Source: Archangium lipolyticum (GTDB lineage: Bacteria > Myxococcota > Myxococcia > Myxococcales > Myxococcaceae). Taken from it: a DNA stretch of 64,000 bases. Below, in pieces: positions 1 through 64,000 of the stretch. The notes under the pieces are model-generated. The model was not told where the DNA came from. It made no database searches and worked only from the letters and a program-made list of their open reading frames with translations. The stretch spans positions 124,001 to 188,000 of the forward strand of contig NZ_JANKBZ010000006.1 in the NCBI RefSeq assembly GCF_024623785.1, read 5' to 3'. How positions within the stretch are numbered: position 1 is the stretch's first letter; each line of letters starts with the position of its first letter. Position numbers and translations under genes: made by a program.

Positions 1-224
1 CCCAGGCAGGCACTGGCGGCGCGGGGCTCTCCACGCCCGATCGATGGCAGCCCCACCCGGACAACGCGGCTCGGGAAGACGAGGGGCCCTACATGCTCAG
101 CCAGCCCCAACCGGTGCCCCGCGAGCGCAGGGAATCGCCCCTGGGCGTGGGCTCGGGCACGGACTCGGCCCGGAAGATGGCCATGGACCAGTTGAAGAAC
201 CAGGAGAAGCAGGGGGAGCGCTAG
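1..224 (+). CDS. 3' end of an unidentified gene (partial)
   Basis: Only the last 73 codons lie in the window; the frame is open from base 3 to a TAG at 222-224. The visible tail is hydrophilic, rich in Gln, Arg, Glu and Pro, has no membrane segment and ends in NQEKQGER. I recognise no family. The gene converges on the ABC ATPase gene, and the two stop codons share the CTAG at 221-224, so the genes abut tail to tail without room for a terminator. Confidence 0.5.
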   Translation, partial: QAGTGGAGLSTPDRWQPHPDNAAREDEGPYMLSQPQPVPRERRESPLGVGSGTDSARKMAMDQLKNQEKQGER

Positions 225-1018
225 CGGCGCTCGGCGGGCGGGCGCGCGCGCGGGGCGAACAGGCGCGCTCCCGAGGGCGCGCTCGCCATCTCCATGGGCA
301 CACCATAGAGGGCCTCGAGCCGCTCGCGTTGGAGCACGTCCGGCGCGGGGCCCTGGGCCAGCACCTCCCCATCGCGCAGCAGCAGCACGTGCGTGGCGAA
401 GGCCGCCGCGAGGTTGACGTCGTGGAGCACCGCCACCGCGCCCAGGCCCGCGTCCACCCGCTCGCGCACGCGCTCCAGCGCCCCCACCTGGTGGGCCACG
501 TCCAGGAAGGCCGTGGGCTCGTCCAGCAGCAACAGCCTCGGTTGCTGCACCAGTCCGCGCGCCATCAGCAGCATCCGGCGCTCGCCTCCGGACATGGCCT
601 CGCAGGAGCGCTCCGCCAGGTAGGCCACTCCGAGATCCTCCATCACCTCCAGCGCCAGGGCCTCGTCGCTCGCCGAGGTGAGACCCCACAGGCCCAGGTG
701 CGGGCTGCGCCCCATCAGCACCAGCTCCAGTCCGTTGAAGCCCTCGGCCGACTCGACGGTCTGCGGCACCCACGCCACCTGCCGGGCCAGCGCCCGCGCC
801 TCCCACTCCTGCCTCTCGCGCCCCAGCAGCCGGATGACTCCGCGCGTCCAGGGCATCGCGCCGAGCACGCTTCGCAGCAGCGTGCTCTTGCCCGTGCCAT
901 TGGGTCCGAGCACCGCCCAGAGCTCTCCGGCCCGTACGGAGCAGTCCACGCCCCGCAGCACGGGTGAGGGCCCATAGCCGGCGCTCAGTCCCTGGATGTC
1001 GAGGAGCGTATCCACCAC
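221..1018 (-). CDS. btuD: FecE/BtuD-family ABC transporter ATPase, probably for corrinoid import
   Basis: A 265-residue ATPase of the iron-siderophore/cobalamin importer class that powers FecCD-type permeases at the inner membrane. Walker A GPNGTGKST is near residue 40, the signature MSGGERR near 145, Walker B LLLLDEPTAFLD follows, and the switch His lies in AVLHDVN. The length matches the family. The start is GTG at 1018, 19 bases after the stop of the Ser/Thr kinase gene, so it is probably the last gene of that transcript. The likely partners are the permease at 8478-9521 and the binding protein at 9650-10528, which lie over 7 kb away; no other FecCD permease is in the window. Cobalamin as substrate is inferred from the riboswitch-controlled genes; siderophore or heme remain possible. 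Confidence 0.8.
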   Translation of the reverse strand: MVDTLLDIQGLSAGYGPSPVLRGVDCSVRAGELWAVLGPNGTGKSTLLRSVLGAMPWTRGVIRLLGRERQEWEARALARQVAWVPQTVESAEGFNGLELVLMGRSPHLGLWGLTSASDEALALEVMEDLGVAYLAERSCEAMSGGERRMLLMARGLVQQPRLLLLDEPTAFLDVAHQVGALERVRERVDAGLGAVAVLHDVNLAAAFATHVLLLRDGEVLAQGPAPDVLQRERLEALYGVPMEMASAPSGARLFAPRARPPAERR

Positions 1019-1037
1019 GTGTCGGGAAGGCCTCGGA

Positions 1038-3842
1038 CTACGAGCCGCTCTTCTTCTTCTGGATGTCCCGGTACAGCGCCTTCACCTTACCGAGCACCTC
1101 GGCGTCCTCGACGTCTCCCAGGCCCACCACCTCGGCCTCCAGGTTCTCGTAGCGGCTGCACAGGAACTCGAGGCTCTCGCAGGCATGGATCTTCGTGAGC
1201 GCCTTGTAGGCGGTGCGCGTGCGTGCCCACTCCTTCTGCAGCATCGACTGGGGGGCACGCGAGGAGATGGTGTTGGTGCGCTTGCCACGCTGCGACGGAC
1301 GCTTGCCGGGAGCGGCCGCCGGCGCCTCGTCGGAGCCGGACGAGAGCGGAGCGGGCATGGGCAGCTCCGGAGCCGGCGTGCCCGCGAGGGAGCCCGTGTC
1401 CGGCTCCGTGTCGGGAGCCACGGCGAGCGTCCCCGCCGGAGCGGCGGCGGGCGTGCCCGCGTCTTCCGTGCCGGAGGTTCCCGCGTCAGCGGCCAGGGCC
1501 TCGAGCGGGGCGGCGCTGTCCGGCCCCCCAGCGGAGCCCGACTCCTTCGAGTCCTCCCGCGCGGAGTCCGCCAGGGAGGAAGGCTCCTCCACGAGGGGGG
1601 CAGGAGCGGCGGGTTCGCGGGGCGGAACCGAGCCCGTCTTGTTGCCCGGCAGCGACAACGGGCGAGGAGCCTGAGGCTTCACCTGCTCCTGCTGGCGCTG
1701 CATGAAGAAGAGGACGGCCGCCACGCAGCCCCCCAACAGCAGCAGGAGTCCCAAGACGAGCCACACCCGCGAGCGCCTGGGCCGCTGGGGCATGGCCGTG
1801 CGCTTCGTGATTTCCTGCGAAGGCAGCCGCGCCGCTTCCTCGGTGTTCTCCTCGTCTTCGTCCGTCCTGTTCCGGGAGGGAACGGGCGCCATCCTCGGAG
1901 AGGACTGCGGGCGCTGGGGGACGGCGGGGAGGCCCGTCGAGGTCGTGCGGCGGCGGGCTCCACGAGCACCGGGCCGTGGCCTGCCACCCTGGGACACCTC
2001 GTCCTCCTCCGATTCCTGGAAGAGCGATTGATCGAGCACCACGCGCGGCTGCGTGTCCTCATGGAAGACATCCGGCAGGGAGATGCGCGGCTGCGTGTCA
2101 TCGTGCGATGGGAGCGGCAGCTGGATGCGCGGCTGCGTGTCCTCCAGGCGCACGTCCACCTCGGGCGGGCTCTCCTCGGCGGGCAGTACCTCCTCGCCCT
2201 CGTACTCCAATGGGAGCTCCTGCTCCCGGGTCTCGACCTCCTGCTCGGCCTGGGCGTCCCACGCGGACAGCTCCTCGTGCGGCTCCAGCGACGGCTCGAG
2301 GGTCTCCTGCGCCTCCTCCCGGCCGAGCTGCGGCGACCAGGCTGGGGTGTCCTCGATGGGCACCGGGGCGGGCGGCGGAGGAGCGGCGGGCATGGCACGC
2401 GCGGTGGGAGCCGTCGCTCCGGGCGGAATGGAGGCCCGCAGCATGGCGGCGGACACCGGCACCTCGCGCGTCGGGGTGATCGAACGCGACGCACCGAGCG
2501 GCACCGGCGTGGAGGCCCTGGGCGTGGCGGAAGCCGTGAGGCCGGACACATCCACCGTGGGCGAGCCCCCGGGTGACGGCGACGACGAGCGGCCGCGCGC
2601 GGACTCCTCGATGGCCTCCACGGCGACGGCGGGGCGGGTGGGCTCCTCCACCACGACGGCCGGCCGCGTCTCGCCCTCGTCGCGCGCCGGACCTCCATCA
2701 CGGGTGCGCGGCGTGGGCCGGAAGGACAGCGGCTCCACGGAACCATCCAGCCGGATCGTCTTCGGCGGCAGCGTGGCGGCGGGCCTCGGGGGAGCACCCT
2801 CCGGCATGTCGATCACCACCGGCTCCGGCTCGGGCGGGCGCCCCGCCTCCTTGAGGCTCGCGAGCAGCTTGCGCTCCCCCTGGTACTCCGGAGCGAAGAG
2901 CTCGTGCATGTACCGGCTGACGCTCTCGGGGCCCGCGCCCGGATCCAACTCCAGCATGCAGGCGTTCAACCTGCCGCGCAGCTCCTCCGCCGTCTGGAAG
3001 CGCTGCGCGGGCTCCACCGCCAGCGCCTTCATCACCAGCTGCGCCAGCGCGGGCGGCACGGACGGCATCACCTCGCCCAGGGGCCGGATGGAAGGCTGCA
3101 CCACCGCGGACATCAGCTCGCCGGGAGGCAGCAGGTCGAAGGGGTTCCTTCCGGAGATCAGCTCGTACAGACACAGGCCCACCGCGTACAGGTCGCTGCG
3201 CCTGTCCACCGGCTGGTGCCGCGCCTGCTCCGGCGACATGTAGAGGAACTTGCCGAGGATGATGCTCGGGTTCGTCTTCGCCGCGCTCAGCCGGCTCTTG
3301 GCCAGGCCGAAGTCGATGACCTTCACCTCCCCCTCGTAGGAGATGAGGATGTTCTGCGGCGAGATGTCCCGGTGCACGAGGTTCAGCTCCCCCTCGTCAT
3401 CTCCCTTCTTGCGGTGCGCGTACGCGAGCGCGTCCAGCACCCGGCCCATCACGAACAGGATGAAGGTGAGCGGCAGCGGCTTCTGCCTGTCGCGCGCCCG
3501 CGCCGCCACCTTGCGCAGGTCCTTGCCGTCCACGTACTCGAGGGCCATGTACGCCTCGCCCTCGTGCAGCCCCATGTCCAGCACCTGCGCGATGGAGCCG
3601 TGCGTCAGCTTCACCAGCGTGCGAGCCTCGCCCACGAAGCGCTCGACGAACTCCGGGTCCGCCGCCAGCTGCGGCAATATCTTCTTGATGACGCACAGCT
3701 TCTCGAAGCCTTGCAGGCCCTCCAGCCGCGCCAGGAAGATCTCCCCCATGCCGCCCGTGGCCAGCTGGGACAGCAGCGTGTAGCGGCCGAACGGCACCGG
3801 CCGGAACGGACGCAGTCGAGCGTTCGAGGTCGATGGGTTCAT
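1038..3842 (-). CDS. membrane-anchored Ser/Thr protein kinase with DTQPR repeats
   Basis: 934 residues. The N-terminal Hanks-type kinase domain (about 19-290) has glycine loop ATGGMGE, Lys in VIKKI (53/54), catalytic HRDISPQN (147-154), DFG (167-169) and the APE-like YMSPEQ (201-206), so all catalytic residues are present. A long acidic, Pro-rich linker follows, carrying three copies of DTQPR[IV] at about residues 564-601. One membrane helix (about 692-714) then leads to a Pro/Ala-rich, presumably periplasmic segment of about 220 residues ending in a small charged helical domain. This PknB-like layout is common in myxobacteria. It lies between the FHA-cyclase gene upstream and the ATPase downstream. 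No good ribosome-binding site precedes the ATG. Its targets are unknown. Confidence 0.9.
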   Translation of the reverse strand: MNPSTSNARLRPFRPVPFGRYTLLSQLATGGMGEIFLARLEGLQGFEKLCVIKKILPQLAADPEFVERFVGEARTLVKLTHGSIAQVLDMGLHEGEAYMALEYVDGKDLRKVAARARDRQKPLPLTFILFVMGRVLDALAYAHRKKGDDEGELNLVHRDISPQNILISYEGEVKVIDFGLAKSRLSAAKTNPSIILGKFLYMSPEQARHQPVDRRSDLYAVGLCLYELISGRNPFDLLPPGELMSAVVQPSIRPLGEVMPSVPPALAQLVMKALAVEPAQRFQTAEELRGRLNACMLELDPGAGPESVSRYMHELFAPEYQGERKLLASLKEAGRPPEPEPVVIDMPEGAPPRPAATLPPKTIRLDGSVEPLSFRPTPRTRDGGPARDEGETRPAVVVEEPTRPAVAVEAIEESARGRSSSPSPGGSPTVDVSGLTASATPRASTPVPLGASRSITPTREVPVSAAMLRASIPPGATAPTARAMPAAPPPPAPVPIEDTPAWSPQLGREEAQETLEPSLEPHEELSAWDAQAEQEVETREQELPLEYEGEEVLPAEESPPEVDVRLEDTQPRIQLPLPSHDDTQPRISLPDVFHEDTQPRVVLDQSLFQESEEDEVSQGGRPRPGARGARRRTTSTGLPAVPQRPQSSPRMAPVPSRNRTDEDEENTEEAARLPSQEITKRTAMPQRPRRSRVWLVLGLLLLLGGCVAAVLFFMQRQQEQVKPQAPRPLSLPGNKTGSVPPREPAAPAPLVEEPSSLADSAREDSKESGSAGGPDSAAPLEALAADAGTSGTEDAGTPAAAPAGTLAVAPDTEPDTGSLAGTPAPELPMPAPLSSGSDEAPAAAPGKRPSQRGKRTNTISSRAPQSMLQKEWARTRTAYKALTKIHACESLEFLCSRYENLEAEVVGLGDVEDAEVLGKVKALYRDIQKKKSGS

Positions 3843-3945
3843 GCCGGACGCGGGGCGATCATGCTCGGGAGGAGGGCGGCCATGCTCGCATGGAGCCGGG
3901 TCCGAGTGCGAGTCTCAACCCACATTTCCCGCATTCACACCCACA

Positions 3946-5628
3946 TCAGCGCACACCGGGATTGGTGAGCTGGGAGACCTCCTCGTCCACCACCTCGAAG
4001 GCGGCGACCTTGTCACGAGGAGGGCGGATGAGGCGCTCGCCCAGGGGCATGACGTCGAAGCGTGCGCCGATGACGGCCAGGGTCTTGCCGGTGATGAGCA
4101 CCTGGCCGGGCATGGCGGTGCCGGCCAGCCACGAGGCGACATGAACGCCCTCGCCCACGGCGGTGTACGAGGGGCGGGCGTCGGGGCCCACCATGCCCAC
4201 CATGGCGCGGCAGGTGTTGATGCCGATGCGCAGCTCGCAGCGCTCGTCCATGGGGCGGCGGGCCATGTGGCGCTCCCAGTCGGCGCGCAGGGCGAGCGCG
4301 GTGCGGACGGCGCGCACGGCGTCATCGGGCCTGGCGTAGGGCGCGCCGAAGTGGGCACGCAGCGACTCGCCGACGAAGGCCTCCACGGTGCCCTCGAAGC
4401 TGAAGACGAGGCCGCCCAGGCGCGAGTGGAAGTCGTTGAGCAGCGCGGTGGCGCGCGCGGTGCCGATGCGGACACACAGCGCGCCGAAGCCGACGAGCTC
4501 CGCGTGGATGAAGGTGAGGTTGCGCTCCTCCAGACCGGGCAGCTTTCCGCCGGCGCGCTGGGCCTCGGCCGAGCGCCGCTCGACCACCTCCGGGGCGTGG
4601 AAGCGCTCCAGGTGGTGGCGCAGGGTCTGGCCCGCCGCAGTGGAGGAGAACTTCTGCACGCCGGTGGCCACCAGGTGGGCCACGGCGGTGCAGGCATCGA
4701 GCATGATCTCCAGCTCGGTGTCGTTCCTGGCGGAGGTGTTGACGTAGAGGACGCCGGAGAAGGGCGCCTCCAGCCCGATGGGGATGCAGAGCACCCGGTC
4801 CACACCATAGAGGATGACGCTCTCGCGGCTGGCGAAGCGGCGGTCGTCGCGCACGTCGCCCACCAGGAGCGCGCGGCCCTGGCGCAGGGCCTCGTCGACG
4901 ATGCCGTCGGAGACGGGGACCTCGCCCTTGGCGAGCGCGCCGCGGTGGCGCACGGCGGCGGGCACCATCACGCCGGTGGGGTGACGCAGCAGCACCACGG
5001 CGGTGGTGGCGCCGATGCGCTCGAGCACCCGGTCCATGGTGGTCTCGAGGAAGGCCGTCAGGTTGGCGGCGGTGGCGAGCGCCTCGGCGGTGTGGAAGAG
5101 GAGGACGAGCGTCTCGTAGGCACCACGCGGACCGGTGGGAGGGGCCGGTGCGATGGGCGCCGCGGTGGCGGGCGTGCCATCCAGGGGGCCGGAGATGTTG
5201 TCGAGCGCCCGCAGCAGCTCCACGCTCTTGACGTTCTTGGCGAGGATGACGGAGGGCCCCACGTCATCGCCATGGCCGAAGCGGCGCACGCCCCCGGCGC
5301 CCAGGTCCACCATCTCGGTGGCGGCGTTCTCCACCATGTCGGGCTGGCGGACGGAGAGGGTGTTCTCTCCCAGGGTGACGGTGTCGCCGGGTTGCAGATC
5401 GACGCTGCCCTGGAGGGGCGAGCCGTTGACGCGGCTGCCGTTGCGGCTGCCGAGGTCCTCGATGCTCAGGGAGTCGCCTTCCACCACGAGGCGGGCGTGC
5501 CGGCGGGAGACGAGATCGCCCCCCAGCACGATGTCGTTCTCATCCGCGCGGCCGAGGTGCGTGATGCCCTCTGGCAACTCGTAGGCGGTGTCGAAGTACC
5601 CCGGACCATTGATGATGATCTGCCACAT
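3946..5628 (-). CDS. FHA-GAF protein with a degenerate class III cyclase domain
   Basis: About 560 residues from the ATG at 5628, which opens directly into an FHA fold (GRADENDIVL, SRRHARL, GSRNGSRVNG; about residues 25-95). A central GAF-like region (about 190-350) and a C-terminal class III nucleotide-cyclase homology domain (about 385-550) follow. In the cyclase domain both metal-binding Asp positions are Glu (HAELVGFG and VGESLRAHFG), and the VGDxVNxAxRL motif reads VGEGVHVASWL, so the transition-state Asn and Arg are His and Trp. I infer that it does not make cyclic nucleotide and acts as a regulatory or binding module. FHA domains bind phosphothreonine, so the adjacent kinase is an obvious partner. 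An in-frame upstream ATG at 5694 would add 22 residues lying ahead of the FHA fold. Confidence 0.85.
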   Translation of the reverse strand: MWQIIINGPGYFDTAYELPEGITHLGRADENDIVLGGDLVSRRHARLVVEGDSLSIEDLGSRNGSRVNGSPLQGSVDLQPGDTVTLGENTLSVRQPDMVENAATEMVDLGAGGVRRFGHGDDVGPSVILAKNVKSVELLRALDNISGPLDGTPATAAPIAPAPPTGPRGAYETLVLLFHTAEALATAANLTAFLETTMDRVLERIGATTAVVLLRHPTGVMVPAAVRHRGALAKGEVPVSDGIVDEALRQGRALLVGDVRDDRRFASRESVILYGVDRVLCIPIGLEAPFSGVLYVNTSARNDTELEIMLDACTAVAHLVATGVQKFSSTAAGQTLRHHLERFHAPEVVERRSAEAQRAGGKLPGLEERNLTFIHAELVGFGALCVRIGTARATALLNDFHSRLGGLVFSFEGTVEAFVGESLRAHFGAPYARPDDAVRAVRTALALRADWERHMARRPMDERCELRIGINTCRAMVGMVGPDARPSYTAVGEGVHVASWLAGTAMPGQVLITGKTLAVIGARFDVMPLGERLIRPPRDKVAAFEVVDEEVSQLTNPGVR

Positions 5629-5718
5629 CGCGGCGGGGAGATTACACGACCCGGCCCACCTCCGCGTCCCTTGACACGCGGTCAAAAGTGACATCAGCGG
5701 GCACGGGTGCCCTGGGTG

Positions 5719-6399
5719 TCACTTCCACTCGCAGACGGGCGAGCCGTTCACCACCGCGACGGCGTCCAGGTCGAACCCCCCCGCGGAGGAGCCGTAGGAG
5801 TTGGACCCGGTGTCACGGATGCGGACGAAGCGGGCCCGGGCCACACCGAGAGTGGACAGGTCGAAGCCATCACCGCCCGCCACGGCCGGATCGGTGGGGC
5901 TGATGCCATTCTCCGGCGAGGAGCTCACCGGCTTCACACCGGCGCAGCCAGGGTAGCCACCGGCCCTGTTGGCGGAGTCACAGGGGAACTCGTGCCACGT
6001 CTGGCCGTCCTCGCTCACGGCGACCACGCCCGTCTCCGCGAAGTACCCGAAGGCGTTCTCGAAGACGAGCAGGTCCACCCCGGGCCCGTCCACCACCCCG
6101 ATGTCGGTGAGCTCGAGGACGATCTCCCCGCCCCTGCCAAGGGAGAGCACGTCCAGCGAGCCCATGCCGGCGCCAGCCCCGTGAGGAGGCCCGAGCACGA
6201 TGTCCGGGTAGCCGTCCTGACCGAAGCCGGCGTCCTCCCCGGGAGAGAAGGACACGACCTTGTCCGCGAACGGCTCGTTGTCGCTCGTGCACACCAGGGC
6301 CTGGGGGGGCTCCTCCTCGGAGGGAGCCCCGCAACCCACGGCGAGCAGGGGCATGACGAGCCAGGCGCTCCAGCGCGCCACGGTGCCGTGCGTCCTCAT
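5719..6399 (-). CDS. outer-membrane lipoprotein, discoidin-like fold suspected
   Basis: 226 residues. The signal peptide ends in a lipobox (LAVGC, Cys at about 23), followed by a short acidic linker and one beta-rich domain (about 40-225). The domain contains GGEIVLELTDIGVVDGPG, FENAFG, SEDGQTWHEFPC and RARFVRIRDTG. This pattern resembles secreted coagulation-factor/discoidin-like binding domains often labelled 'cell surface protein'. The ATG overlaps the stop of the preceding lipoprotein gene (ATGA at 6396-6399), so the two are translationally coupled. The genetic setting next to corrinoid-uptake genes suggests a role in substrate capture at the cell surface, but nothing in the protein itself proves that. 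Confidence 0.8.
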   Translation of the reverse strand: MRTHGTVARWSAWLVMPLLAVGCGAPSEEEPPQALVCTSDNEPFADKVVSFSPGEDAGFGQDGYPDIVLGPPHGAGAGMGSLDVLSLGRGGEIVLELTDIGVVDGPGVDLLVFENAFGYFAETGVVAVSEDGQTWHEFPCDSANRAGGYPGCAGVKPVSSSPENGISPTDPAVAGGDGFDLSTLGVARARFVRIRDTGSNSYGSSAGGFDLDAVAVVNGSPVCEWK

Positions 6400-7739
6400 G
6401 GCTGGGGCTTCTGCTGGAGGCGGACGAGCCGGCGGCCGTTCTTGTCCTTCACGCCGATGAGCAGGTCCGGGCCCATGGGAGCCATCGACACCACGTTGGT
6501 GCAGGCGTTGCTGGTGGTGAGCACGGGCGTGAGGTCGCCCGCGGTGACGGCTTCGGGGTTGATGCCACCGGGCGTCAGCTCGATGCGAGAGACGTCGCGA
6601 GTGGCCGTGAAGGTACCGCGATGCAGCGCCACGCCACTGCCGAACCCCGCGACCGCCTGGAGGTCGTTGCCCGAGTAGATTTCAGGCGCGTTGGTGTTGG
6701 AGAGGGCGAGGGTCGTCCTGCCCGAGATCGCCGGCGTGTACAGGGCGGGAGCCACCGCGTGCAGGTGGTTGATGTAGGGGGCCCAGGGGTCGCTGGCGGA
6801 GCTGTCGGGGACGCCGTAGCCGAACACGGCGACCTTGTCGCTCGTCACCGCCGAGTAGCCGCTGGCGGCGAAGGCATTCGTGGTCGGGAAGGTCGCCAGC
6901 TTCGAGCCCTGGAAGGGCTTGGAGGCCAGATTCAGGGCGTAGACGGCGAGACCGCCCTCGGACACGCCGTCGATGCCCAGACCATTGATGAAGAAGGCGC
7001 CGGACACGGCGGCGGCGGAGAAATTACCGGGCGCGGAGACGTAGACGGAGTCCGCCGGGGTGACGGTGTCGTAGACGAGCACATTGCCGGGGCTGCCCGT
7101 GACGCCCCGGGTGTAACCGGTCAGCAGCCGGGTGCCATCGTTGGTGAGGAACCCGCTCGGGAAGGTGGTGTTGCCGCGATCCGCCTCGGGAACGACGGCG
7201 TAGAGGGCCGCCGACCCCAGGGTGATGCTCGGCCAGGTGCCGAGCGCGTAGATGCTGTCATCGGCGACACTGGTGTTGTCGGTATCGCGCAGGCCGTACA
7301 GCTTGTACTCGCTGCCGCTCTGGACGGCCGTCACCGCGCCGATTCCCTCGGGAATCGTGGCGGACTCGGCGGCGGAGAAGCCGGTCTGGAGCTGCAGCGT
7401 GCCGAGCTTCGGATCATGCGGCAGGTCCGCGCACGCGACCCCCGCGTCGGTCGGACCCGTGCCAGCGTCCGTGCCAGCATCCGTCCCCGTACCCGCGTCC
7501 GTGCCCGTCCCGGCGTCCGTCCCGGCATCCGAGCCGGTCTCGTCGGGGATGTCCTGAGTCACGCAGCGTTCGTCCACGCAGACGAACTGCTTGCCCTCAC
7601 CGGCGTTGCCCTTCCGCGCGCAGTCGAACTGATCCACGCACTCCGGCTCGCAGCCGGTGACCAGCAGCCCCAGCGCCGCGGCGCCCAGCGCCGCCGAGAA
7701 GCGACCGAACCACCGCGAACTCCTCGTTGCTGTCTTCAT
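6396..7739 (-). CDS. lipoprotein with Asp-Ala-Gly repeat linker and predicted beta-propeller-like domain
   Basis: 447 residues from the ATG at 7739, which is preceded by GAGGAGCAGGACGCGG. The signal peptide ends in LVTGC. A short Cys-containing head (four Cys within about 30 residues) is followed by a low-complexity DAGTDAGTG linker (about 70-105), then a roughly 340-residue beta-rich domain with recurring hydrophobic strand and Gly/Asp-turn patterns. I recognise no catalytic motif; a propeller-like ligand- or polymer-binding module is the best guess. It starts the two-lipoprotein operon with the gene at 5719-6399 and has its own sigma-70-type promoter just downstream of the tRNA genes. An upstream in-frame start at 7832 is less likely because it would bury the signal peptide. 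Confidence 0.8.
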   Translation of the reverse strand: MKTATRSSRWFGRFSAALGAAALGLLVTGCEPECVDQFDCARKGNAGEGKQFVCVDERCVTQDIPDETGSDAGTDAGTGTDAGTGTDAGTDAGTGPTDAGVACADLPHDPKLGTLQLQTGFSAAESATIPEGIGAVTAVQSGSEYKLYGLRDTDNTSVADDSIYALGTWPSITLGSAALYAVVPEADRGNTTFPSGFLTNDGTRLLTGYTRGVTGSPGNVLVYDTVTPADSVYVSAPGNFSAAAVSGAFFINGLGIDGVSEGGLAVYALNLASKPFQGSKLATFPTTNAFAASGYSAVTSDKVAVFGYGVPDSSASDPWAPYINHLHAVAPALYTPAISGRTTLALSNTNAPEIYSGNDLQAVAGFGSGVALHRGTFTATRDVSRIELTPGGINPEAVTAGDLTPVLTTSNACTNVVSMAPMGPDLLIGVKDKNGRRLVRLQQKPQP

Positions 7740-7846
7740 CCGCGTCCTGCTCCTCGCCCCCGCGGGCGCAATGCCTGCGAGGGGAAGCAGGGGCGGGAAT
7801 CTCCCTCGAGCCTCCACACCAGGGTGGAGCAACCGGCGAGGGGCGC

Positions 7847-7875
7847 GGGATACGGCGGACGACTTCTCTTGTCAA
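7847..7875 (-). promoter_or_regulatory. sigma-70-type promoter of the two-lipoprotein operon
   Basis: Reading the minus strand, TTGACA (7875-7870) and TATCCC (7852-7847) are separated by 17 bases. The start codon of the lipoprotein gene lies about 108 bases downstream. The -35 box is a perfect match; the -10 is partial. It sits only 7 bases beyond the 3' end of the last tRNA gene, so the lipoproteins can be transcribed independently of the tRNA and btu genes. Confidence 0.6.
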
Positions 7876-7881
7876 TGGGAG

Positions 7882-7956
7882 TACCGCGGGCGGGATTCGA
7901 ACCCGCAACCTCTGCGTTCTGAGCGCAGCACCTCTACCAGGTTGGGCTACCGCGGC
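7882..7956 (-). tRNA. atypical tRNA, anticodon CAG (Leu codon CUG) with short variable arm
   Basis: A 75-base cloverleaf: a 7-bp acceptor stem GCCGCGG/CCGCGGT (terminal G-U pair), D arm with GGTAGA, anticodon stem CTGCG/CGCAG with loop CTCAGAA, 5-base variable region AGGTT, and a perfect T arm GCGGG-TTCGAAT-CCCGC. The anticodon CAG would be leucine, but bacterial tRNA-Leu has a long variable arm, which is absent. The 3' CCA is not encoded. The aminoacylation identity is therefore unclear. It is the third of three tandem tRNA genes. Confidence 0.75.
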
Positions 7957-7976
7957 ATGTATTCATTCACTGCGAG

Positions 7977-8051
7977 TGCCGAAGGCGGGATTCGAACCCG
8001 CAACCACCAGACTCTCGATCTGGGGCCTCTACCGAGTTGGGCTACTCCGGC
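7977..8051 (-). tRNA. atypical tRNA-like gene, loop TCGAGAG (GAG anticodon if normally registered)
   Basis: A 75-base cloverleaf with acceptor GCCGGAG/CTTCGGC, anticodon stem CCAGA/TCTGG, a 5-base variable region TGGTT and the same T arm as its neighbour. The 7-base anticodon loop TCGAGAG puts C at position 33, where uridine is almost universal, and GAG at 34-36 (Leu). Shifting the register by one base restores U33 and gives CGA (Ser) but breaks the stem. Either way the variable arm is too short for a standard Leu or Ser tRNA. It may be non-canonical or not used in ordinary decoding. CCA is not encoded. Confidence 0.65.
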
Positions 8052-8091
8052 AACGGAGACTGCTGGACTGCGAAGGGCGGTGGACTGCGAG

Positions 8092-8164
8092 TACCCCGTA
8101 CGGGAGTCGAACCCGTCTTTCCGCATTGAGAGCGCGGTGTCCTTCGCCGATAGACGAACGGGGC
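8092..8164 (-). tRNA. tRNA-Glu (CUC)
   Basis: A 73-base cloverleaf with acceptor GCCCCGT/ACGGGGT, the D-arm sequence GTCTATCGGCGAAGGAC that is typical of bacterial tRNA-Glu, anticodon stem CCGCG/TGCGG with loop CTCTCAA (anticodon CTC), a 4-base variable region and T arm ACGGG-TTCGACT-CCCGT. The first pair is G-U and CCA is not encoded. It is the first of the three tandem tRNAs and lies just after a terminator; I see no clear promoter of its own. Confidence 0.85.
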
Positions 8165-8180
8165 GGGAGCTCGGGAGCCG

Positions 8181-8225
8181 GAAAAAGGAAGAGGCCGGGT
8201 CCCGTTTTCTGGGAGCCCGGCCTCT
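8181..8225 (-). terminator. intrinsic terminator after the 50-codon ORF
   Basis: On the minus strand AGAGGCCGGG (8225-8216) pairs perfectly with CCCGGCCTCT (8199-8190), with further TCCC/GGGA pairing in the loop, followed by TTCCTTTTT. This is the clearest rho-independent terminator in the window. It separates the btuC/50-codon-ORF unit from the tRNA genes. Confidence 0.8.
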
Positions 8226-8261
8226 GAGCACCGCGCCGCGTCGTATGACGGGGCGCGGAGG

Positions 8262-8414
8262 TCAGGTTCCGGGCAGTAGGCCGCGAAGGGACTCGAGGCC
8301 GTTCAGAAGGTCCAGAGCGGTATCCAGACCGGTGCGCGAGAGCACGTCGATGCCAGTGTCAGCGTCATTGAGGTGCTTGAGATTCATCGGGCTCTGCTTC
8401 GTCACCAGGGTCAT
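8262..8414 (-). CDS. 50-residue peptide gene, unknown function
   Basis: An ORF of 50 codons with a strong ribosome-binding site: AAAGGAG sits 8 bases before the ATG at 8414. The peptide begins MTLVTKQSPMNLKHL and continues with an amphipathic, Leu-rich stretch (TGLDTALDLLNGLESL), ending RGLLPGT. It has no Cys, no signal peptide and no membrane span. The leader-like Lys-containing N-terminus followed by a Ser/Thr/Asp/Gly-rich end would fit a ribosomal peptide precursor, a small regulator or a helix-forming protein; I recognise no family. It begins 63 bases after the btuC stop, ends just before an intrinsic terminator, and is followed by three tRNA genes. An in-frame ATG six codons upstream lacks a ribosome-binding site. 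Confidence 0.6.
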   Translation of the reverse strand: MTLVTKQSPMNLKHLNDADTGIDVLSRTGLDTALDLLNGLESLRGLLPGT

Positions 8415-8477
8415 GGTCACCGCTCCTTTCATCGAGAAAAGACGCGGCGGAAATCCGTTCCTGACAGCGGCCGCGCT

Positions 8478-9521
8478 TCAGCCCGCCGAGAGCCGCCCGC
8501 TCCGGTACAGCAGCGCCAGGAACAGCGGCCCTCCGAGGAGCGCCGTCACCACGCCCACGGGAGGCTCGGAGCCGAACAGCGGGATGGCCAGCCGCGCCAG
8601 CAGGTCGGCGAGCAGCAGGAACGCCGCCCCGCCGAGCGCGGAGAGCGGCACGAGCAACCGCTGGTCCGGCCCGAAGGCGAGCCGCAGCAGGTGGGGCACG
8701 ATGAGCCCCACGAAGCCGATGAGCCCCGAGAGCACCACGGCGTCCGCCACGCTGGCGCTCGCCGCGAGCAGCAACAAGCGCCGCGTCCAGACCACGGACA
8801 CCCCTAGCGAGGCCGCGTCCTCGTCTCCCAGCGTCAACAGGTTGAGCCGCCCCGAGAGCGCCAACATCACGCCGATGGCCACGGCCTGGATGAGCGCGGA
8901 CAGGATGAGCGTCCCCGTGCGCTCGTAACCGAGCGTCCCCGCGAGCCAGTAGAGGATCTCCCCGAGCCGGTTCGGGTCGGACAGCGTCTTCACGAGCGTG
9001 ATGACGGCGGAGGCGAAGGCGTTGAAGACGACGCCCGTGAGGAGCACGGCATAGGGCGCGCGACCGCCATGGCCGCGGCTGACCACGAGCACGAAGAGCA
9101 TGGCCGCCACGGCGCCCAGGAAGGCGAACAGGGCCGGTGCGGAGAGGCGCTCCATCCCTCCCCCGACGCCCACCTGGGCCACCTCCCCCACGGTGGCGAA
9201 CCCCAGGAACAGGGACAACGTGGCTCCGAGCGCGGCACCGCCGGACACACCGAGGACGAACGGGTCCGCCAGTGGATTGCGCAGCACGCCCTGCAGCGTG
9301 ACACCGGAGGCGGCGAGCCCCGCGCCCACGAGGGCCGCCAGCAGGGCACGCGGCAGCCGGACCGACCAGAAGATGATGGCACTGCTGGAGCTGGGATCGC
9401 CGAGCGCGTCGGAGAGGGAGATGGGCTGATCGCCGAAGCGCACGGCCACGAGGAAGGCCGCGAACAGCAGGATGAGGAACACCCCCCCGAGCCCGAGCGC
9501 TCGTGCCAGGGTGAAGCTCAT
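8478..9521 (-). CDS. btuC: FecCD-family ABC permease, probable cobalamin permease BtuC
   Basis: 347 residues with about ten hydrophobic segments, the inner-membrane channel subunit of a vitamin B12/siderophore-type importer. Family signatures include SVRLPRALLAALVGAGLAASG, split here as RLPRALLAALVGAGLAASG, then GVLRNPLADPFVLGVS, and near the C-terminus GLIGFVGLIVPHLLR. The start is the ATG at 9521; its purine-rich ribosome-binding sequence is supplied by a REP element. It lies 128 bases downstream of the btuF-like gene, and the ATPase is encoded separately at 221-1018. Cobalamin as the substrate follows from the shared riboswitch-led gene order, not from the permease sequence alone. Confidence 0.85.
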   Translation of the reverse strand: MSFTLARALGLGGVFLILLFAAFLVAVRFGDQPISLSDALGDPSSSSAIIFWSVRLPRALLAALVGAGLAASGVTLQGVLRNPLADPFVLGVSGGAALGATLSLFLGFATVGEVAQVGVGGGMERLSAPALFAFLGAVAAMLFVLVVSRGHGGRAPYAVLLTGVVFNAFASAVITLVKTLSDPNRLGEILYWLAGTLGYERTGTLILSALIQAVAIGVMLALSGRLNLLTLGDEDAASLGVSVVWTRRLLLLAASASVADAVVLSGLIGFVGLIVPHLLRLAFGPDQRLLVPLSALGGAAFLLLADLLARLAIPLFGSEPPVGVVTALLGGPLFLALLYRSGRLSAG

Positions 9522-9523
9522 CC

Positions 9524-9640
9524 TCCCTCTCCCTCTGGGAGAGGGGCGGGGGTGAGGGTCTACCGTCCCCATCTCACGCATTCTTCACCCACGGACGAGG
9601 GATGACCCTCACCCTAGCCCTCTCCCAGGGGGAGAGGGGA
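9524..9640. repeat. inverted pair of REP-like elements (REPIN-type)
   Basis: Two copies of a REP-like palindrome in opposite orientation fill the btuF-btuC gap. The plus-strand copy (9605-9640) reads ACCCTCACCCTAGCCCTCTC followed by a complementary GGGAGAGGG arm; the minus-strand copy is at 9524-9559. Each folds into a hairpin, and the two can also pair with each other. The same element recurs at 12122-12157 and 29149-29179. Such doublets are usually spread by RAYT transposases; none is encoded here. Confidence 0.75.
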
Positions 9641-9649
9641 CATACACGG

Positions 9650-10528
9650 TCAGTGCACAGTACCCGCATCGGGCTTCACGGAGGGGTACAGCAGCGAGAA
9701 GAGCTCCTCCAGCCCTCTTCCGAGCGACGGTCCTGGCTGTAGCAGCGCCATCGAGGGCACCTCCACCCACCGCGCCTGGGAGAGCCCCGGAAGCCTCATG
9801 AACTTGTCCTTGCCCACGTCCACGTCCGCGGCATCCACCACCACGTCCGGCCGAGCAGTCAGCGCGCGCTCGAGCGAATAGACGGGGTAGGCCGAGCCCG
9901 CGTCCGCCGCCACGTTGACGGCGCCAGCGTCGCGCAGCAGCTCGTCCGCGAAGGAGCCGGGCCCGGCCACCACGAGCGGCTCGAAGCCGTAGACGAACAG
10001 GACACGCCTCGGCTTCCGTGTCCTGGCGGCCTCTCGCACGCGGGTACGCGTGGACTCGATGCCCTGAACGAGGGCATTCGCCTCCTTCTCCCTTCCGAGC
10101 ACCTTTCCCACCGCGCGCAGGGCCGCCAGGGTATCCGCCACGGTCTGCAGGGGCAGCAGCAGCACGGGCACACCGAGCTCGGCCAGCTTCTCCACGGGCC
10201 GCTGGTTGCCAGGGCTCGGCTGCACGAGCAACAGGTCCGGTTTGAGGACCACCACGGCCTCGACGGACGGGTCGATGAAGCCGCCCACGCGGGGAAGGCC
10301 GGCCACCTCCTTGAATTCGTCGAAGCGCGAGACACCCACGAGCGAGCTCCCGGCCCCGAGGGCCAGCACCGTCTCCGTGAGCGACGGGGCGAGCGTCACC
10401 ACGCGCTTCACCTTCTCCGGGGGCTTGGGGCCCAGGAAGCGAGGGCCCGCCTGGGGAGGGGCGGCGTGCGCCACGGAGACGAGGCACAGCGCGACGAACA
10501 GGGCGAACGGAACGAGACGGGTCTTCAT
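9650..10528 (-). CDS. btuF: periplasmic cobalamin/siderophore-binding protein, BtuF-like
   Basis: 292 residues. The signal peptide (MKTRLVPFALF...AHA) is cleavable with no lipobox, followed by a PBP2-type fold: RVVTLAPSLTETVLALGAG, KPDLLLVQPSPGN, RRVLFVYG and the C-terminal lobe ending in ELFSLLYP. This is the metal-chelate-binding class with a single linking helix. It delivers the substrate from the periplasm to the BtuC-like permease encoded next. The ATG at 10528 lies 7 bases after the stop of the propeller lipoprotein gene, consistent with one transcript from the riboswitch. The substrate assignment is by context. Confidence 0.85.
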   Translation of the reverse strand: MKTRLVPFALFVALCLVSVAHAAPPQAGPRFLGPKPPEKVKRVVTLAPSLTETVLALGAGSSLVGVSRFDEFKEVAGLPRVGGFIDPSVEAVVVLKPDLLLVQPSPGNQRPVEKLAELGVPVLLLPLQTVADTLAALRAVGKVLGREKEANALVQGIESTRTRVREAARTRKPRRVLFVYGFEPLVVAGPGSFADELLRDAGAVNVAADAGSAYPVYSLERALTARPDVVVDAADVDVGKDKFMRLPGLSQARWVEVPSMALLQPGPSLGRGLEELFSLLYPSVKPDAGTVH

Positions 10529-10535
10529 GGGAGGC

Positions 10536-12170
10536 TCAGGGCATCGCGACGACATCACCGACGAGGGAGGGCTTGTTGTCGCGCGGGCAGGCGAGGATGG
10601 GCGGCTCGGCACCGGGTCCGAACCCTCGGCGTTCCACGAGCGAGTCACCCACCACCTCGATGACGAAGACACGGCCCGCGTTGTTGTCACCCACGTAGGC
10701 GCGGTTGCCCACCACGGAGAACCGGCCAGCCGAGGGGAGCGGGCACGAAGTCGCCTCCGGGCACCGCAGCGCGAGCGAGGCGGCCACGCGGTCATCCGCG
10801 CCGATCAGCACCAGGCCGGTCCCCCTCACGTCGATGAGGTTGAAGTTGCGGTCATAGGTCGTCCCACCGCCGCAGCTCACGAGCAGCCGCTCCCCCATGG
10901 AAACGACCCAGAACGGGTTGAGGCAACCCTCGCCGAGCTCGATGAGAGCCACCGCGCGGGTGGAGGGATCGATGCGGGCCAGGAACCCGGGGCCTCCGAC
11001 GGTGAAATCCCTCGGGTCCAGATTACCGAGGGCGGCATACACCCGGCCCTGATGCGAGGCGATGCCCGCGGGAGCGGGGACGGTGGTGCGGCCCGCGAAG
11101 GGCTTCAGCGCCTCGCCCGTGGGCAGCGTGAAGACATCCGTGATGCCCGGTGCGGTGGGATCGGCCATCGAGACGCGGGCCACCTTGCCACCCGCGGACG
11201 GGTCCGTCTGGAGATTGCCCAACAGCGTGACGTACACGTCCGAGCCCGACTCCGTGAACCCGTACGGGTTGGTATTCGCGCCGAAGTTCACGCTGCCCAC
11301 GTTGGTGAGCGTGATGCCATCGGAGAAGCGAGGACCGGGGCCGCCGGAGGGCTCCTCGTCACGCCGGAGCACCTGCAGGGTGTTGCTGGTGGAGTTGAGG
11401 ACGAAGACGTAGGGATCCCGGACGAGGAGCTGGTTGGGGACCAGCCCCGTGGTGTTCCGGGCGGGCAGCTCGCCGTAATCGGAGAGCCGGGCCTGGAGGA
11501 GCCGCATGGAGGCATCCAGCACCAGCAGCACGTCCTGCATGCGTGCGACGGATTGAGGACTGGTGCCCACGGCCACCGCGGGCCCCTTCACGTCCGGCCC
11601 CGCCTGGATGCCCACCACCTGCCCGGTGTTGAAGCACGCGGCGACGAGGTCATAGGTGCACGTCCCACCGCGACAGCTCTGGACGTCCGGGCACACATTA
11701 CCGCAGGCGCCGCAATGGAAGGCATCCGTGCCGGGGTCTACACAGGAGCGGTCGCAGCGTACGGAAGACGCCAGGGTGCAAGCGGCCTTGCACTGTCCCT
11801 GCTCACAGACCTGCTCCGGAGAGCACGCCGTGCCGCCCTCGCCCGCGCAGCCACCACAATGGGCGGGGTCCGACGAGGTGACGACACACTGGCCACCGCA
11901 CACCGTGGCTCCCGAGCGACACCGACAGGAGCCCTCGACACAAGCCTCCGTGGCGGAGCACTCAACCCCACAGGCCCCGCAGTGAGACGAGGAGCTGGAG
12001 AGGTCGACACAGACCTCACCACAGCGGGTCTGCTCCTCGACACACAAGGGGCCCTCGTCGGGGCAAGCCGTCAGGAGCAGGGGCAACAACACCAACGTCA
12101 ACCGGCTCAACACGGTGTATGCCCCCTCTCCCTCTGGGAGAGGGCTGGGGTGAGGGTATTTCCGCATCAT
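10536..12170 (-). CDS. surface lipoprotein with Cys-rich stalk and YncE-like beta-propeller
   Basis: 544 residues from an ATG at 12170 that overlaps the btuB stop (ATGA), so translation is coupled. A lipobox (LLLTAC) ends the signal. The next 150 residues carry repeated Cys modules of the HCGACG type, forming a rigid stalk. The rest (about 190-544) has repeated strand patterns such as DVLLVLDAS, YVFVLNSTSNTLQVLR, DVYVTLLGN and NRAYVGDNNAGRVFVIEV, typical of a YncE-like propeller. In Bacteroidetes the B12-binding BtuG lipoproteins are propellers encoded with BtuB; by analogy I infer a corrinoid-capture lid on BtuB. Codons 5-18 are REP-derived; a GTG at 12113 with a purine-rich leader is an alternative start that gives a shorter, cleaner signal peptide. 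Confidence 0.8.
   Translation of the reverse strand: MMRKYPHPSPLPEGEGAYTVLSRLTLVLLPLLLTACPDEGPLCVEEQTRCGEVCVDLSSSSSHCGACGVECSATEACVEGSCRCRSGATVCGGQCVVTSSDPAHCGGCAGEGGTACSPEQVCEQGQCKAACTLASSVRCDRSCVDPGTDAFHCGACGNVCPDVQSCRGGTCTYDLVAACFNTGQVVGIQAGPDVKGPAVAVGTSPQSVARMQDVLLVLDASMRLLQARLSDYGELPARNTTGLVPNQLLVRDPYVFVLNSTSNTLQVLRRDEEPSGGPGPRFSDGITLTNVGSVNFGANTNPYGFTESGSDVYVTLLGNLQTDPSAGGKVARVSMADPTAPGITDVFTLPTGEALKPFAGRTTVPAPAGIASHQGRVYAALGNLDPRDFTVGGPGFLARIDPSTRAVALIELGEGCLNPFWVVSMGERLLVSCGGGTTYDRNFNLIDVRGTGLVLIGADDRVAASLALRCPEATSCPLPSAGRFSVVGNRAYVGDNNAGRVFVIEVVGDSLVERRGFGPGAEPPILACPRDNKPSLVGDVVAMP
12122..12157 (-). repeat. REP-like element inside the start of the propeller lipoprotein gene
   Basis: A minus-strand copy of the element described at 9524-9640, with CCCTCTGGGAGAGGG as the core hairpin. 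It lies within the first 16 codons of the lipoprotein gene when the coupled ATG is used, encoding a PHPSPLPEGEG stretch ahead of the hydrophobic signal core. Confidence 0.75.
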
Positions 12171-14146
12171 GGAGCCTCTGTCCTGGAATCCGAAGAGGAC
12201 TCCCTGGGAGAACCCGGCCCGAAAGCACCGGCCACCGACAGGTACACGGCACGGCCGGGGAGTGGGTACCCAATGAAGTCCTCGGCGTGAACGTCGAACA
12301 AGTTCTTCACCTCGCAGGAGACGGTGAGCTCCGTGCGCGAGCCGAAGGAGCTGGACAGGCCCGCGTGGACGAAGGTGCGTCCGGGCAGGGACATGGCGCC
12401 ATCCCGGGTAAGGAAGTGTGCCGACTGCGCGACCACCTCGACCCGCCCCGTGAGCCACCGGGGGCCGCCCAGGACTCGCGCGGCCAGCTTGTGGCGAGGC
12501 CGGTAGGGCAGCTCGCGCAGATAGAAGCGGCCATCGCGCTGCAGGTCGCTCGAGACGGTGAGCGTGTAGCTGAAGGCCCCGGAGAGGAGCGGATGGGGCC
12601 GCCACTCGCCCTCGGCCTCGAGCCCCACCACCCGCGCGTTGGCGAAGTTGTACGGCTTGGCGGCGCCAGGCGGGTAGGCCTCGTAGGAGATGAGGTCCTC
12701 ATAGAGGCTGGCGAAGCCTCCCACCGAGGCGAAGGACACCTCCGAGCGGTGCACCACGGCCGCGTCCGCGTACAGGGCGCTCTCGGGGCGCAGGTCCGGG
12801 TTGGGAAGCAGCGTGCCCTGACGCACGTACAGCTCCAGGAAGGAGGGCGCGCGGTGCGAGCGGCCCGCGTTGGCGCGCAGCTCGAGGCCCGCGGGCAATG
12901 CCACGGTGACGCCCACCTTCGGGGACAGCAGCGTGTACGGACCCGCCCGCTCCAAGCGGAGCGACGGAGCGACGGTGAGCAACCCGTCCCACAGCAGCAG
13001 CTCGTCCATCGCCATCACGCTGGCGCGCAGCCACGCCGGCTCACCCCCGGACGCGGCGTTCGTCTCCGCGGCGGACACGGACTCTCCGCCCACGCCCACC
13101 AGCGCGGACAGCGAGTGCCATCCGCCCAGCAGCACCTGCCCCTCCACCTCCACCCCGCCGAGCAACTGCACCTGCGCGCCCTGCTGTCCCCACGGGCCAC
13201 CGGACAGCGTCAGCCGGTCCCGCCGGAAGTACGCGCGCGCGTTCGTCCGCACGCCACCCGGCAGCGTGCCCGCGAGCCGCAGGTTGGCCGAGCCACGCGC
13301 TCCGGACTGGCGCGTGTCCTCGCTCGGGTTCTGCGCGGTGCCGGCGAGGCCCCGCTCGTCGAAGGAGAGCTCGCCCAGCAGGTCCGCCGAGAAACCCCGG
13401 CCCAGGTCCCTCCGCAGCCGCAGCAGGCCTCCGGCACCTCGCGCGTCGTTGTTGGTGCGCTGGCGCTCGATGAGCGCGTCCCCGGGCAGCGTGGGGCTCG
13501 GATCGAAGGAGTACGGGAAGCGCCCGCTGGAGGTGCCTCCGTGGACGAGCAGCAAGGCCTCGCCGCCCGCGAGCGGCCCCGTGGCGGACAGCCACCCCGT
13601 GGCCGTGTCCCAGCTCCCATAGGAAAGCTCTCCCGCCGCGCGCGGAGCCGCGCCGGGACGGCGGGTGATGACGTTGATGGCGCCGCCCAACCCTCCCGAG
13701 CCGTAGCGCGCGCCAGCCCCCCCCCGCAGCACCTCGAAGCGCTCGGCCAGGGCCACGGGCACACGCGACAGGTCCGCGATGCCCCCCGCGCCATTGAGGG
13801 GGATGCCATCGAGCAGCACGAGCGTCCCGTTGGAGGACGCGCCCCGCACCACCAGGCTCTTGCTCTGCCCGTACCCGCCCAGGTCCTGCAGCGTGACGCC
13901 GGGGGCGGTGGACAACATCGCCGCGGTGTCGCGGGCCGCGCCGCCGAACTCATCCACGCGGATGACGGTGACGGCGCCGCTCGGATCCCTGCGCGAGGCC
14001 TCCTCCGGAGACCCGGGGGCGACGGGCGCCTCCTCCACCTCCACGGCGGGAACGAGCAGGGGCTCCTCGGCCTCCTGGGCGAGCGCGACGCCACTCGTGC
14101 TGAGCGCCAGGCAGAGCCACCGCCCGGCGAGGTACGACCGCCGCAT
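12167..14146 (-). CDS. btuB: TonB-dependent outer-membrane receptor, cobalamin type (BtuB)
   Basis: 659 residues. The signal peptide ends near GVALAQ, with a possible TonB box in PAVEVEEAPVA. The plug (about 50-165) contains APGVTLQDLGGYGQ, VRGASSNGTLVLLDGIPLNG and YGSGGLGGAINVITRR. A beta-barrel follows, with the TonB-receptor C-terminal motif region DLRPESALYADAAV and a terminal strand RAVYLSVAGAFG. Unusually, about 16 Ser/Arg/Pro-rich residues follow the last aromatic strand, where most barrels end in Phe. The start at 14146 has GGAAGG upstream and lies about 60 bases after a cobalamin riboswitch, which is the main evidence for the substrate. It is the first gene of the uptake operon. Confidence 0.9.
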   Translation of the reverse strand: MRRSYLAGRWLCLALSTSGVALAQEAEEPLLVPAVEVEEAPVAPGSPEEASRRDPSGAVTVIRVDEFGGAARDTAAMLSTAPGVTLQDLGGYGQSKSLVVRGASSNGTLVLLDGIPLNGAGGIADLSRVPVALAERFEVLRGGAGARYGSGGLGGAINVITRRPGAAPRAAGELSYGSWDTATGWLSATGPLAGGEALLLVHGGTSSGRFPYSFDPSPTLPGDALIERQRTNNDARGAGGLLRLRRDLGRGFSADLLGELSFDERGLAGTAQNPSEDTRQSGARGSANLRLAGTLPGGVRTNARAYFRRDRLTLSGGPWGQQGAQVQLLGGVEVEGQVLLGGWHSLSALVGVGGESVSAAETNAASGGEPAWLRASVMAMDELLLWDGLLTVAPSLRLERAGPYTLLSPKVGVTVALPAGLELRANAGRSHRAPSFLELYVRQGTLLPNPDLRPESALYADAAVVHRSEVSFASVGGFASLYEDLISYEAYPPGAAKPYNFANARVVGLEAEGEWRPHPLLSGAFSYTLTVSSDLQRDGRFYLRELPYRPRHKLAARVLGGPRWLTGRVEVVAQSAHFLTRDGAMSLPGRTFVHAGLSSSFGSRTELTVSCEVKNLFDVHAEDFIGYPLPGRAVYLSVAGAFGPGSPRESSSDSRTEAP

Positions 14147-14204
14147 GCATCCGCCTTCCACTCTCTCCGTCGAAGAGAGAAGGCCATCGCGGACGCCTCG
14201 CGCC

Positions 14205-14432
14205 CACACCCCCGGGCAGGTCTCCTGACTCCCGGGACTCCGGCCGAGGCGCACGCCGCGCCTGCCAGAAGGGCTCCTCCGCCTTCCGCCAGCCCGCGAG
14301 CCGGAGTGGCGACTGCCGAGGATCCCCGCCCTGACGTCAGGGCCGCCCGATCACAGTGGCGGGACCGCGCCGGACTCTCACCGGCTTCCCTCTTGAAGGC
14401 CCGGCATGGGCACCCAAGGGCAGGCCCTTCCT
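14205..14432 (-). promoter_or_regulatory. cobalamin riboswitch upstream of btuB
   Basis: The minus strand shows the conserved core GCCGGTGAGAGTCCGGC, then GCGGTCCCGCCACTGTGA, and near its 3' side the B12 box AGTCAGGAGACC. A variable part with the perfect hairpin GCCCTGACGTCAGGGC (14329-14344) lies between. A small hairpin (CTCTC/GAGAG, about 14160-14180) between the box and the btuB ribosome-binding site could be the expression platform. Adenosylcobalamin binding is known to lower expression of the downstream uptake genes. End points are approximate. Confidence 0.93.
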
Positions 14433-14438
14433 AGGGGC

Positions 14439-15020
14439 TCAACCCTCGCGCGTCAAGCCACCCTCGGTGATGACCGACGTCCGGGAGGCGCGGGCGTGGC
14501 GGGCCAACCAGTCGAGGATGAACTGATTGAAGGCGGAGAAGTGGAGGAAGGTGGCCATCACGTCCCCGAAGCGCAGCGAGGCGCGCTCGAACAGGGGCGT
14601 GGACCGGCCGGGGATGAGCAGGGTGCCATCGTGCCAGGTGCCGTTGTGGCTCCCGCTGTCGGTGACGCACCAGACGCCCGTGTGCTTCTCCTCGTGGAAG
14701 GAGGCGTGGACGCGCGAGACCGTGGGGTCCTCCACGATGATGTCGTTGTCGGGTGTACGCCCCAGGTGGATTCCCAGGTCATGGGGAGAACGGGGAGAAG
14801 TGATGCTTCGTGAACGCTTGCGCACCTCGAGCACGAGCGGCTCGGCGATGGTGGGCCGCCGCGCCGACAGGCCCGGGACCGACAGGGTACTCCGGGTGAA
14901 GAGAGGACGTACCCCCATGGGAGGTGCCTCCCACACCAGCACGGGCCAGCACACCGCACGTCGCACGGCCTGAGGATCCTCGAGGAATTGAGATGCGAGC
15001 GCGGAGAACTTCAGGTCCAC
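14439..15020 (-). CDS. FHA-domain protein
   Basis: 193 residues from a GTG at 15020, chosen because GGAGG lies 9 bases upstream. The N-terminal 80 residues are unassigned. The C-terminal half is an FHA domain: LGRTPDNDIIVEDPTVSRVH, then DSGSHNGTWHDG and a last strand LRFGDVMATFLHFS. The conserved Arg, Ser-Arg-His and Asn of the phosphothreonine pocket are all present. It ends just before the cobalamin riboswitch region, is divergent from the ComEA-like operon and close to a kinase gene, so it probably reads the output of a Ser/Thr kinase. Confidence 0.85.
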   Translation of the reverse strand: MDLKFSALASQFLEDPQAVRRAVCWPVLVWEAPPMGVRPLFTRSTLSVPGLSARRPTIAEPLVLEVRKRSRSITSPRSPHDLGIHLGRTPDNDIIVEDPTVSRVHASFHEEKHTGVWCVTDSGSHNGTWHDGTLLIPGRSTPLFERASLRFGDVMATFLHFSAFNQFILDWLARHARASRTSVITEGGLTREG

Positions 15021-15174
15021 GGAAATACCCTCCAGCACATGAGCGGAAGAGAGCCGCAGGGTGTGCACGAAGAGTGAGCGCGGCCAGTCCCCACCGGATG
15101 TGGCCATCCCACGCGCTGGACGATTGGAGCAGGGGTGTACGCCCCGGGAGCGCGTGCCCCGAGGGAAATGCCCC

Positions 15175-15190
15175 TGGCACGGCGGCTGCT
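15175..15190 (+). promoter_or_regulatory. putative sigma-54 promoter
   Basis: TGGCACGGCGGCTGCT matches the -24/-12 consensus TGGCAC-N5-TTGCW at all but one or two positions, with GG and GC exactly 10 bases apart. It faces the 84-residue protein gene that starts 53 bases downstream. The rest of 15021-15242 shows no other clear element. Confidence 0.5.
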
Positions 15191-15242
15191 CTGGGCCTGG
15201 GGACCGCGTCAATGGAGGCGCGGGGGTGAAGGAGTGTGGTCG

Positions 15243-15497
15243 ATGCTGACGGCGGGGAAGCGGTTGGCGGTGTTCTCCATCCGCGAGGGCAAGGGGGGAA
15301 GCATCTGGGTGCGGGCGGGGAGCGCCTTCGTGAACAAGGATGGCTCGCTCAACGTGCTGCTGGATGTGCTGCCGCTGGATGGGAAGCTGCACGTGCGCGA
15401 GGCGGCGGAGAAGCGGGACACGGCGCAGGCGGGCGGTGGCGGGCGCTACGGGATGGAGGGTGGGCTGGACTCGCTGCCGGTGGGAGGCCACTCGTGA
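15243..15497 (+). CDS. small conserved-looking protein, unknown function
   Basis: 84 residues. AAGGAG lies 8 bases before the ATG, and the stop overlaps the GTG of the ComEA-like gene (GTGA). The first half is a compact beta-rich segment (RLAVFSIREGKGGSIWVRAG, then GSLNVLLDVLPLDGKLHVRE), the rest a charged, Gly-rich tail. The pattern fits a small single-sheet protein; no signal peptide or membrane span. I do not recognise the family. Tight coupling to the downstream gene suggests a shared role. Confidence 0.75.
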   Translation: MLTAGKRLAVFSIREGKGGSIWVRAGSAFVNKDGSLNVLLDVLPLDGKLHVREAAEKRDTAQAGGGGRYGMEGGLDSLPVGGHS

Positions 15498-15874
15498 GCG
15501 GGCGCGTGCTGGCGAGGGTGGTGGCCACGGTGTTGGGGCTGGTGCTGTGGGTGCCCGGGGCCGCCGAGGCCTCGGGGTCGAAGCTGCGCACCCAGTACAC
15601 GGGCGTGGTGAACCTGAACGAGGCGACGGTGGCCCAGTTGGATCTGCTGCCGGGCGTGGGGCCGAAGGCCGCTCAGCGCATCATCGCCTGGCGGCAGAAG
15701 CGGGCCTTCAAGCGCGTCGAGGAGCTGGTCCGGGTGAAGGGCTTCGGCAAGAAGCAGTTCCTGAAGCTCAAGCCGTACCTGACGCTGGAGGGTCCTTCGT
15801 CGCTGAAGGTGGAGAAGGTGCCCGTGGAGGAGGACGAGGTCCGCGCCACGGGCGACGCGACGGCGAAGCGCTGA
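15494..15874 (+). CDS. ComEA-like secreted helix-hairpin-helix protein
   Basis: 126 residues from a GTG at 15494 with GGGAGG upstream. A signal peptide or membrane anchor (VVATVLGLVLWVPGAAEA) is followed by a tandem helix-hairpin-helix domain: VNLNEATVAQLDLLPGVGPK, AAQRIIAWRQKR and VKGFGKKQFLKLKPYL. ComEA family proteins bind double-stranded DNA in the periplasm or at the membrane during DNA uptake. The C-terminal 25 residues are charged and disordered. It is the second gene of a two-gene unit that may be driven by sigma-54. A role in DNA uptake is inferred from the fold. Confidence 0.85.
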   Translation: MSGRVLARVVATVLGLVLWVPGAAEASGSKLRTQYTGVVNLNEATVAQLDLLPGVGPKAAQRIIAWRQKRAFKRVEELVRVKGFGKKQFLKLKPYLTLEGPSSLKVEKVPVEEDEVRATGDATAKR

Positions 15875-15888
15875 GCTCGCGGGAGGGA

Positions 15889-15912
15889 GGGTGTCCCGGA
15901 CCTCGGGCACCC
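15889..15912. terminator. bidirectional hairpin between ComEA-like and kinase genes
   Basis: GGGTG-T-CCCG-gacct-CGGG-CACCC forms a 9-bp stem with one bulge between the convergent stops at 15874 and 15922. No strong U tract on either strand, so efficiency is uncertain. Confidence 0.5.
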
Positions 15913-15921
15913 TGCCCGCCC

Positions 15922-17556
15922 TCACCCGCCCACGGCGCGGCGCCGCGTCGCCGCCTCGACGCTCTCCGTGAGGGCCATGTCGGGCGTGAGCTGGAGGGGC
16001 TGGACGGGCGCCGAGGTGTGGGTGATGACCAGACGCAAGGCATTGATGAGCTGCTGCCTGCCCTGGGGATAGGGCGCCTCGGAGCCGGTGAGCACCATGA
16101 GCTGCTGTTGCAGCACCTCGCCCGAGGGCGTGCGCTGCTCCCGGTCATGCTGGAGCAGACCCATGATGATGGCGTCCAGCGCGGGCGAGATGCCGGCCAC
16201 GAAGTGGGAGGGCGGAAGCAGTTGCTGCTGGGTGGAGGCGATCATCAGCTCCGCCTCGCTGTCGCCCTGCAGGGCGCGCTGGCCGGTGAGGGCCTCGTGC
16301 AGGGTGAGGCCCAGCGCGAAGAGGTCCGCCCGGCCATCCAGGGGCTTGCCGTAGGCCTGTTCCGGCGCCATGTAGCCCGCCTTGCCGCGCACCGTCTGCG
16401 CCTGGGTGAGGGCCATCTGGTTCGCCGCGCGCGCGATGCCGAAGTCCGACACCTTCACCTCGCCAATCCGCGACAGGAGGATGTTGGGAGGGTTGAGATC
16501 CCTGTGCACCAGGCCCAACGGCTCGCCCTTGGGGCCCGTCCGGCCGTGCATGTGCGCCAGCGCGGAGGCGACCTCCGCGCCAATGTAGGCCACCGCCGAC
16601 GGAGGCAGCCTGCGGGCGGGGAGGCGCCGCAGCAGCGAGCTCAGCGGCAGGCCATCCACGTACTCCATGGCCAGGAAGACCGTCCCCTGGTGCCGCCCCA
16701 GGTCGAGCACCTGCACGATGTTGGGGTGGATGAGCAGCGAGCCCAGCGCGGCCTCGCGCCGGAACATGGCGAGGAACTCCTCGTTGTCCGCGTAGGCCGG
16801 CAGGATGCGCTTGACGGCCACCTGCTTCTCGAAGCCGCCCTCCGGGCTGTAGGTGGCGCGGAACACCTCGGCCATGCCGCCCGCGCCCAGCCGCTCGTGG
16901 AGGAAGTACTTGCCCATCACGTCCTTCTCACGGATGGCGCGCAGCGCGTCCTCGGCCTTGCTCACGATGAGGCCGGCCAGCGTCGCCGTCAGCGGCCCGT
17001 AGGCGAAGAGGAACACGCAGCGCAGCAACACCATCGGGAACGACAGCGTGTTCAGGGTATCGGGCGGCAGCCGGGGCTGGAGCACGAACACGTACAACGC
17101 CATGTACTCCACCGCCGCGAGCGCCGCCGCCCCGTACGCCAGCTTCTTGCCCGCCCGGAGCGCGCACACCACGATGAGCGAGCCCCAGGCCAGCGCCGGC
17201 GGCGTGGTGAGCGCGTACACGGCATCGTGGAAGTACGCGTCGATGGCGCACGCCACCGCGGGGATGGAGACGGTGACGGCGCTGTCCACCCACTGCATCG
17301 CCGGATGGAACCCGCCCTGCCGCAACGCGCGCAGCATCACCGTGTAGTAGATGCCCAGCCCGCCCGTCAGCCCCGCCAGGCTCAGCGACAGGCCCGGGCC
17401 AATCACCCCGATGAGCAGCAACGAGGCCACGCAGCCGAGCACCATCATCCCGCGCATGAAGCGGGCGATGGCCATCTCACGCGGGACGACGTCCTGGTTC
17501 AGGTACTCCCGCAGCAGTTGGGAGGAGTGCGACACTCGGGGAGGAGCGGCTTCCAT
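15922..17556 (-). CDS. Ser/Thr protein kinase with N-terminal multi-span membrane module
   Basis: 544 residues. The first 200 carry about six hydrophobic segments (for example VLGCVASLLLIGVIGPGL, AAALAAVEYMALYVFVL and VLLRCVFLFAYGPLTATLAG). A complete Hanks-type kinase domain then begins at KYFLHERLGAGGMAEVFRA (about 215), with Lys in QVAVKRIL, HRDLNPPN, DFGIARA and YMAPEQ. The usual bacterial plan is kinase first and one membrane helix after it; here the order is reversed and the sensor portion is polytopic. The C-terminal 90 residues are helical and unassigned. It is divergent from the porin gene. Confidence 0.9.
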   Translation of the reverse strand: MEAAPPRVSHSSQLLREYLNQDVVPREMAIARFMRGMMVLGCVASLLLIGVIGPGLSLSLAGLTGGLGIYYTVMLRALRQGGFHPAMQWVDSAVTVSIPAVACAIDAYFHDAVYALTTPPALAWGSLIVVCALRAGKKLAYGAAALAAVEYMALYVFVLQPRLPPDTLNTLSFPMVLLRCVFLFAYGPLTATLAGLIVSKAEDALRAIREKDVMGKYFLHERLGAGGMAEVFRATYSPEGGFEKQVAVKRILPAYADNEEFLAMFRREAALGSLLIHPNIVQVLDLGRHQGTVFLAMEYVDGLPLSSLLRRLPARRLPPSAVAYIGAEVASALAHMHGRTGPKGEPLGLVHRDLNPPNILLSRIGEVKVSDFGIARAANQMALTQAQTVRGKAGYMAPEQAYGKPLDGRADLFALGLTLHEALTGQRALQGDSEAELMIASTQQQLLPPSHFVAGISPALDAIIMGLLQHDREQRTPSGEVLQQQLMVLTGSEAPYPQGRQQLINALRLVITHTSAPVQPLQLTPDMALTESVEAATRRRAVGG

Positions 17557-17605
17557 GGCGGGCCACTCTATCCAACTCCCCCGCCCACCCGCGCCGGGCC
17601 CTCAT

Positions 17606-17665
17606 CATCCGCTATAGCGGATGCTCCAATGCTTGTTTCCCCTGGGGCATCCGTTATATTGGAAA
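17606..17665 (+). promoter_or_regulatory. porin promoter with two copies of an 18-bp operator
   Basis: A perfect palindrome CATCCGCTATAGCGGATG (17606-17623) and an imperfect copy CATCCGTTATATTGGAAA (17648-17665) start 42 bases apart, four helical turns. Between and within them are a -35-like TTGTTT (17633-17638) and a -10 TATATT (17655-17660) with a 16-base spacer; the second operator covers the -10. A third copy lies at 19860-19877 ahead of the sulfate transporter. The regulator is unknown. Confidence 0.65.
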
Positions 17666-17798
17666 CACCCATGACGAAGGTCCGCCGCCGCTGTTGTCGC
17701 CCATCCCCGTGTCATCGATGAATCGCCGCCCTGGCGCGAAGCGCGCCGGAGCGGTTGGGAATGAACGTCGCAACAGCAGTGACCGCGCGAACACCGCC

Positions 17799-19043
17799 AT
17801 GTCCTCGAACATCTCGAAGCAGTCCCTGGGTGTCTTCCACATCCTCCTCACGCTGTGGCTCGGGCTCGGCACCACCGCCCTGGCCCAGGGCACCGCTCCG
17901 GCGCCTGCGCCAGCGGCACCGGCCAACCCGCCGCCCATCATCACCGCGGAGCCCGGGCGCGGAATCCTGGTGAGGTCGCCCGATGACCGCTACTCCCTGG
18001 GCCTCCGCGCGCGGATCCAGCTCCGGGAGACGTTCCTCCATGTCGGCGACAGCGACACGAACGAGCTCAACGTCAAGACGCTCCGCCTCGTGGTGCACGG
18101 CAACGTGCTGGTGCCGGAGCTGCGCTACAACATCCAGCTCGCCTTCGGCGGGGGTGACTTCGAGTCGGGCAGCAGCTCGCCGATCTTCGATGCCTTCGTG
18201 GACTACACCCGCTTCCGCGACCTGAACATCCGCGTCGGGCAGTTCTTCGTGCCTTTCGATCGCGCCCGCACCATCCGCGAGTTCGCGCTGCAGCTGGTGG
18301 ACCGGCAGCTGGTGGTGCGCGAGCTGAGCCTCGACCGGGACGTGGGCGTGATGCTCTCGTCCAACAACCTCTTCGGATTGAGAGAGCTGCTCGGCTACCA
18401 GTTCTTCATCGGCGGGGGCGACGGGCGCAACCGCTTCGCGGCGTATGCCCCCGGACCGCTCACCGTCCTCCGGCTCACGCTGCGGCCCTTTGGCGCCTTC
18501 GATGACGATCAGGAGGGAGACCTGACCCGCGCGGCGAGGCCCCGGTTGAGCCTGGGGGTCGCGGCCGCCTACAACTTCCGCACCTCGCGCGCCCAGAGCA
18601 CCTACGGAACGGCCTTCACCGCCGGCACCGCCAACTACACCCACCTGGCCGCGGATCTGGTGTTCAAGTACCGGGGCTTCTCGCTGCTCGCCGAGGGACT
18701 GTGGCGACGGGCCCATGTGGATGTGCTCGAGCGGACCGACGCGAACGGCGCCGTCACCCGCGAGCCGACCCGCTCCGGCTACGGCTACTTCGTGCAGGGA
18801 GGCATGATGGTGCATCCCCAGGTGGAGGTGAGCGCGCGGTGGGAGGAGCTCTTCACCCGCCGGGGAACCGACCCGCAGCTGGTGCAGCTCGCGCAGACGC
18901 AGGGCAAGCAGCTCGGGGGCGGCGTCAACCTCTACCTCAACGGTCACGCCCTCAAGCTGCAAGGTGACTACTTCTACATCTTCGGCTCCGCGGGCGGCGA
19001 TGCGCGGCACCTCGCCCGCCTCCAGCTCGACGCGAGCTTCTAG
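17799..19043 (+). CDS. outer-membrane porin of the phosphate-selective O/P family
   Basis: 414 residues from the ATG at 17799. The signal peptide ends near TTALAQ and a Pro/Ala linker follows. The porin domain (about 50-414) shows alternating strands such as YSLGLRARIQLRETFL, LRYNIQLAFGGGDF, VGQFFVPFDRARTIRE and FALQLVDRQLVVRELSLDRDVG (the last runs past 20 residues in the protein and is abbreviated to its first part FALQLVDRQLV), and ends in Phe. OprO/OprP-type porins form anion channels. The shared operator with the sbp-cysTWA genes indicates a sulfate/thiosulfate or general oxyanion role here. Longer in-frame starts (17694, 17718) precede the signal peptide and seem unlikely. Its stop overlaps that of the convergent phosphatase gene. 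Confidence 0.85.
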   Translation: MSSNISKQSLGVFHILLTLWLGLGTTALAQGTAPAPAPAAPANPPPIITAEPGRGILVRSPDDRYSLGLRARIQLRETFLHVGDSDTNELNVKTLRLVVHGNVLVPELRYNIQLAFGGGDFESGSSSPIFDAFVDYTRFRDLNIRVGQFFVPFDRARTIREFALQLVDRQLVVRELSLDRDVGVMLSSNNLFGLRELLGYQFFIGGGDGRNRFAAYAPGPLTVLRLTLRPFGAFDDDQEGDLTRAARPRLSLGVAAAYNFRTSRAQSTYGTAFTAGTANYTHLAADLVFKYRGFSLLAEGLWRRAHVDVLERTDANGAVTREPTRSGYGYFVQGGMMVHPQVEVSARWEELFTRRGTDPQLVQLAQTQGKQLGGGVNLYLNGHALKLQGDYFYIFGSAGGDARHLARLQLDASF

Positions 19044-19666
19044 CCGAACGTCACGTTCATCAGCTTCACGATGGGCTCGTCCCCGTAGAAGTCGATGATG
19101 TTCACCGCCCCGTACCCCTGCTCGAGCCGGAACAGGTTGGCGTCCGGCATGCCCAGGGCCTCGGCCAGCAGCGTGCGGTTCACCCCGCCGTGCGACACCA
19201 GCACGAACGTCTCTCCCGCATGCCGCGTCCGCAGCTCCCGGCCCGCCGACCTCACCCGCTCGCGCATCTCCGGGTAGCTCTCCCCCTCCGGGAAGCGCAC
19301 CTGCGTCGGATGCGCCATCCACTGCGCGTACACCTCCGGGTAGCGCTTCTCGGCCTCCTCGTAGCTGAGCCCCTCGAAGAGACCGAAGTCGATCTCCCGG
19401 AACGCCTCCTCCGTATCCACCGCCATCGCCTTGAGCTCCGCCAGCGGCGCCGCGCTCTCCAGCGCCCGCTTGCGAGGGCTCGCGTAGATGCGCAACAGGG
19501 GCGCCTCGGCCAGGAACCGCGCGGCCCGCTCGGCCTGCAACAGGCCCGAGGACGACAGCCCCACGTCCAGCCGCCCGTAGCACCGGCCCCGCATCTCCTC
19601 CACGGGCTGCCCGTGCCGCACCAGCACCATCCGCGTCACACCCTTCGGAAGTCGCCAGTCGATCAT
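19040..19666 (-). CDS. histidine phosphatase, possibly alpha-ribazole phosphatase (CobC-like)
   Basis: 208 residues. The RHG motif VLVRHGQP carries the phospho-accepting His; then GRCYGRLDVGLSSSG, SPRKRALESA (second catalytic Arg), REIDFGLFEGL with the general acid Glu, and the second His in LVSHGGVNR. The CYGRxD stretch is reminiscent of CobC, which removes phosphate from alpha-ribazole phosphate in cobalamin nucleotide-loop assembly; a general phosphoglycerate-mutase-like phosphatase is the alternative. The start at 19666 has GGAAGG upstream. It lies between the sulfate porin and the sulfate transporter and is convergent with the former. Confidence 0.75.
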   Translation of the reverse strand: MIDWRLPKGVTRMVLVRHGQPVEEMRGRCYGRLDVGLSSSGLLQAERAARFLAEAPLLRIYASPRKRALESAAPLAELKAMAVDTEEAFREIDFGLFEGLSYEEAEKRYPEVYAQWMAHPTQVRFPEGESYPEMRERVRSAGRELRTRHAGETFVLVSHGGVNRTLLAEALGMPDANLFRLEQGYGAVNIIDFYGDEPIVKLMNVTFG

Positions 19667-19859
19667 CGCCCTTCCCCCACCCCGAGCGGCACCCCGGACA
19701 CCCGTGCCCCACCCGCTGTCGTTGTCACCTCCATCGTACTTCCCTCCAGCCCCCCCATACGTATGCGTGCACCAGGCGCCCTGGCTCGCGGCCACCATCG
19801 CCGCCCCACCGACCTATCACGCCTGCGGCCACCCGAGCAGCCCCGGCGCGTCCATGGAC

Positions 19860-19889
19860 CATCCGCCATAACGGACGATCCTCTTGACA
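19860..19889 (+). promoter_or_regulatory. sulfate-transport promoter with palindromic operator
   Basis: CATCCGCCATAACGGACG (19860-19877) matches the palindrome upstream of the porin gene. Six bases later comes a perfect -35 TTGACA (19884-19889); 17 bases further is a weak -10 CACTTT. A repeated half-site ACGGAC (19891-19896) overlaps the spacer. The remaining 19667-20125 holds no gene that I can support apart from the short ORF at 20070. Confidence 0.6.
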
Positions 19890-20069
19890 AACGGACATCC
19901 CCCGGGCACTTTCTTCACCGTTCAATGCCCACCTCCACCCGCCACAGGATGTTCTGTCGTTGCCGCTGGCGTGGGGGGTGGGTGCTCGCCCGCCGGAAGC
20001 CCGAGGGCTGACGGCCGCGTGCTCTGGAGAGCCCACCTCCGCGAGGGACGGTGGGTTTTGTCGAGCGTC

Positions 20070-20129
20070 ATGGCTCTCGAGTCCACCCGGTACCTCGCGG
20101 CCACCTTCCGCATCGAGGTACCCCTATGA
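20070..20129 (+). CDS. possible 19-codon leader ORF coupled to sbp
   Basis: An ATG at 20070 opens a 19-codon frame ([19 protein letters not shown]) whose TGA overlaps the ATG of the sulfate-binding protein gene (ATGA at 20126-20129). The ribosome-binding site is weak (GAG at 9 bases). The exact stop-start overlap is the only positive sign; it could be chance. No Cys or Met run is present, so classical sulfur-amino-acid attenuation is not indicated. Confidence 0.3.
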
Positions 20130-21175
20130 AGCCGCAGTCCCTCCACAAGCTCACCGCCGCCCTGCTCTGCCTGCTGCTGTCCGCCGTGCCCGCGCTGGGG
20201 GGTTGCTCCAAGCCGGGCGCCGGGCAGGGAGAGCCCATCACCCTGCTCAACGTGTCGTATGACCCGACGCGCGAGCTCTACACCGACGTCAACGCCGCCT
20301 TCGCGAAGCAGTGGGAGGCGAAGCACGGGACGAAGCTCGTCATCAAGCAGTCCCACGGCGGCTCGGGCAAGCAGGCGCGCGCCGTCATCGACGGCCTGGA
20401 CGCGGACGTCGTCACGCTGGCGCTCGCGTACGACGTGGACATGATCCACGACAAGGGCCAGCTCGTCCCCGAGGGCTGGCAGTCGCGGCTGCCGAACAAC
20501 AGCTCTCCGTACACGTCCACCATCGTCTTCGTGGTGCGCAAGGGCAACGCCAAGGGCATCCGCGACTGGGAGGACCTGCTGCGCCCGGACGTGGCCGTCA
20601 TCACCCCCAACCCCAAGACGTCGGGTGGCGCGCGGTGGAACTACCTGGCCGCCTGGGGCTACGCGCTGCGCAAGAACAACGGAGACGAGGCGAAGGCGCA
20701 GGAGTTCGTCTCCAACCTCTTCAAGAACGTGCCCGTGCTGGACTCGGGCGCGCGTGGCGCCACCACCACCTTCGCCGAGCGCGGCATCGGTGACGTGCTC
20801 ATCGCCTGGGAGAACGAGGCCCTCCTGCTCACCGACGAGGTGGGCAAGGACAAGTTCGAGATCATCGTCCCCTCGGTGAGCATCCTCGCCGAGCCGCCCG
20901 TGGCGCTCGTGGACCGGAACGTGGACCGCAAGGGCACCCGGGCCGCGGCCGAGGCCTACCTCCAGTTCCTCTACTCCGAGGAGGGCCAGGAGCTGGCCGC
21001 GAAGCACCACTTCCGGCCCCGCTCCCAGGCGGCCGCCGCGAAGTACGCCAGCCACTTCCCCACGGTGAGCCTCTTCACCATCGACGAGGTCTTCGGTGGC
21101 TGGAAGCAGGCGCAGAAGAAGCACTTCGATGATGGCGGCGCCTTCGACCGTCTCTACGTCCCCAAGGCGCAGTAG
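20126..21175 (+). CDS. sbp: periplasmic sulfate/thiosulfate-binding lipoprotein
   Basis: 349 residues. The signal peptide ends in a lipobox-like ALGGC, so it is probably lipid-anchored. The mature part shows the sulfate-binding hallmarks: [63 protein letters not shown] and [10 protein letters not shown]. It captures sulfate or thiosulfate for the CysTWA transporter encoded directly downstream. The ATG at 20126 has GAGG about 8 bases upstream. The promoter shares its operator with the anion porin gene, so outer- and inner-membrane steps are probably co-regulated by sulfur supply. Confidence 0.93.
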
Positions 21176-21190
21176 CCCGGAGCCGCCACC

Positions 21191-22030
21191 ATGCAGCACA
21201 GTGCGAGACGCCGTGTCCTTCCGGGCTTCGGGCTGACCATGGGGTTGAGCTGGTTGTACCTCGGCCTCATCGTCCTCCTGCCGCTGTCCGGCCTCTTCCT
21301 CAAGACGTTCACCCTCTCATGGGCGCAGTTCTGGGACACCGTGGCCTCGCCGCGCGTGCTCGCCGCGTACCGGCTCAGCTTCGGCGCCGCCCTGCTCGCC
21401 GCGCTGGTCAACGTCGTCTTCGGCCTGCTCGTGGCCTGGGTGCTGGTGCGCTACCGCTTCCCGGGCAAGGCCCTGGTGGACGCGCTGGTGGACCTGCCCT
21501 TCGCCCTGCCCACCGCCGTGGCCGGGCTGACGCTCACCACCCTCTACTCCCACAACGGCTGGTACGGACAGTACCTGGAGGCGCTCGGCGTCAAGGTGGC
21601 CTTCACGCCCCTGGGCATCGTCGTGGCGCTCACCTTCATCGGGTTGCCCTTCGTGGTGCGCACCGTCCAGCCCGTGCTCGAGGACATCGACGCCGACGTG
21701 GAGGAGGCCGCCGCCACGCTCGGCGCCTCGCCCTGGAGGACCTTCACCCATGTCCTCCTGCCCGGCGTGCTGCCCGCGCTGCTCAGCGGCTTCACCCTCG
21801 CCTTCGCCCGCGCCATCGGCGAGTACGGCTCCGTCGTCTTCATCTCCGGCAACATGCCCATGCGCACGGAGATCGCCCCCCTGCTCATCATCACCCGGCT
21901 GGAGCAGTACGACTACGCCGGGGCCACGGCCATCGCCGGGGTGATGCTGGCGGTCTCCTTCGCGCTGCTGCTCGCCGCCAACCTCATCCAGCGCTGGACG
22001 AACCGCCGGCTCGAGGCCCGAACCGGATAG
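21191..22030 (+). CDS. cysT: sulfate/thiosulfate ABC permease CysT (CysU)
   Basis: 279 residues with six predicted membrane spans; one half of the heterodimeric inner-membrane channel for sulfate. The coupling-loop EAA motif reads DVEEAAATLGASPWRTF followed by LPGVLPALLSGF, and the family segment ALPTAVAGLTLTTLY and the C-terminal IGEYGSVVFISGN are present. It starts 15 bases after sbp and ends 10 bases before cysW. Confidence 0.93.
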   Translation: MQHSARRRVLPGFGLTMGLSWLYLGLIVLLPLSGLFLKTFTLSWAQFWDTVASPRVLAAYRLSFGAALLAALVNVVFGLLVAWVLVRYRFPGKALVDALVDLPFALPTAVAGLTLTTLYSHNGWYGQYLEALGVKVAFTPLGIVVALTFIGLPFVVRTVQPVLEDIDADVEEAAATLGASPWRTFTHVLLPGVLPALLSGFTLAFARAIGEYGSVVFISGNMPMRTEIAPLLIITRLEQYDYAGATAIAGVMLAVSFALLLAANLIQRWTNRRLEARTG

Positions 22031-22040
22031 GAAACGCCCG

Positions 22041-22889
22041 ATGCACCCGACCTCGCACACTCCACGCCGCGACAGGCGGACCATCTCGAGCCCGGCGCTC
22101 CTGCGCTGGCTGCTCATCGGCGTGGCGCTCGTCTTCCTCGGGGTCTTCCTCGTCGTCCCGCTGGTGGCCGTCTTCACCTACGCCCTGCAGAAGGGCGTGG
22201 GCAGTTACCTGGCGGCCATCCTGGAGCCGGAGGCGCTGAGCGCCATCCGCCTCACGCTGCTGGCGGCCGCCATCGCCGTGCCCCTCAACTTCGTCTTCGG
22301 GCTCTCCGCCGCGTGGCTCATCGCCCGCTTCCGCTTCCCCGGCCGGGACGTGCTCCTCACGCTCATCGACCTGCCCTTCAGCGTGTCGCCCGTCATCGCG
22401 GGGCTCATCTTCGTCCTGCTCTTCGGCCGGCAGGGGTGGCTGGGCCCGTGGCTGGACGCGCACGACATCCACATCATCTTCGCCGTGCCCGGCATCGTGC
22501 TGGCCACCGTGTTCGTCACCTTCCCCTTCGTCGTGCGCGAGGTGCTGCCCGTCATGCAGGCGCAGGGCGCCGACGAGGAGGAGGCCGCCCTCACCCTGGG
22601 GGCCAGCGGCTGGCGCACCTTCCTGCGCGTCACGCTGCCCAAGGTGAAGTGGGGCGTGCTCTACGGCGTGCTGCTGTGCAACGCGCGGGCGATGGGCGAG
22701 TTCGGCGCCGTGTCCGTCGTCTCCGGCCACGTGCGCGGGGTGACCAACACGCTGCCGCTGCACGCGGAGATTCTCTACAACGAGTACAACCTCGCCGGTG
22801 CCTTCGCCGTGGCCTCGCTGCTCACGGTGCTCGCGCTGGTGACGTTGGCCGTCAAGAAGTACGTCGAGTGGAAGGCCGAGGTCCCATGA
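22041..22889 (+). CDS. cysW: sulfate/thiosulfate ABC permease CysW
   Basis: 282 residues, six predicted spans, partner of CysT. The EAA loop reads DEEEAALTLGASGWRTF, and MGEFGAVSVVSGHVRG is the CysW-type C-terminal signature. The stop overlaps the cysA start (ATGA at 22886-22889). Confidence 0.93.
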   Translation: MHPTSHTPRRDRRTISSPALLRWLLIGVALVFLGVFLVVPLVAVFTYALQKGVGSYLAAILEPEALSAIRLTLLAAAIAVPLNFVFGLSAAWLIARFRFPGRDVLLTLIDLPFSVSPVIAGLIFVLLFGRQGWLGPWLDAHDIHIIFAVPGIVLATVFVTFPFVVREVLPVMQAQGADEEEAALTLGASGWRTFLRVTLPKVKWGVLYGVLLCNARAMGEFGAVSVVSGHVRGVTNTLPLHAEILYNEYNLAGAFAVASLLTVLALVTLAVKKYVEWKAEVP

Positions 22890-23947
22890 GTGTCATCGTC
22901 GAGCAGCTCACCAAGCGCTTCACCACCGGGGGGACCCCAGCCGTCTCGGACGTGTCGTTCCACGCCCCCTCCGGCGCCATCACCACCCTGCTCGGGCCCT
23001 CGGGGGCGGGCAAGTCCACCCTGCTGCGCCTCATCGCCGGGCTGGAGCTGCCGGACTCGGGTTCCGTCCGCATCGAGGGCGTCGACTGTACCCACCTGCC
23101 CGTGCAGCAGCGCGGCATCGGCGTCGTCTTCCAGAGCTACGCGCTCTTCAAGCACATGACCGTGCGGCAGAACATCGCCTTCGGGCTGGAGACGCGCCGC
23201 ATGCCCCGCGCCGACGTGGAAGCGCGCGTGGACGAGATGTTGCGCCTCATCCAGTTGGAGGATCTGGGCAAACGCTACCCCACGCAACTTTCCGGCGGGC
23301 AGCGCCAGCGCGTGGCCTTCGCGCGGGCGCTCGCCATCCGCCCCAAGCTGCTGCTGCTGGACGAGCCCTTCGGCGCGCTCGACAGCCGCGTGCGCGTGGA
23401 GCTGCGCGAGTGGCTCCACTCCCTCCACGAGCAGACGGGTGTCACCACCCTGCTCGTCACCCACGACCAGGAGGAGGCGCTCGAAATCTCCCAGCACGTG
23501 GTCGTGCTCTCCGACGGCCGCGTGGCCCAGGCCGGCCCGCCGGAGGACATCTACGACCGCCCCGCCACCCCGTTCGTCGCCTCCTTCGTGGGCGGCACCA
23601 GCGTCCTGCGGGGACATGTCCGCTCGGGCCGCGCCGAGGTCGGCTCCCTGGTGGTGCAGGCCCCCAACAGCGCACGCGAGGGCGAGGCCGTCCACGCCTT
23701 CGTCCGTCCCCACGACATCAAGATCGCCAAACCCCCGCAGGGCACCACCGGGCCCGTCACCGGCCGGGTGGAGCGGCTCAAGTCCGTGGGCGGATACGTG
23801 AAAGTGCTGCTCAAACTGCCCACCGGGGAAACCGTGACGGTCGAAGTCCCCCGCTCCGAGTTCGAAAACCTGGGAGTGGTCGAGGGCGATCGTGTGCATG
23901 CGGACGTAAGGACAGCCACCGTGTTCCTCGGTGATTTCGCTATCTGA
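22886..23947 (+). CDS. cysA: sulfate/thiosulfate ABC transporter ATPase CysA
   Basis: 353 residues. The nucleotide-binding domain has Walker A GPSGAGKST, Q-loop FQSYALF, signature LSGGQRQR, Walker B LLLLDEPFGALD and switch His in LVTHDQEEA. The C-terminal third is a TOBE-type regulatory domain (EGEAVHAFVRPHDIKI, then VKVLLKLPTGETVTVEVPRSEF, abbreviated here to VKVLLKLPTGETV). It energises CysTW import of sulfate. It is the last gene of the sbp-cysTWA operon; no clear terminator follows before the DUF2378 gene. Confidence 0.95.
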   Translation: MSVIVEQLTKRFTTGGTPAVSDVSFHAPSGAITTLLGPSGAGKSTLLRLIAGLELPDSGSVRIEGVDCTHLPVQQRGIGVVFQSYALFKHMTVRQNIAFGLETRRMPRADVEARVDEMLRLIQLEDLGKRYPTQLSGGQRQRVAFARALAIRPKLLLLDEPFGALDSRVRVELREWLHSLHEQTGVTTLLVTHDQEEALEISQHVVVLSDGRVAQAGPPEDIYDRPATPFVASFVGGTSVLRGHVRSGRAEVGSLVVQAPNSAREGEAVHAFVRPHDIKIAKPPQGTTGPVTGRVERLKSVGGYVKVLLKLPTGETVTVEVPRSEFENLGVVEGDRVHADVRTATVFLGDFAI

Positions 23948-24018
23948 GCCAAGTGCGGGTACCTTTCCCCCGTATGGACCTGATCGCAGACGCTTGCCGG
24001 CTCGAGACGGGGGGATTC

Positions 24019-24654
24019 ATGAACAGCAACGCCACCGCGGCTGTCGCCAAGTCGTACGACCCGTACGATTATTGGGAGCAGGATCTCGCGCAGCGGCTGA
24101 GGCTGGCACAACCCGAGGACTCCGTCAGGGGCATGTTCGCCAATGGCCTGCTGGACGCGGTGCGCGATCTGGCGGGCGATGGAGCCGTGAGCCACTGCCT
24201 CGAGGCGAGCGGACAGTCTCGGTTCGTGGACTTCTTCAACTACCCCATCAGCGCGCACCTCCGGGTCGTCTTCACCGGAGCACGCTTCCTGGTGCCAAGG
24301 TTCGGCAGCATGGAGGAAGCGCTGCGTCAACTGGGACGGCGCTCGACGGCCGACTTCATGAACTCGGCGGCGGGCAAGACCATGATGAAGCTGCTGGCCC
24401 GGGGAGATCCCAAGCGGCTGGTGGACGCGCTGCCCTCGGCCTACCGGATGTCGCTGACGTTCGGCAACCACAAGGTCGAGTGGTTGGGGCCCACCAGTGG
24501 CCGCTACATCCTCACCCGCAACTTCATCCCCCTGCCGAGCCACGAGGGCGTGCTGAGGGCGCTGCTCGAGACGAGCAACGCCCGGGACATCCAGGTGCGT
24601 GGGCGGCAGACGTCGGGGCTGCTCGACGGCGAGTACGAGTTCTCCTGGGGCTGA
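24019..24654 (+). CDS. DUF2378 family protein (Myxococcales-type paralog)
   Basis: 211 residues from the ATG at 24019, preceded by GGGGGGATTC. The whole domain matches the pattern of DUF2378/TIGR02265: RGMFANGLLDAVRDLAG, CLEASGQSRFVDFFNYPIS, FGSMEEALRQLGRR, MNSAAGKTMMKLLARGDPKR and the C-terminal GRQTSGLLDGEYEFSW. I know this family as a set of paralogs restricted to myxobacteria with no established function. Soluble, no signal peptide. It starts 71 bases after cysA in the same direction; whether it is cotranscribed is unclear. Confidence 0.9.
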   Translation: MNSNATAAVAKSYDPYDYWEQDLAQRLRLAQPEDSVRGMFANGLLDAVRDLAGDGAVSHCLEASGQSRFVDFFNYPISAHLRVVFTGARFLVPRFGSMEEALRQLGRRSTADFMNSAAGKTMMKLLARGDPKRLVDALPSAYRMSLTFGNHKVEWLGPTSGRYILTRNFIPLPSHEGVLRALLETSNARDIQVRGRQTSGLLDGEYEFSWG

Positions 24655-24667
24655 GCCGCACGTCACC

Positions 24668-24697
24668 GCCGCCTCCCGTGCGAGGGTGGCAGGCGGC
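24668..24697. terminator. hairpin between convergent genes
   Basis: GCCGCCT (24668-24674) pairs with AGGCGGC (24691-24697), with CCC/GGG inside. It sits between the stops of the DUF2378 gene and the small secreted protein gene. No U tract, so only a candidate. Confidence 0.4.
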
Positions 24698-24708
24698 TCA
24701 CACCGGGA

Positions 24709-24915
24709 TTACGGGCAGATCCACACGCAGGCGCTCGAGGGCCTCACGCACCCGGGCTCCGGCGGGTAGCAAGCCAGGAGCTCGGAGGCATCGGCCACAC
24801 AGGCCTCCTCCCGCGCGGGTTCGGCCACCGGCTGCTGGGCCGAGAACGTGAACGCCGCCGCCACCAGACCCGAGAGCAGAGCCGCCGGAACCACGAAACG
24901 AAGCGCCTTCTTCAT
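24709..24915 (-). CDS. small secreted Cys-rich protein, unknown function
   Basis: 68 residues with an excellent ribosome-binding site (GGAGGT, 9 bases before the ATG at 24915). The first 27 residues are a signal peptide or anchor (MKKALRFVVPAALLSGLVAA). The short mature part contains five Cys and ends CVWICP. The odd Cys number leaves one thiol free, or available for a dimer. It is divergent from the MarR-family gene across a 289-base gap. I recognise no family; a small surface or spore-associated protein or a secreted peptide are possibilities. Confidence 0.65.
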   Translation of the reverse strand: MKKALRFVVPAALLSGLVAAAFTFSAQQPVAEPAREEACVADASELLACYPPEPGCVRPSSACVWICP

Positions 24916-25066
24916 GTCGGAACGACCTCCAGGGCAATGAGGCACAGCCTCCTGGCAATTCGCGCCAGGTCCGTAACTCATGGCACGAAGGTGTCTTCGT
25001 ATCCACTTGATTGGCGACCGTCCTGGCGCTAGCCACCCGCTCTCATCGCGAATCTGCGGGTAAGCC

Positions 25067-25151
25067 CCTCCCCCCTTACCTGGCGCTTAGGGGAGGCGTG
25101 CAGTCAGGGCAGTGGATTTTCCGGGCAGGTAGGACGCGGACTTACTACCTG
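25067..25151 (+). promoter_or_regulatory. inverted repeats upstream of the MarR-family gene
   Basis: Two inverted repeats lie in the 24916-25204 gap: CCTCCCC (25067-25073) with GGGGAGG (25090-25096), and CAGGTAG (25126-25132) with CTACCTG (25145-25151), the latter with a 12-base spacer. The second is a plausible operator for the MarR-family protein encoded 54 bases further on. Nothing else is evident in this gap. Confidence 0.35.
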
Positions 25152-25204
25152 TCCAGAGGATGAGACGGGCGACAGCAGAGTAGAAGTTGGAGGACACTGT
25201 AGAA

Positions 25205-25804
25205 ATGAAGCCAATCGACGAGGCCGGCCAGCCGTCCTCCACGGACAAGAACAAGGAACCGCAGCAGCTGGGTGAGGTGCTGGAGTTCATGCGATTGCTG
25301 TGGGCCGTGGATCATGGCCTGCAGTCGACCTCGAAGCGAATGGAGGCCACGCTGGGCCTGACGGGCCCGCAGCGGCTGGTGCTCCGGCTGGTGGGACGTT
25401 TCCCCGGCATCACCGCGGGACGGCTGGCGCAGATACTCCACGTGCACCCCAGCACCCTCACGGGCGTCCTCAAGCGGATGGAGAAGCGGGGGCTGCTCGA
25501 GCGCAAGTCCGACCCGCTCGACGGGCGCAAGGCGCTCTTCGCGCTCACGGAGTCGGGCCGGGCGATGGACGTGCCCGCCACCGGCACCGTGGAGGCGGCC
25601 GTGCAGCGGGCGTTGGCCCGCCTGCCACGCGCGCGCCTCTCCGCCGCCCAGGAGGTGCTCGCCACGCTCGCCGAGGAGCTGGGCTCCGGTGACGCCCCGC
25701 TCGACAATCCCACCGGTCGCGCCTCGCACGGCAACAACGACGAGGCCCCGCCGGCCACGGCGGACGGAGAGGGCTCCACCTCGGCCAAGAGCGCCACCCG
25801 CTGA
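25205..25804 (+). CDS. MarR-family transcriptional regulator
   Basis: 199 residues from an ATG with GGAGGA upstream. The winged-helix domain (about 20-145) has MRLLWAVDHGLQSTSKRMEA, LTGPQRLVLRLVGRFPGITA, LAQILHVHPSTLTGVLKRME and the wing SDPLDGRKALFALTESGRA. The last 50 residues are a disordered Ala/Pro/Ser/Thr-rich extension not usual for MarR. Dimeric MarR proteins bind short palindromes and respond to small ligands or oxidation. The target is probably its own promoter and perhaps the divergent small secreted protein gene. Confidence 0.88.
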   Translation: MKPIDEAGQPSSTDKNKEPQQLGEVLEFMRLLWAVDHGLQSTSKRMEATLGLTGPQRLVLRLVGRFPGITAGRLAQILHVHPSTLTGVLKRMEKRGLLERKSDPLDGRKALFALTESGRAMDVPATGTVEAAVQRALARLPRARLSAAQEVLATLAEELGSGDAPLDNPTGRASHGNNDEAPPATADGEGSTSAKSATR

Positions 25805-25971
25805 ACCCTCCGCGCTCGGGCCGCCGCCCAAGCTTCCACCGGCCGACAACCGGCGGGAGAAGCAACCCGCCTGGAAACCAGGGGGACGCGCCGCGCTCTC
25901 CGTCCTGCTACAGATTTGGGAAATAGGTGGCCCGGCCATGGGTTGCCACACGACCGAGCGGACGTGACAGC

Positions 25972-28900
25972 GTGAATCTCGAATCCCCGCAGACCCCAGG
26001 CCCGGAGCTCTCCCCTCCGCCTCCCCCACCGCCTTCCGCCCCGCCGCGGGAGCCCCAGGAGGAGCCGCGCTCACAGGGCGTGGAGAAACTGCTCGCCGCC
26101 GTGCGTGCGCGCCAACGCCGCCACCTCTGGCTGCAGGGCGTGCTGCTGGGCCTGGCCACGCTCCTGGTGCTGGCGGTGGCCGGCGGCTTCCTGGCGCTCG
26201 CCTCCCCGGCACTCGGCCGTTGGGTGATGTTCCTGTCCCCGGTGGCGGGCGCGCTCGTGGCCGGTGCCTTCGGCGTGGGACTCTCGCTGCGCACCGTGGG
26301 GGATGACCTCCGCACCGCGCGCCTCATCGGCGAGCGCCGGCCGGAGCTGTCCCTGGACGTGCTCGCCGCGGTGGAGCTGTCGCGCGAGCGCGTCGGCCAG
26401 TCCCAGCACTCGGCGGACCTCGCGGACGCCTTCCTGCGGCAGATGGACCTGCGCGCGGAGCAGGTGGACGTGGGCACGGTGGTGGACCGCAAGCGCCTCG
26501 AGCACGCGGGGCTCGCGCTGGGCGGCGTGGTGCTGGTGCTGGCGGTGGTGCTGGGCCTGGCGGGCTCGCACTGGCGCGTGGGCTTCACCAAGGCGCTCGA
26601 GTCCGCCAGCCGCATGGCCGCGGCCGAGGTGCGCGAGCCCATCACCGGCGACATCGAGCTGACGTACCGCTACCCGGCGTACACGGGGCTCGCCCCGCGC
26701 ACCGTGCCGGGCACCAATGGCGAGGTGAGCGCTCCGGCGGGCACCGAGGTGCAGCTCAAGACGCGCTCGGACCGCGAGGTGGAGCGCGCGGAGCTGGTCG
26801 TCAACGGAGAGACGCTGCCGCTCACCGTGGAGGGCAAGAGGGAGCTGACGGGCTCCTTCGTGGCGAAGAAGGCGGGCAACTACCACTTCGTCTTCTACGA
26901 CAAGGGCCGCTCGCCCATCGCCACGGGGCCGGACATCCCGCTCAACGTGGAGGCGGACGCCAACCCCCAGGTGAGTCTGCTCACGCCCGCGGCGGAGATC
27001 GAAATCGACCCGGGCCAGAAGGTGACGCTCAAGTACGAGGCCAGTGACGACTACGGGCTCAGCGGCCTGGCGCTCGTCTTCCGGACTCCGGGCGCGAAGG
27101 AGGAGACGCGCATCCCGCTGCCCCGGGAGGACAGCCGGCGCGCGCGCAACACGTACACGTGGGACCTGGGGACGTTGAAGGTGCAGGCGGGGGATCGCAT
27201 CTCCTACTACGTCGAGGCGAAGGACAACGACGCGGTGGCGGGCGCCAAGCGGGGCGTCAGCCGCACCCAGGTGCTGCGCATCTACAGCGCCGCCGAGCAC
27301 CGCCGCGCCGCCCTGGAGAAGGCCGAGGCCCTCTGGGGCCGCATGGTGGACCACCTGGCGGACCGGCTGGAGGGCCCGGACCGGGAGCGGACGAAGGACG
27401 CGCAGAAGGTGGCGTCGGCGCAGTCGGTGGACACCGCGGGCCTGACGCTGGTGGGAGACATGCGCGCGCTCGCCCAGGAGCTCAACCGCGAGCGGGACGT
27501 CCCCGGGGAGCTCGTCACCGCGCTCGTCAACATCGCCGAGACGCTGGGCCAGAAGGTGCGCGCCACCTCGGACTTCCGGCGCATCTACCTGCGCACCCAG
27601 GCGCGCCGGCCCAGTGGCGACGACTTCGGCACCGGGGCCCGCCTGGGCGCGCTGGTGAACGAGGAGATCACCGAGCTGGAGAAGGACATCCTCTACCTGG
27701 AGTCCCTGCTGGACCGGCAGAAGCTGGAGGCGCTGCAGGAGCTGGCCAAGCAGCTGGCGGCCGAGCGGCGCGAGCTGGCCAACCTCATCGAGCAGTACAA
27801 GCAGAACCCGGACGAGCAGGTACGCGAGCAGGTGATGCAGCAGATTCAAGAGGTGCGCAACCGCATCGATGAGCTGATGCAGCGCATGTCCGAGATGCGC
27901 CAGGGCATCCGCGACGAGCACCTCAACGCCGAGGCCCTTCAGGAGATGATGAAGGACCAGGACATGCAGAGCGCGCTCGACGACGTGGAGCGGCTCATGC
28001 GCGAGGGGAAGACGGACGAGGCGCTCGCCAAGCTGCAGGAGCTGTCCATGCAGATGGACGAGATGCTCAACGGCCTGAACGAGGCGCAGGACGAGTTCGG
28101 CGACGCGCAGCACCCGGAGCTGGCGCAGAAGTTCGGCCAGTTCATGGATGACCTGGAGAAGACGGCACAGGAGCAGCAGCGCGTGGCGGACGCCACCAAG
28201 GCGCTGCGGGACCAGGCGCGCAAGCAGAACAAGGACCGGCTGTCCGAGCGCGGCAAGGCGATGAAGGACGAGCTGCAGCGCCAGCTGGAGCAGGTGCAGA
28301 AGAGCTACCAGGAGCTGCGGCCCGAGGATTTGAGCAGCCGGGCCTCGCAGCCGCTGGAGAAGGCGCAGGCGGAGCTGGAGAACGCGAGGAACGCGCTGAA
28401 GGTGGACGACTACGACCTGGCGGCCGAGTCGGCGCAGCGGGCCTCGGAGGCGGCGCAGCAGCTGTCCAGCTTCGGCGAGCAGCAGCGGGCGCTGGACGAG
28501 CTGTACGGCAATCCGGAGGACGTGCGGAGACAGTCGGCGCGGCTGGCGGAGGAGCTGGAGAAGGACGCGAAGACGGTGGAGGACGTGAACCGCAAGCTGC
28601 AATCCCTCTTCCCGCCGCCGGGCTCGCAGATGAGCCAGCAGGAGCGGCAGCAGTTGCAGCAACTGGCCCAGCAGCAGCAGGAGCTGGAGCAGAAGGCGAA
28701 GGGCCTGCGCCAGCAGATGGAGGAGATGGAGCAGATGGCGCCCCTGTTCGGCCAGGAGGCGGGGGACCAGATGGAGCAGATTGGCGAGCGGATGGGCGAG
28801 GCGGCGCAGCGGATGCAGGGCAAGGACGCGAACCGGGGCTACGGGGAGCAGCAGGCGGCGCTGGAGGGGCTGAAGCAATTCCAGCAGCAGATGAAGGAGA

Positions 28901-29127
28901 GCCAGCGGAAGGGGGGCAAGGGGCGAGGACTGCCGATGCCGATGGGGATGGGAGGAAAGCGGGAGGGCAACGGACACGACCCGCGGGACAAGGTGGAGAT
29001 TCCGGACGAGGAGGCCTACCAGGCGCCGAAGGAGTTCCGGAAGGATCTGCTGGACGCGATGAAGCAGGGGGCGCCGGAGAAGTACCGGGATCAGGTGAAG
29101 CGCTACTACGAGGAGCTGGTCAAGTGA
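25972..29127 (+). CDS. large membrane protein with DUF4175-like domain and long coiled coils
   Basis: About 1051 residues. A Pro-rich N-terminus leads to two membrane helices (about 55-105) and one more near 190. A beta-rich extracytoplasmic region (about 230-440) with TYRYPAYTGLAPRTV and DDYGLSGLALVFR matches the DUF4175 family known from myxobacteria and alphaproteobacteria. The rest (about 450-1010) is very Gln/Glu-rich coiled coil (for example QQLQQLAQQQQELEQKAKGL). The GTG at 25972 was chosen; an in-frame GTG at 25927 would add 15 residues. It is coupled to the peptidase-MA gene downstream (overlapping TGATG). A scaffold at the envelope is likely, but the function is unknown. Confidence 0.85.
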   Translation: MNLESPQTPGPELSPPPPPPPSAPPREPQEEPRSQGVEKLLAAVRARQRRHLWLQGVLLGLATLLVLAVAGGFLALASPALGRWVMFLSPVAGALVAGAFGVGLSLRTVGDDLRTARLIGERRPELSLDVLAAVELSRERVGQSQHSADLADAFLRQMDLRAEQVDVGTVVDRKRLEHAGLALGGVVLVLAVVLGLAGSHWRVGFTKALESASRMAAAEVREPITGDIELTYRYPAYTGLAPRTVPGTNGEVSAPAGTEVQLKTRSDREVERAELVVNGETLPLTVEGKRELTGSFVAKKAGNYHFVFYDKGRSPIATGPDIPLNVEADANPQVSLLTPAAEIEIDPGQKVTLKYEASDDYGLSGLALVFRTPGAKEETRIPLPREDSRRARNTYTWDLGTLKVQAGDRISYYVEAKDNDAVAGAKRGVSRTQVLRIYSAAEHRRAALEKAEALWGRMVDHLADRLEGPDRERTKDAQKVASAQSVDTAGLTLVGDMRALAQELNRERDVPGELVTALVNIAETLGQKVRATSDFRRIYLRTQARRPSGDDFGTGARLGALVNEEITELEKDILYLESLLDRQKLEALQELAKQLAAERRELANLIEQYKQNPDEQVREQVMQQIQEVRNRIDELMQRMSEMRQGIRDEHLNAEALQEMMKDQDMQSALDDVERLMREGKTDEALAKLQELSMQMDEMLNGLNEAQDEFGDAQHPELAQKFGQFMDDLEKTAQEQQRVADATKALRDQARKQNKDRLSERGKAMKDELQRQLEQVQKSYQELRPEDLSSRASQPLEKAQAELENARNALKVDDYDLAAESAQRASEAAQQLSSFGEQQRALDELYGNPEDVRRQSARLAEELEKDAKTVEDVNRKLQSLFPPPGSQMSQQERQQLQQLAQQQQELEQKAKGLRQQMEEMEQMAPLFGQEAGDQMEQIGERMGEAAQRMQGKDANRGYGEQQAALEGLKQFQQQMKESQRKGGKGRGLPMPMGMGGKREGNGHDPRDKVEIPDEEAYQAPKEFRKDLLDAMKQGAPEKYRDQVKRYYEELVK

Positions 29128-30908
29128 TGACCCGGGTTGCGAGCACCTTCTCCCCCTGGGAGAGGGCCGGGGTGAGGGTCTTCACCGTCGTCCTCTCCGT
29201 GTTCCTCGCCACGAGCGCGTACGCCCAGGACGCGCTGAAGAGCGAGGCGAAGGAGCGGCTGGGGAAGGTGGAGAAGTCGCTGGACGACTGGGACGTGCCG
29301 GGAGCGCGGAGGGAGCTGCAGGCGCTGGAAGGCATCGTCCCGGAGGACGTCGAGCCGCTCAAATACTTCCAGGGGCGGGTGGCCTTCGAGGAGGGGCGCT
29401 ACCAGGAGGCGGTGGAGCTGCTGCGGGGAGCCAACATCGAGGACAAGCCGGGCAGCTACCTGCGGCTGGCGAAGGAAACGCGCGACATCGTGAAGGACCA
29501 CGCGCGAGCGGAGAGCGAGCACTTCATCTTCTACTACCCGAAGGGGAAGGACGAGGTGCTGGTGCCCTACGCGCTGGAAACGCTGGAGGCCATCCACCGG
29601 GCGCTGGCGGAGGACCTGGGATACCGGCCGGCGGGGAAGATCCGCGTGGAGGTGGTGAACAACGCGCGAGAGCTGTCGAAGGTGAGCACGCTCACCTACC
29701 AGCAGATTCAAACGACGGGAACCATCGCCATCTGCAAGTTCAACAAGCTGATGGTGACGAGCCCCAAGGCGGTGGCGAGGGGGTACGACTGGCAGGACAC
29801 GCTGGCGCACGAGTACGTGCACCTGGTGGTGAGCCAGATGAGCCACAACACGGTGCCCATCTGGCTGCACGAGGGACTGGCGAAGTTCCTGGAGTCGCGC
29901 TGGCGGGGCAAGCCGGGACAGGCGATGACGCCGTCGATGCTGGCGCTGCTGGGCCGGCGGGTGAAGGACGACAAGCTCATCCCGTTCGAGAAGATGCACC
30001 CGTCCATCGCGATGCTGCCCACGGCGGAGGACGCGGCCACGGCGTTCGCCGAGGTCTTCTACGCCATCGACTACGTGTACACGACGCAGGGCAACAAGGG
30101 CCTGCGGGAGATCATCCTCGGGCTGAAGGATGGCAAGCAGGACAAGAAGGCGGTGGAGGGGGCCACGGGCATGCCCTTCGGCCTGTTCGAGAAGTCCTGG
30201 CTGGCGCACATCAAGAAGCAGTCCTTCCCCACGGAGCTGCTGCCTCGCGAGGAGGTGGTGCTCAAGGAGAACGCGAAGGAGAAGGACGAGAAGAAGAAGG
30301 GGCGGGAGATCTCCTTCGGGGACTTCGCGGAGGTGACGGAGGTGCCGGCGCGCAAGTTCGCGCACCTGGGCGAGCTGATGCGCGAGCGCAACCGCATCAA
30401 GGCGGCGGCCGAGGAGTACGCCAAGGCGCACAAGCTGGTGGGCGACAAGTACGAGTCGGTGTCCAACAAGTACGCGCTGGCGCTGCTGGAGCTGCGGCGG
30501 CTGGACGAGGCGGAGCAGGTGCTGCGCGGCTCGCTGCGCGTGCACCCGGGCTCGCCGAGCACCAACGTGCACCTGGGCCGCATCTACCTGTTCCGCAAGG
30601 ACTACCCGAAGGCCAAGCAGTCCTACATGGAGGCCCTGGCGTCGGACCCGTTCGACCCCGAAATCCACCTGGCGCTCATGCGCATCCACGGGGCGCTGGG
30701 TGAGACGGCGCTCGTCACGCGCACGAAGGCGGCGAGCGTGGTGCTCACCGGCCTCAAGGCCGAGGACGTGGACCGCGTCGCCCGCGAGTTCCTCAACCAG
30801 GACTCGGAGCTGGTCGAGGGTGAGGACTTCACCCAGGGCGGCGGCAAGAACGGCGCCCCTCCCAAGGCACCCGCGGCGGCTCCCGCGAAGGACGGTGGAG
30901 CCCGGTAG
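29127..30908 (+). CDS. secreted peptidase-MA-like gluzincin with TPR repeats
   Basis: About 593 residues. The signal peptide ends near TSAYAQ, with an unusually long n-region that is encoded by a REP element. TPR-like helices occupy about 35-110. The zinc-protease domain follows (HEYVHLVVSQ, with zinc ligands in HExxH), then LHEGLAKFLESRW, the distal Glu-containing motif of the peptidase-MA/M1-like group. A second TPR block lies at about 400-530. The start is the ATG that overlaps the upstream stop (TGATG), with AGGAG 12 bases before it. It is probably periplasmic and works with the coiled-coil membrane protein; the substrate is unknown. Confidence 0.85.
   Translation: MTRVASTFSPWERAGVRVFTVVLSVFLATSAYAQDALKSEAKERLGKVEKSLDDWDVPGARRELQALEGIVPEDVEPLKYFQGRVAFEEGRYQEAVELLRGANIEDKPGSYLRLAKETRDIVKDHARAESEHFIFYYPKGKDEVLVPYALETLEAIHRALAEDLGYRPAGKIRVEVVNNARELSKVSTLTYQQIQTTGTIAICKFNKLMVTSPKAVARGYDWQDTLAHEYVHLVVSQMSHNTVPIWLHEGLAKFLESRWRGKPGQAMTPSMLALLGRRVKDDKLIPFEKMHPSIAMLPTAEDAATAFAEVFYAIDYVYTTQGNKGLREIILGLKDGKQDKKAVEGATGMPFGLFEKSWLAHIKKQSFPTELLPREEVVLKENAKEKDEKKKGREISFGDFAEVTEVPARKFAHLGELMRERNRIKAAAEEYAKAHKLVGDKYESVSNKYALALLELRRLDEAEQVLRGSLRVHPGSPSTNVHLGRIYLFRKDYPKAKQSYMEALASDPFDPEIHLALMRIHGALGETALVTRTKAASVVLTGLKAEDVDRVAREFLNQDSELVEGEDFTQGGGKNGAPPKAPAAAPAKDGGAR
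29149..29179 (-). repeat. REP-like element in the signal-peptide region of the peptidase gene
   Basis: The element described at 9524-9640 (core CCCCCTGGGAGAGGG, then GGGGTGAGGGT) lies at codons 8-18 of the peptidase gene, encoding FSPWERAGVRV just before the hydrophobic signal core. An alternative GTG start inside the element (29171) would remove it from the protein. Confidence 0.7.
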
Positions 30909-30926
30909 TGGAGAAGCTCCCGGTCC

Positions 30927-32234
30927 TCAGGACTGGCCGCGGCCGATGCCGAAGTACGTGAAGCCCTCTTCGCGCGCGCGCCTCGGATCGAACACGTTGC
31001 GGCCATCGAAGATGACCGGGCTCTTCATCAGGGCCTTGAGACGGTTCATGTCCGGGTGGCGGAACTCGTTCCACTCCGTCACCAGGAAGAGCCCGTCGAC
31101 GCCCTCCGCCGCGTCGTAGCAGGTCGGTGCGTAGAGCACGCGATCGCCGAAGATGCGCCGCGCCACCTCCGCCGCCACCGGGTCATGGCACTGCACGCGC
31201 GCGCCCTTGCCCAGCAGCCCCTCGATGAGCTCCACCGAGGGCGCCTCGCGCATGTCGTCCGTCTTCGGCTTGAAGGACAGGCCCCACACCGCGAAGGTGC
31301 GGTTGGACAGGTCTCCGCCGTAGTGCTTCAGGGCCTTGGTGAGCAGGCAGCGCTTCTGCCGCGCGTTGGTGTTCTCCACGGCGCGCAGCAGGTCGAACTC
31401 CAACCCCGAGTCCCGGGCGGTGGCCATCAGCGCCTTCACGTCCTTGGGGAAGCAGCTGCCGCCATACCCGATGCCCGGGTACAGGAACGAGTAGCCGATG
31501 CGCTTGTCCGAGCCCATGCCCTTGCGGACCATCTCCGCGTCCGCCCCCACGCGCTCGCACAGCGCGGCGATGTCATTCATGAACGAGATGCGCGTGGCGA
31601 GCATCGCGTTGGCCGCGTACTTCGTCAGCTCGGCCGAGCGCGGATCCATGAAGAGGATGGGGTTCTCCGTGCGGACGAAGGGCGCGTACAGCTCACCCAT
31701 GATCTTCCGGGCCCGCTCGGAGTTGGTGCCGATGACCACCCGGTCCGGCTTGAGGAAGTCCTCGAGCGCCGCGCCCTCCTTGAGGAACTCGGGGTTGGAC
31801 ACCACGTCGAACTCGTACTCGGTGTTGCGGGCGACGGCGGCGGCCACCATGTCCGCGGTGCCCACCGGCACCGTGCTCTTGTCCACGATGACGGTGTAGT
31901 GGCGCAGCGCCTGGCCGATCTGCTCGGCGGCATTGAGCACGTACTGGAGGTCCGCGCGTCCCGTCTCGCCCTCCGGCGTGCCCACGGCGATGAACACCAC
32001 CTGCGACGGCCCCACCGCGGCCTTCAGGTCCTGGGTGAAGTGCAGCCGCCGCGCGGCGATGTTGCGGTGGACCAGCTCCTCGAGGCCCGGCTCGTAGATG
32101 GGAATCTGGCCGTTGCGCAGCGCCTGGATCTTCTTCGGGTCCACGTCGATGCAGGTGACGTCGTGGCCCGACTCGGCGAAGCAGGTGCCCGCAACCAACC
32201 CCACATACCCCGTCCCAATGACCGCGATCTTCAT
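30927..32234 (-). CDS. ugd: UDP-glucose 6-dehydrogenase
   Basis: 435 residues. It oxidises UDP-glucose to UDP-glucuronate with two NAD+. The Rossmann motif GTGYVGLVAGTCFAESGH opens the protein, followed by VGTP, STVPVGTAD and NPEFLKEG; the catalytic Cys lies in YGGSCFPKDV (about 261), and FKPKTDDMREAPS is in the C-terminal domain. Length and motifs are standard. It is the last gene of the minus-strand glycan operon that starts at 43306. UDP-glucuronate is the substrate of the UDP-xylose synthase encoded at 43495-44517, so the locus can make UDP-xylose. Confidence 0.95.
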   Translation of the reverse strand: MKIAVIGTGYVGLVAGTCFAESGHDVTCIDVDPKKIQALRNGQIPIYEPGLEELVHRNIAARRLHFTQDLKAAVGPSQVVFIAVGTPEGETGRADLQYVLNAAEQIGQALRHYTVIVDKSTVPVGTADMVAAAVARNTEYEFDVVSNPEFLKEGAALEDFLKPDRVVIGTNSERARKIMGELYAPFVRTENPILFMDPRSAELTKYAANAMLATRISFMNDIAALCERVGADAEMVRKGMGSDKRIGYSFLYPGIGYGGSCFPKDVKALMATARDSGLEFDLLRAVENTNARQKRCLLTKALKHYGGDLSNRTFAVWGLSFKPKTDDMREAPSVELIEGLLGKGARVQCHDPVAAEVARRIFGDRVLYAPTCYDAAEGVDGLFLVTEWNEFRHPDMNRLKALMKSPVIFDGRNVFDPRRAREEGFTYFGIGRGQS

Positions 32235-32310
32235 GAGTCCCGCCTCTCGTCCTCAGCGCCCGGGCGCCGCCGGCTCGCGGCGGGCGCGCCCCTGATGTCC
32301 AGTCGAAGTC

Positions 32311-33384
32311 CTACGGTTTGCGTCCCGAGCTCACCGCCCGGGCGTACTCCTCCAAGGTCCTGGCCCGGTGCGCCGCCGTGTGCTCGGCCAGCACGCGCTC
32401 GCGTGCGCGTTGTCCCATGGCCTGGCGATCCGTGTCCGAGAGCTCCCGGAGGTAGCGCAGCGTCTCCTCGCCCGAGTGGGAGATGAGGATCTCCTCGCCT
32501 GGGACGAAGAGGGTGTCGAGCCCCGCCCACGGGTCACTGATGATGGGAACCGCGCATGCGGCGGCCTCGAAGAGGCGCACGCTGGGCGAGTACCCGGCGC
32601 GAACCATGTCCGCGCGGGTGACGTTGAGGGTGAAGCGCTGCGAATTGTAGAAGGCCGGGTGCTCGGGCGGAGCCAGGTGCTCCACGCGAGACACGTTGGA
32701 GGGCCACTGGATGGTGGCCGGGTACTGCGGCCCGGCGACGACGAAGCGGCCGGAGGACCACTCGCGCGCGGCGGCGAGCATCAACCGGTCCAGCACCGGC
32801 TGCCGGTCATCGCTGTACGTGCCCAGGTACCCGAGGTCCCAGAGCGGCTCGCGGCGCTGCGGCGAGTACAGCTCGGGGTCACAACTGCAGTAGAGCGGCC
32901 GGGCCGCCGGGGAGCCCAGCTCGCGCTCGATGCGCTCGAGCGTGGGCCCACCCGTGAAGGACAGATAGAGCTGGTAGCCCGGAATGAGCTCGGGCGACAG
33001 GTATTCGAAGTCCTTGCGCGCCAGCTTGGCCAGCGTCACGGGCGTGTCGATGTCGTAGAAGGCCGTGACGCCGCGAGCGGTGCGCTGCACCCAGGCGCCC
33101 ACCTCCACGCCCTGGGGCACGTACGAACCCACGATGACCAGGTCCGCGCGCCGCACCTCGCTGGCGAACCGGTCCTTCAGGTCGTCCAGGCTCGAATAGA
33201 GCTCGGTGCGTCCGTAGGGCGGACGCGGCATGTCCCGGTTGGAGGCGTACCAGGGCACGTCGCGCTCGAGGAACAGCAGGTCATGCCCGTTGCGCACCAG
33301 CTCGCGCACCAGCCCGCGGTAGGTGGTGGCGTGCCCGTTCCCCCAGCTCGACGTGATGGACAGCCCGAGAATGACGATCCGCAT
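32311..33384 (-). CDS. CgeB-family glycosyltransferase (third copy)
   Basis: 357 residues from the ATG at 33384, which has GGAG 9 bases upstream; an ATG seven codons earlier (33405) lacks a ribosome-binding site. The GT-B fold starts MRIVILGLSITSSWGNGHAT; the C-terminal half has YSPSVRLFEAAACAVPIISD, the CgeB-type sugar-nucleotide-binding region, and ends in a helical segment with AEHTAAHRARTLEEYA. CgeB proteins are retaining-type glycosyltransferase relatives known from spore-coat maturation. It is one of three consecutive related genes, probably paralogs that add successive sugars. It lies 24 bases downstream of the second copy. Confidence 0.88.
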   Translation of the reverse strand: MRIVILGLSITSSWGNGHATTYRGLVRELVRNGHDLLFLERDVPWYASNRDMPRPPYGRTELYSSLDDLKDRFASEVRRADLVIVGSYVPQGVEVGAWVQRTARGVTAFYDIDTPVTLAKLARKDFEYLSPELIPGYQLYLSFTGGPTLERIERELGSPAARPLYCSCDPELYSPQRREPLWDLGYLGTYSDDRQPVLDRLMLAAAREWSSGRFVVAGPQYPATIQWPSNVSRVEHLAPPEHPAFYNSQRFTLNVTRADMVRAGYSPSVRLFEAAACAVPIISDPWAGLDTLFVPGEEILISHSGEETLRYLRELSDTDRQAMGQRARERVLAEHTAAHRARTLEEYARAVSSGRKP

Positions 33385-33408
33385 CCGCTCCGTCTCCGTC
33401 TCCATGAA

Positions 33409-34515
33409 TCAAGCCACCCGCTCGTGAGCGCCGCTCTTCTTGAATCCGAGCACCTCTTCCACCTTGGAGGCACGGTGCGCGTACGTGTGCTCGGCCAGCA
33501 CGCGCCGCATCGCCGCCTGGCCGATGCGCCGGGAGTCGGGCTCCGTCAGCTTGCGCACGTGCTCGGCGACCTCCTCGCCCGAGTGCGCCACGAGGATTTC
33601 CCGTCCGGGCTCCAGGAACAGCTCCACGCCCTTGAAGGCGTCGGTGATGATGCAGGCGCCCGCGCCGGCGGCCTCGAACACGCGCGTGGCCGGCGAGAAG
33701 CCGAAGCGGGCCATGCTGTCGCGGTTGATGTTGAGCACCGCCCGCGCCGAGCAGTTCAGCGCGTTGTGGTCCTGCGTGTACACGTGGCCGAGGTACTTCA
33801 CATTGGAGGGCAGCGAGCGGTCACCCCAGCCGCTGCCCCCGAGCAGGAAGCGCGACTGCGGCAGGAGCTCGGCGGCCCTGAGAAAGAAGGCCTCCACGCG
33901 TGCCTCGCGATCCGGCAGCCGGTTGCCCAGGAAGGCCAGGTCCCCCGAGAAGCGAGCATCCGCCGCCACCGGGTGGTGGGTGCTCGGATCCAACGCGTTG
34001 TAGATGGGCACGCACTCCTTCGCCCCGAGCGCGCGGTAGGCATTCACCACCGGCTCGCCACCGCCATAGGTGAGGATGTGGTCGTAGCGGGGGATGTGCG
34101 CCCGGAACGGGTCGTTCGGGTTCTTCTCCACGCGCTCGAGCGTGGCCGGTGCGTCCACGTCCCAGAACACCACCTGGCAGCCGGGGCGCTGGAGGTCGAG
34201 CACGCGGGCCTCGAGCAGCTCGTCGAAGACGCCGACGCCGCTGGCCTTCACCACCACGTCCGAGTCACTCGCCTCCTTCAGGCAGCGCTCGACGTCATCC
34301 GTGCCCTGGGCGGAGTAGACCACCACGCGCGCCCAATCCGGATCCGCCATGTCGCGGTGCTGCTGGCGCTCGTAGGCATCCGGCTCGTAGAAGGTCACCC
34401 GGTGCCCGAGGTCGTGCAGCGCCCGGATGATGCCACGGTAGTAGGTGGCCGCCCCGTTCCAGTAGGCCGAGACCAGACTGGAGCCGAAGAAGGCGATGCG
34501 AAGACCCTTGCTCAT
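33409..34515 (-). CDS. CgeB-family glycosyltransferase (second copy)
   Basis: 368 residues; GT-B fold starting LRIAFFGSSLVSAYWNGAAT. The donor-side motif reads FSPATRVFEAAGAGACIITD, followed by LEPGREILVAHSGEEV and a helical end with AEHTYAHRASKVEEVL. Overall it aligns with its two neighbours from end to end, but the central acceptor-side region differs (VFWDVDAPATLERVEKNPND), suggesting a different acceptor. Its ATG overlaps the preceding stop by 4 bases (ATGA). No signal peptide, so it acts in the cytoplasm. Confidence 0.88.
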   Translation of the reverse strand: MSKGLRIAFFGSSLVSAYWNGAATYYRGIIRALHDLGHRVTFYEPDAYERQQHRDMADPDWARVVVYSAQGTDDVERCLKEASDSDVVVKASGVGVFDELLEARVLDLQRPGCQVVFWDVDAPATLERVEKNPNDPFRAHIPRYDHILTYGGGEPVVNAYRALGAKECVPIYNALDPSTHHPVAADARFSGDLAFLGNRLPDREARVEAFFLRAAELLPQSRFLLGGSGWGDRSLPSNVKYLGHVYTQDHNALNCSARAVLNINRDSMARFGFSPATRVFEAAGAGACIITDAFKGVELFLEPGREILVAHSGEEVAEHVRKLTEPDSRRIGQAAMRRVLAEHTYAHRASKVEEVLGFKKSGAHERVA

Positions 34516-35651
34516 GCGGTGACCCTTTCCTGACCCATGGGGTTCAACTCGGTGGCACTCAGTCCCAGCGCCTGGCAGATGCGCAGCAGCTCGTTCACGC
34601 GGTGCGCGCAGGTGTGGCGTGCCAGCACCGTGCGCCGGCCGTGCCCGGCGATCTCCCGGCGCAGGCCCTCGTCGGAGAGCAGCGCCCGCAGGTGCTGCCG
34701 CATCTCCTGGCCGTCGTTGGCGACGAGGAAGTCACGTCCCGGTGTGAAGAGCCCCTCCGCGTCCGACCACGGCGCCGACACGAGCGGAAGGCCGCAGGCG
34801 AGCGCCTCGAACGGGCGGATGGTGGGGATGCCGGGCAGCGCCCGGGTGTAGGGCCGGCGCGGCACGTGGACCGTCACGCGCGCCTGGGCGAAGGCCACCG
34901 GCACGCGGTGGTTCGGCAGCCAACCGGCGAACTCGATGCCCGACTCGTCGAGCGCCGCCCGCGCGGTGTCCGGATAGCGCACGCCATGCACGCGCGCCTT
35001 CAGGCCCAGGTCCTTCACCGGGTCCAACAGGAACTCGTGGAGCTCCGCGGTGCGCTCGTCGTCACCCCAGTTGCCGACCCAGACGAGATCGCGCTCCTGC
35101 GCCACCTGCGGCCGCGGGCGGAAGACGCGCGCGTCGGCGGCCTCGTGCCAGGTCCACGCCCGGCGGGTCCAACCCTCGTCGAGGTAGATGCGCCGGATGA
35201 CCTCGCCGAAGGCCAGCACCCCGTCGTAGTGGGCGAGCTCGTAGCGGGCCATCTCCTGCCGGGCACTCACGCTGCGGTGGTGTGTGTCATGGAAGAGCAG
35301 CCGGAAGGTGCCACCCGCCTTGCGCCGCTCGCCGATGCGCTTCACCAGCTCCGGGTCACTCCACTCGTGGACGATGACCACGTGGGCCCCGTCCAGCGCG
35401 AGATCCAGGTCCAGCGTCTCCAGCACGTAGCGCTCGGGCTTCACGCGCGGGTAGACGGTCCGCACCTCGTCCAGCACGGCCGCCCCACCGGGCTCGGCGA
35501 GCAGGTTCTGCAGGCTCCAGGCGTTCTCGGGCTCGAAGACGCGGACGTCATGGCCACGCACCGCGAGCTCCGTCACCACACCGCGCAGGAAGTGTGCGTT
35601 GCCGTGGTTCCAGTCCGACAGAAGGGAGTGACAGAAGAAGACGATACGCAT
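34512..35651 (-). CDS. CgeB-family glycosyltransferase (first copy)
   Basis: 379 residues; starts MRIVFFCHSLLSDWNHGNAH, a GT-B Rossmann strand. The C-terminal donor domain carries LPGIPTIRPFEALACGLPLV, GRDFLVANDGQEMRQHLRAL and ARHTCAHRVNELL. The middle has VVIVHEWSDPELVKRIGERR and LFHDTHHRS, indicating an acceptor pocket that differs from the other two copies. It begins 21 bases after the GT4 gene and overlaps the next by 4 bases, so all three are translated from one message. Confidence 0.88.
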   Translation of the reverse strand: MRIVFFCHSLLSDWNHGNAHFLRGVVTELAVRGHDVRVFEPENAWSLQNLLAEPGGAAVLDEVRTVYPRVKPERYVLETLDLDLALDGAHVVIVHEWSDPELVKRIGERRKAGGTFRLLFHDTHHRSVSARQEMARYELAHYDGVLAFGEVIRRIYLDEGWTRRAWTWHEAADARVFRPRPQVAQERDLVWVGNWGDDERTAELHEFLLDPVKDLGLKARVHGVRYPDTARAALDESGIEFAGWLPNHRVPVAFAQARVTVHVPRRPYTRALPGIPTIRPFEALACGLPLVSAPWSDAEGLFTPGRDFLVANDGQEMRQHLRALLSDEGLRREIAGHGRRTVLARHTCAHRVNELLRICQALGLSATELNPMGQERVTA

Positions 35652-35672
35652 CGGGGGTTGAGTCTCCGGTCG

Positions 35673-36803
35673 TCAGAAAGCGTGGAGCGCGGGAAGGGCC
35701 CGCTCCTCCTCGGGCCGCGCGCGGAGCGCGGCGTAGAGCTCCAGGTAGGCCTCCGCCATGCGGCGGGGCGTGAAGGTGAGTGCCCGCTCACGGGCCCGGG
35801 CGGCATGGCGCTCGCGCTCGGCGGGGTGCTCCATCAGGTCCCGCAGCACGGCGAGCAGTCCCTGGGAGTCGTCCGGGTCCACGAAGAGCGCGGCATCGCC
35901 CCACACCTCGCGCAGGCTCGGGATGTCTCCCAGCACCAGCGCGCACCCAGCGAGCGCGGCCTCCAGGATGGACAGGCCGAAGGGCTCGTAACGAGCGGGC
36001 AGCGCGTAGACCCCGGCCCGCGACATCCAGCCCGCGAGCTGCGCCGACGTGAGACGCCCGAGCGGCTCCACCTGACAGGTGCGCGCCGAGTCACCGCCTC
36101 CGGGGTGGTGCGTCTCGCCGGCCACCCGCACCGGGAACGGCAGCCACGGAGCGATCTTCTCCAGCGCCGCCAGGTTCTTGGCCTCGTCCCACAGGCGGCC
36201 CGCGGCGAGCACGAAGTCTTCCTTGGGTCCGGGCGGGAAGGACTCCGCCCGCCGTGCGTTGGCGATCACCCGCGTCGCGCGGAACGGACCATAGAGCCGC
36301 TCGGCGTCCGCGAGCATCGCCGCGCTGGGTGCCACCACGCATCCCGCCGCGCGCAAGCCCCGCGTCACCTCTTCGCGGTAGCGGGCATAACGGTCGGGGG
36401 CGGACTCCCCCTTCACGGCCTCCCACCACGACAGGACGCACGAGTGCGCCACCATCAGGGTCGGGGCCCGCCAGGGCAGATCGCCGTGGCAATAACCATT
36501 GAGGTGGATGAGGTCGGGCTCCAGCCGCGCTTCCAACTCGAGGAGCCACTTCCCGGCGGCGCGGACATCCTCCCAGGGGTCGTCCATCCACTCGAGCCGG
36601 TAGGTGCTCTCATGGATGGTGAGCCCCGGGACCTCCCGGGCCGAGGCCCATTGCCCGGGGGACAGCGGCGCCCCCATCGTCGCGAGCGCCACCTCCACCC
36701 CGTCCACCGCGAGCGCCCGGCACAGCTCGAGCGCGTACGTCCACACGCCACCCACCGTGTCGGCGGTCATCAACACCCGCCGCACGGGCGGCGTCGCGGC
36801 CAT
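35673..36803 (-). CDS. GT4-family glycosyltransferase
   Basis: 376 residues from the ATG at 36803, which follows the upstream stop at 36814; in-frame ATGs at 36857 and 36839 would overlap the epimerase gene. GT-B fold: RVLMTADTVGGVWTYALELC at the N-terminus, LIHLNGYCHGDLPW, then FVLAAGRLWDEAKNL and the GT4 donor motif PARYEPFGLSILEAALAGCA with the conserved E-x7-E glutamates, and LVLGDIPSLREVW. A retaining cytoplasmic transferase, probably the one that extends or caps the chain made by the CgeB-type enzymes. Confidence 0.9.
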   Translation of the reverse strand: MAATPPVRRVLMTADTVGGVWTYALELCRALAVDGVEVALATMGAPLSPGQWASAREVPGLTIHESTYRLEWMDDPWEDVRAAGKWLLELEARLEPDLIHLNGYCHGDLPWRAPTLMVAHSCVLSWWEAVKGESAPDRYARYREEVTRGLRAAGCVVAPSAAMLADAERLYGPFRATRVIANARRAESFPPGPKEDFVLAAGRLWDEAKNLAALEKIAPWLPFPVRVAGETHHPGGGDSARTCQVEPLGRLTSAQLAGWMSRAGVYALPARYEPFGLSILEAALAGCALVLGDIPSLREVWGDAALFVDPDDSQGLLAVLRDLMEHPAERERHAARARERALTFTPRRMAEAYLELYAALRARPEEERALPALHAF

Positions 36804-36813
36804 ACGGCTCGAG

Positions 36814-37919
36814 CTAGCCCGCGAAGGCTTCAAGCGCATCTCCTCTGACGGGTGCATGACTCGCGCGCTCCTCGGCCAGTGTCTTCAGCCACGCGTACAG
36901 CCGGGTCACGCCCTGCTCGACGCCCACCTGCGGCGCCCAGCCGGTGGCCTCCTGGAACCTGCGGGTGTCGGAGACGTAGTAGCGCTGGTCTCCGGTGCGC
37001 CAGTCCTCGAAGCGGACCTCGGGGCGCCGCCCGGTGCGCTGCTCGATGAGGTCGAGCAGCTCCAGCAGGCTCACCGTCCGCTCCGGGCCACCGCCGATGT
37101 TGAAGGCCTGTCCCCGGAGCTTGTCGATGTTCGCCTGCGCCAGACGGAAGGCGCGCACCAGGTCCTCGACGAAGAGGATGTCGCGCACCTGCATGCCGTC
37201 GCCGTAGAGGGTGATCGGCTTGCCCTCGAGCGCGCGGATGAGGAAGTGCGCCACCCAGCCTTGATCCTCGGTGCCGAACTGCCGCGGGCCGTAGATGCAG
37301 CTCATCCGGAACACCGCGGTCTTCAGCCCGAAGGAGCGCCCGTAGTCGAGCACGTACTGGTCCGCGCACCCCTTGGAGCAGCCATACGGACTCTCGAAGT
37401 CGAGCGGGCACCGCTCGCTGATGCCGTGGGCACGCGTCTCCTCGTCCCTGGGCCCGTAGCGGCGGCCATCCTGGGCGAGCTCAAGCCCCGGCAATCCGCC
37501 GTACACCTTGTTGGTCGAGGTGAAGATCAGCGGCGCGGGATTGTCCATGGCCCGCAGGGCCTCCAGCACGTTGAGGGTGCCGCGCGCGTTGACCTCGAAG
37601 TCGTGCACCGGGCCCTCGAGGCTGGTGGTCACCGCCACCTGTGCCGCGAAGTGGAACACCTCCCCCGCGTCACGCACGGCGCCCCGCACCGCCACCTCGT
37701 CACGGATGTCCGCCACCACCACGTTGAGCAGCGACCCGTGACGCTCCTTGAGCCAGCGCAGGTTCCGCTCCACGCCAGCGCGAGACACGTTGTCGAACAC
37801 CCGGACCAGGCGTCCATCGCTCAGGTACTGGTCCGCCACGTTGGAGCCGATGAAGCCCGCTCCACCGAAGATCACCACCGGTTTGTCGTGACCGTTCTTC
37901 CGACCTGATCGTGTCTTGC

Positions 37920-37923
<4 letters not shown>
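36814..37923 (-). CDS. SDR epimerase, CDP-paratose/tyvelose 2-epimerase-like
   Basis: 369 residues. NAD-binding FGGAGFIGSNVADQYLSDGR, FHFAAQVAVTTSLEGP, the TSTNKVYGGL segment and the catalytic pair in YGCSKG, then RMSCIYGPRQFGTEDQGWVA and the C-terminal FNIGGGPERTVSLLELLDL. The TTSLEGPxxDFEVNARGTLN and STNKVYG stretches are the ones I associate with CDP-tyvelose/paratose 2-epimerases, but a related nucleotide-sugar epimerase or dehydratase is possible. The stop of the upstream epimerase gene overlaps its ATG (ATGA). It makes or interconverts a sugar donor for the glycosyltransferases that follow. Confidence 0.85.
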
Positions 37924-39041
<1,118 letters not shown>

Positions 39042-39336
39042 GTTCCCTCCCATCAACCGCCGCGTCGCGCGCGTTCCAGGTTTGTGAAGGTCAAGGAGCC
39101 AGCCGATGTGCGACGGCCCCGTCTTTCCGCAGGAAGAGTAAGCACCCCGCTGCCCGGCGGTACCCCTGGCCCGATGGATCCATCGCACTGTCGCGAAGCG
39201 CTCTCGCTCACGTGCGTGAGTCGTAGAACCCCGGTCCTAGCACTGGAGTGCAGGGTCTCTCGCGAACAGGCGAGCTGACCTGGAGAGTTGTTTTTTCAAC
39301 CCGACCGCGAACGTTGGAAAGACGAAGGCCGGCGCT
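39042..39336. other. intergenic region, 295 bases
   Basis: Separates the ABC exporter gene from the epimerase gene in the same direction. It contains only a short GTTG-T6-CAAC stem near 39288-39301 and no convincing promoter or ORF. A promoter for the epimerase-to-ugd stretch is likely to lie here because of the size of the gap. Confidence 0.4.
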
Positions 39337-41148
39337 CTACGCCACCGCGGACGACGGATGCATCGGCTCGGGGAGCGACGGCAGCTCCGGCAGCAGCCCG
39401 CGCGTCTGACGTCGCACGAGCGAGGCGTAGTAGCCATCGAGCCGCATCAGCTCGGCATGGCGGCCCTGCTCGATGATCTGCCCGCCCTTGAGCACGAGGA
39501 TGCGATCGGCGTCCACCACCGTGGACAGGCGGTGCGCGATGGCGAAGGTGGTGCGGCCCTTCATCAACTTGCCGAGCGCCTCCTGCACGAGCGCCTCGCT
39601 CTCCGCGTCGAGCGCGCTGGTGGGCTCGTCCAGGATGAGGATCGGCGGATTCTTGAGCAGCGAGCGCGCGATGGAGATGCGCTGGCGCTCGCCCGCGGAC
39701 AGCCGGTTGCCGCGCTCGCCCACCAAGGTGTCGTAGCCCTGCGGCAGGCGCATGATGAAGTCGTGCGCGTGCGCGGCGCGGGCCACCGTCTCGATCTCCT
39801 CCATCGAGGCGTTCGGCCGCCCGTAGGCGATGTTGCTGCGCACGCTCTCGTTGAAGAGCAGTCCATCCTGCAGCACCACGCCGATGTGGCGCCGCAGCGA
39901 CATCTGCTTGAGCGAGCGGATGTCCTTGCCGTCGATGCGCACCACGCCCTCGACCGGGTCGTAGAAGCGGCACAGCAGGCTCATCAGCGTCGTCTTCCCC
40001 GCCCCGCTCGGCCCCACCAGGGCGATCGTCTCGCCCTGCTTCACCTTCAGGTCGATGCCATTGATGAGCGGCTTGTTGGGACCCGAGGACGACGGGTAGG
40101 CGAAGTGGATGTTCTCGAACTCCACCTCACCGCGCAGGTCGGTGACCTCGACGGCGTCCGGGGCATCACCCAGGTGATCCTGCGCATCCAGGATGGAGAA
40201 GACCTGGTTGATGGCCACCGAGGCGGTCCGCAGCGTCTTGTACACGCCGCTCAAGCCCTGCACCGGCCCGAAGAGACCGCCGATGTAGCCGAGGAACGCC
40301 ACCAGGGTACCGGCGGTGATCTGCCCGCGCATCACGAGCACCCCGCCAAAACCGAGCGACGCCACGCGCGCGATGAGCACCACGAGGTTCTGGGTCGCCC
40401 CCACGGTCGCGTCGAAGGCCACGCCGCGCGTCACGACGGAGTTGGCCTCGCGCACGTCATGCAGGAAGCGCTGCTTCTCGCGCTCCTCCATGGCGAAGCT
40501 CTTCACCGTCACGATGCCGGAGAGGACCTCGTTGAAGCGGGCGTAGATCTTCGTCCAGCGATCCATGAGCGTCTGCTCGCGCAGGGTCTGCTTGGGCGCG
40601 GCCCGGCGGGCGATCAGCACCGGGATGGGCGCGAACGCCAGCGCGAGCAGGGCCAGGCGCCAGTCCAGCCGGAACATGATGACCACGGAGAGGATGAGGT
40701 ACGTGGCGGCCGGGATGACGTTGAAGGCCAGCTCGGTGATGGCGCCCACGAAGCCCTGCATGCCGCGATCGAGCTTCGTCATGATCGCGCCCACGCCCTC
40801 CTCGCGGTGGAAGCTGAGCGGGAGGCGGTGGAGGCGCGTGACGGTGGCCTCGTTGAGGGAGAAGTGCACGGCGATGCGCGTGCGCCAGGTGAGCCAGTTG
40901 GACGTGGCCCCGAGCCCCTCGCGTGCCAGGCCGATGAGCACCATCGCTCCCACTCCGAGGAACACGGACTTCCAGGCGCCCCCCGACCCGAGCTGGTCGA
41001 AGATGTGCTTGAGCACCAGCGGCTCCATCGCGCTCAGGCACGCGGAGGTCAGGACGAGGCTCAGGATGGTGATGACCGCGCGCCGGTGGGGGCGGAGGTA
41101 GCTCATCGCCCGCCACAGTGCGCCACGAGAGACGGAAGGAGTCTGCAT
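39337..41148 (-). CDS. ABC exporter, MsbA/lipid-flippase type (fused membrane and ATPase domains)
   Basis: 603 residues. Six membrane spans (about 20-310; for example [19 protein letters not shown]) precede an ATPase domain with Walker [11 protein letters not shown]-loop [12 protein letters not shown], signature LSAGERQR, Walker [13 protein letters not shown] and switch His in IAHRLSTV. The signature has SAGE in place of SGGQ, common in exporters. It works as a homodimer and may flip a lipid-linked sugar or export a glycolipid made by the enzymes encoded next to it. Confidence 0.92.
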
Positions 41149-41291
41149 GGTCGCGACACCAACGCTCGCGACTTTTCTTCCCTTCCATCCGCACCCCGCG
41201 TACGGGCGAGCGGCATACGGCCGTCAACGGGACGCAATCCCGGACGAGTGGCCGCCCGCCCGCTGGAAGGCGGGCAGGCGGCGACGGACGA

Positions 41292-42302
41292 TCAGCCGTA
41301 GATGCTGTCGAGCGCGGAGGCGACCTGGATGAGCCGCTCGGACTCCGGATCGAAGCGCGCACCATGGGACAGGCGGGTGGCCCAGTCCACGGCGGCCCGG
41401 CCGCCCCAGGCATCCGGAGGATCCGCGAGGCGCTCGCGCGAGGTGCCCCAGAAGAGGTCCGCCGTGAAGTCGTAGAACGAGCCGTTCACGTTGCGGAACG
41501 CCGCGCCGCCCTGGGTGCCATAGAAGGACGCCTCGATGACGGCATCGCACCCGGCGGGCAGCTTCCAGGAGCACGCCAGCTGCACGGAGGTGCCGGTGGC
41601 GAGCTCCAACTGCGCGGCGGCGAAGTCCTCGACGGCCTCCCCCCGCTTCTGGAGGGGGCGGCCCTGCGTGAAGAGCTGGCTCGACACGCGCCGGACCTCG
41701 GGGAAGCCCAGCACCCAGAGCGCCAGGTCGACCAGGTGGATGCCCAGGTCCATCACGCACCCGCCGCCCGCGAGCTTCGGGTCGTAGAACCACGCCTTGT
41801 CCGGCCCGTAAGCGTTGTGGAAGACGAGGTTCACCGCGTAGATGTCACCCAGCGCGCCGCCCACGATGCGCTCGCGCAGCTGCCGCATGCCGGTGGTGAA
41901 GCGGTAGCTGAGGTCCACGCCCAGCAGCCGGTCCGCCGCGCGCGCGGCATCCACCACGCGCTTCACCTCCTCGGCCGAGCGTCCGAGCGGCTTCTGGCAG
42001 AACACCGCCAGGCCCCGCTCCAGCGCGCGCACGGACTGCTCCGCGTGGAACGCACTGGGCGTGGCGATGACGATGCCGTCCAGCCCCATCTCGAGCAGCG
42101 CGTCGAGGGAGTCCGCCCGCTCGCTCCCCGGCGCGAGCTTCTGGGCCTCCTCGGCCGCCGCTGGCACCGGATCCGACACGGCCGCCACCTCGACCGTCTC
42201 GCTGCGGGCGATGGCCTCCATGCGGTTGCGGCCGATCCACCCCACGCCGAGGAAGCCAATCCTGGGACGGGGGGACACCTTCTGAATCGTCTGTCGGTTC
42301 AT
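41292..42302 (-). CDS. Gfo/Idh/MocA-family oxidoreductase
   Basis: 336 residues from an ATG that overlaps the stop of the alcohol dehydrogenase gene (ATGA at 42299-42302). Rossmann motif IGFLGVGWIGRNRMEAIA, then VIATPSAFHAEQSV and the family's catalytic segment VFCQKPLGRSAEEV (EKP is replaced by QKP). The C-terminal sheet domain has DLGIHLVDLALWVLGFPEV. These NAD(P)-dependent enzymes oxidise sugars, inositols or nucleotide-sugars. With inositol-1-phosphate synthase in the same locus, an inositol- or keto-sugar substrate is possible. The Glu-to-Gln change in the EKP motif is unusual. Confidence 0.88.
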   Translation of the reverse strand: MNRQTIQKVSPRPRIGFLGVGWIGRNRMEAIARSETVEVAAVSDPVPAAAEEAQKLAPGSERADSLDALLEMGLDGIVIATPSAFHAEQSVRALERGLAVFCQKPLGRSAEEVKRVVDAARAADRLLGVDLSYRFTTGMRQLRERIVGGALGDIYAVNLVFHNAYGPDKAWFYDPKLAGGGCVMDLGIHLVDLALWVLGFPEVRRVSSQLFTQGRPLQKRGEAVEDFAAAQLELATGTSVQLACSWKLPAGCDAVIEASFYGTQGGAAFRNVNGSFYDFTADLFWGTSRERLADPPDAWGGRAAVDWATRLSHGARFDPESERLIQVASALDSIYG

Positions 42303-43306
42303 AGCGTGATGATCGCCTTGAGGAAGCCGTCGGGACGCGTGCGCATCGCCTCGAAGGCCTGGTTGAGCTCGTCCAACCCGAAGCGGTGGGTGAAGAGCGG
42401 GAAGGGATCCAGCCTGCCGGAGGCCACCTCGTCGACCGCGAGCCGGATGCCCTCCACGTAGACCTTGGGGTCGCGCTCGTGGGCGTTGATGACGTCCAGC
42501 CCGCGCCAGTTCCACAGCCACATGTTCACCTGGCGCGGCCCATCCTGGTGGTAGCCCGCGACGATGAGCTTGCCGCGCTCGCGCGTGAGCTCGCCGGCCA
42601 GGTCGAGCGGCCACTGCTCGCCGACCACCTCGATGACGCGCTCGCAGAAGGCGCCATTCGTGAGCGACTTCACGCGATCGATGATCTTGTGGTGGTCATC
42701 CATGGGGATGCACTCGGCGGCGCCGTACGCGCGGGCCAGCTCGAGCGCGTAGGGCCGGCGGGTGATGGCGATGACGCGCGCCCCGGCGTTGGTGGCCAGC
42801 CGCGTCAGCAGCGCACCGAGGAAGCCGATGCCGATGATGGCCACCGTCTGCCCGGGCTGGATGTCGCTGCGGCGGAAGATGTTCATCGCGCAGCCGAGCG
42901 GCTCACCCGGGAAGGGCTTTCCGGCGAGCGAGGGCGGCAGCAGCACCGCCGAGTCCGTGTTCACCACGTCGTACTCGGCATAGGCGGCCGACGACAGGGT
43001 GGCCACGCGATCGCCCACCTTGAAGCCGGTGACACCGCTGCCCACCGCGTCCACCACGCCCCAACCCTCGTGGCCGGGCGCCCCGGGCTGCATTGGATAC
43101 TTGAACCACTCGCGGCCCTCCCAGACGGGGAGGTTGGAGCCACACAGCCCGCAGCCCTCGAGCTTCACGCGCACGGTGCCGGGACCCGGCTCGGGCCGCG
43201 CCACGCGCTCGACCCGCGCCCCTTTGGGTCCCGCGATCACCGCCGCCTGCATCAGGGCGTTCGACACCGCCGCGCCGCCTCCGGCGCCGCTCGTTCGCGC
43301 ATCCAT
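42299..43306 (-). CDS. zinc-type alcohol/polyol dehydrogenase (MDR family)
   Basis: 335 residues from the ATG at 43306 (GGAGG 8 bases upstream). It has GCGLCGSNLPVWEGREW (zinc-binding Cys in place of the usual GICGSD), PGHEGWGVVDAVGSGV, and the NAD motif VAIIGIGFLGALLTRLATN. The catalytic zinc ligands would be Cys in GLCGS and His-Glu in GHEGWG. It lacks the four-Cys structural-zinc lobe as far as I can see. First gene of the minus-strand glycan operon, coupled to the Gfo/Idh gene, suggesting the pair acts in sequence on one substrate. A sorbitol-, inositol- or sugar-type substrate is likely. Confidence 0.85.
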   Translation of the reverse strand: MDARTSGAGGGAAVSNALMQAAVIAGPKGARVERVARPEPGPGTVRVKLEGCGLCGSNLPVWEGREWFKYPMQPGAPGHEGWGVVDAVGSGVTGFKVGDRVATLSSAAYAEYDVVNTDSAVLLPPSLAGKPFPGEPLGCAMNIFRRSDIQPGQTVAIIGIGFLGALLTRLATNAGARVIAITRRPYALELARAYGAAECIPMDDHHKIIDRVKSLTNGAFCERVIEVVGEQWPLDLAGELTRERGKLIVAGYHQDGPRQVNMWLWNWRGLDVINAHERDPKVYVEGIRLAVDEVASGRLDPFPLFTHRFGLDELNQAFEAMRTRPDGFLKAIITL

Positions 43307-43494
43307 CCTCGTTGCCTCCGCTACACCTGGGTGTGAGTGAGGATGCGAAGTGTGGTCGAGCCTGCGTCCGGACAAGCGCCCCCGAGTGGCCCCATGCTTC
43401 AGTCGTGAACCGATGAATGCCGCCGCTGACGCCTGGCGGACGGGGTCGGCGTCCGGGGCGTCGAGGACTCAACGCGGGCCTTCCAGGGCCGGCG

Positions 43495-44517
43495 ATGCAT
43501 TCACAATTTCCAGGAATGAATCCAATCAGCGGAAAGCGGATCATCGTCCTGGGCGGAGCGGGGTTCCTGGGCTCCCACCTGTGTGAGCGGTTGCTCACCG
43601 AAGGCGCGTCGGAGGTGGTGAGCATCGACAACTTCATCACGGGTGACGCGCGCAACCACGCAGAGCTCCGGAAGAGCCCGCGCTTCGTGTCCCTGCACCA
43701 CGACATCACCGAGCCGTTCTCCTTCGATGGCCCGGTGGACTTCGTCTTCAACATGGCCTCGCCGGCCTCGCCCATCGACTACGCGCAGCTGCCCATCGAG
43801 ACGCTGCGGGTGGGCTCCCTCGGCACCGAGAATGGCCTCCGGCTGGCGCAGGCCAAGGGCGCGGTGTTCCTCCAGGCCTCCACGTCGGAGATCTACGGAG
43901 ACCCGCTGGTGCACCCGCAGCGCGAGGAGTACTGGGGCAACGTGAATCCCATCGGCCCGCGCTCCTGTTACGACGAGGCCAAGCGCTACGGAGAGGCCAT
44001 CGTGGCGGCGTACCGGCGCGCGCACAAGGTCCGCACCCGCGTCGTCCGCATCTTCAACACCTACGGGCCGCGCATGCGCCTCAATGATGGACGCGTGGTG
44101 CCCGCCTTCGTGGGGCAGGCGCTCCGGGGCGAGGACTTCACCGTCTTCGGGGACGGGAGCCAGACGCGCTCGTTCTGCTACGTGTCGGATCTCATCGACG
44201 GCATCGTGCGCCTGGCGGTGTCGGACGTGGAGGAGCCCGTCAACATCGGCAACCCGCGCGAGATGACCATCCTCCAGTTCGCCGAGGCGGTGCGCGCGGC
44301 CATGGGCGGAGGCAGCCGCATCACCTTCCAACCCCTGCCCAAGGACGACCCCAAGCAGCGCCAGCCCGACATCACCCGGGCACGCCAGCTGCTCGGCTGG
44401 GAGCCCCGGGTGTCACTCGAGGACGGTCTCCGGGAGACCATCGCGTACTTCCGCCGGCTGACCGGGCAGCCCTCGCGCGAGCCCCACACGCTCGTGGACG
44501 CGGGCCCGGCCGTCTGA
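43495..44517 (+). CDS. uxs: UDP-glucuronate decarboxylase (UDP-xylose synthase)
   Basis: 340 residues. NAD-binding [20 protein letters not shown], then [20 protein letters not shown], the active-site segment [20 protein letters not shown] and [12 protein letters not shown] with Tyr/Lys, followed by [19 protein letters not shown]. The [20 protein letters not shown] stretch is the family signature (usually [11 protein letters not shown]). It converts UDP-glucuronate, made by Ugd, to UDP-xylose. The start at 43495 has AGGG seven bases upstream; an ATG seven codons later (43516) is an alternative. It is divergent from the main glycan operon. Confidence 0.92.
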
Positions 44518-44526
44518 CGGCGGGCG

Positions 44527-46212
44527 TCAGGGCAGGGCCTCCAGCACTCCGGCCACGTGCCTCACGAAGGAAGGCAGCCGCAGCAGGAGCCCCTCCTGCT
44601 GCGCCGTCAGCTCCTCCGAGTGGAGCTGCTCGCCCGTCACGTCGTTCCACCAGGTGACGCGGTACTTCCCGGAGGGAACGGCCATCCGCACCGTGGCGCC
44701 CTCCACCGGAGAGCCGTAGCCCTTCTTCGCGCCCATCACCCAGAGCGCCCAATGGCCGGAGCGTCCGAGCACCCAGGCCCGGGTGCCCTCGGGCATCGCG
44801 GGCGGAGCGGGCTGGGGAGAGAGCGCCGGCGCCAGTGACAGCCTCGACAGGAAGTCCGACAGCACCCGGAAGTGGCGGCCCCGCTCGGGCGTCATCAGCA
44901 CGTCCGAGTCGGGGGTGAACGGCGGCGCACTGTGCGCCAGCACGCCCGCACCCGAGAAGGTCGCGCTCCAGATGCCCACGTGCGTGTGGTCGAACGTCTT
45001 GGGGTCATCGCCGCCGTAGCCGAACTCGCCGCAGAGGATGGGCTTGTCGTAGCCCCAGCTCTCGGCCACCTTGCGCGAGAACTCAGCCGCCAGCGCGTGC
45101 ACCTCGTAGTACTCCTTGCCGTAGAGGTGCCACTGCAGCAGGTCGTTCTGGCGGCTCGCGTACCAGGGGCGCTCGTCGCCGTCCTCGTTCCAGTGCAGCC
45201 CCACCGAGCCCACCGTGACGAGGTGGCCGTACGGATCCGCGGCATGCCACCTCGCCGCCAGCTCCTCGGCCCAGGCCATCCACGTCTCCTCGCCGTTCTT
45301 GCCGTCCCACTCCGGTTCGTTGAGCAGGTCGATGGCGAGCAGGTTCGGCGAGTAGCCGTACCGGTCGAGCACATAGCGCAGCTTGCGCTCGGCCAGCTCC
45401 GGCCGCTCGAAGAACTCCTGGGGCGTGCTGGCGGCGCCGCCCCGCGCGGTGCTGTGCGGGTTGTCCTCCCAGCTCTTCCACGTCTCGCCCGGCGTGAAGC
45501 CCACCGCGAAGAGCGTGAGGATGACGTAGATGCCGTGCCGCTCGGCGGCCTCCAGGATGGCGTCGTACTGCGCCGCCACCTCGGGGTCGAAGCGCCCCGC
45601 CTGCGTCTCGAGGCACCCGGGCTGCGGCCCTGGCTTCGGCTCCTCCCGCTCGCAGTCGGTGAAGATGAAGATGCGCAGGGTGTTCATTCCGTTGCTGGCC
45701 ATGTAGGCCACGTACTCGGGCGCCGGGAGCTGGTTGTAGTTCCACGACGGGTCGTAGACGTTGAAGCGGTTCTCCCCGAGCGGAAGAAAGACCTTCCCGT
45801 CCTCCCACGCGAGCTGGTGCGAGGAGGCGCTGCTCCGGTGCACGAAGCCCCGTCCCTGGCCCGGCCGCACCCGGAAGCCACCGGCGGACACCTCGCGCGG
45901 GCCCGAGCCCCCATCGGCACGGACGACGTACCGGTACTCTCCCGTCTCTCGCGGCGTGAAGCGCACGCGGAAGCCTCCCCCGGCAACGGCGAAGCCTCCC
46001 ACGCTCACCTCCTTCCCGGAGGGAGCGGTGAAGCGGGCCTCGATGGTCACATCGTCCGGGTGCCGGGTGTGCTCCGGCAGGACGAAGGACACCTCGAAGC
46101 GGTAGAGACGCTCCACCTCGGGGAGCGCGCTTCGAGAGGCGGAGGACGTTCGTGGCCCGGCACAGGCCACCAGGGCCAGGAGCACGAGCGGCGCCAGTGA
46201 ACGAAAGGACAT
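44527..46212 (-). CDS. lipoprotein glycoside hydrolase, clan GH-A (GH5-like) with N-terminal DUF5060-like domain
   Basis: 561 residues. Lipobox LALVAC, so anchored to the outer membrane or cell surface. The N-terminal beta domain (about 30-120: RYRFEVSFVLPEHT is closest to YRFEVSFVLPEH) resembles DUF5060. A TIM barrel follows with LPLGENRFNVYDPSWNYNQL, the acid/base Glu in LLNEPEWDG (about 297) and the nucleophile Glu in LCGEFGYGG (about 394). A short C-terminal beta domain ends the protein. It probably trims or turns over the polysaccharide made by this locus, or a host or prey glycan. It is convergent with the UDP-xylose synthase gene and divergent from the phosphoribosyltransferase fusion gene. 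Confidence 0.85.
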   Translation of the reverse strand: MSFRSLAPLVLLALVACAGPRTSSASRSALPEVERLYRFEVSFVLPEHTRHPDDVTIEARFTAPSGKEVSVGGFAVAGGGFRVRFTPRETGEYRYVVRADGGSGPREVSAGGFRVRPGQGRGFVHRSSASSHQLAWEDGKVFLPLGENRFNVYDPSWNYNQLPAPEYVAYMASNGMNTLRIFIFTDCEREEPKPGPQPGCLETQAGRFDPEVAAQYDAILEAAERHGIYVILTLFAVGFTPGETWKSWEDNPHSTARGGAASTPQEFFERPELAERKLRYVLDRYGYSPNLLAIDLLNEPEWDGKNGEETWMAWAEELAARWHAADPYGHLVTVGSVGLHWNEDGDERPWYASRQNDLLQWHLYGKEYYEVHALAAEFSRKVAESWGYDKPILCGEFGYGGDDPKTFDHTHVGIWSATFSGAGVLAHSAPPFTPDSDVLMTPERGRHFRVLSDFLSRLSLAPALSPQPAPPAMPEGTRAWVLGRSGHWALWVMGAKKGYGSPVEGATVRMAVPSGKYRVTWWNDVTGEQLHSEELTAQQEGLLLRLPSFVRHVAGVLEALP

Positions 46213-46365
46213 AACTGCTCCCCAGGGCGGCGGATCTCGGTGGCAGTCTGCCCATGGCGAGCGGCCATGCGGGCGCCCGGTACCTCGGAGTGCGTGCCGC
46301 AGGACACAGCCTCCCTCCAGAGGTGAGGCCCCCTATCTTCTTCCGTCAAGGGGGAGACGACTCCA

Positions 46366-48135
46366 ATGCTCGTCTATGGAGACCATGCGCGCGAAGTACG
46401 GCCAGCCGAGGTGCTCGCGTCTCTTCGTGAACGCTTGCTCCAGGTAGGCGTCATGCCTCCGGGGCTCGGCCGCCATGCGGCACTGGTGGGCCTGCTCATC
46501 GAAGCGGGAGAGCTCGCGCAGGGCGTGCTCGACGCGGACTTCGCCGAGCGGCACCAGGACACGCTCAGTCCCCTTCACGAGGCATGTCTCGCGTTCCCCA
46601 TGGCCCTTGCGCGCGCTGTCCGGGACTCCTACCGGAGCGGCTTCTCGCGCTACACCCCCGTGCCCCACGAGGTGCTCGCCACGCTCGAGAGCCAGGCGCT
46701 CCCGGAGCGGGTGACCATCAAGGTCCCCGAGGGCTACGCGTACTACGCGCTCTACCCGGAGCTGTACCTGGAGGCCGCGAGCGCGCTCCAATTCCTGCCG
46801 CGCCCGCCGCTGGTGATTGGCATCCGCAGCATCGGAACGGGGCTGGCGTGTGTGGTCGCGGCCGCGGCGGACTCCCCGGTTCCACCCCTCACCATCCGGC
46901 CTGGAGGCCACCCCTTCCAGCGCACCCTCAGCCTCTCGCCCGAATTCGAGCGCGAGCTCCTGGCCCGCGCGAGCGAGGCGCACGTCGCCATCGTGGACGA
47001 GGGCCCGGGGATGTCGGGCAGCTCGTTCGGAGCGGTGGCGGACTTCCTGGAGGAACACGGTGTCCCACGGGAGCGCCTGCTCTTCTTCCCGAGTCACGCG
47101 GGGGAGCTCGGGCCCGCGGCCAGCGAGCGCCACCGGACGCGCTGGGCCCAGGCACGCCGGTACACGGCCGACTTCGACCCGGAGCCCCTCCTCTCCTGGG
47201 TCGAGGATCTCACCGGCTCCGCCTACGGCCCGATCGTGGACGTGGGCGGCGGCGGCTGGCGTCACAAGGTCTTCCCCGACGAGCGGGCCTGGCCCGCGGT
47301 CCACATCCAACAGGAGCGGCGCAAGTACCTCGTGCTGGCCGAGCGCGGCACGTTCCTGCTCAAGTTCGCCGGCCTCGGGGCTCATGGCGAGCGGCGCCTG
47401 GCACGTGCGCGCCAGCTCGCGGACGCCAGCCTCGCGCCTCCCGTCGAGGGGCTCCGGCACGGCTTCCTCGTCCAGCGGTGGCTCGAGGGCGCCCGGCCCC
47501 TTCCGATGTCACGGGGATTGGAGCGCGCGGAGCTGATGACGCGCGTGGGCGCCTACCTCGGCTTCCGTGCCCGCCGGTTCCTCGCGGAGCCCGGGCGGGG
47601 CGCCTCCCCCGCGAAGCTGTTGGAGATGGCGCGCTACAACACCGCTCAGGTGCTGGGTGACGGGTACGCCGGAGCGCTCGACGTCTGGGCCTCGCGCCTC
47701 GACCGGCTCTCCACCGAGGTGCGCCCGGTGGAGACGGACAACAAGCTCCACGCCTGGGAGTGGTTGCTGCTCACGGACGGACGGCTGCTCAAGGCGGACG
47801 CGGTGGACCATCACGATGCCCATGACCTAGTGGGCTGCCAGGACGTGGCCTGGGACGTGGTGGGCGCCGCCGTGGAGCTCGGGCTGGACGCGGCCGAGCA
47901 GGACATCCTCGCCGAGTACGTGGCACGCGCGAGCGGCCGCGCGGTCAGCCCCCGGCTCATGGACTTCTACCGGCCGTGCTACCTGGCCTTCCAGCTGGGC
48001 CACCACGTGATGGCGGCCTCCGCGCTGGAGGTGCTCGTCCCGGCGGAGGCCGCGCGGTTGCGCCGGGCCGCGGAGCACTACACCACGCTGCTCCGCGAGC
48101 ACCTCGACGCCCCCGCGCGTCCCTTCGAGGTGTGA
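46366..48135 (+). CDS. phosphoribosyltransferase-like plus kinase-like fusion protein
   Basis: 589 residues. The N-terminal half (about 1-300) has a type I PRTase core: LVIGIRSIGTGLACVVAAAA and the PRPP-loop-like VAIVDEGPGMSGSSF (about 206-222), close to the usual VDDxxxTG pattern. The C-terminal half (about 310-589) resembles an aminoglycoside-phosphotransferase fold: YLVLAERGTFLLKFAGLG as N-lobe strands, and DNKLHAWEWLLL, DGRLLKADAVDHHDAH and VGCQDVAWDVVGAAVE at the positions of the catalytic loop, metal-binding Asp and last helix. The catalytic HxD is changed to DNK, so activity is uncertain. No signal peptide. Ribosome-binding site GGGGGAG. I know of no characterised protein with this layout. 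Confidence 0.75.
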   Translation: MLVYGDHAREVRPAEVLASLRERLLQVGVMPPGLGRHAALVGLLIEAGELAQGVLDADFAERHQDTLSPLHEACLAFPMALARAVRDSYRSGFSRYTPVPHEVLATLESQALPERVTIKVPEGYAYYALYPELYLEAASALQFLPRPPLVIGIRSIGTGLACVVAAAADSPVPPLTIRPGGHPFQRTLSLSPEFERELLARASEAHVAIVDEGPGMSGSSFGAVADFLEEHGVPRERLLFFPSHAGELGPAASERHRTRWAQARRYTADFDPEPLLSWVEDLTGSAYGPIVDVGGGGWRHKVFPDERAWPAVHIQQERRKYLVLAERGTFLLKFAGLGAHGERRLARARQLADASLAPPVEGLRHGFLVQRWLEGARPLPMSRGLERAELMTRVGAYLGFRARRFLAEPGRGASPAKLLEMARYNTAQVLGDGYAGALDVWASRLDRLSTEVRPVETDNKLHAWEWLLLTDGRLLKADAVDHHDAHDLVGCQDVAWDVVGAAVELGLDAAEQDILAEYVARASGRAVSPRLMDFYRPCYLAFQLGHHVMAASALEVLVPAEAARLRRAAEHYTTLLREHLDAPARPFEV

Positions 48136-48140
48136 AGGGC

Positions 48141-49028
48141 CTACTTCGCGTAGCGGCGCGTCATGCGCGCGCAGAAGTCGGCGAACTCCTCGATGTTCCG
48201 GGGCGGGCTCGTGTGGTGGTCGTTGATGCCGCACGAGCCCGGAGTGAAGCAGTACGTCAGCGTCACGTCGAAGTCCTCGAGCAGGCTCATCTGCCGGTCG
48301 AACCAGGCCTCGTAGTTGGGCCGGTGGCTGTCCGCCCAGCTCAGGCCCGTGCGCAGCTTCTTCACGCCCAGCTTCTTGAGCCACGCCACCGCGGACTCCA
48401 GCCGGTGGTCCTCGAAGTGGAACCACTGGCAGATGCCCATCTCCGGCGTGTAGTCGGCGAAGTGGCGCATCGCGCGCTTGGGCGTACCGTCCTCCTTGAG
48501 CAGGCCCATGTAGAAGTGCCGGTAGTACGACGAGCCCTCCGCCTCGCGGTGGCGCGTGGTCGCCGGCCACGCCTTCGGCAGGTCATAGAGGCTGTACCAG
48601 TGGACGCGGTCCACCTTGCCCAGCAGCAGCTCCGCGGTGCGCCGCAGGCCGAACTCCTGCACCTCCTCGGCGCCGAAGGTGGAGACGCCCACCTCGGTGA
48701 CCCAGACCGGGTGGCGGGAGGCGGCGCGGATCTCCGCGATACGATCCGGCCACTCGTGGATCTGCCAGTGGTTCCAGTCGAGCGGGAAGCCGTGCACCGC
48801 CACGACGTCCACCTCTTCCAGCGCGCCCTGATCGCTCATCCGGCGCACGAAGGCGGGGTCGATGGGCGAGATGCCACCCAGCACGCGCGTGAGCTTTGGG
48901 TTCTCCGAGCGCACCGCCTCACCGGCCAGGCGCACCATGCGCGAGAAGATGCTCCAGTCCTTGTCGATCCCAAAGTCCCAGTGGGACATGTTGTTGGGCT
49001 CGTTCCACAGCTTCACCGCTTCAATCAT
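48141..49028 (-). CDS. glycosidase of clan GH-A, apparently circularly permuted
   Basis: 295 residues from the ATG at 49028 (GGAG upstream). It starts MIEAVKLWNEPNNMSHWDFG, i.e. with the acid/base Glu motif that normally sits at the end of barrel strand 4. HPVWVTEVGVSTFG carries the nucleophile Glu. Near residue 200 the sequence turns to WFHFEDHRLESAVAWLKKLG, VKKLRTGLSWAD and DFDVTLTYCFTP, segments that normally form strands 1-3 at the N-terminus of such barrels, and ends FADFCARMTRRYAK, which would lead into WNEP. No signal peptide, so a cytoplasmic enzyme. It overlaps the methyltransferase gene (ATGA). Beta-xylosidase-like activity would fit the UDP-xylose genes, but is inference. Confidence 0.75.
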   Translation of the reverse strand: MIEAVKLWNEPNNMSHWDFGIDKDWSIFSRMVRLAGEAVRSENPKLTRVLGGISPIDPAFVRRMSDQGALEEVDVVAVHGFPLDWNHWQIHEWPDRIAEIRAASRHPVWVTEVGVSTFGAEEVQEFGLRRTAELLLGKVDRVHWYSLYDLPKAWPATTRHREAEGSSYYRHFYMGLLKEDGTPKRAMRHFADYTPEMGICQWFHFEDHRLESAVAWLKKLGVKKLRTGLSWADSHRPNYEAWFDRQMSLLEDFDVTLTYCFTPGSCGINDHHTSPPRNIEEFADFCARMTRRYAK

Positions 49029-49819
49029 TGAATGGTCTCCGGGTGGGCAACGGTGGTCTCGACGGAGCGGCTCGGGTAGGCCGCGCCCCATTTTCCTGCA
49101 CGCCTTCCGCGTCGGCAGACGTAGACCTCGCGCGCGGGCCGCTCGAGGATTTCGAACCCCGCCGAGCGCAGCATCGCCTCGGTGCACGCCCGGTTGGGCG
49201 CCCACCAGTTGGTCCAGTCCCCCGCGTACTCCTGCTCGATGAAGTGCATCTTCGGGTAGTCCGGCCGGTCGAAGATGTCGCGCTCGGTGATGGGGTAGTC
49301 CGGCTCCAACTGGCCCACCTCGTCACTGCCACGCTCCAGCGTCTGGAAGATGAGCAGGTCCTTCACGACGTGCTCATAGAGCAGATCCAACGCCAGCAGC
49401 GGGTGGCGCAGGTGGTAGAGCACGCCCATGAAGAGGACGACGTCGAACTTCTCGTTCAGCGCGCCCACCTCGTAGACGTCCATCTTGCGCAGCTCCACGT
49501 CCGCCCCCACCACCTGGGTGGCGAAGCGGGCCTGGGCCAGGTAGCGCTCATCGTGGTCGATGCCCACCACCCGGGCCGCGCCGCGGCGCTTCATCTCGAT
49601 GCTGTAGAAGCCCCCGTTGCAGCCGATATCCAGCACCGACTTGCCCTTCAGGTCCTGGGGAATGGCGTGCTGGAAGGTCTTCCAGAAGACGCTGGGGAAG
49701 TTGCCCAGGAAGTGCCGGGGCGCCGTCTTCACACCCTTCAGGTCCAGGTTGTGGAACCACTCACCCAACGAGCGCACCCGCTGCTCGATCTGCTCGGTCG
49801 TCATCTCCGCTGGAGCCAT
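49025..49819 (-). CDS. SAM-dependent methyltransferase (CmoB-like fold)
   Basis: 264 residues from the ATG at 49819 (GAGGTG upstream). SAM-binding motif VLDIGCNGGFYSIEMKRRGA, acidic motif ARVVGIDHDERYL and DVVLFMGVLYHLRHPLLAL, close to CmoB and to the family I remember as TIGR04290. The N-terminal helices with SLGEWFHNLDLKGVKTAP match that subgroup. Coupled to the permuted glycosidase gene, so both probably act on the same saccharide or small molecule. The ATG at 49804 is an alternative start. Confidence 0.82.
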   Translation of the reverse strand: MAPAEMTTEQIEQRVRSLGEWFHNLDLKGVKTAPRHFLGNFPSVFWKTFQHAIPQDLKGKSVLDIGCNGGFYSIEMKRRGAARVVGIDHDERYLAQARFATQVVGADVELRKMDVYEVGALNEKFDVVLFMGVLYHLRHPLLALDLLYEHVVKDLLIFQTLERGSDEVGQLEPDYPITERDIFDRPDYPKMHFIEQEYAGDWTNWWAPNRACTEAMLRSAGFEILERPAREVYVCRRGRRAGKWGAAYPSRSVETTVAHPETIQ

Positions 49820-50122
49820 TGGCACCTCGGCAGGCAGAACTTCCGCGCAGGGTGAGCAGCACCGCCGGACTTTCCAAGGCGTCTCTGGATACACAACCTG
49901 GTCGTCGTCGGACGCTCGACACCCCCACGGTCGCATTGACCTACGGACAGGACAGTGGAGTCGCGCCATTGGCCGAGAGGGCAAGTGGCTGTACGTCCAA
50001 GGAGTACTTAAGCCTTAGGCGAGCACATGGGGGTGGAGGATGCGGGTGTGGTGGTTCCTCTCCCGGCACGTACTCCGACTCGGGCGGGCGCCCCGAGTGT
50101 CGGCACAACAAGTGAGGGACAG
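49820..50122. other. divergent intergenic region, 303 bases
   Basis: Lies between the divergent methyltransferase and inositol-1-phosphate synthase genes, so it should hold two promoters. A TTGACC near 49937 is a possible -35 for the rightward gene; no good -10 was found. No ORF, repeat or RNA was recognised. Confidence 0.4.
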
Positions 50123-51424
50123 ATGAAACGACCAGACACGATCCGCCCGCCAAGAGGGAAGCTCGCGGTCCTGCTGCCCGGCATGGGCGCGGTCTCCAGC
50201 ACGTTCATCGCGGGCGTGCTCCTGGCTCGCAAGGCCCTGGGGCTGCCGGTGGGCTCGCTCACCCAGATGGGCAGCATGCGCGTGGGGGAAAGGCAGGTCC
50301 GCCTGAACCAATACCTGCCCCTGGCCCAGCTCGACCAGCTCGTCTTCGGCGGCTGGGACATCTTCTCGGACAGCGTCTACGACGCCGCCGTTCACGCCAA
50401 GGTGCTCGAAACCTCCCAGCTCGAGCCCGTGCGCGCGGAGCTGGAGGCCATCCGCCCGATGAAGGGCGTCTTCTATCCGCAGTACGTCAAGCGCCTGCAC
50501 GGCACGCACGTGAAGGAAGGCGCCACCAAGGCCGATATGGTCGAGCAGGTGCGCGCGGACATCCGCTCCTTCCTGCGCGCCAACGGGTGCTCGCGCGCCG
50601 TGGCCGTCTGGTGCGGCTCCACCGAGACCTACGTCGCGCCCGACCAGGTGCATGGCTCGCGGCAGTCCTTCGAGGCCGGCCTGCTGAAGAACGACCCGGC
50701 CATCACCAACTCGCAGATCTACGCCTGGGCGTGTCTCCAGGAGGGCGTGCCCTTCGCCAATGGCTCGCCCAACCTGGCGGTGGACTTCCCCGCCGCCGCC
50801 GAGCTCGCGCGTCACCACGAGGTTGCTCTCGCCGGCAAGGACTTCAAGACGGGCCAGACGCTGATGAAGACCGTCATCGCGCCCGCCCTGAAGGCCCGCA
50901 TGCTCGGCGTGCGCGGCTGGTTCTCCACCAACATCCTCGGCAACCGCGATGGCGAGGTGCTCGACGACCCGGAGTCCTTCCGCTCCAAGGAGATCACCAA
51001 GCGCGGCGTGCTCGATGACCTCCTCGATTCGGACACCCATCCGGAGCTCTACGGAGACCTCTTCCACAAGGTCCGCATCGAGTACTACCCGCCTCGCGGC
51101 GACGCCAAGGAGGGCTGGGACAACATCGATCTCTTCGGCTGGATGGGTTACCCCATGCAGATCAAGATCGACTTCCTGTGCCGCGACTCCATCCTCGCGG
51201 CCCCCATCGTGCTGGATCTCGCGTTGCTGCTCGATCTCGCCCAGCGCGGCGGCCGCATCGGCACCCAGGACTGGCTCAGCTTCTACTTCAAGAGCCCCAT
51301 GACCGACCCGGGCCGCTCTCCCGAGCACGACCTGTTCGTGCAGAGCATGAAGCTCAAGAACACCCTGCGCTCGCTCATGGGCGAAGAGCCCACCTGCCCT
51401 CCCGGCGCTGAGGGCTACGACTGA
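50123..51424 (+). CDS. ino1: inositol-1-phosphate synthase
   Basis: 433 residues from an ATG with GAGGG upstream. It isomerises glucose 6-phosphate to 1D-myo-inositol 3-phosphate with NAD+. Family features: LLPGMGAVSSTFIAGVLLAR, NGSPNLAVDFPAAAELA, the segment AGKDFKTGQTLMKTVIAP with the catalytic Lys region, LGVRGWFSTNILGNRDG, and DFLCRDSILAAPIVLDLALL at the C-terminus. Length matches bacterial homologs. In a glycan locus it could supply inositol for a glycolipid, an aminocyclitol or the Gfo/Idh-dehydrogenase pair. The downstream membrane-protein gene starts 8 bases after its stop. Confidence 0.93.
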   Translation: MKRPDTIRPPRGKLAVLLPGMGAVSSTFIAGVLLARKALGLPVGSLTQMGSMRVGERQVRLNQYLPLAQLDQLVFGGWDIFSDSVYDAAVHAKVLETSQLEPVRAELEAIRPMKGVFYPQYVKRLHGTHVKEGATKADMVEQVRADIRSFLRANGCSRAVAVWCGSTETYVAPDQVHGSRQSFEAGLLKNDPAITNSQIYAWACLQEGVPFANGSPNLAVDFPAAAELARHHEVALAGKDFKTGQTLMKTVIAPALKARMLGVRGWFSTNILGNRDGEVLDDPESFRSKEITKRGVLDDLLDSDTHPELYGDLFHKVRIEYYPPRGDAKEGWDNIDLFGWMGYPMQIKIDFLCRDSILAAPIVLDLALLLDLAQRGGRIGTQDWLSFYFKSPMTDPGRSPEHDLFVQSMKLKNTLRSLMGEEPTCPPGAEGYD

Positions 51425-51432
51425 GAGAGGCC

Positions 51433-51834
51433 ATGGCCTTCGCGGAATGGGTGTCGGTGTCCGCGCTCCTCTTCGAGGGCGCTGGCGTGGCCGCCATGGT
51501 GGTGGGCACCGTCTTCTCGGCGGTCTCCGTGCTGCTGCGCCTCCGCCGGGAGCCCGGTGCGAGCCTCTTCCGCCATTTCCGCGAGAAGGTCGGCCGCTCC
51601 ATCCTGCTCGGGCTGGAGCTGCTCGTCGCCGCCGACATCATCCGCACCGTCAGCGAGGAGCCCACGCTTCAGGGCGTGATCGTGCTCGGGCTCATCGTGC
51701 TCATCCGCACCTTCCTGAGCTTCACCCTCGCCGTGGAGCTGGAGGGGCATTGGCCCTGGAAGAGCGCGGAGCTGAAGCTGAAGGGGTTGCGGCAGGAGCC
51801 GCCCGTTTCCGAGCAGCGGCACCTGGACCACTGA
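51433..51834 (+). CDS. DUF1622 family membrane protein
   Basis: 133 residues, small integral membrane protein with three or four hydrophobic segments (VSALLFEGAGVAAMVVGTVF, ILLGLELLVAADIIRTVSE and VIVLGLIVLIRTFLSFTLAV). The middle and last of these with the conserved LELLVAADII and IRTFLSFTL are the DUF1622 pattern. Function unknown. It follows ino1 by 8 bases and ends in a strong hairpin, so it closes that two-gene unit. Confidence 0.85.
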   Translation: MAFAEWVSVSALLFEGAGVAAMVVGTVFSAVSVLLRLRREPGASLFRHFREKVGRSILLGLELLVAADIIRTVSEEPTLQGVIVLGLIVLIRTFLSFTLAVELEGHWPWKSAELKLKGLRQEPPVSEQRHLDH

Positions 51835-51862
51835 GGAGGGTGCGCAGCCGCGCCCCCTCCTC
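51833..51862. terminator. bidirectional terminator hairpin
   Basis: GAGGAGGG-T-GCGC-agcc-GCGC-C-CCCTCCTC forms a 12-bp stem with one mismatch, immediately after (and overlapping) the DUF1622 stop and before the stop of the convergent methyltransferase gene. U tract is short (GTTCC), but position and strength fit a terminator. Confidence 0.6.
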
Positions 51863-51870
51863 GTTCCGGC

Positions 51871-52920
51871 TCAGCCGTGACGCGCCACCCGATCCGCGCG
51901 CCGCAGCAGGAAGCCGATCTCCAGCCCCGTGGAGTCCACATCGGGCGTCACGGTGTCTTCCGCGACCACGGCCAGCCCGGCCTCCTGGAACAGCTTCAGC
52001 CAGAAAGCCCGCGTCTCCAGCCGCTGCCGCGTGAAGGGATGGAAGAGGTAGTAGGGGTTGTAGTACGCGAGCGAGAGCCCGTGGCGCATGGCGCGCGGCT
52101 CGTCCATCTTCTGGTCCACCTCGATGACCACCAGGTGGATGTCCGGGAAGCGCTCCGTGAGCTGCTTGAGGAAGCCCACGACGCCCGCCTCGCCCTCCTG
52201 GCCCAGGATCTCATGGAGCACGAAGCCGAGCACCGTCAGGTCCGGCGAGAACGACAGCGGCGTGCGGAAGAACTCCACCGCGCCGCTGCACGTCAGCTGA
52301 ATCCGGCTCTGGAGGTGCTCGCGCTCGACCAGCGCCACGGCCGCCTCATAACCCTTGCGGTCCGGCTCCACGCCCCACGCCTGGATTTCGGGGAACAGCT
52401 TGCAGAACTCCACGAGGTACAAGGCGTTGCCACAGCCGAGGTCCAGCACGCGCTTCACGCCGCCCGGAATCTGGGACATCAGCCGGCGGGTGAGAGGGAT
52501 GGCGTCGTAGTGGCTGATGGCGCAGCTGCCAATTCCAACCAGGTCCGCACGCCGCGAGGCGCTCCCGCTCCCGACCTTCAGCTTGTCACCGAGCTCGAGG
52601 AACGTCTGTCCATACCCACCGATGAGCATGGTGTACCAGCCGCGGAACTCCGCGAGGCCGCGCATCTTGTCGAGCATGTGCACGCGCCCGTTGGCCCCAC
52701 CCAGGTAGCCCTCGTTGCGCATGAACTGCAGGAGCGCGGAGGCGCGCGCGGGCTCGAGCTCGAGCCGCTTGAACAGCTCGCCCTCGTCCTGCTCACCCTT
52801 GGTGAGCGCGTCATAGATGCCACTCTCGAAGACGTGGTGGATGGCCGCCGCCACCACGAACGCACGAATGGGCTGAAGCGCCTCGATGAGGCGGACCTCG
52901 GTCGACGAAAAGGTATCCAT
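51871..52920 (-). CDS. 2-ketoarginine methyltransferase-like enzyme
   Basis: 349 residues. An N-terminal winged-helix dimerisation region (about 1-150) is followed by a SAM-binding domain: VLDLGCGNALYLVEFCKLFP, VGIGSCAISHYDAIPLTRRL before it and DLTVLGFVLHEILGQEGEAG after it. The C-terminus has MRHGLSLAYYNPYYLFHPFT and DSTGLEIGFLLRR. The whole resembles the MrsA family, which adds a methyl to 5-guanidino-2-oxopentanoate (2-ketoarginine) so that an aminotransferase can form 3-methylarginine. The aminotransferase gene lies directly upstream (8 bases). It is the last gene of the NRPS-linked set. Substrate by family resemblance, not proven. Confidence 0.82.
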   Translation of the reverse strand: MDTFSSTEVRLIEALQPIRAFVVAAAIHHVFESGIYDALTKGEQDEGELFKRLELEPARASALLQFMRNEGYLGGANGRVHMLDKMRGLAEFRGWYTMLIGGYGQTFLELGDKLKVGSGSASRRADLVGIGSCAISHYDAIPLTRRLMSQIPGGVKRVLDLGCGNALYLVEFCKLFPEIQAWGVEPDRKGYEAAVALVEREHLQSRIQLTCSGAVEFFRTPLSFSPDLTVLGFVLHEILGQEGEAGVVGFLKQLTERFPDIHLVVIEVDQKMDEPRAMRHGLSLAYYNPYYLFHPFTRQRLETRAFWLKLFQEAGLAVVAEDTVTPDVDSTGLEIGFLLRRADRVARHG

Positions 52921-52928
52921 GGTTTTTT

Positions 52929-54083
52929 TCAGATCCTCGGAGATGCGTGTCCGTAGATGGCGAGCGATTCGGCGAGCAACTTGAGGGCGCGCGAGAGCGT
53001 GTCCCTCGGGGCACCGAGCGGCAGCCGGATGAAGGGGCCGCTCACGCCCTCGTACTGGCTGCACGTCGCGAGCAGGAGCCCGAGCTCGCGCAGGACGGTG
53101 TCGCCGTAGGCCTCGATGTCCTCCACGGGCAGGGACGCGAACAGCTGCGTGCCCCCCACGCCGGGCTCGCACACGACACCGGGCACCTGTCGCAACGCCT
53201 CCGACAGGAGGCGCCTGCCACTCTCCACGTGGTCCACGAGCGCCGCGTTGCCATGCTCGAGGATGGACGCCGCGAGCCGCTGGGACGGGCCCGACACGCA
53301 CACGCACTCGCGCTCGAGCAGCGCCGACAGCATGCGCACGTTCTCCGCGCTCGACAGGACCCAGCCCACCCGAAGACCCGGCGAGCCGTAGTTCTTGGAC
53401 ATGCTGTTGACGGTGTACACGTGCGGCCAGGCCTCGCGATTCGCCAGCGGCGACCCACGGTCCACCCCCGGCTTCGCGAAGCTGTCGTAGACCACGTCCG
53501 CGAGCAGCTTCGCGCCGCGCGAGGCGGCGAGCTCCGCGAGCCGCGCCATCTGGGCGGACGACAGCACCTGCCCCGTGGGGTTGTTGGGGCTGTTCACATA
53601 GATGAGCCGCGTGTCCTCGCCGAGCAGGCTCTCGAGCTCCCCGAGCCCCGCCGCCGCGGAGAAGTAGCGGACGCGGAACCCCGCCGCGCGCAGCATCTGG
53701 GGAATGCAGATGTAGACGGGAGCCTGCACCAACGCCACGCTCCCCGGCTGCGCCAGCGCACGGATGACCAGGGAGAGGCCGTGCAGCGCCCCATTCGAGA
53801 CGAGGATCTCCTCGGGGTTGGGAGAAATCTTGTTGACCGCTCGCTCGCGGGCCTCGATCGCCCGCAGGAGGAAGGCCGAGCCTTCACAAGGGCCATACGC
53901 CAGCGTGTCCTCGGCGTGCAGCACCCCGTCGGGAAACGGGCTCGGCCAGCACGGCACGTTCTCCGCGACGTTGATGAAGGTCCGGTCTGGGCACGCATCC
54001 ACGTAACGCAGCCGTTGCTGCAGGAAGGTGAAAGGGCTGTCCGCGTCGACGATGCTACGCTGCGCTGTGAGATTGCGGGCCAT
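52929..54083 (-). CDS. PLP-dependent class I/II aminotransferase (MrsB-like partner)
   Basis: 384 residues. Fold type I: YGPCEGSAFLLRAIEARERA, NGALHGLSLVIRALAQPGS, VNSPNNPTGQV (cofactor-contacting), DVVYDSFAKPG, the PLP Lys in NSMSKNYGSPGLRVGW and a C-terminal Arg in FIRLPLGAPRD for the substrate carboxylate. With the adjacent methyltransferase it can interconvert arginine and 2-ketoarginine and re-aminate the methylated keto acid. The ATG at 54083 was chosen; an earlier ATG at 54131 is possible. 232 bases separate it from the dehydrogenase gene upstream. Confidence 0.88.
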   Translation of the reverse strand: MARNLTAQRSIVDADSPFTFLQQRLRYVDACPDRTFINVAENVPCWPSPFPDGVLHAEDTLAYGPCEGSAFLLRAIEARERAVNKISPNPEEILVSNGALHGLSLVIRALAQPGSVALVQAPVYICIPQMLRAAGFRVRYFSAAAGLGELESLLGEDTRLIYVNSPNNPTGQVLSSAQMARLAELAASRGAKLLADVVYDSFAKPGVDRGSPLANREAWPHVYTVNSMSKNYGSPGLRVGWVLSSAENVRMLSALLERECVCVSGPSQRLAASILEHGNAALVDHVESGRRLLSEALRQVPGVVCEPGVGGTQLFASLPVEDIEAYGDTVLRELGLLLATCSQYEGVSGPFIRLPLGAPRDTLSRALKLLAESLAIYGHASPRI

Positions 54084-54274
54084 GCGAAAATTTTCTAGGG
54101 AAGCGGCGTCAGTGCCGTGCGGCGTTCGCATGGGACGTCTGCGAACACAGAGCCGCTGGCGGAAGTCGAGAAAGGTTGCTCCGCCCGTGGCGGATGTACT
54201 CTACGAGCGAAGCCTGCGACATCTTCAATGACACTATCAGACGTTTGCGGCGATGGGCAACGCGGAGTTGGGGC

Positions 54275-54298
54275 GCCGCGTACCTCGACGCGGCGCAC
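54275..54298. terminator. perfect hairpin between dehydrogenase and aminotransferase genes
   Basis: GCGCCGCGT and ACGCGGCGC form a 9-bp perfect stem with loop ACCTCG. It lies 18 bases after the stop of the dehydrogenase gene (minus strand). No U tract follows, so it may be a weak terminator or RNA-stabilising hairpin. The rest of 54084-54315 shows nothing else. Confidence 0.45.
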
Positions 54299-54315
54299 CT
54301 GGAATCCCGCGCGAC

Positions 54316-55188
54316 TCAGTACTTGTGGAATCCCTCGCCGCTTTTGCGCCCGAGCTTGCCGGCCGCCACCATCTTGCGCAGCAGCGGACTGCAACGGAAC
54401 TTCGGGTCCTGGTAGCTCTCATACAGGACGTCGATCGAGCTGACGACCGTATCGAGGCCGATCAGGTCGGCGGTCTCGAGCGGACCCATGGCGTGTCCGT
54501 AACATTGCTTGAAAATCTCGTCGATCGCCCGCGCATCGGCGACCTGATCCTGAACGAGAAAGGCCGCCTCGTTCATCATGAGGTGCGAGATGCGGTTGGC
54601 GACGAAGCCCGGCAGGTCGTTGACGACGATCGCCGACTTGCCAAGCGCCGCGAGGAGCGCCGAGGCCCTATCGAGCGTCGCCTGCGTCGTATGAAAACCG
54701 CGGATGACCTCCACCGCGGACTTCAGATAGACGGGGTTCATGAAGTGCATGCCGACGATCTGCTGCGGCCTGCGCGTCACGGCTGCGATCCGGGTGATGG
54801 AGATGCAGGAGGTATTGACGCCAAAACACACTTCCGGGCGGCAGATGGCGTCCAGCTCGGTGTAGACGGCGCTCTTGGTCGCGAAGACCTCTGGAACGTT
54901 CTCGACGATGAAATCGCAGCCGGCGACATCCGCGAGACGCGTCGTGAAACGCAGCCGTTCGAGGGCCTCCGACACCTTCACCTTCGGTAGCGTCGCCTTC
55001 ACCAGACCGCCGAAACGCACCAGCCGTACGATCTCCTCGCGCGCCCGCGCGAGGGCCGCGTCCGAGACGTCGACCAGCACCGCCGACAGGCCATGCAGCA
55101 CCAGGTCGTGCGCTACCCCGATGCCCATCGTTCCGGCTCCGATGACACCGACGGTCTTCAGGTCTGCCGTTGTGTCTCCATTACTCAC
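54316..55188 (-). CDS. 3-hydroxyacyl-CoA dehydrogenase family protein
   Basis: 290 residues from a GTG (55188) that overlaps the hydrolase stop (GTGA), with GGAGG upstream. Rossmann motif VGVIGAGTMGIGVAHDLVLH; catalytic Ser/His region NTSCISITRIAAVTRRP, IVGMHFMNPV, and C-terminal GPLETADLIGLDTVV. Complete HBDH-like two-domain protein, cytoplasmic. It uses NAD(P)H on beta-hydroxyacyl thioesters. In NRPS/PKS clusters relatives prepare hydroxy- or methoxy-malonyl units or act on carrier-bound intermediates; which applies here cannot be read from sequence. Confidence 0.85.
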   Translation of the reverse strand: MSNGDTTADLKTVGVIGAGTMGIGVAHDLVLHGLSAVLVDVSDAALARAREEIVRLVRFGGLVKATLPKVKVSEALERLRFTTRLADVAGCDFIVENVPEVFATKSAVYTELDAICRPEVCFGVNTSCISITRIAAVTRRPQQIVGMHFMNPVYLKSAVEVIRGFHTTQATLDRASALLAALGKSAIVVNDLPGFVANRISHLMMNEAAFLVQDQVADARAIDEIFKQCYGHAMGPLETADLIGLDTVVSSIDVLYESYQDPKFRCSPLLRKMVAAGKLGRKSGEGFHKY

Positions 55189-57305
55189 TGTGCGGCCTCC
55201 AAGGTTGCGCCGGACTTCTCGCCCGGCGTGGGCGGTACGACATCGAGCGCCCAGCAATAAAAGCTTAGCTCGTCGACATCTTGTTCAACGAGCGCCGTCA
55301 ACGTGGTGCCGCCACCGTGTCCCGAGTCCCGGAGCGACAACAGGAAATAGGGTCCGCCCTGCGTGCCTTCGGCCTGGAGCCTGGCGACCATCTTGAGCGG
55401 ATCATGCGGCGGCGCGACCCGGTCGTTCGCCGCCGACACGAAGGCCATCACGGGATAGCGGCGATCGGCCCGGATGTTGTGGTAGGGCGAATACCCGGCG
55501 AGATACGCACCCTCGACGGGATCCTCGGGCGAGCCGTATTCGACGGTCGCCGAGCTCAGGTGGCCGAAACTCGGGAAGCGCAGCATGTCGAGGATGGGCG
55601 CGCGGCAGTAGACGGCGCCGAAGGCCTCGGGCGCTTGCAGGGCGGTGGTGGCGACGAGCAGACCCCCGTTGCTGTTGCCGCGTGAGACGAGCCTGGAGGG
55701 TGTCGTGTAGCCCGCTGAGACGAGCCACCGCGCCGCCGCGATGTAGTCGTCGAAGGCGTTCTGCCGCCGCGTCTTGCATGCCGCCTGGTGCCAGGCGCGG
55801 CCGTATTCGCCGCCACCTCGAATGTTGGCGAAGGCAAGCACGCCTCCCAGCTTCAGCCAGGCGGCATTGAGCGCCGAGAAGCGAGGATCCAGCGCGATGT
55901 TGAAGCCACCGTAGGCGTTCAGGCGCACGGGCTGGCGTCCGTCGCGGGGCAGGCCCTTCCGGTGGACGATGAACATCGACACCCGCGTACCGTCGAGCGA
56001 CTCGTACCAGACCTGGTCCGTCACATACTCCGACGCGTCGAGCCCGACGTCGGGGACGTGGTACGGCGACAGGCGATCCGTCGCGTAGTCATAGCGGTAG
56101 ACCGAGGGTGCCTGAACGTACGACGTGAAGCTCACCCACACCTCGTCGCCGCGCCAGGAGCCGCTGATGCCGCTGACGATGCCGTCTCCCTCGTTGCGAT
56201 TCACCGAGCCGAGGGCTGGCAGCGCGAGGTCGCGGAGGTAGGTGCCGTCCTCGGCGTGGATGCGCACGCGATGCGACGCCGCATGCGAGTAGACGGCGTA
56301 GAGCCGGCCGCCGACACCGGTGACCGTCTGCAGCGTGTCCGAGTTCTCGGGGATGAGCGTCCGCCACTCCGTCGGCGCCGTCAGCGACGCGACGCACAGA
56401 CGGCCGCGCGGCGCGTCGAGGTCGGTCTGGATGAGCAGCGAGTCGCCAATCACCTGCACCTGGTTGACGGACCGCATGACGGGAGCCACCGGCACGAGTG
56501 CGTCGTCTTCGAGGCGCAGCAGGTAGACGACATTGGCGTGCACATAGTCCCACTTGCAGAGCACGGCGAAACGGCGGCACTCGCTCATCTTGACGGTGCA
56601 CCAGTACTCTTTCTCCTGGTCATCGCCGAAGACGCGGCGGGCGGGCACGCCCGATCCGATCCGGTGCTCGTAGATGGAGTTCCAGTGCGCCTCGTCGCCC
56701 GGGGGCACCTCGCCCGGCTCGGGACACGCCGCATAGAAGAATCCCGACGAGTCGGGTCGCCAGGCCACCGACGTGTGGCTCGTACCCCGAGGCCGGTCGG
56801 GAAGCAGCCGCCCCGTCTCGACGTCGAGCACGTGGATCACCGCGTCGTGGGCGTTGCCAATGGACTTCCCGAACGCGACCAGCGCACCGTTGGGTGACGG
56901 CACGGCGTAGACCAGCGCCTCGTTGCTCGCCCACGTGTTGGGGTCGAGCAGCGTCTCGAGCGGCGCGCCCTTGCCGCGCCGGAACATGAACTTGAGCTTG
57001 TTGTCGCTGGCGTCCGCCTTCCAGAGAAACTCGCGTCCGTTCGGCCCGGCGCAAATCGGCGGAGAGAGCCGCGCATAGCGCGCTGAGCGGGCGACCGTTT
57101 CCCGCAGCCAGTCGCGTCCCGGCAACGCGCGCAGCACGGAGTGCGTGACGGCTTCCTGCGCGGCGATCCACGCCTGGGTCTCCGGGGCGTCGAGCCGCTC
57201 CAGCCAGGCGTAGGGATCTTCAAACCGCTTGCCGTGCAACGTGTAGCCGCTCTCCGGCTCACACCGCGTCGTGGGGAACTCCAGGGTCCGGTTCAGGTTC
57301 TTCAT
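55185..57305 (-). CDS. prolyl-oligopeptidase-type serine hydrolase (S9A-like)
   Basis: 706 residues without a signal peptide, so cytoplasmic. N-terminal seven-bladed propeller (about 70-420) and alpha/beta-hydrolase domain: catalytic Ser in SRGNSNGGLLVATTALQAPE, Asp in VSAANDRVAPPHDPLKM and His in RDSGHGGGTTLT. YGGFNIALDPRFSALNAAWL and ANIRGGGEYGRAWHQA are S9A hallmarks. The ATG overlaps the NRPS stop (TGATG; GGAGG upstream). S9 enzymes cleave after proline in short peptides, and the first NRPS A domain is predicted to load Pro, so product release, activation or self-protection by cleavage is an attractive idea. Confidence 0.9.
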   Translation of the reverse strand: MKNLNRTLEFPTTRCEPESGYTLHGKRFEDPYAWLERLDAPETQAWIAAQEAVTHSVLRALPGRDWLRETVARSARYARLSPPICAGPNGREFLWKADASDNKLKFMFRRGKGAPLETLLDPNTWASNEALVYAVPSPNGALVAFGKSIGNAHDAVIHVLDVETGRLLPDRPRGTSHTSVAWRPDSSGFFYAACPEPGEVPPGDEAHWNSIYEHRIGSGVPARRVFGDDQEKEYWCTVKMSECRRFAVLCKWDYVHANVVYLLRLEDDALVPVAPVMRSVNQVQVIGDSLLIQTDLDAPRGRLCVASLTAPTEWRTLIPENSDTLQTVTGVGGRLYAVYSHAASHRVRIHAEDGTYLRDLALPALGSVNRNEGDGIVSGISGSWRGDEVWVSFTSYVQAPSVYRYDYATDRLSPYHVPDVGLDASEYVTDQVWYESLDGTRVSMFIVHRKGLPRDGRQPVRLNAYGGFNIALDPRFSALNAAWLKLGGVLAFANIRGGGEYGRAWHQAACKTRRQNAFDDYIAAARWLVSAGYTTPSRLVSRGNSNGGLLVATTALQAPEAFGAVYCRAPILDMLRFPSFGHLSSATVEYGSPEDPVEGAYLAGYSPYHNIRADRRYPVMAFVSAANDRVAPPHDPLKMVARLQAEGTQGGPYFLLSLRDSGHGGGTTLTALVEQDVDELSFYCWALDVVPPTPGEKSGATLEAAQ

Positions 57306-60300
57306 CACGAGCCCCTCCTCCGGCGCGCGACCAACTTGCTGCGATTCGCATCGCCGGGTTCAGTCCGGCGCACGGTGTCGCGGTCCGCCGCCGGCTCCTT
57401 CAGGTACGCCGCCTGAGCGCGCAGCGTCGGGAAGCGGAAGAGCGTGGCCACCGGTACCTCGCGGCCCAGCGCTTCGCGCAGAAGGCTCTGAAGACGAACG
57501 AGCCCCAGTGACGTGCCGCCGAGATCGAAGAAGTTGTCGTCGAGCCCAATGCGCTCGGTGCCAAGCGCACGCGCCCACGCCGCGGCGACGGCCTGCTCGA
57601 TCCGGTCGCTGGGAGCGGCGTAGGCCGGGCGGTCGCCGCCGGTCGCCACCGCCTGCGGTGCCGGCAGCGCCCGGCGGTCCACCTTGCCACTCGCGTTGAG
57701 AGGCAGCGTCGGCAGCTGCACGAAGTGCGACGGCACCATGTAATCCGGAAGCGCCGCGGCGAGACCCGCGCGCAGCGCCTCCTCGAGCTGGGGTCCGGCG
57801 CGGTCTTCTTCGGCGACGTAGTAACCGCAGAGGCTCGCATCGCCGCCCGTGGCACCGCGCACGGCCACCACCGCGTCCTTGATGCCCTTGCAGCGCCGCA
57901 TCATGGCTTCCACCTCGCCGAGCTCGACACGGAAGCCACGCACCTTCACCTGATGATCGATGCGGCCGCGGTACTCGATCTGCCCATCGTCCCGCCACCG
58001 CGCGGCGTCGCCGGTGCGGTAGAGACGGCCGCCATCGGCACCGTGCCCGAAGGTATCGGGAACGAAGCTCGCCGCCGTCAGGTCAGGCCGGTTGAGATAG
58101 CAGCGCGCCAGACCGGCGCCACCGATCGCCAACTCGCCCACGACGCCGACCGGCGCCAGACCCCCGTGATGGTCGATGATGCGGAGCGTGACGCCCGCGA
58201 GCGGTTTGCCGATCGGGATCTCCCCGGAGCCGTCCCAATCCGCGAGCGAGAACCCGCTGGCGTAGATCGCCGCCTCGGTCGGGCCGTAGAGATTGTGGAT
58301 CCGCACCGCCGGACAGAGCGAGCGGAAGGCCTCGATCGGACCCGGTACGGCGGCCTCGCCCGCCAGGAACACATGGCGCAGGCTCCCGAGTCGCTGCGCG
58401 GTGGTGGCGTCGAGCCCCTCGACCCAAGCTCCGAACATGGACGGAACGAAGTTGAGGTGCGTCACGTTGTGGCGGGCGATCGCCGCGACGATCGCCAGCG
58501 GGTCGCGCTCGCCCCCGGGTTCGAGGAGCGCCAGCCGGCCGCCTGCGTGCATCCAGCCGAACAGCTCCGCCGCCGAGACGTCGAAGGTGCTGGCGGTCTT
58601 GTGCAGGTAGACGCCGTCGGCCTCGAGCGGATACGCCTGCTGAAGCGCGAGGATCGTATTGACGATGGCGCGGTGCTCGACGACGACGGCCTTCGGTGTC
58701 CCGGTCGAGCCGGAGGTGTACAGCAGGTACGCGGCGTCTTCCGGACGCGCGCTGTCGCTGGCCGCGGGCGCGCCGCCCTGCTCGACCAGAGCGCGGACAC
58801 CACAGGTTTCGCAGCTCGTGAGCAGGAAGGCCGGGTCGGCGTCGTTTCCGAGGATGAGGCGTGCACCACTATCGCGAAGCATGAACGCCGTCCGATCCGG
58901 TGGCGTTTTCGGATCGATGGGCAGATAAGCGCCACCCGCCTTCAACACGCCGAAGACGGCAACGACGAAGTCGACCGAGCGCTCGAGGCGCAAGGCGACG
59001 ACGGAGCCGCGCCCCACGCCCTTCGCGGTCAAAGCCGCGGCCAGACGGGTCACCCGCTGATCGAAAGACGTATAGGTGAGCGTCTCGCCGGTGGCGGACA
59101 AGATGGCGGGCCGGTCACCGAAGCGGGCGGTCGCCGCGCTGAGCAGCGCCGGTAGCGTCATCGCGTCTGCCTGAGGCCGCGGCACCGGCGACGTCGCCAA
59201 CGTGTCGAGGAATGCGCGTCCCTCGTCGTCGACGAGGCTCAGCTTTCCGATGGGCGCATCCGGACCCGTGGCGATGCGGAGGCCAAGCGTCGCGAAGTAG
59301 CGCGCGAACCGCGCCACCGTCTCGGGACGGAACAGGTCCGAGGCATACTCGAACGTGGCGGTCAGCCCTCCGTCTCGCTCGGCCAGGTACAGCGAGAGGT
59401 CGAACTTGCTGGCGACCACGTCCGTGTCTCGCGGCGTCACCTTCAGCCCGGCGCTGTTCGGAACCGAGAGGTCGATGTTCTGCAGCGCCAGGAACGCGTC
59501 GAACAGGGGGTTGCGCGCGGTGTCTCGCGCCGCGCCCAGGCGCTCGACGAGCTCCTCGAACGGATAGTCCTGGTGCTCGAAGGCATCGAGCGTCGTCCGG
59601 CGCACATCCGCCAGGAAGGCGCGGAAGCTCTTCCGCGCATCGAGCTGATTGCCGAGCGCGAGCGTGTTGACGAAGACGCCGACGATGTCTTCCAGGTCGG
59701 CGTGGTTGCGGCCCGCGACCGGTGTACCCACGACGGTGCGGTCCTGCCCGGTGAGCTTGGCGAGGAAGACGTGGAAGGCCGCCAGGCTGACCATGAAGAG
59801 GCTTGCGCCCTCCTCACGGGCAAGACGGCGCCAGCCATCCACGACCGCCGGTGGCAGGGTGAAGTGGGTGAGCGCCCCGGCCGTGGTGCGAACCGGCGGC
59901 CGCGGCAGATCCGTCGGCAGGTTCAGGACCGGCGTCTCACCGGTGAAGCGGCTGCTCCAGAAATCCGCCAGGCGTTGCCGGCGCTGCTGCTGCGCGGGCG
60001 TCTCCAGCCAGGCGACGTAGTCCACGTACTGCAGACGCGGCGGAGTCAGTGTCTCGCCGGCATAGAGCTTCAGCAGGTCGCGCAACAGGATACCGGTCGA
60101 GACGCCATCCAGCGCGATGTGATGGAAATCGAGAGCCAGTGTCGCTTGCTCCTGCCCCGTGCGCAGGAGCAAGGCCCGGATCAGCGGCGGCCTGGCGAGG
60201 TCGAACGGCCGTACGAAAGCCGTGATGCGCTGAGGCACCTCGCTGGCCGTGACGTCCGCTACGGCGAACGGTACCTGCACCGTGTCCTCGATACGCTGGA

Positions 60301-63300
60301 AGAGCACGCCGTCCTCGAGGAAGAAGCCGGTGCGCAGCGCCGCGTACCGGGCCACCAGGGCCGTCAACGCGCGTTCGAGCCTCGCCGCATCGACAGCACC
60401 GCTGAGCTCGACCGCGAGCGGCAGGTTATAGGCCAGGGTCTCGGGCGCGAGTGCGCTCAGCACGAAGAACCGCTGCTGAGCTGGCGACACCCGGTAGCGC
60501 GCCTGCGGTGCCAACGCCTGGATGGGCTCGTGGCGTTGGAGCGCGGCGGCGCGAATCCGCTCGGCGATGGCGCCGAGCGTCGCCTCCTCGTAGATCGCCG
60601 CCAATGGCAGCGCGACACCGAAGGCCCGCTGGACGCGCGCCGCCAGCAGCATCGCCTTGAGCGAATGGCCTCCCTGCGCGAAGAAGTCCGAGTCGGTACC
60701 GAGCTTCGCGGCGTCGACGCCAAGAGTGGAGGCCCACAGCTCAGCGAGCTTCACCGCGAGCGGGTCACCGAGCGGCACCGACCGGGGCGCCGGCGCAGCC
60801 GTGGTAGCCACGGCACGCAGACGCCGCCGATCGACCTTGCCGTTACCGGTGAGCGGCACGGCCTCGATGCCGATGAACACAGGCGGCACCATGTAGGACG
60901 GCAGCGTCTTTCCCAGCTCGGCGCGCCAGCGGGACGCATCCTCGGGCGAGACCTTGCCCTCCTGCGGCACCACATACGCCACCAGGCGGCGCCGCCCTCC
61001 TCCGTCGTCCACATCCAGGACGACGGCCTCCTTCACCCCGGCCAGCTGGCGCAACCTCTGCTCTATCTCCCCCAGCTCGACCCGGAATCCTCGAATCTTG
61101 ACCTGCTGGTCTATACGCCCGAGGTACGTGACGGTTCCGTCGGGCTTCCAGCACCCGAGGTCTCCGGAGCGATACACCCGCTCGCTTCGCGCCGCCTCCG
61201 GCAACAACGAGGCCGGCATCGTCGCGTCCGGCAGGCCTCGACGGTAGCGCTCCGCCGTGAGGTCATCCCGGCCGTAGTAGCCCCGGCCGACGGGCCGGCC
61301 TCCGAGGTAGATTTCTCCCGGCGTGCCAACGGGCTGGCTCATCCCGTTCTCGTCGAGCACGAAGATACGGAAGTTCGACACCGGCTTGCCCAGGGCGGGT
61401 CGCGCCGCGACCTCGCTTCCCGCCCCGAAGGCGGCGGCGATCACCAGGTGCGTCTCGGAGGGTCCGTAGTGGTTGTGCAGCGTCACACGTCCCTCGCGCA
61501 CGGCCTGCGCGAGCAACGGCCCCACCATCAGCGCTTCACCCGCCGCGATGAAGTGGCGCACGCACGCCGGAACGGCCGCGGCCATCTCCGCGTCGGCGAA
61601 GAAGGTATCGAGCAGTGCCGGCGTCAAGTACACGACCTCGACCCCGCGGCGCTCGAGCAGCGCCAACAGCCTCGGCACGTCCCGCTGTACCCCCGGAGGG
61701 ATGAGGTGCAGTTGGCCACCTGTCAGAAGGGTCGTGAACATCTCCTGCGCCGACACATCGAAGCCGATGGAGGCCAGCTGCAGCACCTTGGGTACCGCCG
61801 GCAGTCCCATTTTCTCCCGGGTGTACTCGGCCAGGTTGAGCATCGTGAAGTGCTCGACCATGACGCACTTGGAGTTGCCCGTGGAGCCCGAGGTCGAAAT
61901 CAAATACAGCAGGTCATCGGGCCCGCTCTCCACCGTCGGCACCGGCGCCGCGGGCGCCGTCTCCAGCCGGTCCAGCGACAGCAGCGTGCGCGCCCTGCCC
62001 TCCCCGGACTGTCCGGCCTCCTTCAGCCACTCGAGCTTGCGTCCTTCGAGCGCCGACGTGGTGCTGACGAGGTGTTTGACTCCCACCGAGCTCAGTACCT
62101 CTTCGATTCTCCCGTCCGGCAGCTCGGGGTCGAACGGCAGGTAGGCGCCTCCCGCCGCGATGATTCCCAGCACCGCCGCCACCATGTCCGGCGAGCGCTC
62201 CACCAGCAGGCCCACCACCGTCTCCCGCTTCACTCCAGAGGCGCGCAACACGGCCGCTATCCTCTCGGCTCGGGCCGCCAGCTGGGCGTACGTGAGCTGC
62301 CCTTCCTCCCACACCACCGCCACGCGCTCCGGCGTTCTCGCGGCCTGGGCCGCGAACGCGGCCGGCACGCTCGGCCCGAGCGCGACATTCCTGTCCGTGG
62401 CGTTGAAGGCGACAACCACCTGCTGCCGCTCCTCTTCGCCCATGACGTCGAGCTTGCTGACCCTCCGCCCCGGCTCTTGCACCAGCAGTCGCAGGGCCCG
62501 CTCGAAGTAGGTGCACAGCCTCTCGGCCTCCTCCGCGGTGAACGCCGGCTGCGCGTGGCTCACCACCAGTTGCAGGCGCTCTCCCGTTGTATCCACCGTG
62601 AACTCGAGCTGCATGTCGGTCCGGACATGCCCCTCGGCCTCTATCTTCCTCTCGGCCCCGGCCGTCAGCGCTCCGTCGTCTCCGAAGTCCGTGTAGTTGA
62701 AGAAGGCCGAGAAGAACGGATTGCCCCCGCGCGCGTCCTCCCCGGTCACACGGATGATTTCCGCCAGAGGCAGACGCTCGTAGGGCCTGACGGCCTGAAG
62801 GCGCGCCTCCACCGTCCGCGCCAGCTCCTCCCAGCTCGCCTCGGCCGGCATCCGGATGCGGAACGGAATGGTGTTGAGGAAGCAGCCCAGCAGCCGGTCA
62901 CCGTCAACACACGTCGGCCGGTCGTGCGCCACCAGTCCAACCACCATGTCCGCGTGGTAGTTGAACATCGACATTGCTTCCAGGTACGCCGTCAAGCACA
63001 GCGTCTTGACACTCACGCCCCGCGCCTTCGCCGCCCCGCGCACCGCGGTGACAAGCGTCGGTGGCAGCTCGCGGCTCATCTCCCGCACGTCGTGCGGCTC
63101 GTTGCGCCGCGCTTCGGCGAATTTGTCGAGAGGCACGAAGCCCTGGAGCTCCTCGCGCCAGAAGGCGGCGGCCTCGGGCCTGCGTCGCTCGAGCAGTTGC
63201 TGCAGAACGTGCTCGCGGTGCCGGCTGCTCAGCGGCTCCGGTCGGAAGCCGGGCTCCACCTCCAGGCGGCGGTAGATGGCGTCGAGCTCGCGCACGAACA

Positions 63301-64000
63301 GCGATGCGCTCCAGCCATCGAGGATGGCGTGGTGGGCGACGAGCGCCAGCACCAGCCGCCCTCCGCCGCAAGCAAATGACTGGACGCGCCACAGCGGCGC
63401 CTGCTCCGGCACGAACGGCCGCGTCCGGTCCTCCGCCAGCCACGCCCGCACCGCCTCCGACTGCTGGCGTGCGTCCATGCTGGCCAGCTCGAGGTGGCCA
63501 TACACGACAGGAGCGTGCTTCTCGACGAGGAGCAAGGGTCCGTCAGGGCTGTCCAGAACGAAGCGCGAGCGCAGCACCTCGTGCTTCCCGGCGAGCAACA
63601 CTAGCGCACGGCGGAAGCGCTCGGCGTCGAAGCCCGGAGCCGAGAACTCATACACCAGCTGGTCGTGGTAGACGCCCTCCCCCGGCGACTTCAGGCCGTG
63701 GTAGAGCATGGCCTGCTCGATATCGGTGGCGGGGTAGACGTCGTCGAGCGACTTGACGTCTGCGAAGGCCGCTACGCCCTCCTTGAGGCGCGCGAACTCC
63801 GCGGCAAGCGCAGCACGCTCTCCGTTCTCATCAGTGGCCGAGGCCGAACCAGAGACCAGCGCCGAAAGCCTGGCGAGCGTGTCGTGCTGGTAGAGGTCCG
63901 GAATGCGCAGCTGCGTGCCGAAGGCCTCGTTGACGAGCCCGACCAGACGGATGGCGCGAATGGAGTCGCCGCCCGCATCGAAGAAGCTGCGATCCGCCGC
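57305..64000 (-). CDS. nonribosomal peptide synthetase, PCP-C-A-PCP-C-A-PCP (5' part outside window)
   Basis: The frame is open to the right edge, so about 2231 residues are visible. Order: PCP (Ser in FDAGGDSIRAIRL); C1 (HHAILDG at about 63325); A1 with STSGSTGNSK, HYGPSET, RSGDLG and specificity residues DVQYIAHLVK, a proline-type code; PCP1 (QGGHSLKAM); C2 (HHIALDG); A2 with YTSGSTGTPK, LYGPTEA, RTGDAARW and residues DVANFALIYK, which match no code I know; PCP2 (LGGTSLGLV) and a basic tail. There is no thioesterase or reductase domain after PCP2. The gene is translationally coupled to the prolyl-oligopeptidase-like gene. No epimerisation or methylation domain lies in the visible part. The final product is unknown. 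Confidence 0.95.
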   Translation of the reverse strand, partial: AADRSFFDAGGDSIRAIRLVGLVNEAFGTQLRIPDLYQHDTLARLSALVSGSASATDENGERAALAAEFARLKEGVAAFADVKSLDDVYPATDIEQAMLYHGLKSPGEGVYHDQLVYEFSAPGFDAERFRRALVLLAGKHEVLRSRFVLDSPDGPLLLVEKHAPVVYGHLELASMDARQQSEAVRAWLAEDRTRPFVPEQAPLWRVQSFACGGGRLVLALVAHHAILDGWSASLFVRELDAIYRRLEVEPGFRPEPLSSRHREHVLQQLLERRRPEAAAFWREELQGFVPLDKFAEARRNEPHDVREMSRELPPTLVTAVRGAAKARGVSVKTLCLTAYLEAMSMFNYHADMVVGLVAHDRPTCVDGDRLLGCFLNTIPFRIRMPAEASWEELARTVEARLQAVRPYERLPLAEIIRVTGEDARGGNPFFSAFFNYTDFGDDGALTAGAERKIEAEGHVRTDMQLEFTVDTTGERLQLVVSHAQPAFTAEEAERLCTYFERALRLLVQEPGRRVSKLDVMGEEERQQVVVAFNATDRNVALGPSVPAAFAAQAARTPERVAVVWEEGQLTYAQLAARAERIAAVLRASGVKRETVVGLLVERSPDMVAAVLGIIAAGGAYLPFDPELPDGRIEEVLSSVGVKHLVSTTSALEGRKLEWLKEAGQSGEGRARTLLSLDRLETAPAAPVPTVESGPDDLLYLISTSGSTGNSKCVMVEHFTMLNLAEYTREKMGLPAVPKVLQLASIGFDVSAQEMFTTLLTGGQLHLIPPGVQRDVPRLLALLERRGVEVVYLTPALLDTFFADAEMAAAVPACVRHFIAAGEALMVGPLLAQAVREGRVTLHNHYGPSETHLVIAAAFGAGSEVAARPALGKPVSNFRIFVLDENGMSQPVGTPGEIYLGGRPVGRGYYGRDDLTAERYRRGLPDATMPASLLPEAARSERVYRSGDLGCWKPDGTVTYLGRIDQQVKIRGFRVELGEIEQRLRQLAGVKEAVVLDVDDGGGRRRLVAYVVPQEGKVSPEDASRWRAELGKTLPSYMVPPVFIGIEAVPLTGNGKVDRRRLRAVATTAAPAPRSVPLGDPLAVKLAELWASTLGVDAAKLGTDSDFFAQGGHSLKAMLLAARVQRAFGVALPLAAIYEEATLGAIAERIRAAALQRHEPIQALAPQARYRVSPAQQRFFVLSALAPETLAYNLPLAVELSGAVDAARLERALTALVARYAALRTGFFLEDGVLFQRIEDTVQVPFAVADVTASEVPQRITAFVRPFDLARPPLIRALLLRTGQEQATLALDFHHIALDGVSTGILLRDLLKLYAGETLTPPRLQYVDYVAWLETPAQQQRRQRLADFWSSRFTGETPVLNLPTDLPRPPVRTTAGALTHFTLPPAVVDGWRRLAREEGASLFMVSLAAFHVFLAKLTGQDRTVVGTPVAGRNHADLEDIVGVFVNTLALGNQLDARKSFRAFLADVRRTTLDAFEHQDYPFEELVERLGAARDTARNPLFDAFLALQNIDLSVPNSAGLKVTPRDTDVVASKFDLSLYLAERDGGLTATFEYASDLFRPETVARFARYFATLGLRIATGPDAPIGKLSLVDDEGRAFLDTLATSPVPRPQADAMTLPALLSAATARFGDRPAILSATGETLTYTSFDQRVTRLAAALTAKGVGRGSVVALRLERSVDFVVAVFGVLKAGGAYLPIDPKTPPDRTAFMLRDSGARLILGNDADPAFLLTSCETCGVRALVEQGGAPAASDSARPEDAAYLLYTSGSTGTPKAVVVEHRAIVNTILALQQAYPLEADGVYLHKTASTFDVSAAELFGWMHAGGRLALLEPGGERDPLAIVAAIARHNVTHLNFVPSMFGAWVEGLDATTAQRLGSLRHVFLAGEAAVPGPIEAFRSLCPAVRIHNLYGPTEAAIYASGFSLADWDGSGEIPIGKPLAGVTLRIIDHHGGLAPVGVVGELAIGGAGLARCYLNRPDLTAASFVPDTFGHGADGGRLYRTGDAARWRDDGQIEYRGRIDHQVKVRGFRVELGEVEAMMRRCKGIKDAVVAVRGATGGDASLCGYYVAEEDRAGPQLEEALRAGLAAALPDYMVPSHFVQLPTLPLNASGKVDRRALPAPQAVATGGDRPAYAAPSDRIEQAVAAAWARALGTERIGLDDNFFDLGGTSLGLVRLQSLLREALGREVPVATLFRFPTLRAQAAYLKEPAADRDTVRRTEPGDANRSKLVARRRRGS

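Follow-up and report, generated by a model that had tools for sequence, protein, structure and literature searches.

In Bacteroides, the gene for the TonB-dependent B12 receptor BtuB adjoins that for BtuG, a seven-bladed propeller lipoprotein, in loci led by a cobalamin riboswitch (BtuG2, PDB 3DSM and 8BMX; PMC6143338, PMC10404256). The available parts of the papers concerned describe BtuG as exclusive to the Bacteroidetes (eLife 2018, PMC6143338), centre the work on BtuH on gut Bacteroidetes with three exceptions in the Firmicutes (mBio 2022, PMC8941943), and treat residues 388-660 of BtuG1 as homologous to the B12-binding BtuH2 (PMC10404256, PMC8941943). In the listed titles and abstract openings of the literature on BtuG in Myxococcota, on BtuB and cobalamin in myxobacteria, and on BtuH and vitamin B12, no account was found of the system described here, whose lipoproteins we call PROP, lp5 and lp6.

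The window, the whole stretch of 64,000 nucleotides of Archangium lipolyticum DNA that was analysed, contains the following features; PROP is a working name for the propeller-domain lipoprotein on a Cys-rich stalk that is encoded 3' of btuB.

14198-14432, minus strand: cobalamin riboswitch leading btuB (RF00174, 49.6 bits, E 2.2e-9)
12167-14146, minus strand: btuB-like gene for a TonB-dependent corrinoid receptor (P0001; Plug and TonB barrel)
12116-12162, edges approximate, no strand given: copy of a dispersed repeat that lengthens the 5' end of PROP (absent here in L058-L060)
10536-12170, minus strand: PROP, lipoprotein with Cys-rich stalk and seven-bladed propeller (translation, NF041328, AF2 model)
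9650-10528, minus strand: btuF-like gene for a predicted periplasmic corrinoid-binding protein (Peripla_BP_2, 8e-31)
8478-9581, minus strand: btuC-like permease gene (FecCD, 5.6e-81; BtuC models best)
7796-7806, minus strand: deletion point ahead of lp5 (alignment with sister genome G047; placed by eye)
6396-7739, minus strand: lp5, lipoprotein made up of a short Cys-rich head, a linker rich in DAGT and a further domain (translation; lipobox VTGC by eye)
5719-6399, minus strand: lp6, lipoprotein with a predicted BtuH-like jelly-roll domain (lipobox AVGC by eye; AF2 model)

An earlier note on this DNA had proposed a riboswitch-led corrinoid-uptake locus, and the models bear this out: the RF00174 match at 14198-14432 exceeds the gathering score of 31.5 and is one of only three in the whole 12.6-Mb genome, and it is followed on the minus strand, as judged by domain models, by btuB, PROP, btuF and btuC. 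The best NCBIfam model for btuB is TIGR01779 (TonB-B12; 4e-37, 128 bits, below the cut-off of 599.7), and btuF matches PRK03379 (BtuF) at 1.3e-25, below the cut-off of that model. The first 20 codons of btuC stem from a repeat copy, and the ATG at 9521 is the likelier start. No BtuD-like ATPase gene lies beside btuC, and three tRNA genes (7881-8164) lie between btuC and the lp5-lp6 pair.

The PROP product is made up of a stalk (residues 25-172) and a propeller (residues 180-544). The Cys-rich stalk that had been noticed on this lipoprotein proved to match NF041328 (MXAN_6577-like Cys-rich) with an E-value of 5.6e-42 over residues 25-172; it is probably disulfide-bonded, and a lipobox (LLTAC with Cys36, by eye in the translation) provides a lipoprotein signal. 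The ATGA coupling of btuB to PROP likewise stands, and a junction alignment shows the overlap to be kept in the Archangium-group relatives L058-L060, in which the repeat does not follow it. That dispersed repeat (342 exact pattern matches genome-wide versus 0 for a reversed control pattern) has a copy directly after the PROP ATG, which adds about 19 residues ahead of the signal peptide; the GTG at 12113 is probably the start in actual use. Among the 41 named loci that have the pair, a strict in-frame ATGA is present in 10, and in 36 (hand count) the first in-frame ATG or GTG is no more than 30 nt from the btuB stop codon.

A lack of conserved linkage between PROP and btuB had been named beforehand, beside a fold other than a propeller and a lack of cobalamin binding, as grounds for refuting the proposal; linkage was found in nearly every locus. 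PROP lies directly 3' of btuB in 41/41 informative loci from a set of 42 named loci, L116 being omitted because its contig begins within PROP, and in 39 of 40 further regions, the exception (L071) having no PROP. An RF00174 match lies upstream on the same strand in 37 of 40 regions (39 genera) and is absent in three, with L209 counted as a miss although its contig stops after 1.2 kb; genera g13 and g17 were omitted from this test, as their contigs stop near or inside btuB. The btuB neighbourhood is conserved far beyond chance. A single-sequence search for PROP finds matches in 122 of 145 genomes from the order, and a profile search finds them in 153 of 195 from the phylum.

Structure prediction gave the propeller that had been expected: the AF2 model of PROP has a pLDDT of 94.8 and a pTM of 0.93, and its strand list was read as seven blades. 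Propeller chains make up the structural matches of the model; those from Foldseek include the BtuG chains 8ptd, 8ptf, 8okv, 3dsm, 8bmx and 8bn0, and VIA-align gives Z-scores of 32.9 for 1l0q, 29-31 for lactonases and 28.1 for BtuG2; the predicted fold does not single out BtuG, as many other propellers fit as well or better. The BtuG sequence family, PF16819, has no match in the window's PROP and only one among 42 PROP members (E 0.061), its 30 places in the 145 genomes show no overlap with the PROP places when compared by eye, and a PROP profile against PDB sequences reaches BtuG chains only at E 0.11-0.68. Membership of PROP in the BtuG family by sequence was rejected on these PF16819 and PDB profile results; a plain phmmer search of PROP against the PDB returned only chance Cys-rich matches to the stalk. 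Because PF16819 is not matched and other propellers fit equally well or better, the term 'BtuG-like' used in the earlier note holds for gene context and fold class and not for sequence family.

For lp6, the AF2 model (pLDDT 82.6) has as its best structural match the BtuH domain of BtuG1 (8blw_B 388-660; Z 12.4, 155 residues aligned, 21% identity, rmsd 3.4), and the next matches, from Z 9.6, are CBM32 domains. Among the best 50 VIA-align entries for lp6, 7biz is missing and no chain bears the label DUF4465 or BtuJ, an absence that excludes nothing. A myxobacterial protein, L200, bridges the two families: it matches BtuG1 at 4e-47 and BtuH2 at 2.1e-40, it has a riboswitch upstream, and its stalk is of the same family as that of PROP (E 2.8e-20, below cut-off). 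The lp6 profile reaches L200 at 1.5e-5, and L200 as query reaches the window's lp6 at E 1.0e-4. A search with L200 alone matched 22 of 195 genomes, its own and 21 others, and all 21 of the latter places are genes found by the lp6 profile too (compared by eye). The lp6-BtuH homology test via an intermediate gave an hhalign E-value of 6e-10; searches of PDB sequences with lp6 profiles A4 and A6 did not find BtuH. The Asn and Phe of lp6 that align with Asn399 and Phe401 of BtuH2 are invariant (31/31 and 26/26 rows), the position of Gln333 is not conserved, and the corrin-ring contacts Tyr510, Trp511, Trp577 and His476 lie outside the part alignable with lp6 (with a hand-counted offset of 100 in the 7biz numbering). 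In length, lp6 falls some 60 residues short of the BtuH domain. A fusion of PROP and lp6, as in BtuG1, was sought at 20 loci of the phylum, and no frame containing lp6 had PROP as its best match. Judged by the structural match of its model and the reciprocal sequence matches through L200, lp6 is a distant relative of BtuH, and this remote kinship with a Bacteroides domain contradicts, for lp6, the earlier suggestion that the extra lipoproteins are a separately evolved complex.

The lp5 and lp6 genes overlap by ATGA (6399-6396) and are paired in relatives too. No Pfam or NCBIfam match was found for lp5; it was rejected as a PROP relative at an hhalign probability of only 0.6%, and its profile matches in the PDB proved to be the linker repeat and one chance match. 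Of 20 regions, 14 show an RF00174 match no more than 4 kb upstream of lp6, and six of 10 further loci show one near lp6; a riboswitch of its own accompanies the pair in relatives even where the two genes lie apart from btuB. On these matches, lp5 and lp6 are members of the btuB regulon and constitute a riboswitch-led operon of their own in relatives; given this riboswitch and the three intervening tRNA genes, they are not part of the btuB transcript as such. In the window, approximately 170 bp are missing relative to the close sister G047, including the riboswitch (L054:13730-13925), and no RF00174 remnant is seen ahead of lp5 (7000-8600 of the window) up to E 10.

We propose, with a probability of roughly 0.72, that the locus supplies the outer-membrane half of a system for corrinoid uptake, on the same plan as BtuB-BtuG-BtuH in Bacteroides. 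When corrinoid is scarce, the riboswitch would permit production of BtuB, PROP, BtuF and BtuC. PROP, lipid-anchored through its stalk, would most likely be seated on BtuB at the cell surface, binding corrinoid and handing it into the receptor for TonB-energised import, after which BtuF would pass it to BtuC, with the ATPase encoded elsewhere. The short BtuH-type protein lp6 and its partner lp5 would probably form a second corrinoid-binding capture module, which normally answers to a riboswitch of its own and which the deletion in this strain would have freed from that control.

Other placements of PROP have to be weighed against this. It could face the periplasm as an inner-leaflet lipoprotein of the outer membrane, carrying corrinoid from BtuB to BtuF or steadying BtuB from inside instead of forming a surface lid. 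The lipobox is the only localisation signal seen, btuF is often directly 3' of PROP in relatives, and the best Foldseek matches include the periplasmic propeller lipoprotein BamB; we nevertheless consider this arrangement unlikely, as the regulon partner lp6 is akin to BtuH, a surface protein in Bacteroides, and the Cys-rich stalk is also found on the BtuH-type protein L200. That PROP binds no corrinoid at all, and either supports the structure or assembly of BtuB or is a lactonase-type enzyme merely sharing its operon, seems quite improbable to us, given how PROP accompanies riboswitch-led btuB across 39 genera. In favour of this rival, propellers serve many functions, the fold is matched by lactonases and BamB no less well than by BtuG, and no corrinoid-binding residues could be mapped on PROP; against it, the best-conserved columns fall more often in the top-face loops than in those of the bottom face. 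As a point against the preferred reading, the top-face loops are only mildly more conserved (permutation p 0.0255; faces assigned by hand).

The lp5-lp6 pair might also be an unrelated surface module, for example a CBM32-like carbohydrate binder, whose place near the btu genes is accidental, as its lack of a riboswitch in the window and the CBM32 matches of lp6 could suggest. This is very improbable: in relatives a separate riboswitch leads the pair, even away from btuB, and lp6 has the BtuH kinship described above. Moreover, the CBM32 of AlyQ is among the structural matches of lp6, and BtuH2 is itself reported to be AlyQ-like in the available part of its description (PMC8941943).

The preferred, BtuB-BtuG-BtuH-like reading suggests that lipid-anchored B12 capture beside BtuB is spread far more widely than thought and, if true, would mean that lipoprotein capture ahead of BtuB is common in a phylum with many predatory bacteria of the soil. 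Judging from a single marker, CbiC/CobH, found in 12 of 145 genomes, corrin-ring synthesis seems to be beyond most members of the order. More tentatively, and less likely than not, an unrelated propeller, borne on a disulfide-bonded stalk, may have been recruited independently by Myxococcota as a lid for BtuB. They would combine it with an ancient capture protein of the BtuH type, from a superfamily that takes in the Leptospira LIC_13355 lipoproteins and would represent a widespread, unrecognised class of corrinoid-binding surface proteins. The finding also gives uncharacterised lipoproteins of the lp6/LIC_13355 type a function that can be tested. Direct tests are feasible, as PROP and lp6 are small, their domains are soluble, and genetic work can be done in Myxococcus xanthus.

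The locus shares btuB, btuF and btuC with the BtuB-BtuCDF system of E. coli, and differs from it in having no btuD beside btuC in the window; we know of no lipoproteins of the PROP, lp5 or lp6 type in E. coli. DUF4465/BtuJ, in the available parts of its descriptions (PMC13398666, PMC12751083), is another B12-binding beta-jelly-roll lipoprotein of riboswitch-led loci, and DUF4465 (PF14717) was found in 0 of 145 genomes of the order. All 31 aligned lp6 sequences match the LIC_13355 family (NCBIfam NF033170) at E ≤ 0.01, whereas the window's lp6, at 26.8 bits, falls short of the model's cut-off, which is 120. The paper on LIC_13355 (PMC11891782) presents it as a protein that binds laminin and plasminogen, and its main text nowhere mentions B12, cobalamin or BtuB. 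Compared with BtuG, PROP has no PF16819 match and carries an MXAN_6577-type Cys-rich stalk, and whereas a negative face is reported for BtuG2, no charge asymmetry between faces was seen on PROP (-4.5 versus -5.8; faces assigned by hand). With Bacteroides BtuB-BtuG, the locus has in common a riboswitch-led TonB-dependent receptor gene adjoining that of a seven-bladed propeller lipoprotein. Unlike BtuH, lp6 is shorter, has no alignable corrin-ring-contact part, and is a stand-alone lipoprotein paired with lp5; it resembles BtuH2 (PDB 7BIZ) and the BtuH domain of BtuG1 (PDB 8BLW; PMC8941943, available part) in its predicted fold, its reciprocal matches and the invariant Asn and Phe that align with Asn399 and Phe401. 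The set is most readily understood as the form that the BtuB-G-H capture complex of Bacteroides takes in Myxococcota, and not as a wholly separate invention.

The locus is led by a cobalamin riboswitch, followed in order by btuB, the gene of a lipoprotein with a Cys-rich stalk and a propeller domain (here PROP), btuF, btuC, a 56-aa frame, three tRNA genes, and the lipoprotein genes lp5 and lp6. Every gene of the locus lies on the minus strand. Among named genomes, those most closely related are Archangium lansinium and A. violaceum, which places the window in or near Archangium.

14432-14198, minus strand: cobalamin riboswitch (RF00174), leading the locus
10536-12170, minus strand: PROP, stalk of the MXAN_6577 type (NF041328) and propeller domain
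8262-8432, minus strand: 56-aa frame (MKGAVTMTLVTKQSPMNLKHL...)
6396-7739, minus strand: lp5, lipoprotein
5719-6399, minus strand: lp6, lipoprotein

Two more cobalamin riboswitches are present in the genome. Judged by eye, the frames that follow them are a CbiM-like cobalt-uptake gene, whose contig also bears CbiC, and a class I ribonucleotide reductase gene; the three riboswitch-led sites form a coherent B12 regulon. Since this genome has CbiC, the system would be one of salvage for this strain; with CbiC as the one marker, 133 of the 145 genomes of the order gave no match. No btuD was identified in the window, as the sole frame with both ABC-ATPase motifs (22031-23944, plus strand) is long and distant from btuC. 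Five Archangium-group loci conserve the 56-aa frame that follows btuC and precedes the tRNA genes, three of them (L055, L056, and L057) with two copies; it could be a small peptide precursor.

Matches to the PROP domain occur in 122 of the 145 genomes of the order (single-sequence search) and in 153 of the 195 genomes of the phylum (profile search). btuB lies immediately 5' of PROP in 39 of 40 fetched regions—the sole exception, L071, is a second PROP copy—and in all 41 informative named loci. One record, L119 (BNCN01000012.1), is titled Comamonas sp. KCTC 72670 and bears a locus of the Myxococcus type, which suggests mislabelling or contamination. The stretches upstream of btuB were searched separately at 40 places in 39 genera, including families with weakly similar PROP, and RF00174 was found on the correct strand in 37 and not found in three (L129, L137, and L143). 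No genome has more than five riboswitches listed, so this frequency is not attainable by chance.

PROP starts within an ATGA that also holds the btuB stop, and lp5 and lp6 share an ATGA overlap too. Strict ATGA is seen at btuB/PROP in 10 of the 41 named loci having the pair, and in 36 of these 41 the first in-frame start is no more than 30 nt from the btuB stop. A dispersed repeat, with 342 pattern matches across the genome, lies directly 3' of the PROP start in the window and in four relatives; relatives without it keep an identical overlap in the junction alignment, and the overlap was therefore not created by the repeat. Its position just after that start makes GTG 12113, downstream, the likelier start of the signal peptide. 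Copies of this repeat (CCTCACCC..CCTCTCCC) lie at 12116-12162 and 9503-9640 in the window and at gene junctions genome-wide, lengthening reading frames by PHPSPLPEGEG-like peptides.

The AlphaFold2 model of PROP (42 sequences; pLDDT 94.8, pTM 0.93) has its strands arranged as seven blades, and the propeller fold class is as certain as a prediction can make it. Among the 50 Foldseek matches listed, BtuG chains are near the top (TM 0.51–0.58), with BamB and others likewise present; VIA-align gives Z 32.9 for 1l0q, 29–31 for lactonases, and 28.1 for BtuG2. As other propellers score alike or above BtuG, a particular kinship of PROP with BtuG is not shown, and the BtuG sequence family PF16819 does not recognise PROP. 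When the strand list was used to assign the faces manually, conservation was somewhat higher in the loops of the presumed ligand face than in the opposite ones (permutation p 0.0255); no charge asymmetry was found on PROP. The stalk family exceeds its cut-off at one place in the genome, PROP itself, with three further weak matches.

The predicted lp6 model (pLDDT 82.6; signal region poor) has as its best structural match residues 388-660 of B. thetaiotaomicron BtuG1 (Z 12.4, next row Z 9.6; rmsd 3.4, 155 aligned, 21% identity), a C-terminal extension described as homologous to the B12-binding BtuH2 (PMC10404256). BtuH2 is reported to be no more than slightly similar to other structures, such as AlyQ (PMC8941943), and AlyQ CBM32 is among the next matches of lp6. 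Sequence evidence independent of the model comes through L200 (G126:C1:61387-62724), a myxobacterial protein with a PKD domain and, like PROP, a Cys-rich stalk of the MXAN_6577 type, whose likely start is ~165 nt 3' of a riboswitch (G126:C1:61020-61222); the organism encoding L200 has a small genome and belongs to the same family. The L200 domain matches BtuG1 at 4e-47 and BtuH2 at 2.1e-40, and L200 is clearly a BtuH protein. The lp6 profile matches L200 at 1.5e-5, and when L200 is compared with the lp6 family by hhalign, the probability is 96.6 and the E-value 6e-10 across 93 columns. Searched singly against 195 genomes, L200 matches itself and 21 other genomes, in every case inside genes also found by the lp6 profile (compared by eye), with the lp6 of the window at 1.0e-4. 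No direct lp6–BtuH sequence match was found; kinship of lp6 to BtuH is nonetheless well supported. All 31 aligned lp6 sequences also match, at E <= 0.01, the model of the Leptospira lipoprotein LIC_13355 (NF033170), which has been investigated for its binding of laminin and plasminogen and for which a role in corrinoid binding is conceivable.

In BtuH2, Asn399 and Gln333 are described as directed towards phosphate and ribose, and Phe401 as beside the lower ligand (PMC8941943). An offset of 100 in BtuH2 numbering in the printed L200 alignment places these contacts on N, Q, and F; two of the three, Asn and Phe, belong to a GNAF motif that hhalign pairs with ENAF of lp6. In lp6, N115 and F117 are invariant (31 of 31 rows), as are the equivalent positions in all 26 rows of the phylum-wide set; the Gln333 equivalent is not conserved, and the aligned part does not reach the corrin-ring contacts. 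These residues only suggest ligand binding by lp6.

In the close sister genome G047, whose PROP is 95% identical, a riboswitch scoring 96 bits separates the tRNA genes from lp5. The aligned flanks match, and ~170 bp are absent from the window at this site (7796-7806), where RF00174 gives no match up to E 10; the lp5-lp6 operon of the window may now be constitutive. L058 likewise yielded no riboswitch before lp5. Elsewhere a riboswitch lies upstream of lp6 on the same strand in 14 of 20 regions (11 of 13 inside the order, 3 of 7 outside) and at 6 of 10 further lp6 loci from other classes. Some of these lp6 genes are far from btuB, so that the lp5-lp6 pair belongs independently to the same regulon as the btuB locus.

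Against a reading modelled on Bacteroides stand the lack of BtuG sequence kinship and of charge asymmetry in PROP, the other propellers that match it as well as or better than BtuG does, the shortness of lp6, and a link from lp6 to BtuH that does not include a direct sequence match. Such a reading is the most likely one, its binding, exposure, and docking steps being putative: PROP would cap BtuB, and lp6, with lp5, would gather corrinoid for it, which is how BtuG and BtuH of Bacteroides are thought to work (as described in PMC12751083).

Follow-up and report, generated by a model that had tools for sequence, protein, structure and literature searches.

A predicted N-acyl-D-Asn prodrug cluster of Archangium lipolyticum with methylarginine and methylproline supply genes and a coupled prolyl-oligopeptidase-fold hydrolase

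The window analysed here, 64,000 nt of Archangium lipolyticum DNA (G000:C6:124001-188000; genome G000, 12.6 Mb, 69% GC), cuts a 55-kb biosynthetic cluster that reaches C6:~231.0 kb, and its positions 51871-64000 form the distal end of that cluster. The unusual feature is a combination: a myxobacterial acyl-D-Asn prodrug cluster, supply genes for methylarginine and methylproline, and a coupled, altered prolyl oligopeptidase (POP-1). The initial annotation had proposed a peptide with Pro and methylarginine, released or activated by a post-proline hydrolase. Support for this composition comes from an MrsAB gene pair, from three A domains of the Pro type and from another whose code is acidic. Release or activation by the hydrolase is not supported: the cluster encodes its own thioesterase and an S12 prodrug peptidase/exporter, so that neither release nor unmasking requires POP-1. 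We propose instead a prodrug cluster in which POP-1 cleans up peptide inside the cell, an explanation that we consider reasonably probable as a whole.

Comparison with related genomes delimits the cluster. Its left flank extends to window position 51820 and its right flank begins at C6:231049, with 55.2 kb between them in G000 and 1.9 kb between the same flanks in the sister species G065 (flank identity 93-97%); the whole cluster is therefore one island. The same flanks are spaced by 4.4-9.4 kb in G061, G062, G063 and G064. The island begins and ends with the outermost genes of the cluster (Table 1). Sugar-nucleotide, GFO/IDH/MocA, epimerase and ABC genes adjoin the island (window 30927-43375) and have the look of an exopolysaccharide locus.

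Table 1. Features of the island. Plain numbers are window positions; C6 numbers are contig positions.
Feature	Position	Strand	Remark
Island portion inside the window	51821..64000	.	Full island 55.2 kb, runs to C6:231048
MrsB-type 2-ketoarginine methyltransferase	51871..52920	-	TIGR04543, 469 bits (cut-off 425)
MrsA-type 3-methylarginine aminotransferase	52929..54131	-	TIGR04544, 369.9 (cut-off 350)
FkbK-type 3-hydroxyacyl-CoA dehydrogenase	54316..55188	-	Pfam 3HCDH; homolog in Paenibacillus set L028
S9A prolyl-oligopeptidase-fold hydrolase (POP-1)	55185..57308, conserved ATG at 57305	-	Pfam, PDB, structure
NRPS G5	57305..64000, on to extended coordinate 66361 (C6:190361)	-	Domain search
Last A domain of G5	57683..59119	-	Code DVANFALIYK
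Pro-type A domain of G5	60836..62353	-	Code DVQYIAHLVK
NRPS/PKS G6	C6:190527-202592		Beyond window
ACP	C6:202850-203113		Island, beyond window
FkbH	C6:203139-204185		Island, beyond window
C-A(Asn)-T-E	C6:204202-208941		Island, beyond window
S12 peptidase fused to ABC exporter (S12-ABC)	C6:208713-211805		1030 aa; beyond window
C-A-T-C	C6:211827-216533	+	Island, beyond window
Methyltransferase	C6:216546-217247	+	Island, beyond window
2OG oxygenase	C6:217297-218061	+	Island, beyond window
KS-AT-KR-T-C-A(Pro)-T-TE	C6:218178-226544		Island, beyond window
Acyl-CoA DH	C6:227145-228017	+	Island, beyond window
2OG oxygenase / Zn-ADH / P5CR trio	C6:228091-230968	+	Island, beyond window

The prodrug assignment centers on the S12-ABC fusion and on the Asn module. 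ClbP is the closest PDB match of the S12 part (165 bits), while the best AmpC-type entry reaches ~77 bits. The catalytic SxxK and Tyr are present, with S98-C-S-K101 and Y193 aligning with ClbP S95/K98/Y186. Asn 331, Ser/Thr 188, His/Asn 257 and Glu 92 are the diagnostic or conserved residues of prodrug-activating peptidases (PMC9889268), and all the D-Asn-recognition residues tested are present at the ClbP-aligned positions (Asn 331, Ser 188, Asn 257 and Glu 92). The ABC part has a Pfam ABC_tran match, a weak ABC_membrane match just below the cut-off and hydrophobic segments. At 1030 aa, the fusion can be set beside ZmaM-like proteins of ~1100 aa (PMC9889268). The Asn module has the order C-A-T-E, with the A code DLTKVGEVGK and an E-type motif, HHLVVDV; its N-terminal C domain, a putative acylating starter domain, carries HHIIADG. 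Together, the ClbP-like S12 residues and the Asn-specific C-A-T-E module point to an N-acyl-D-Asn prodrug system, and on this sequence evidence we regard the cluster as very probably of that type.

Comparable pathways are known from other bacteria. Those of zwittermicin (zma), paenilamicin and edeine share the acyl-D-Asn first module, the ZmaM-type S12 peptidase-ABC fusion and the FkbH/ACP/dehydrogenase extender genes, whereas a myxobacterial genome, methylarginine and methylproline supply genes and a POP in the operon set the present cluster apart from them. The best full-length S12-ABC identity was 42% in a bacterial genome collection that may omit the window's own genome, and no S12-ABC besides that of G000 was found in the 193 sampled Myxococcota genomes. 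Our best reading is a new prodrug cluster with no second example in those genomes. Corramycin, a hybrid linear peptide from myxobacteria, is likewise believed to arise from an acylated precursor, but it is a FAAL-started, His/beta-hydroxy-Val peptide for which methylarginine is not named (PMC10099666), and gene content rules it out as the cluster product. A search for a known myxobacterial methylarginine product or Archangium product found none in the open-access literature, a weak negative as most subscription papers fall outside that scope.

The assembly line is spread over several genes. A-domain specificities were read from classical ten-residue codes aligned to GrsA, whose reference residues were verified; the Thr, Pro and Asn assignments rest on these codes. 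NRPS G5 has the order [half C]-A(Thr)-T-C-A(Pro-type)-T-C-A(DVANFALIYK)-T, in keeping with the proline-type module expected from the window, and the substrate of its last A domain is possibly small. A second gene, G6, reads [half C]-A(Thr)-T-C-A(Pro)-T-KS-AT-T-C-partial A-luciferase-like monooxygenase. The split is unusual in that the opening C domain of both G5 and G6 is reduced to its second half and G6 closes with C-partial A-luciferase-like monooxygenase. Over their first 1950 residues G5 (C6:181305-190361) and G6 are 91.5% identical, and at the sequence level the two-module block common to both is a recent duplication. The cluster has three Pro-type A domains in all, and one A domain has the acidic code DPESIGHVDK, which would suit a basic residue. 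The initial annotation had found no thioesterase in the NRPS; this holds for the G5 protein, which ends in a carrier domain, but not for the cluster, since a thioesterase ends the PKS/NRPS gene at C6:218178-226544 in the same island, an outcome which that annotation had itself named as refuting its proposal.

Supply of methylarginine is indicated by two adjacent genes. MrsA and MrsB make up the 3-methylarginine pathway of Pseudomonas syringae, and the pair here agrees with it in gene adjacency and in passing the same two family models; both scores exceed the NCBI curated equivalog cut-offs, which upholds the MrsA/MrsB-like pair of the initial annotation. The two systems differ in that the P. 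syringae enzymes make a free amino acid, while the pair here would serve an NRPS assembly line. From the junction sequence, MrsB starts at ATG 52920, and an open reading frame up to 53307 is over-extended. Family models are blind to substrate, and a model for the related RiPP enzyme ApyS also scores, weakly, so the pair might methylate something other than 2-ketoarginine and leave the product without methylarginine. We consider this very unlikely given that both equivalog cut-offs are passed, that the DPESIGHVDK domain is present and that at least two of three other MrsB loci adjoin NRPSs with an acidic-code A domain. Those three loci in the phylum (G063:C280, G127:C1 and G077:C270) each lie beside a different NRPS cluster; acidic-code A domains occur in two of the three regions, the third being on a short contig. 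Methylarginine-type supply may thus be more widespread in Myxococcota. As relatives of the present cluster the three loci are ruled out, having neither POP nor S12-ABC.

A second supply route involves the 2OG oxygenase/Zn-ADH/P5CR trio. Relatives of the three genes (74-91% identity) occur together in G062, G115 and G129, where the adjoining NRPS ends in a module that combines a TE with an A domain of Pro type (DVQFIAQ). The same row of 2OG oxygenase, Zn-ADH and pyrroline-carboxylate reductase next to Pro-type NRPS modules is found for griselimycin (GriE/F/H) and nostopeptolide (LdoA/NosE/NosF) (PMC5676206). Because the trio and the Pro-type NRPS mirror the logic of GriE/F/H and NosE/F, 4-methylproline is its likely product by analogy. 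The trio oxygenase matches no GriE structure among the solved structures searched, and its WelO5-like match is weak; the Leu-hydroxylation step is thus suggested by gene context. The island also holds a predicted methoxymalonyl-ACP set (FkbG-K), with FkbH over its cut-off, ACP, 3HCDH and acyl-CoA DH. The island methyltransferase is generic and is given a methoxymalonate role by context, through its homolog in a Paenibacillus set (L028), and by sequence the set appears complete save for this enzyme. In L028, of Paenibacillus jilunlii, the same FkbH, ACP, 3HCDH, acyl-CoA DH and methyltransferase genes also stand beside a homologous S12-ABC.

POP-1 is a full-length S9A protein (PDB match E 4e-116; structure Z 45 to pig POP). 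Its propeller and hydrolase fold are present, the catalytic Ser, Asp and His are intact, and the fold also covers PCY1 and OphP (Z 42-45). The coupling of an S9 hydrolase gene to the NRPS, claimed earlier from the window, is confirmed by a TGATG shared by the G5 stop and the POP-1 start, and extends to the next gene, where the POP-1 stop overlaps the GTG start of the 3HCDH gene (GTGA). The proline-stacking S1 Trp (W595 of pig POP) is Ala in the alignment of all 21 POP-1 sequences and is kept as Trp in the correctly read paralogs POP-2 and POP-3. This change is placed by alignment because the S1 loop of the POP model is of low confidence. No signal, TM or hydrophobic segment is predicted in the POP-1 sequence, and the protein would therefore be unable to act in the periplasm.

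The distribution of POP-1 sets it apart from the rest of the cluster. Orthologs occur in 21 of 193 Myxococcota genomes and six genera (74-88% amino-acid identity), and in most Myxococcaceae species that carry it POP-1 is a lone gene at differing loci; an empty site is seen in G121. In nearly all genome pairs DNA homology breaks off at the borders of the gene, whereas POP-2 and POP-3, the paralogs used as controls in these genomes, have flanks in common, which rules out a vertically inherited housekeeping gene. No C, A, T, KS or AT domain profile matched near the 20 other POP-1 copies (coverage is short on one side in G101 and G095), with the same profiles giving 8 matches in G000, and a conserved NRPS partner is thereby ruled out as well. 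The gene tree is at odds with the genera and places the G000 copy apart from that of the sister species, with low deep support. Taken together, the spread, the gene-edge homology, the tree and the lack of NRPS genes nearby indicate that POP-1 in G000 is a captured gene and not an ancestral partner of G5.

Two further loci were observed in this survey. At G082:C188:18408-22619, POP-1 lies 142 bp from divergent methylproline-type 2OG-ADH genes with no NRPS near, through chance or a functional link. In G065 (C1:6354074-6359149), genes downstream of POP-1 have homologs at separate G000 loci, with breaks near gene ends, which suggests gene-level mosaicism in accessory regions.

From the domain ends and A-domain codes, we infer a module order and a set of monomers. 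Module 1 would make acyl-D-Asn, and later modules would bring in Thr, 4-methylproline or Pro units, the methylproline coming from the trio, and a basic residue for which MrsAB probably supplies 3-methylarginine. PKS extensions would be included, probably with one methoxymalonyl unit, and the thioesterase of the last PKS/NRPS would free the chain. During export, the S12 peptidase/ABC exporter would remove the acyl-D-Asn to give the active product. POP-1, co-translated with the last-but-one NRPS, would stay in the cytosol, and its most likely action would be to hydrolyse active peptide within the cell.

This assignment of POP-1 to second-line self-protection is by analogy, and we put it forward tentatively. 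Paenilamicin offers the precedent, as its PamJ and PamZ combine a prodrug with intracellular inactivation, by acetylation in the case of PamZ (PMC9054821). For POP-1, a cytosolic location would be fitting if active peptide has to be cleared within the producing cell. No other resistance enzyme was seen in the cluster, which fits a protective POP-1 without proving it. Homologs without NRPS genes elsewhere mean that POP-1 may have an unrelated job, and its gene may even be a passenger that wandered into the operon and plays no part in the pathway. The differing loci and gene-edge homology in most Myxococcaceae species with POP-1 favor a passenger, as does dN/dS, which is higher in G000 comparisons (0.29-0.32) than among congeners (0.16-0.26); values for the paralogs POP-2 and POP-3 were discarded where a wrong reading frame had been used. 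However, dN/dS is still well below 1, frame and triad are both preserved, and an exact overlap at each of the two junctions would be unusual for a neutral insertion; the exact in-operon fusion argues against a meaningless one. We find a passenger possible, if rather doubtful.

POP-1 could also act as a maturation enzyme, as the initial annotation had broadly suggested, and trim the peptide after its release or close it into a macrocycle at Pro or methylproline, in the manner of Zmn22 or PCY1/OphP. Translational coupling inside the operon and the shared PCY1/OphP fold are in its favor, as is zeamine, in which the POP-family hydrolase Zmn22 sits within a prodrug-type antibiotic cluster and was proposed for prodrug removal (PMC3547906). 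That proposal was made because the zeamine cluster lacks an XcnG homolog (PMC3547906), while a ClbP/ZmaM-type enzyme is present here, and Zmn22 has 345 aa (PMC3547906) against a full-length S9A protein in POP-1. The points that weigh on release or activation by the POP weigh on maturation too: the cluster already has a TE and an S12 prodrug peptidase, POP-1 carries Ala in place of the S1 Trp, no NRPS was detected near the copy of any of the 20 other genomes, and periplasmic action is excluded for a protein with no export signal. We therefore regard a maturation role as unlikely. A bolder version of the clean-up role would make POP-1 a gene-sized mobile degrader of peptide antibiotics that hops singly between Myxococcaceae with no visible mobile element and, captured in frame here, forms the intracellular half of a two-part self-resistance in which peptide hydrolysis complements prodrug export; we think this quite improbable.

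If the favored explanation of a prodrug cluster with POP-1 clean-up is true, the few acyl-D-Asn prodrug pathways gain one from a myxobacterial genome. The cluster would then be predicted to make a cationic methylarginine/methylproline peptide with intracellular killer-type activity. It would also offer a concrete case in which to ask whether prodrug pathways rely on hydrolysis of the peptide, as well as on acetylation, for second-line self-protection. The lone wandering POP-1 gene is a separate puzzle of single-gene movement in Myxococcaceae.
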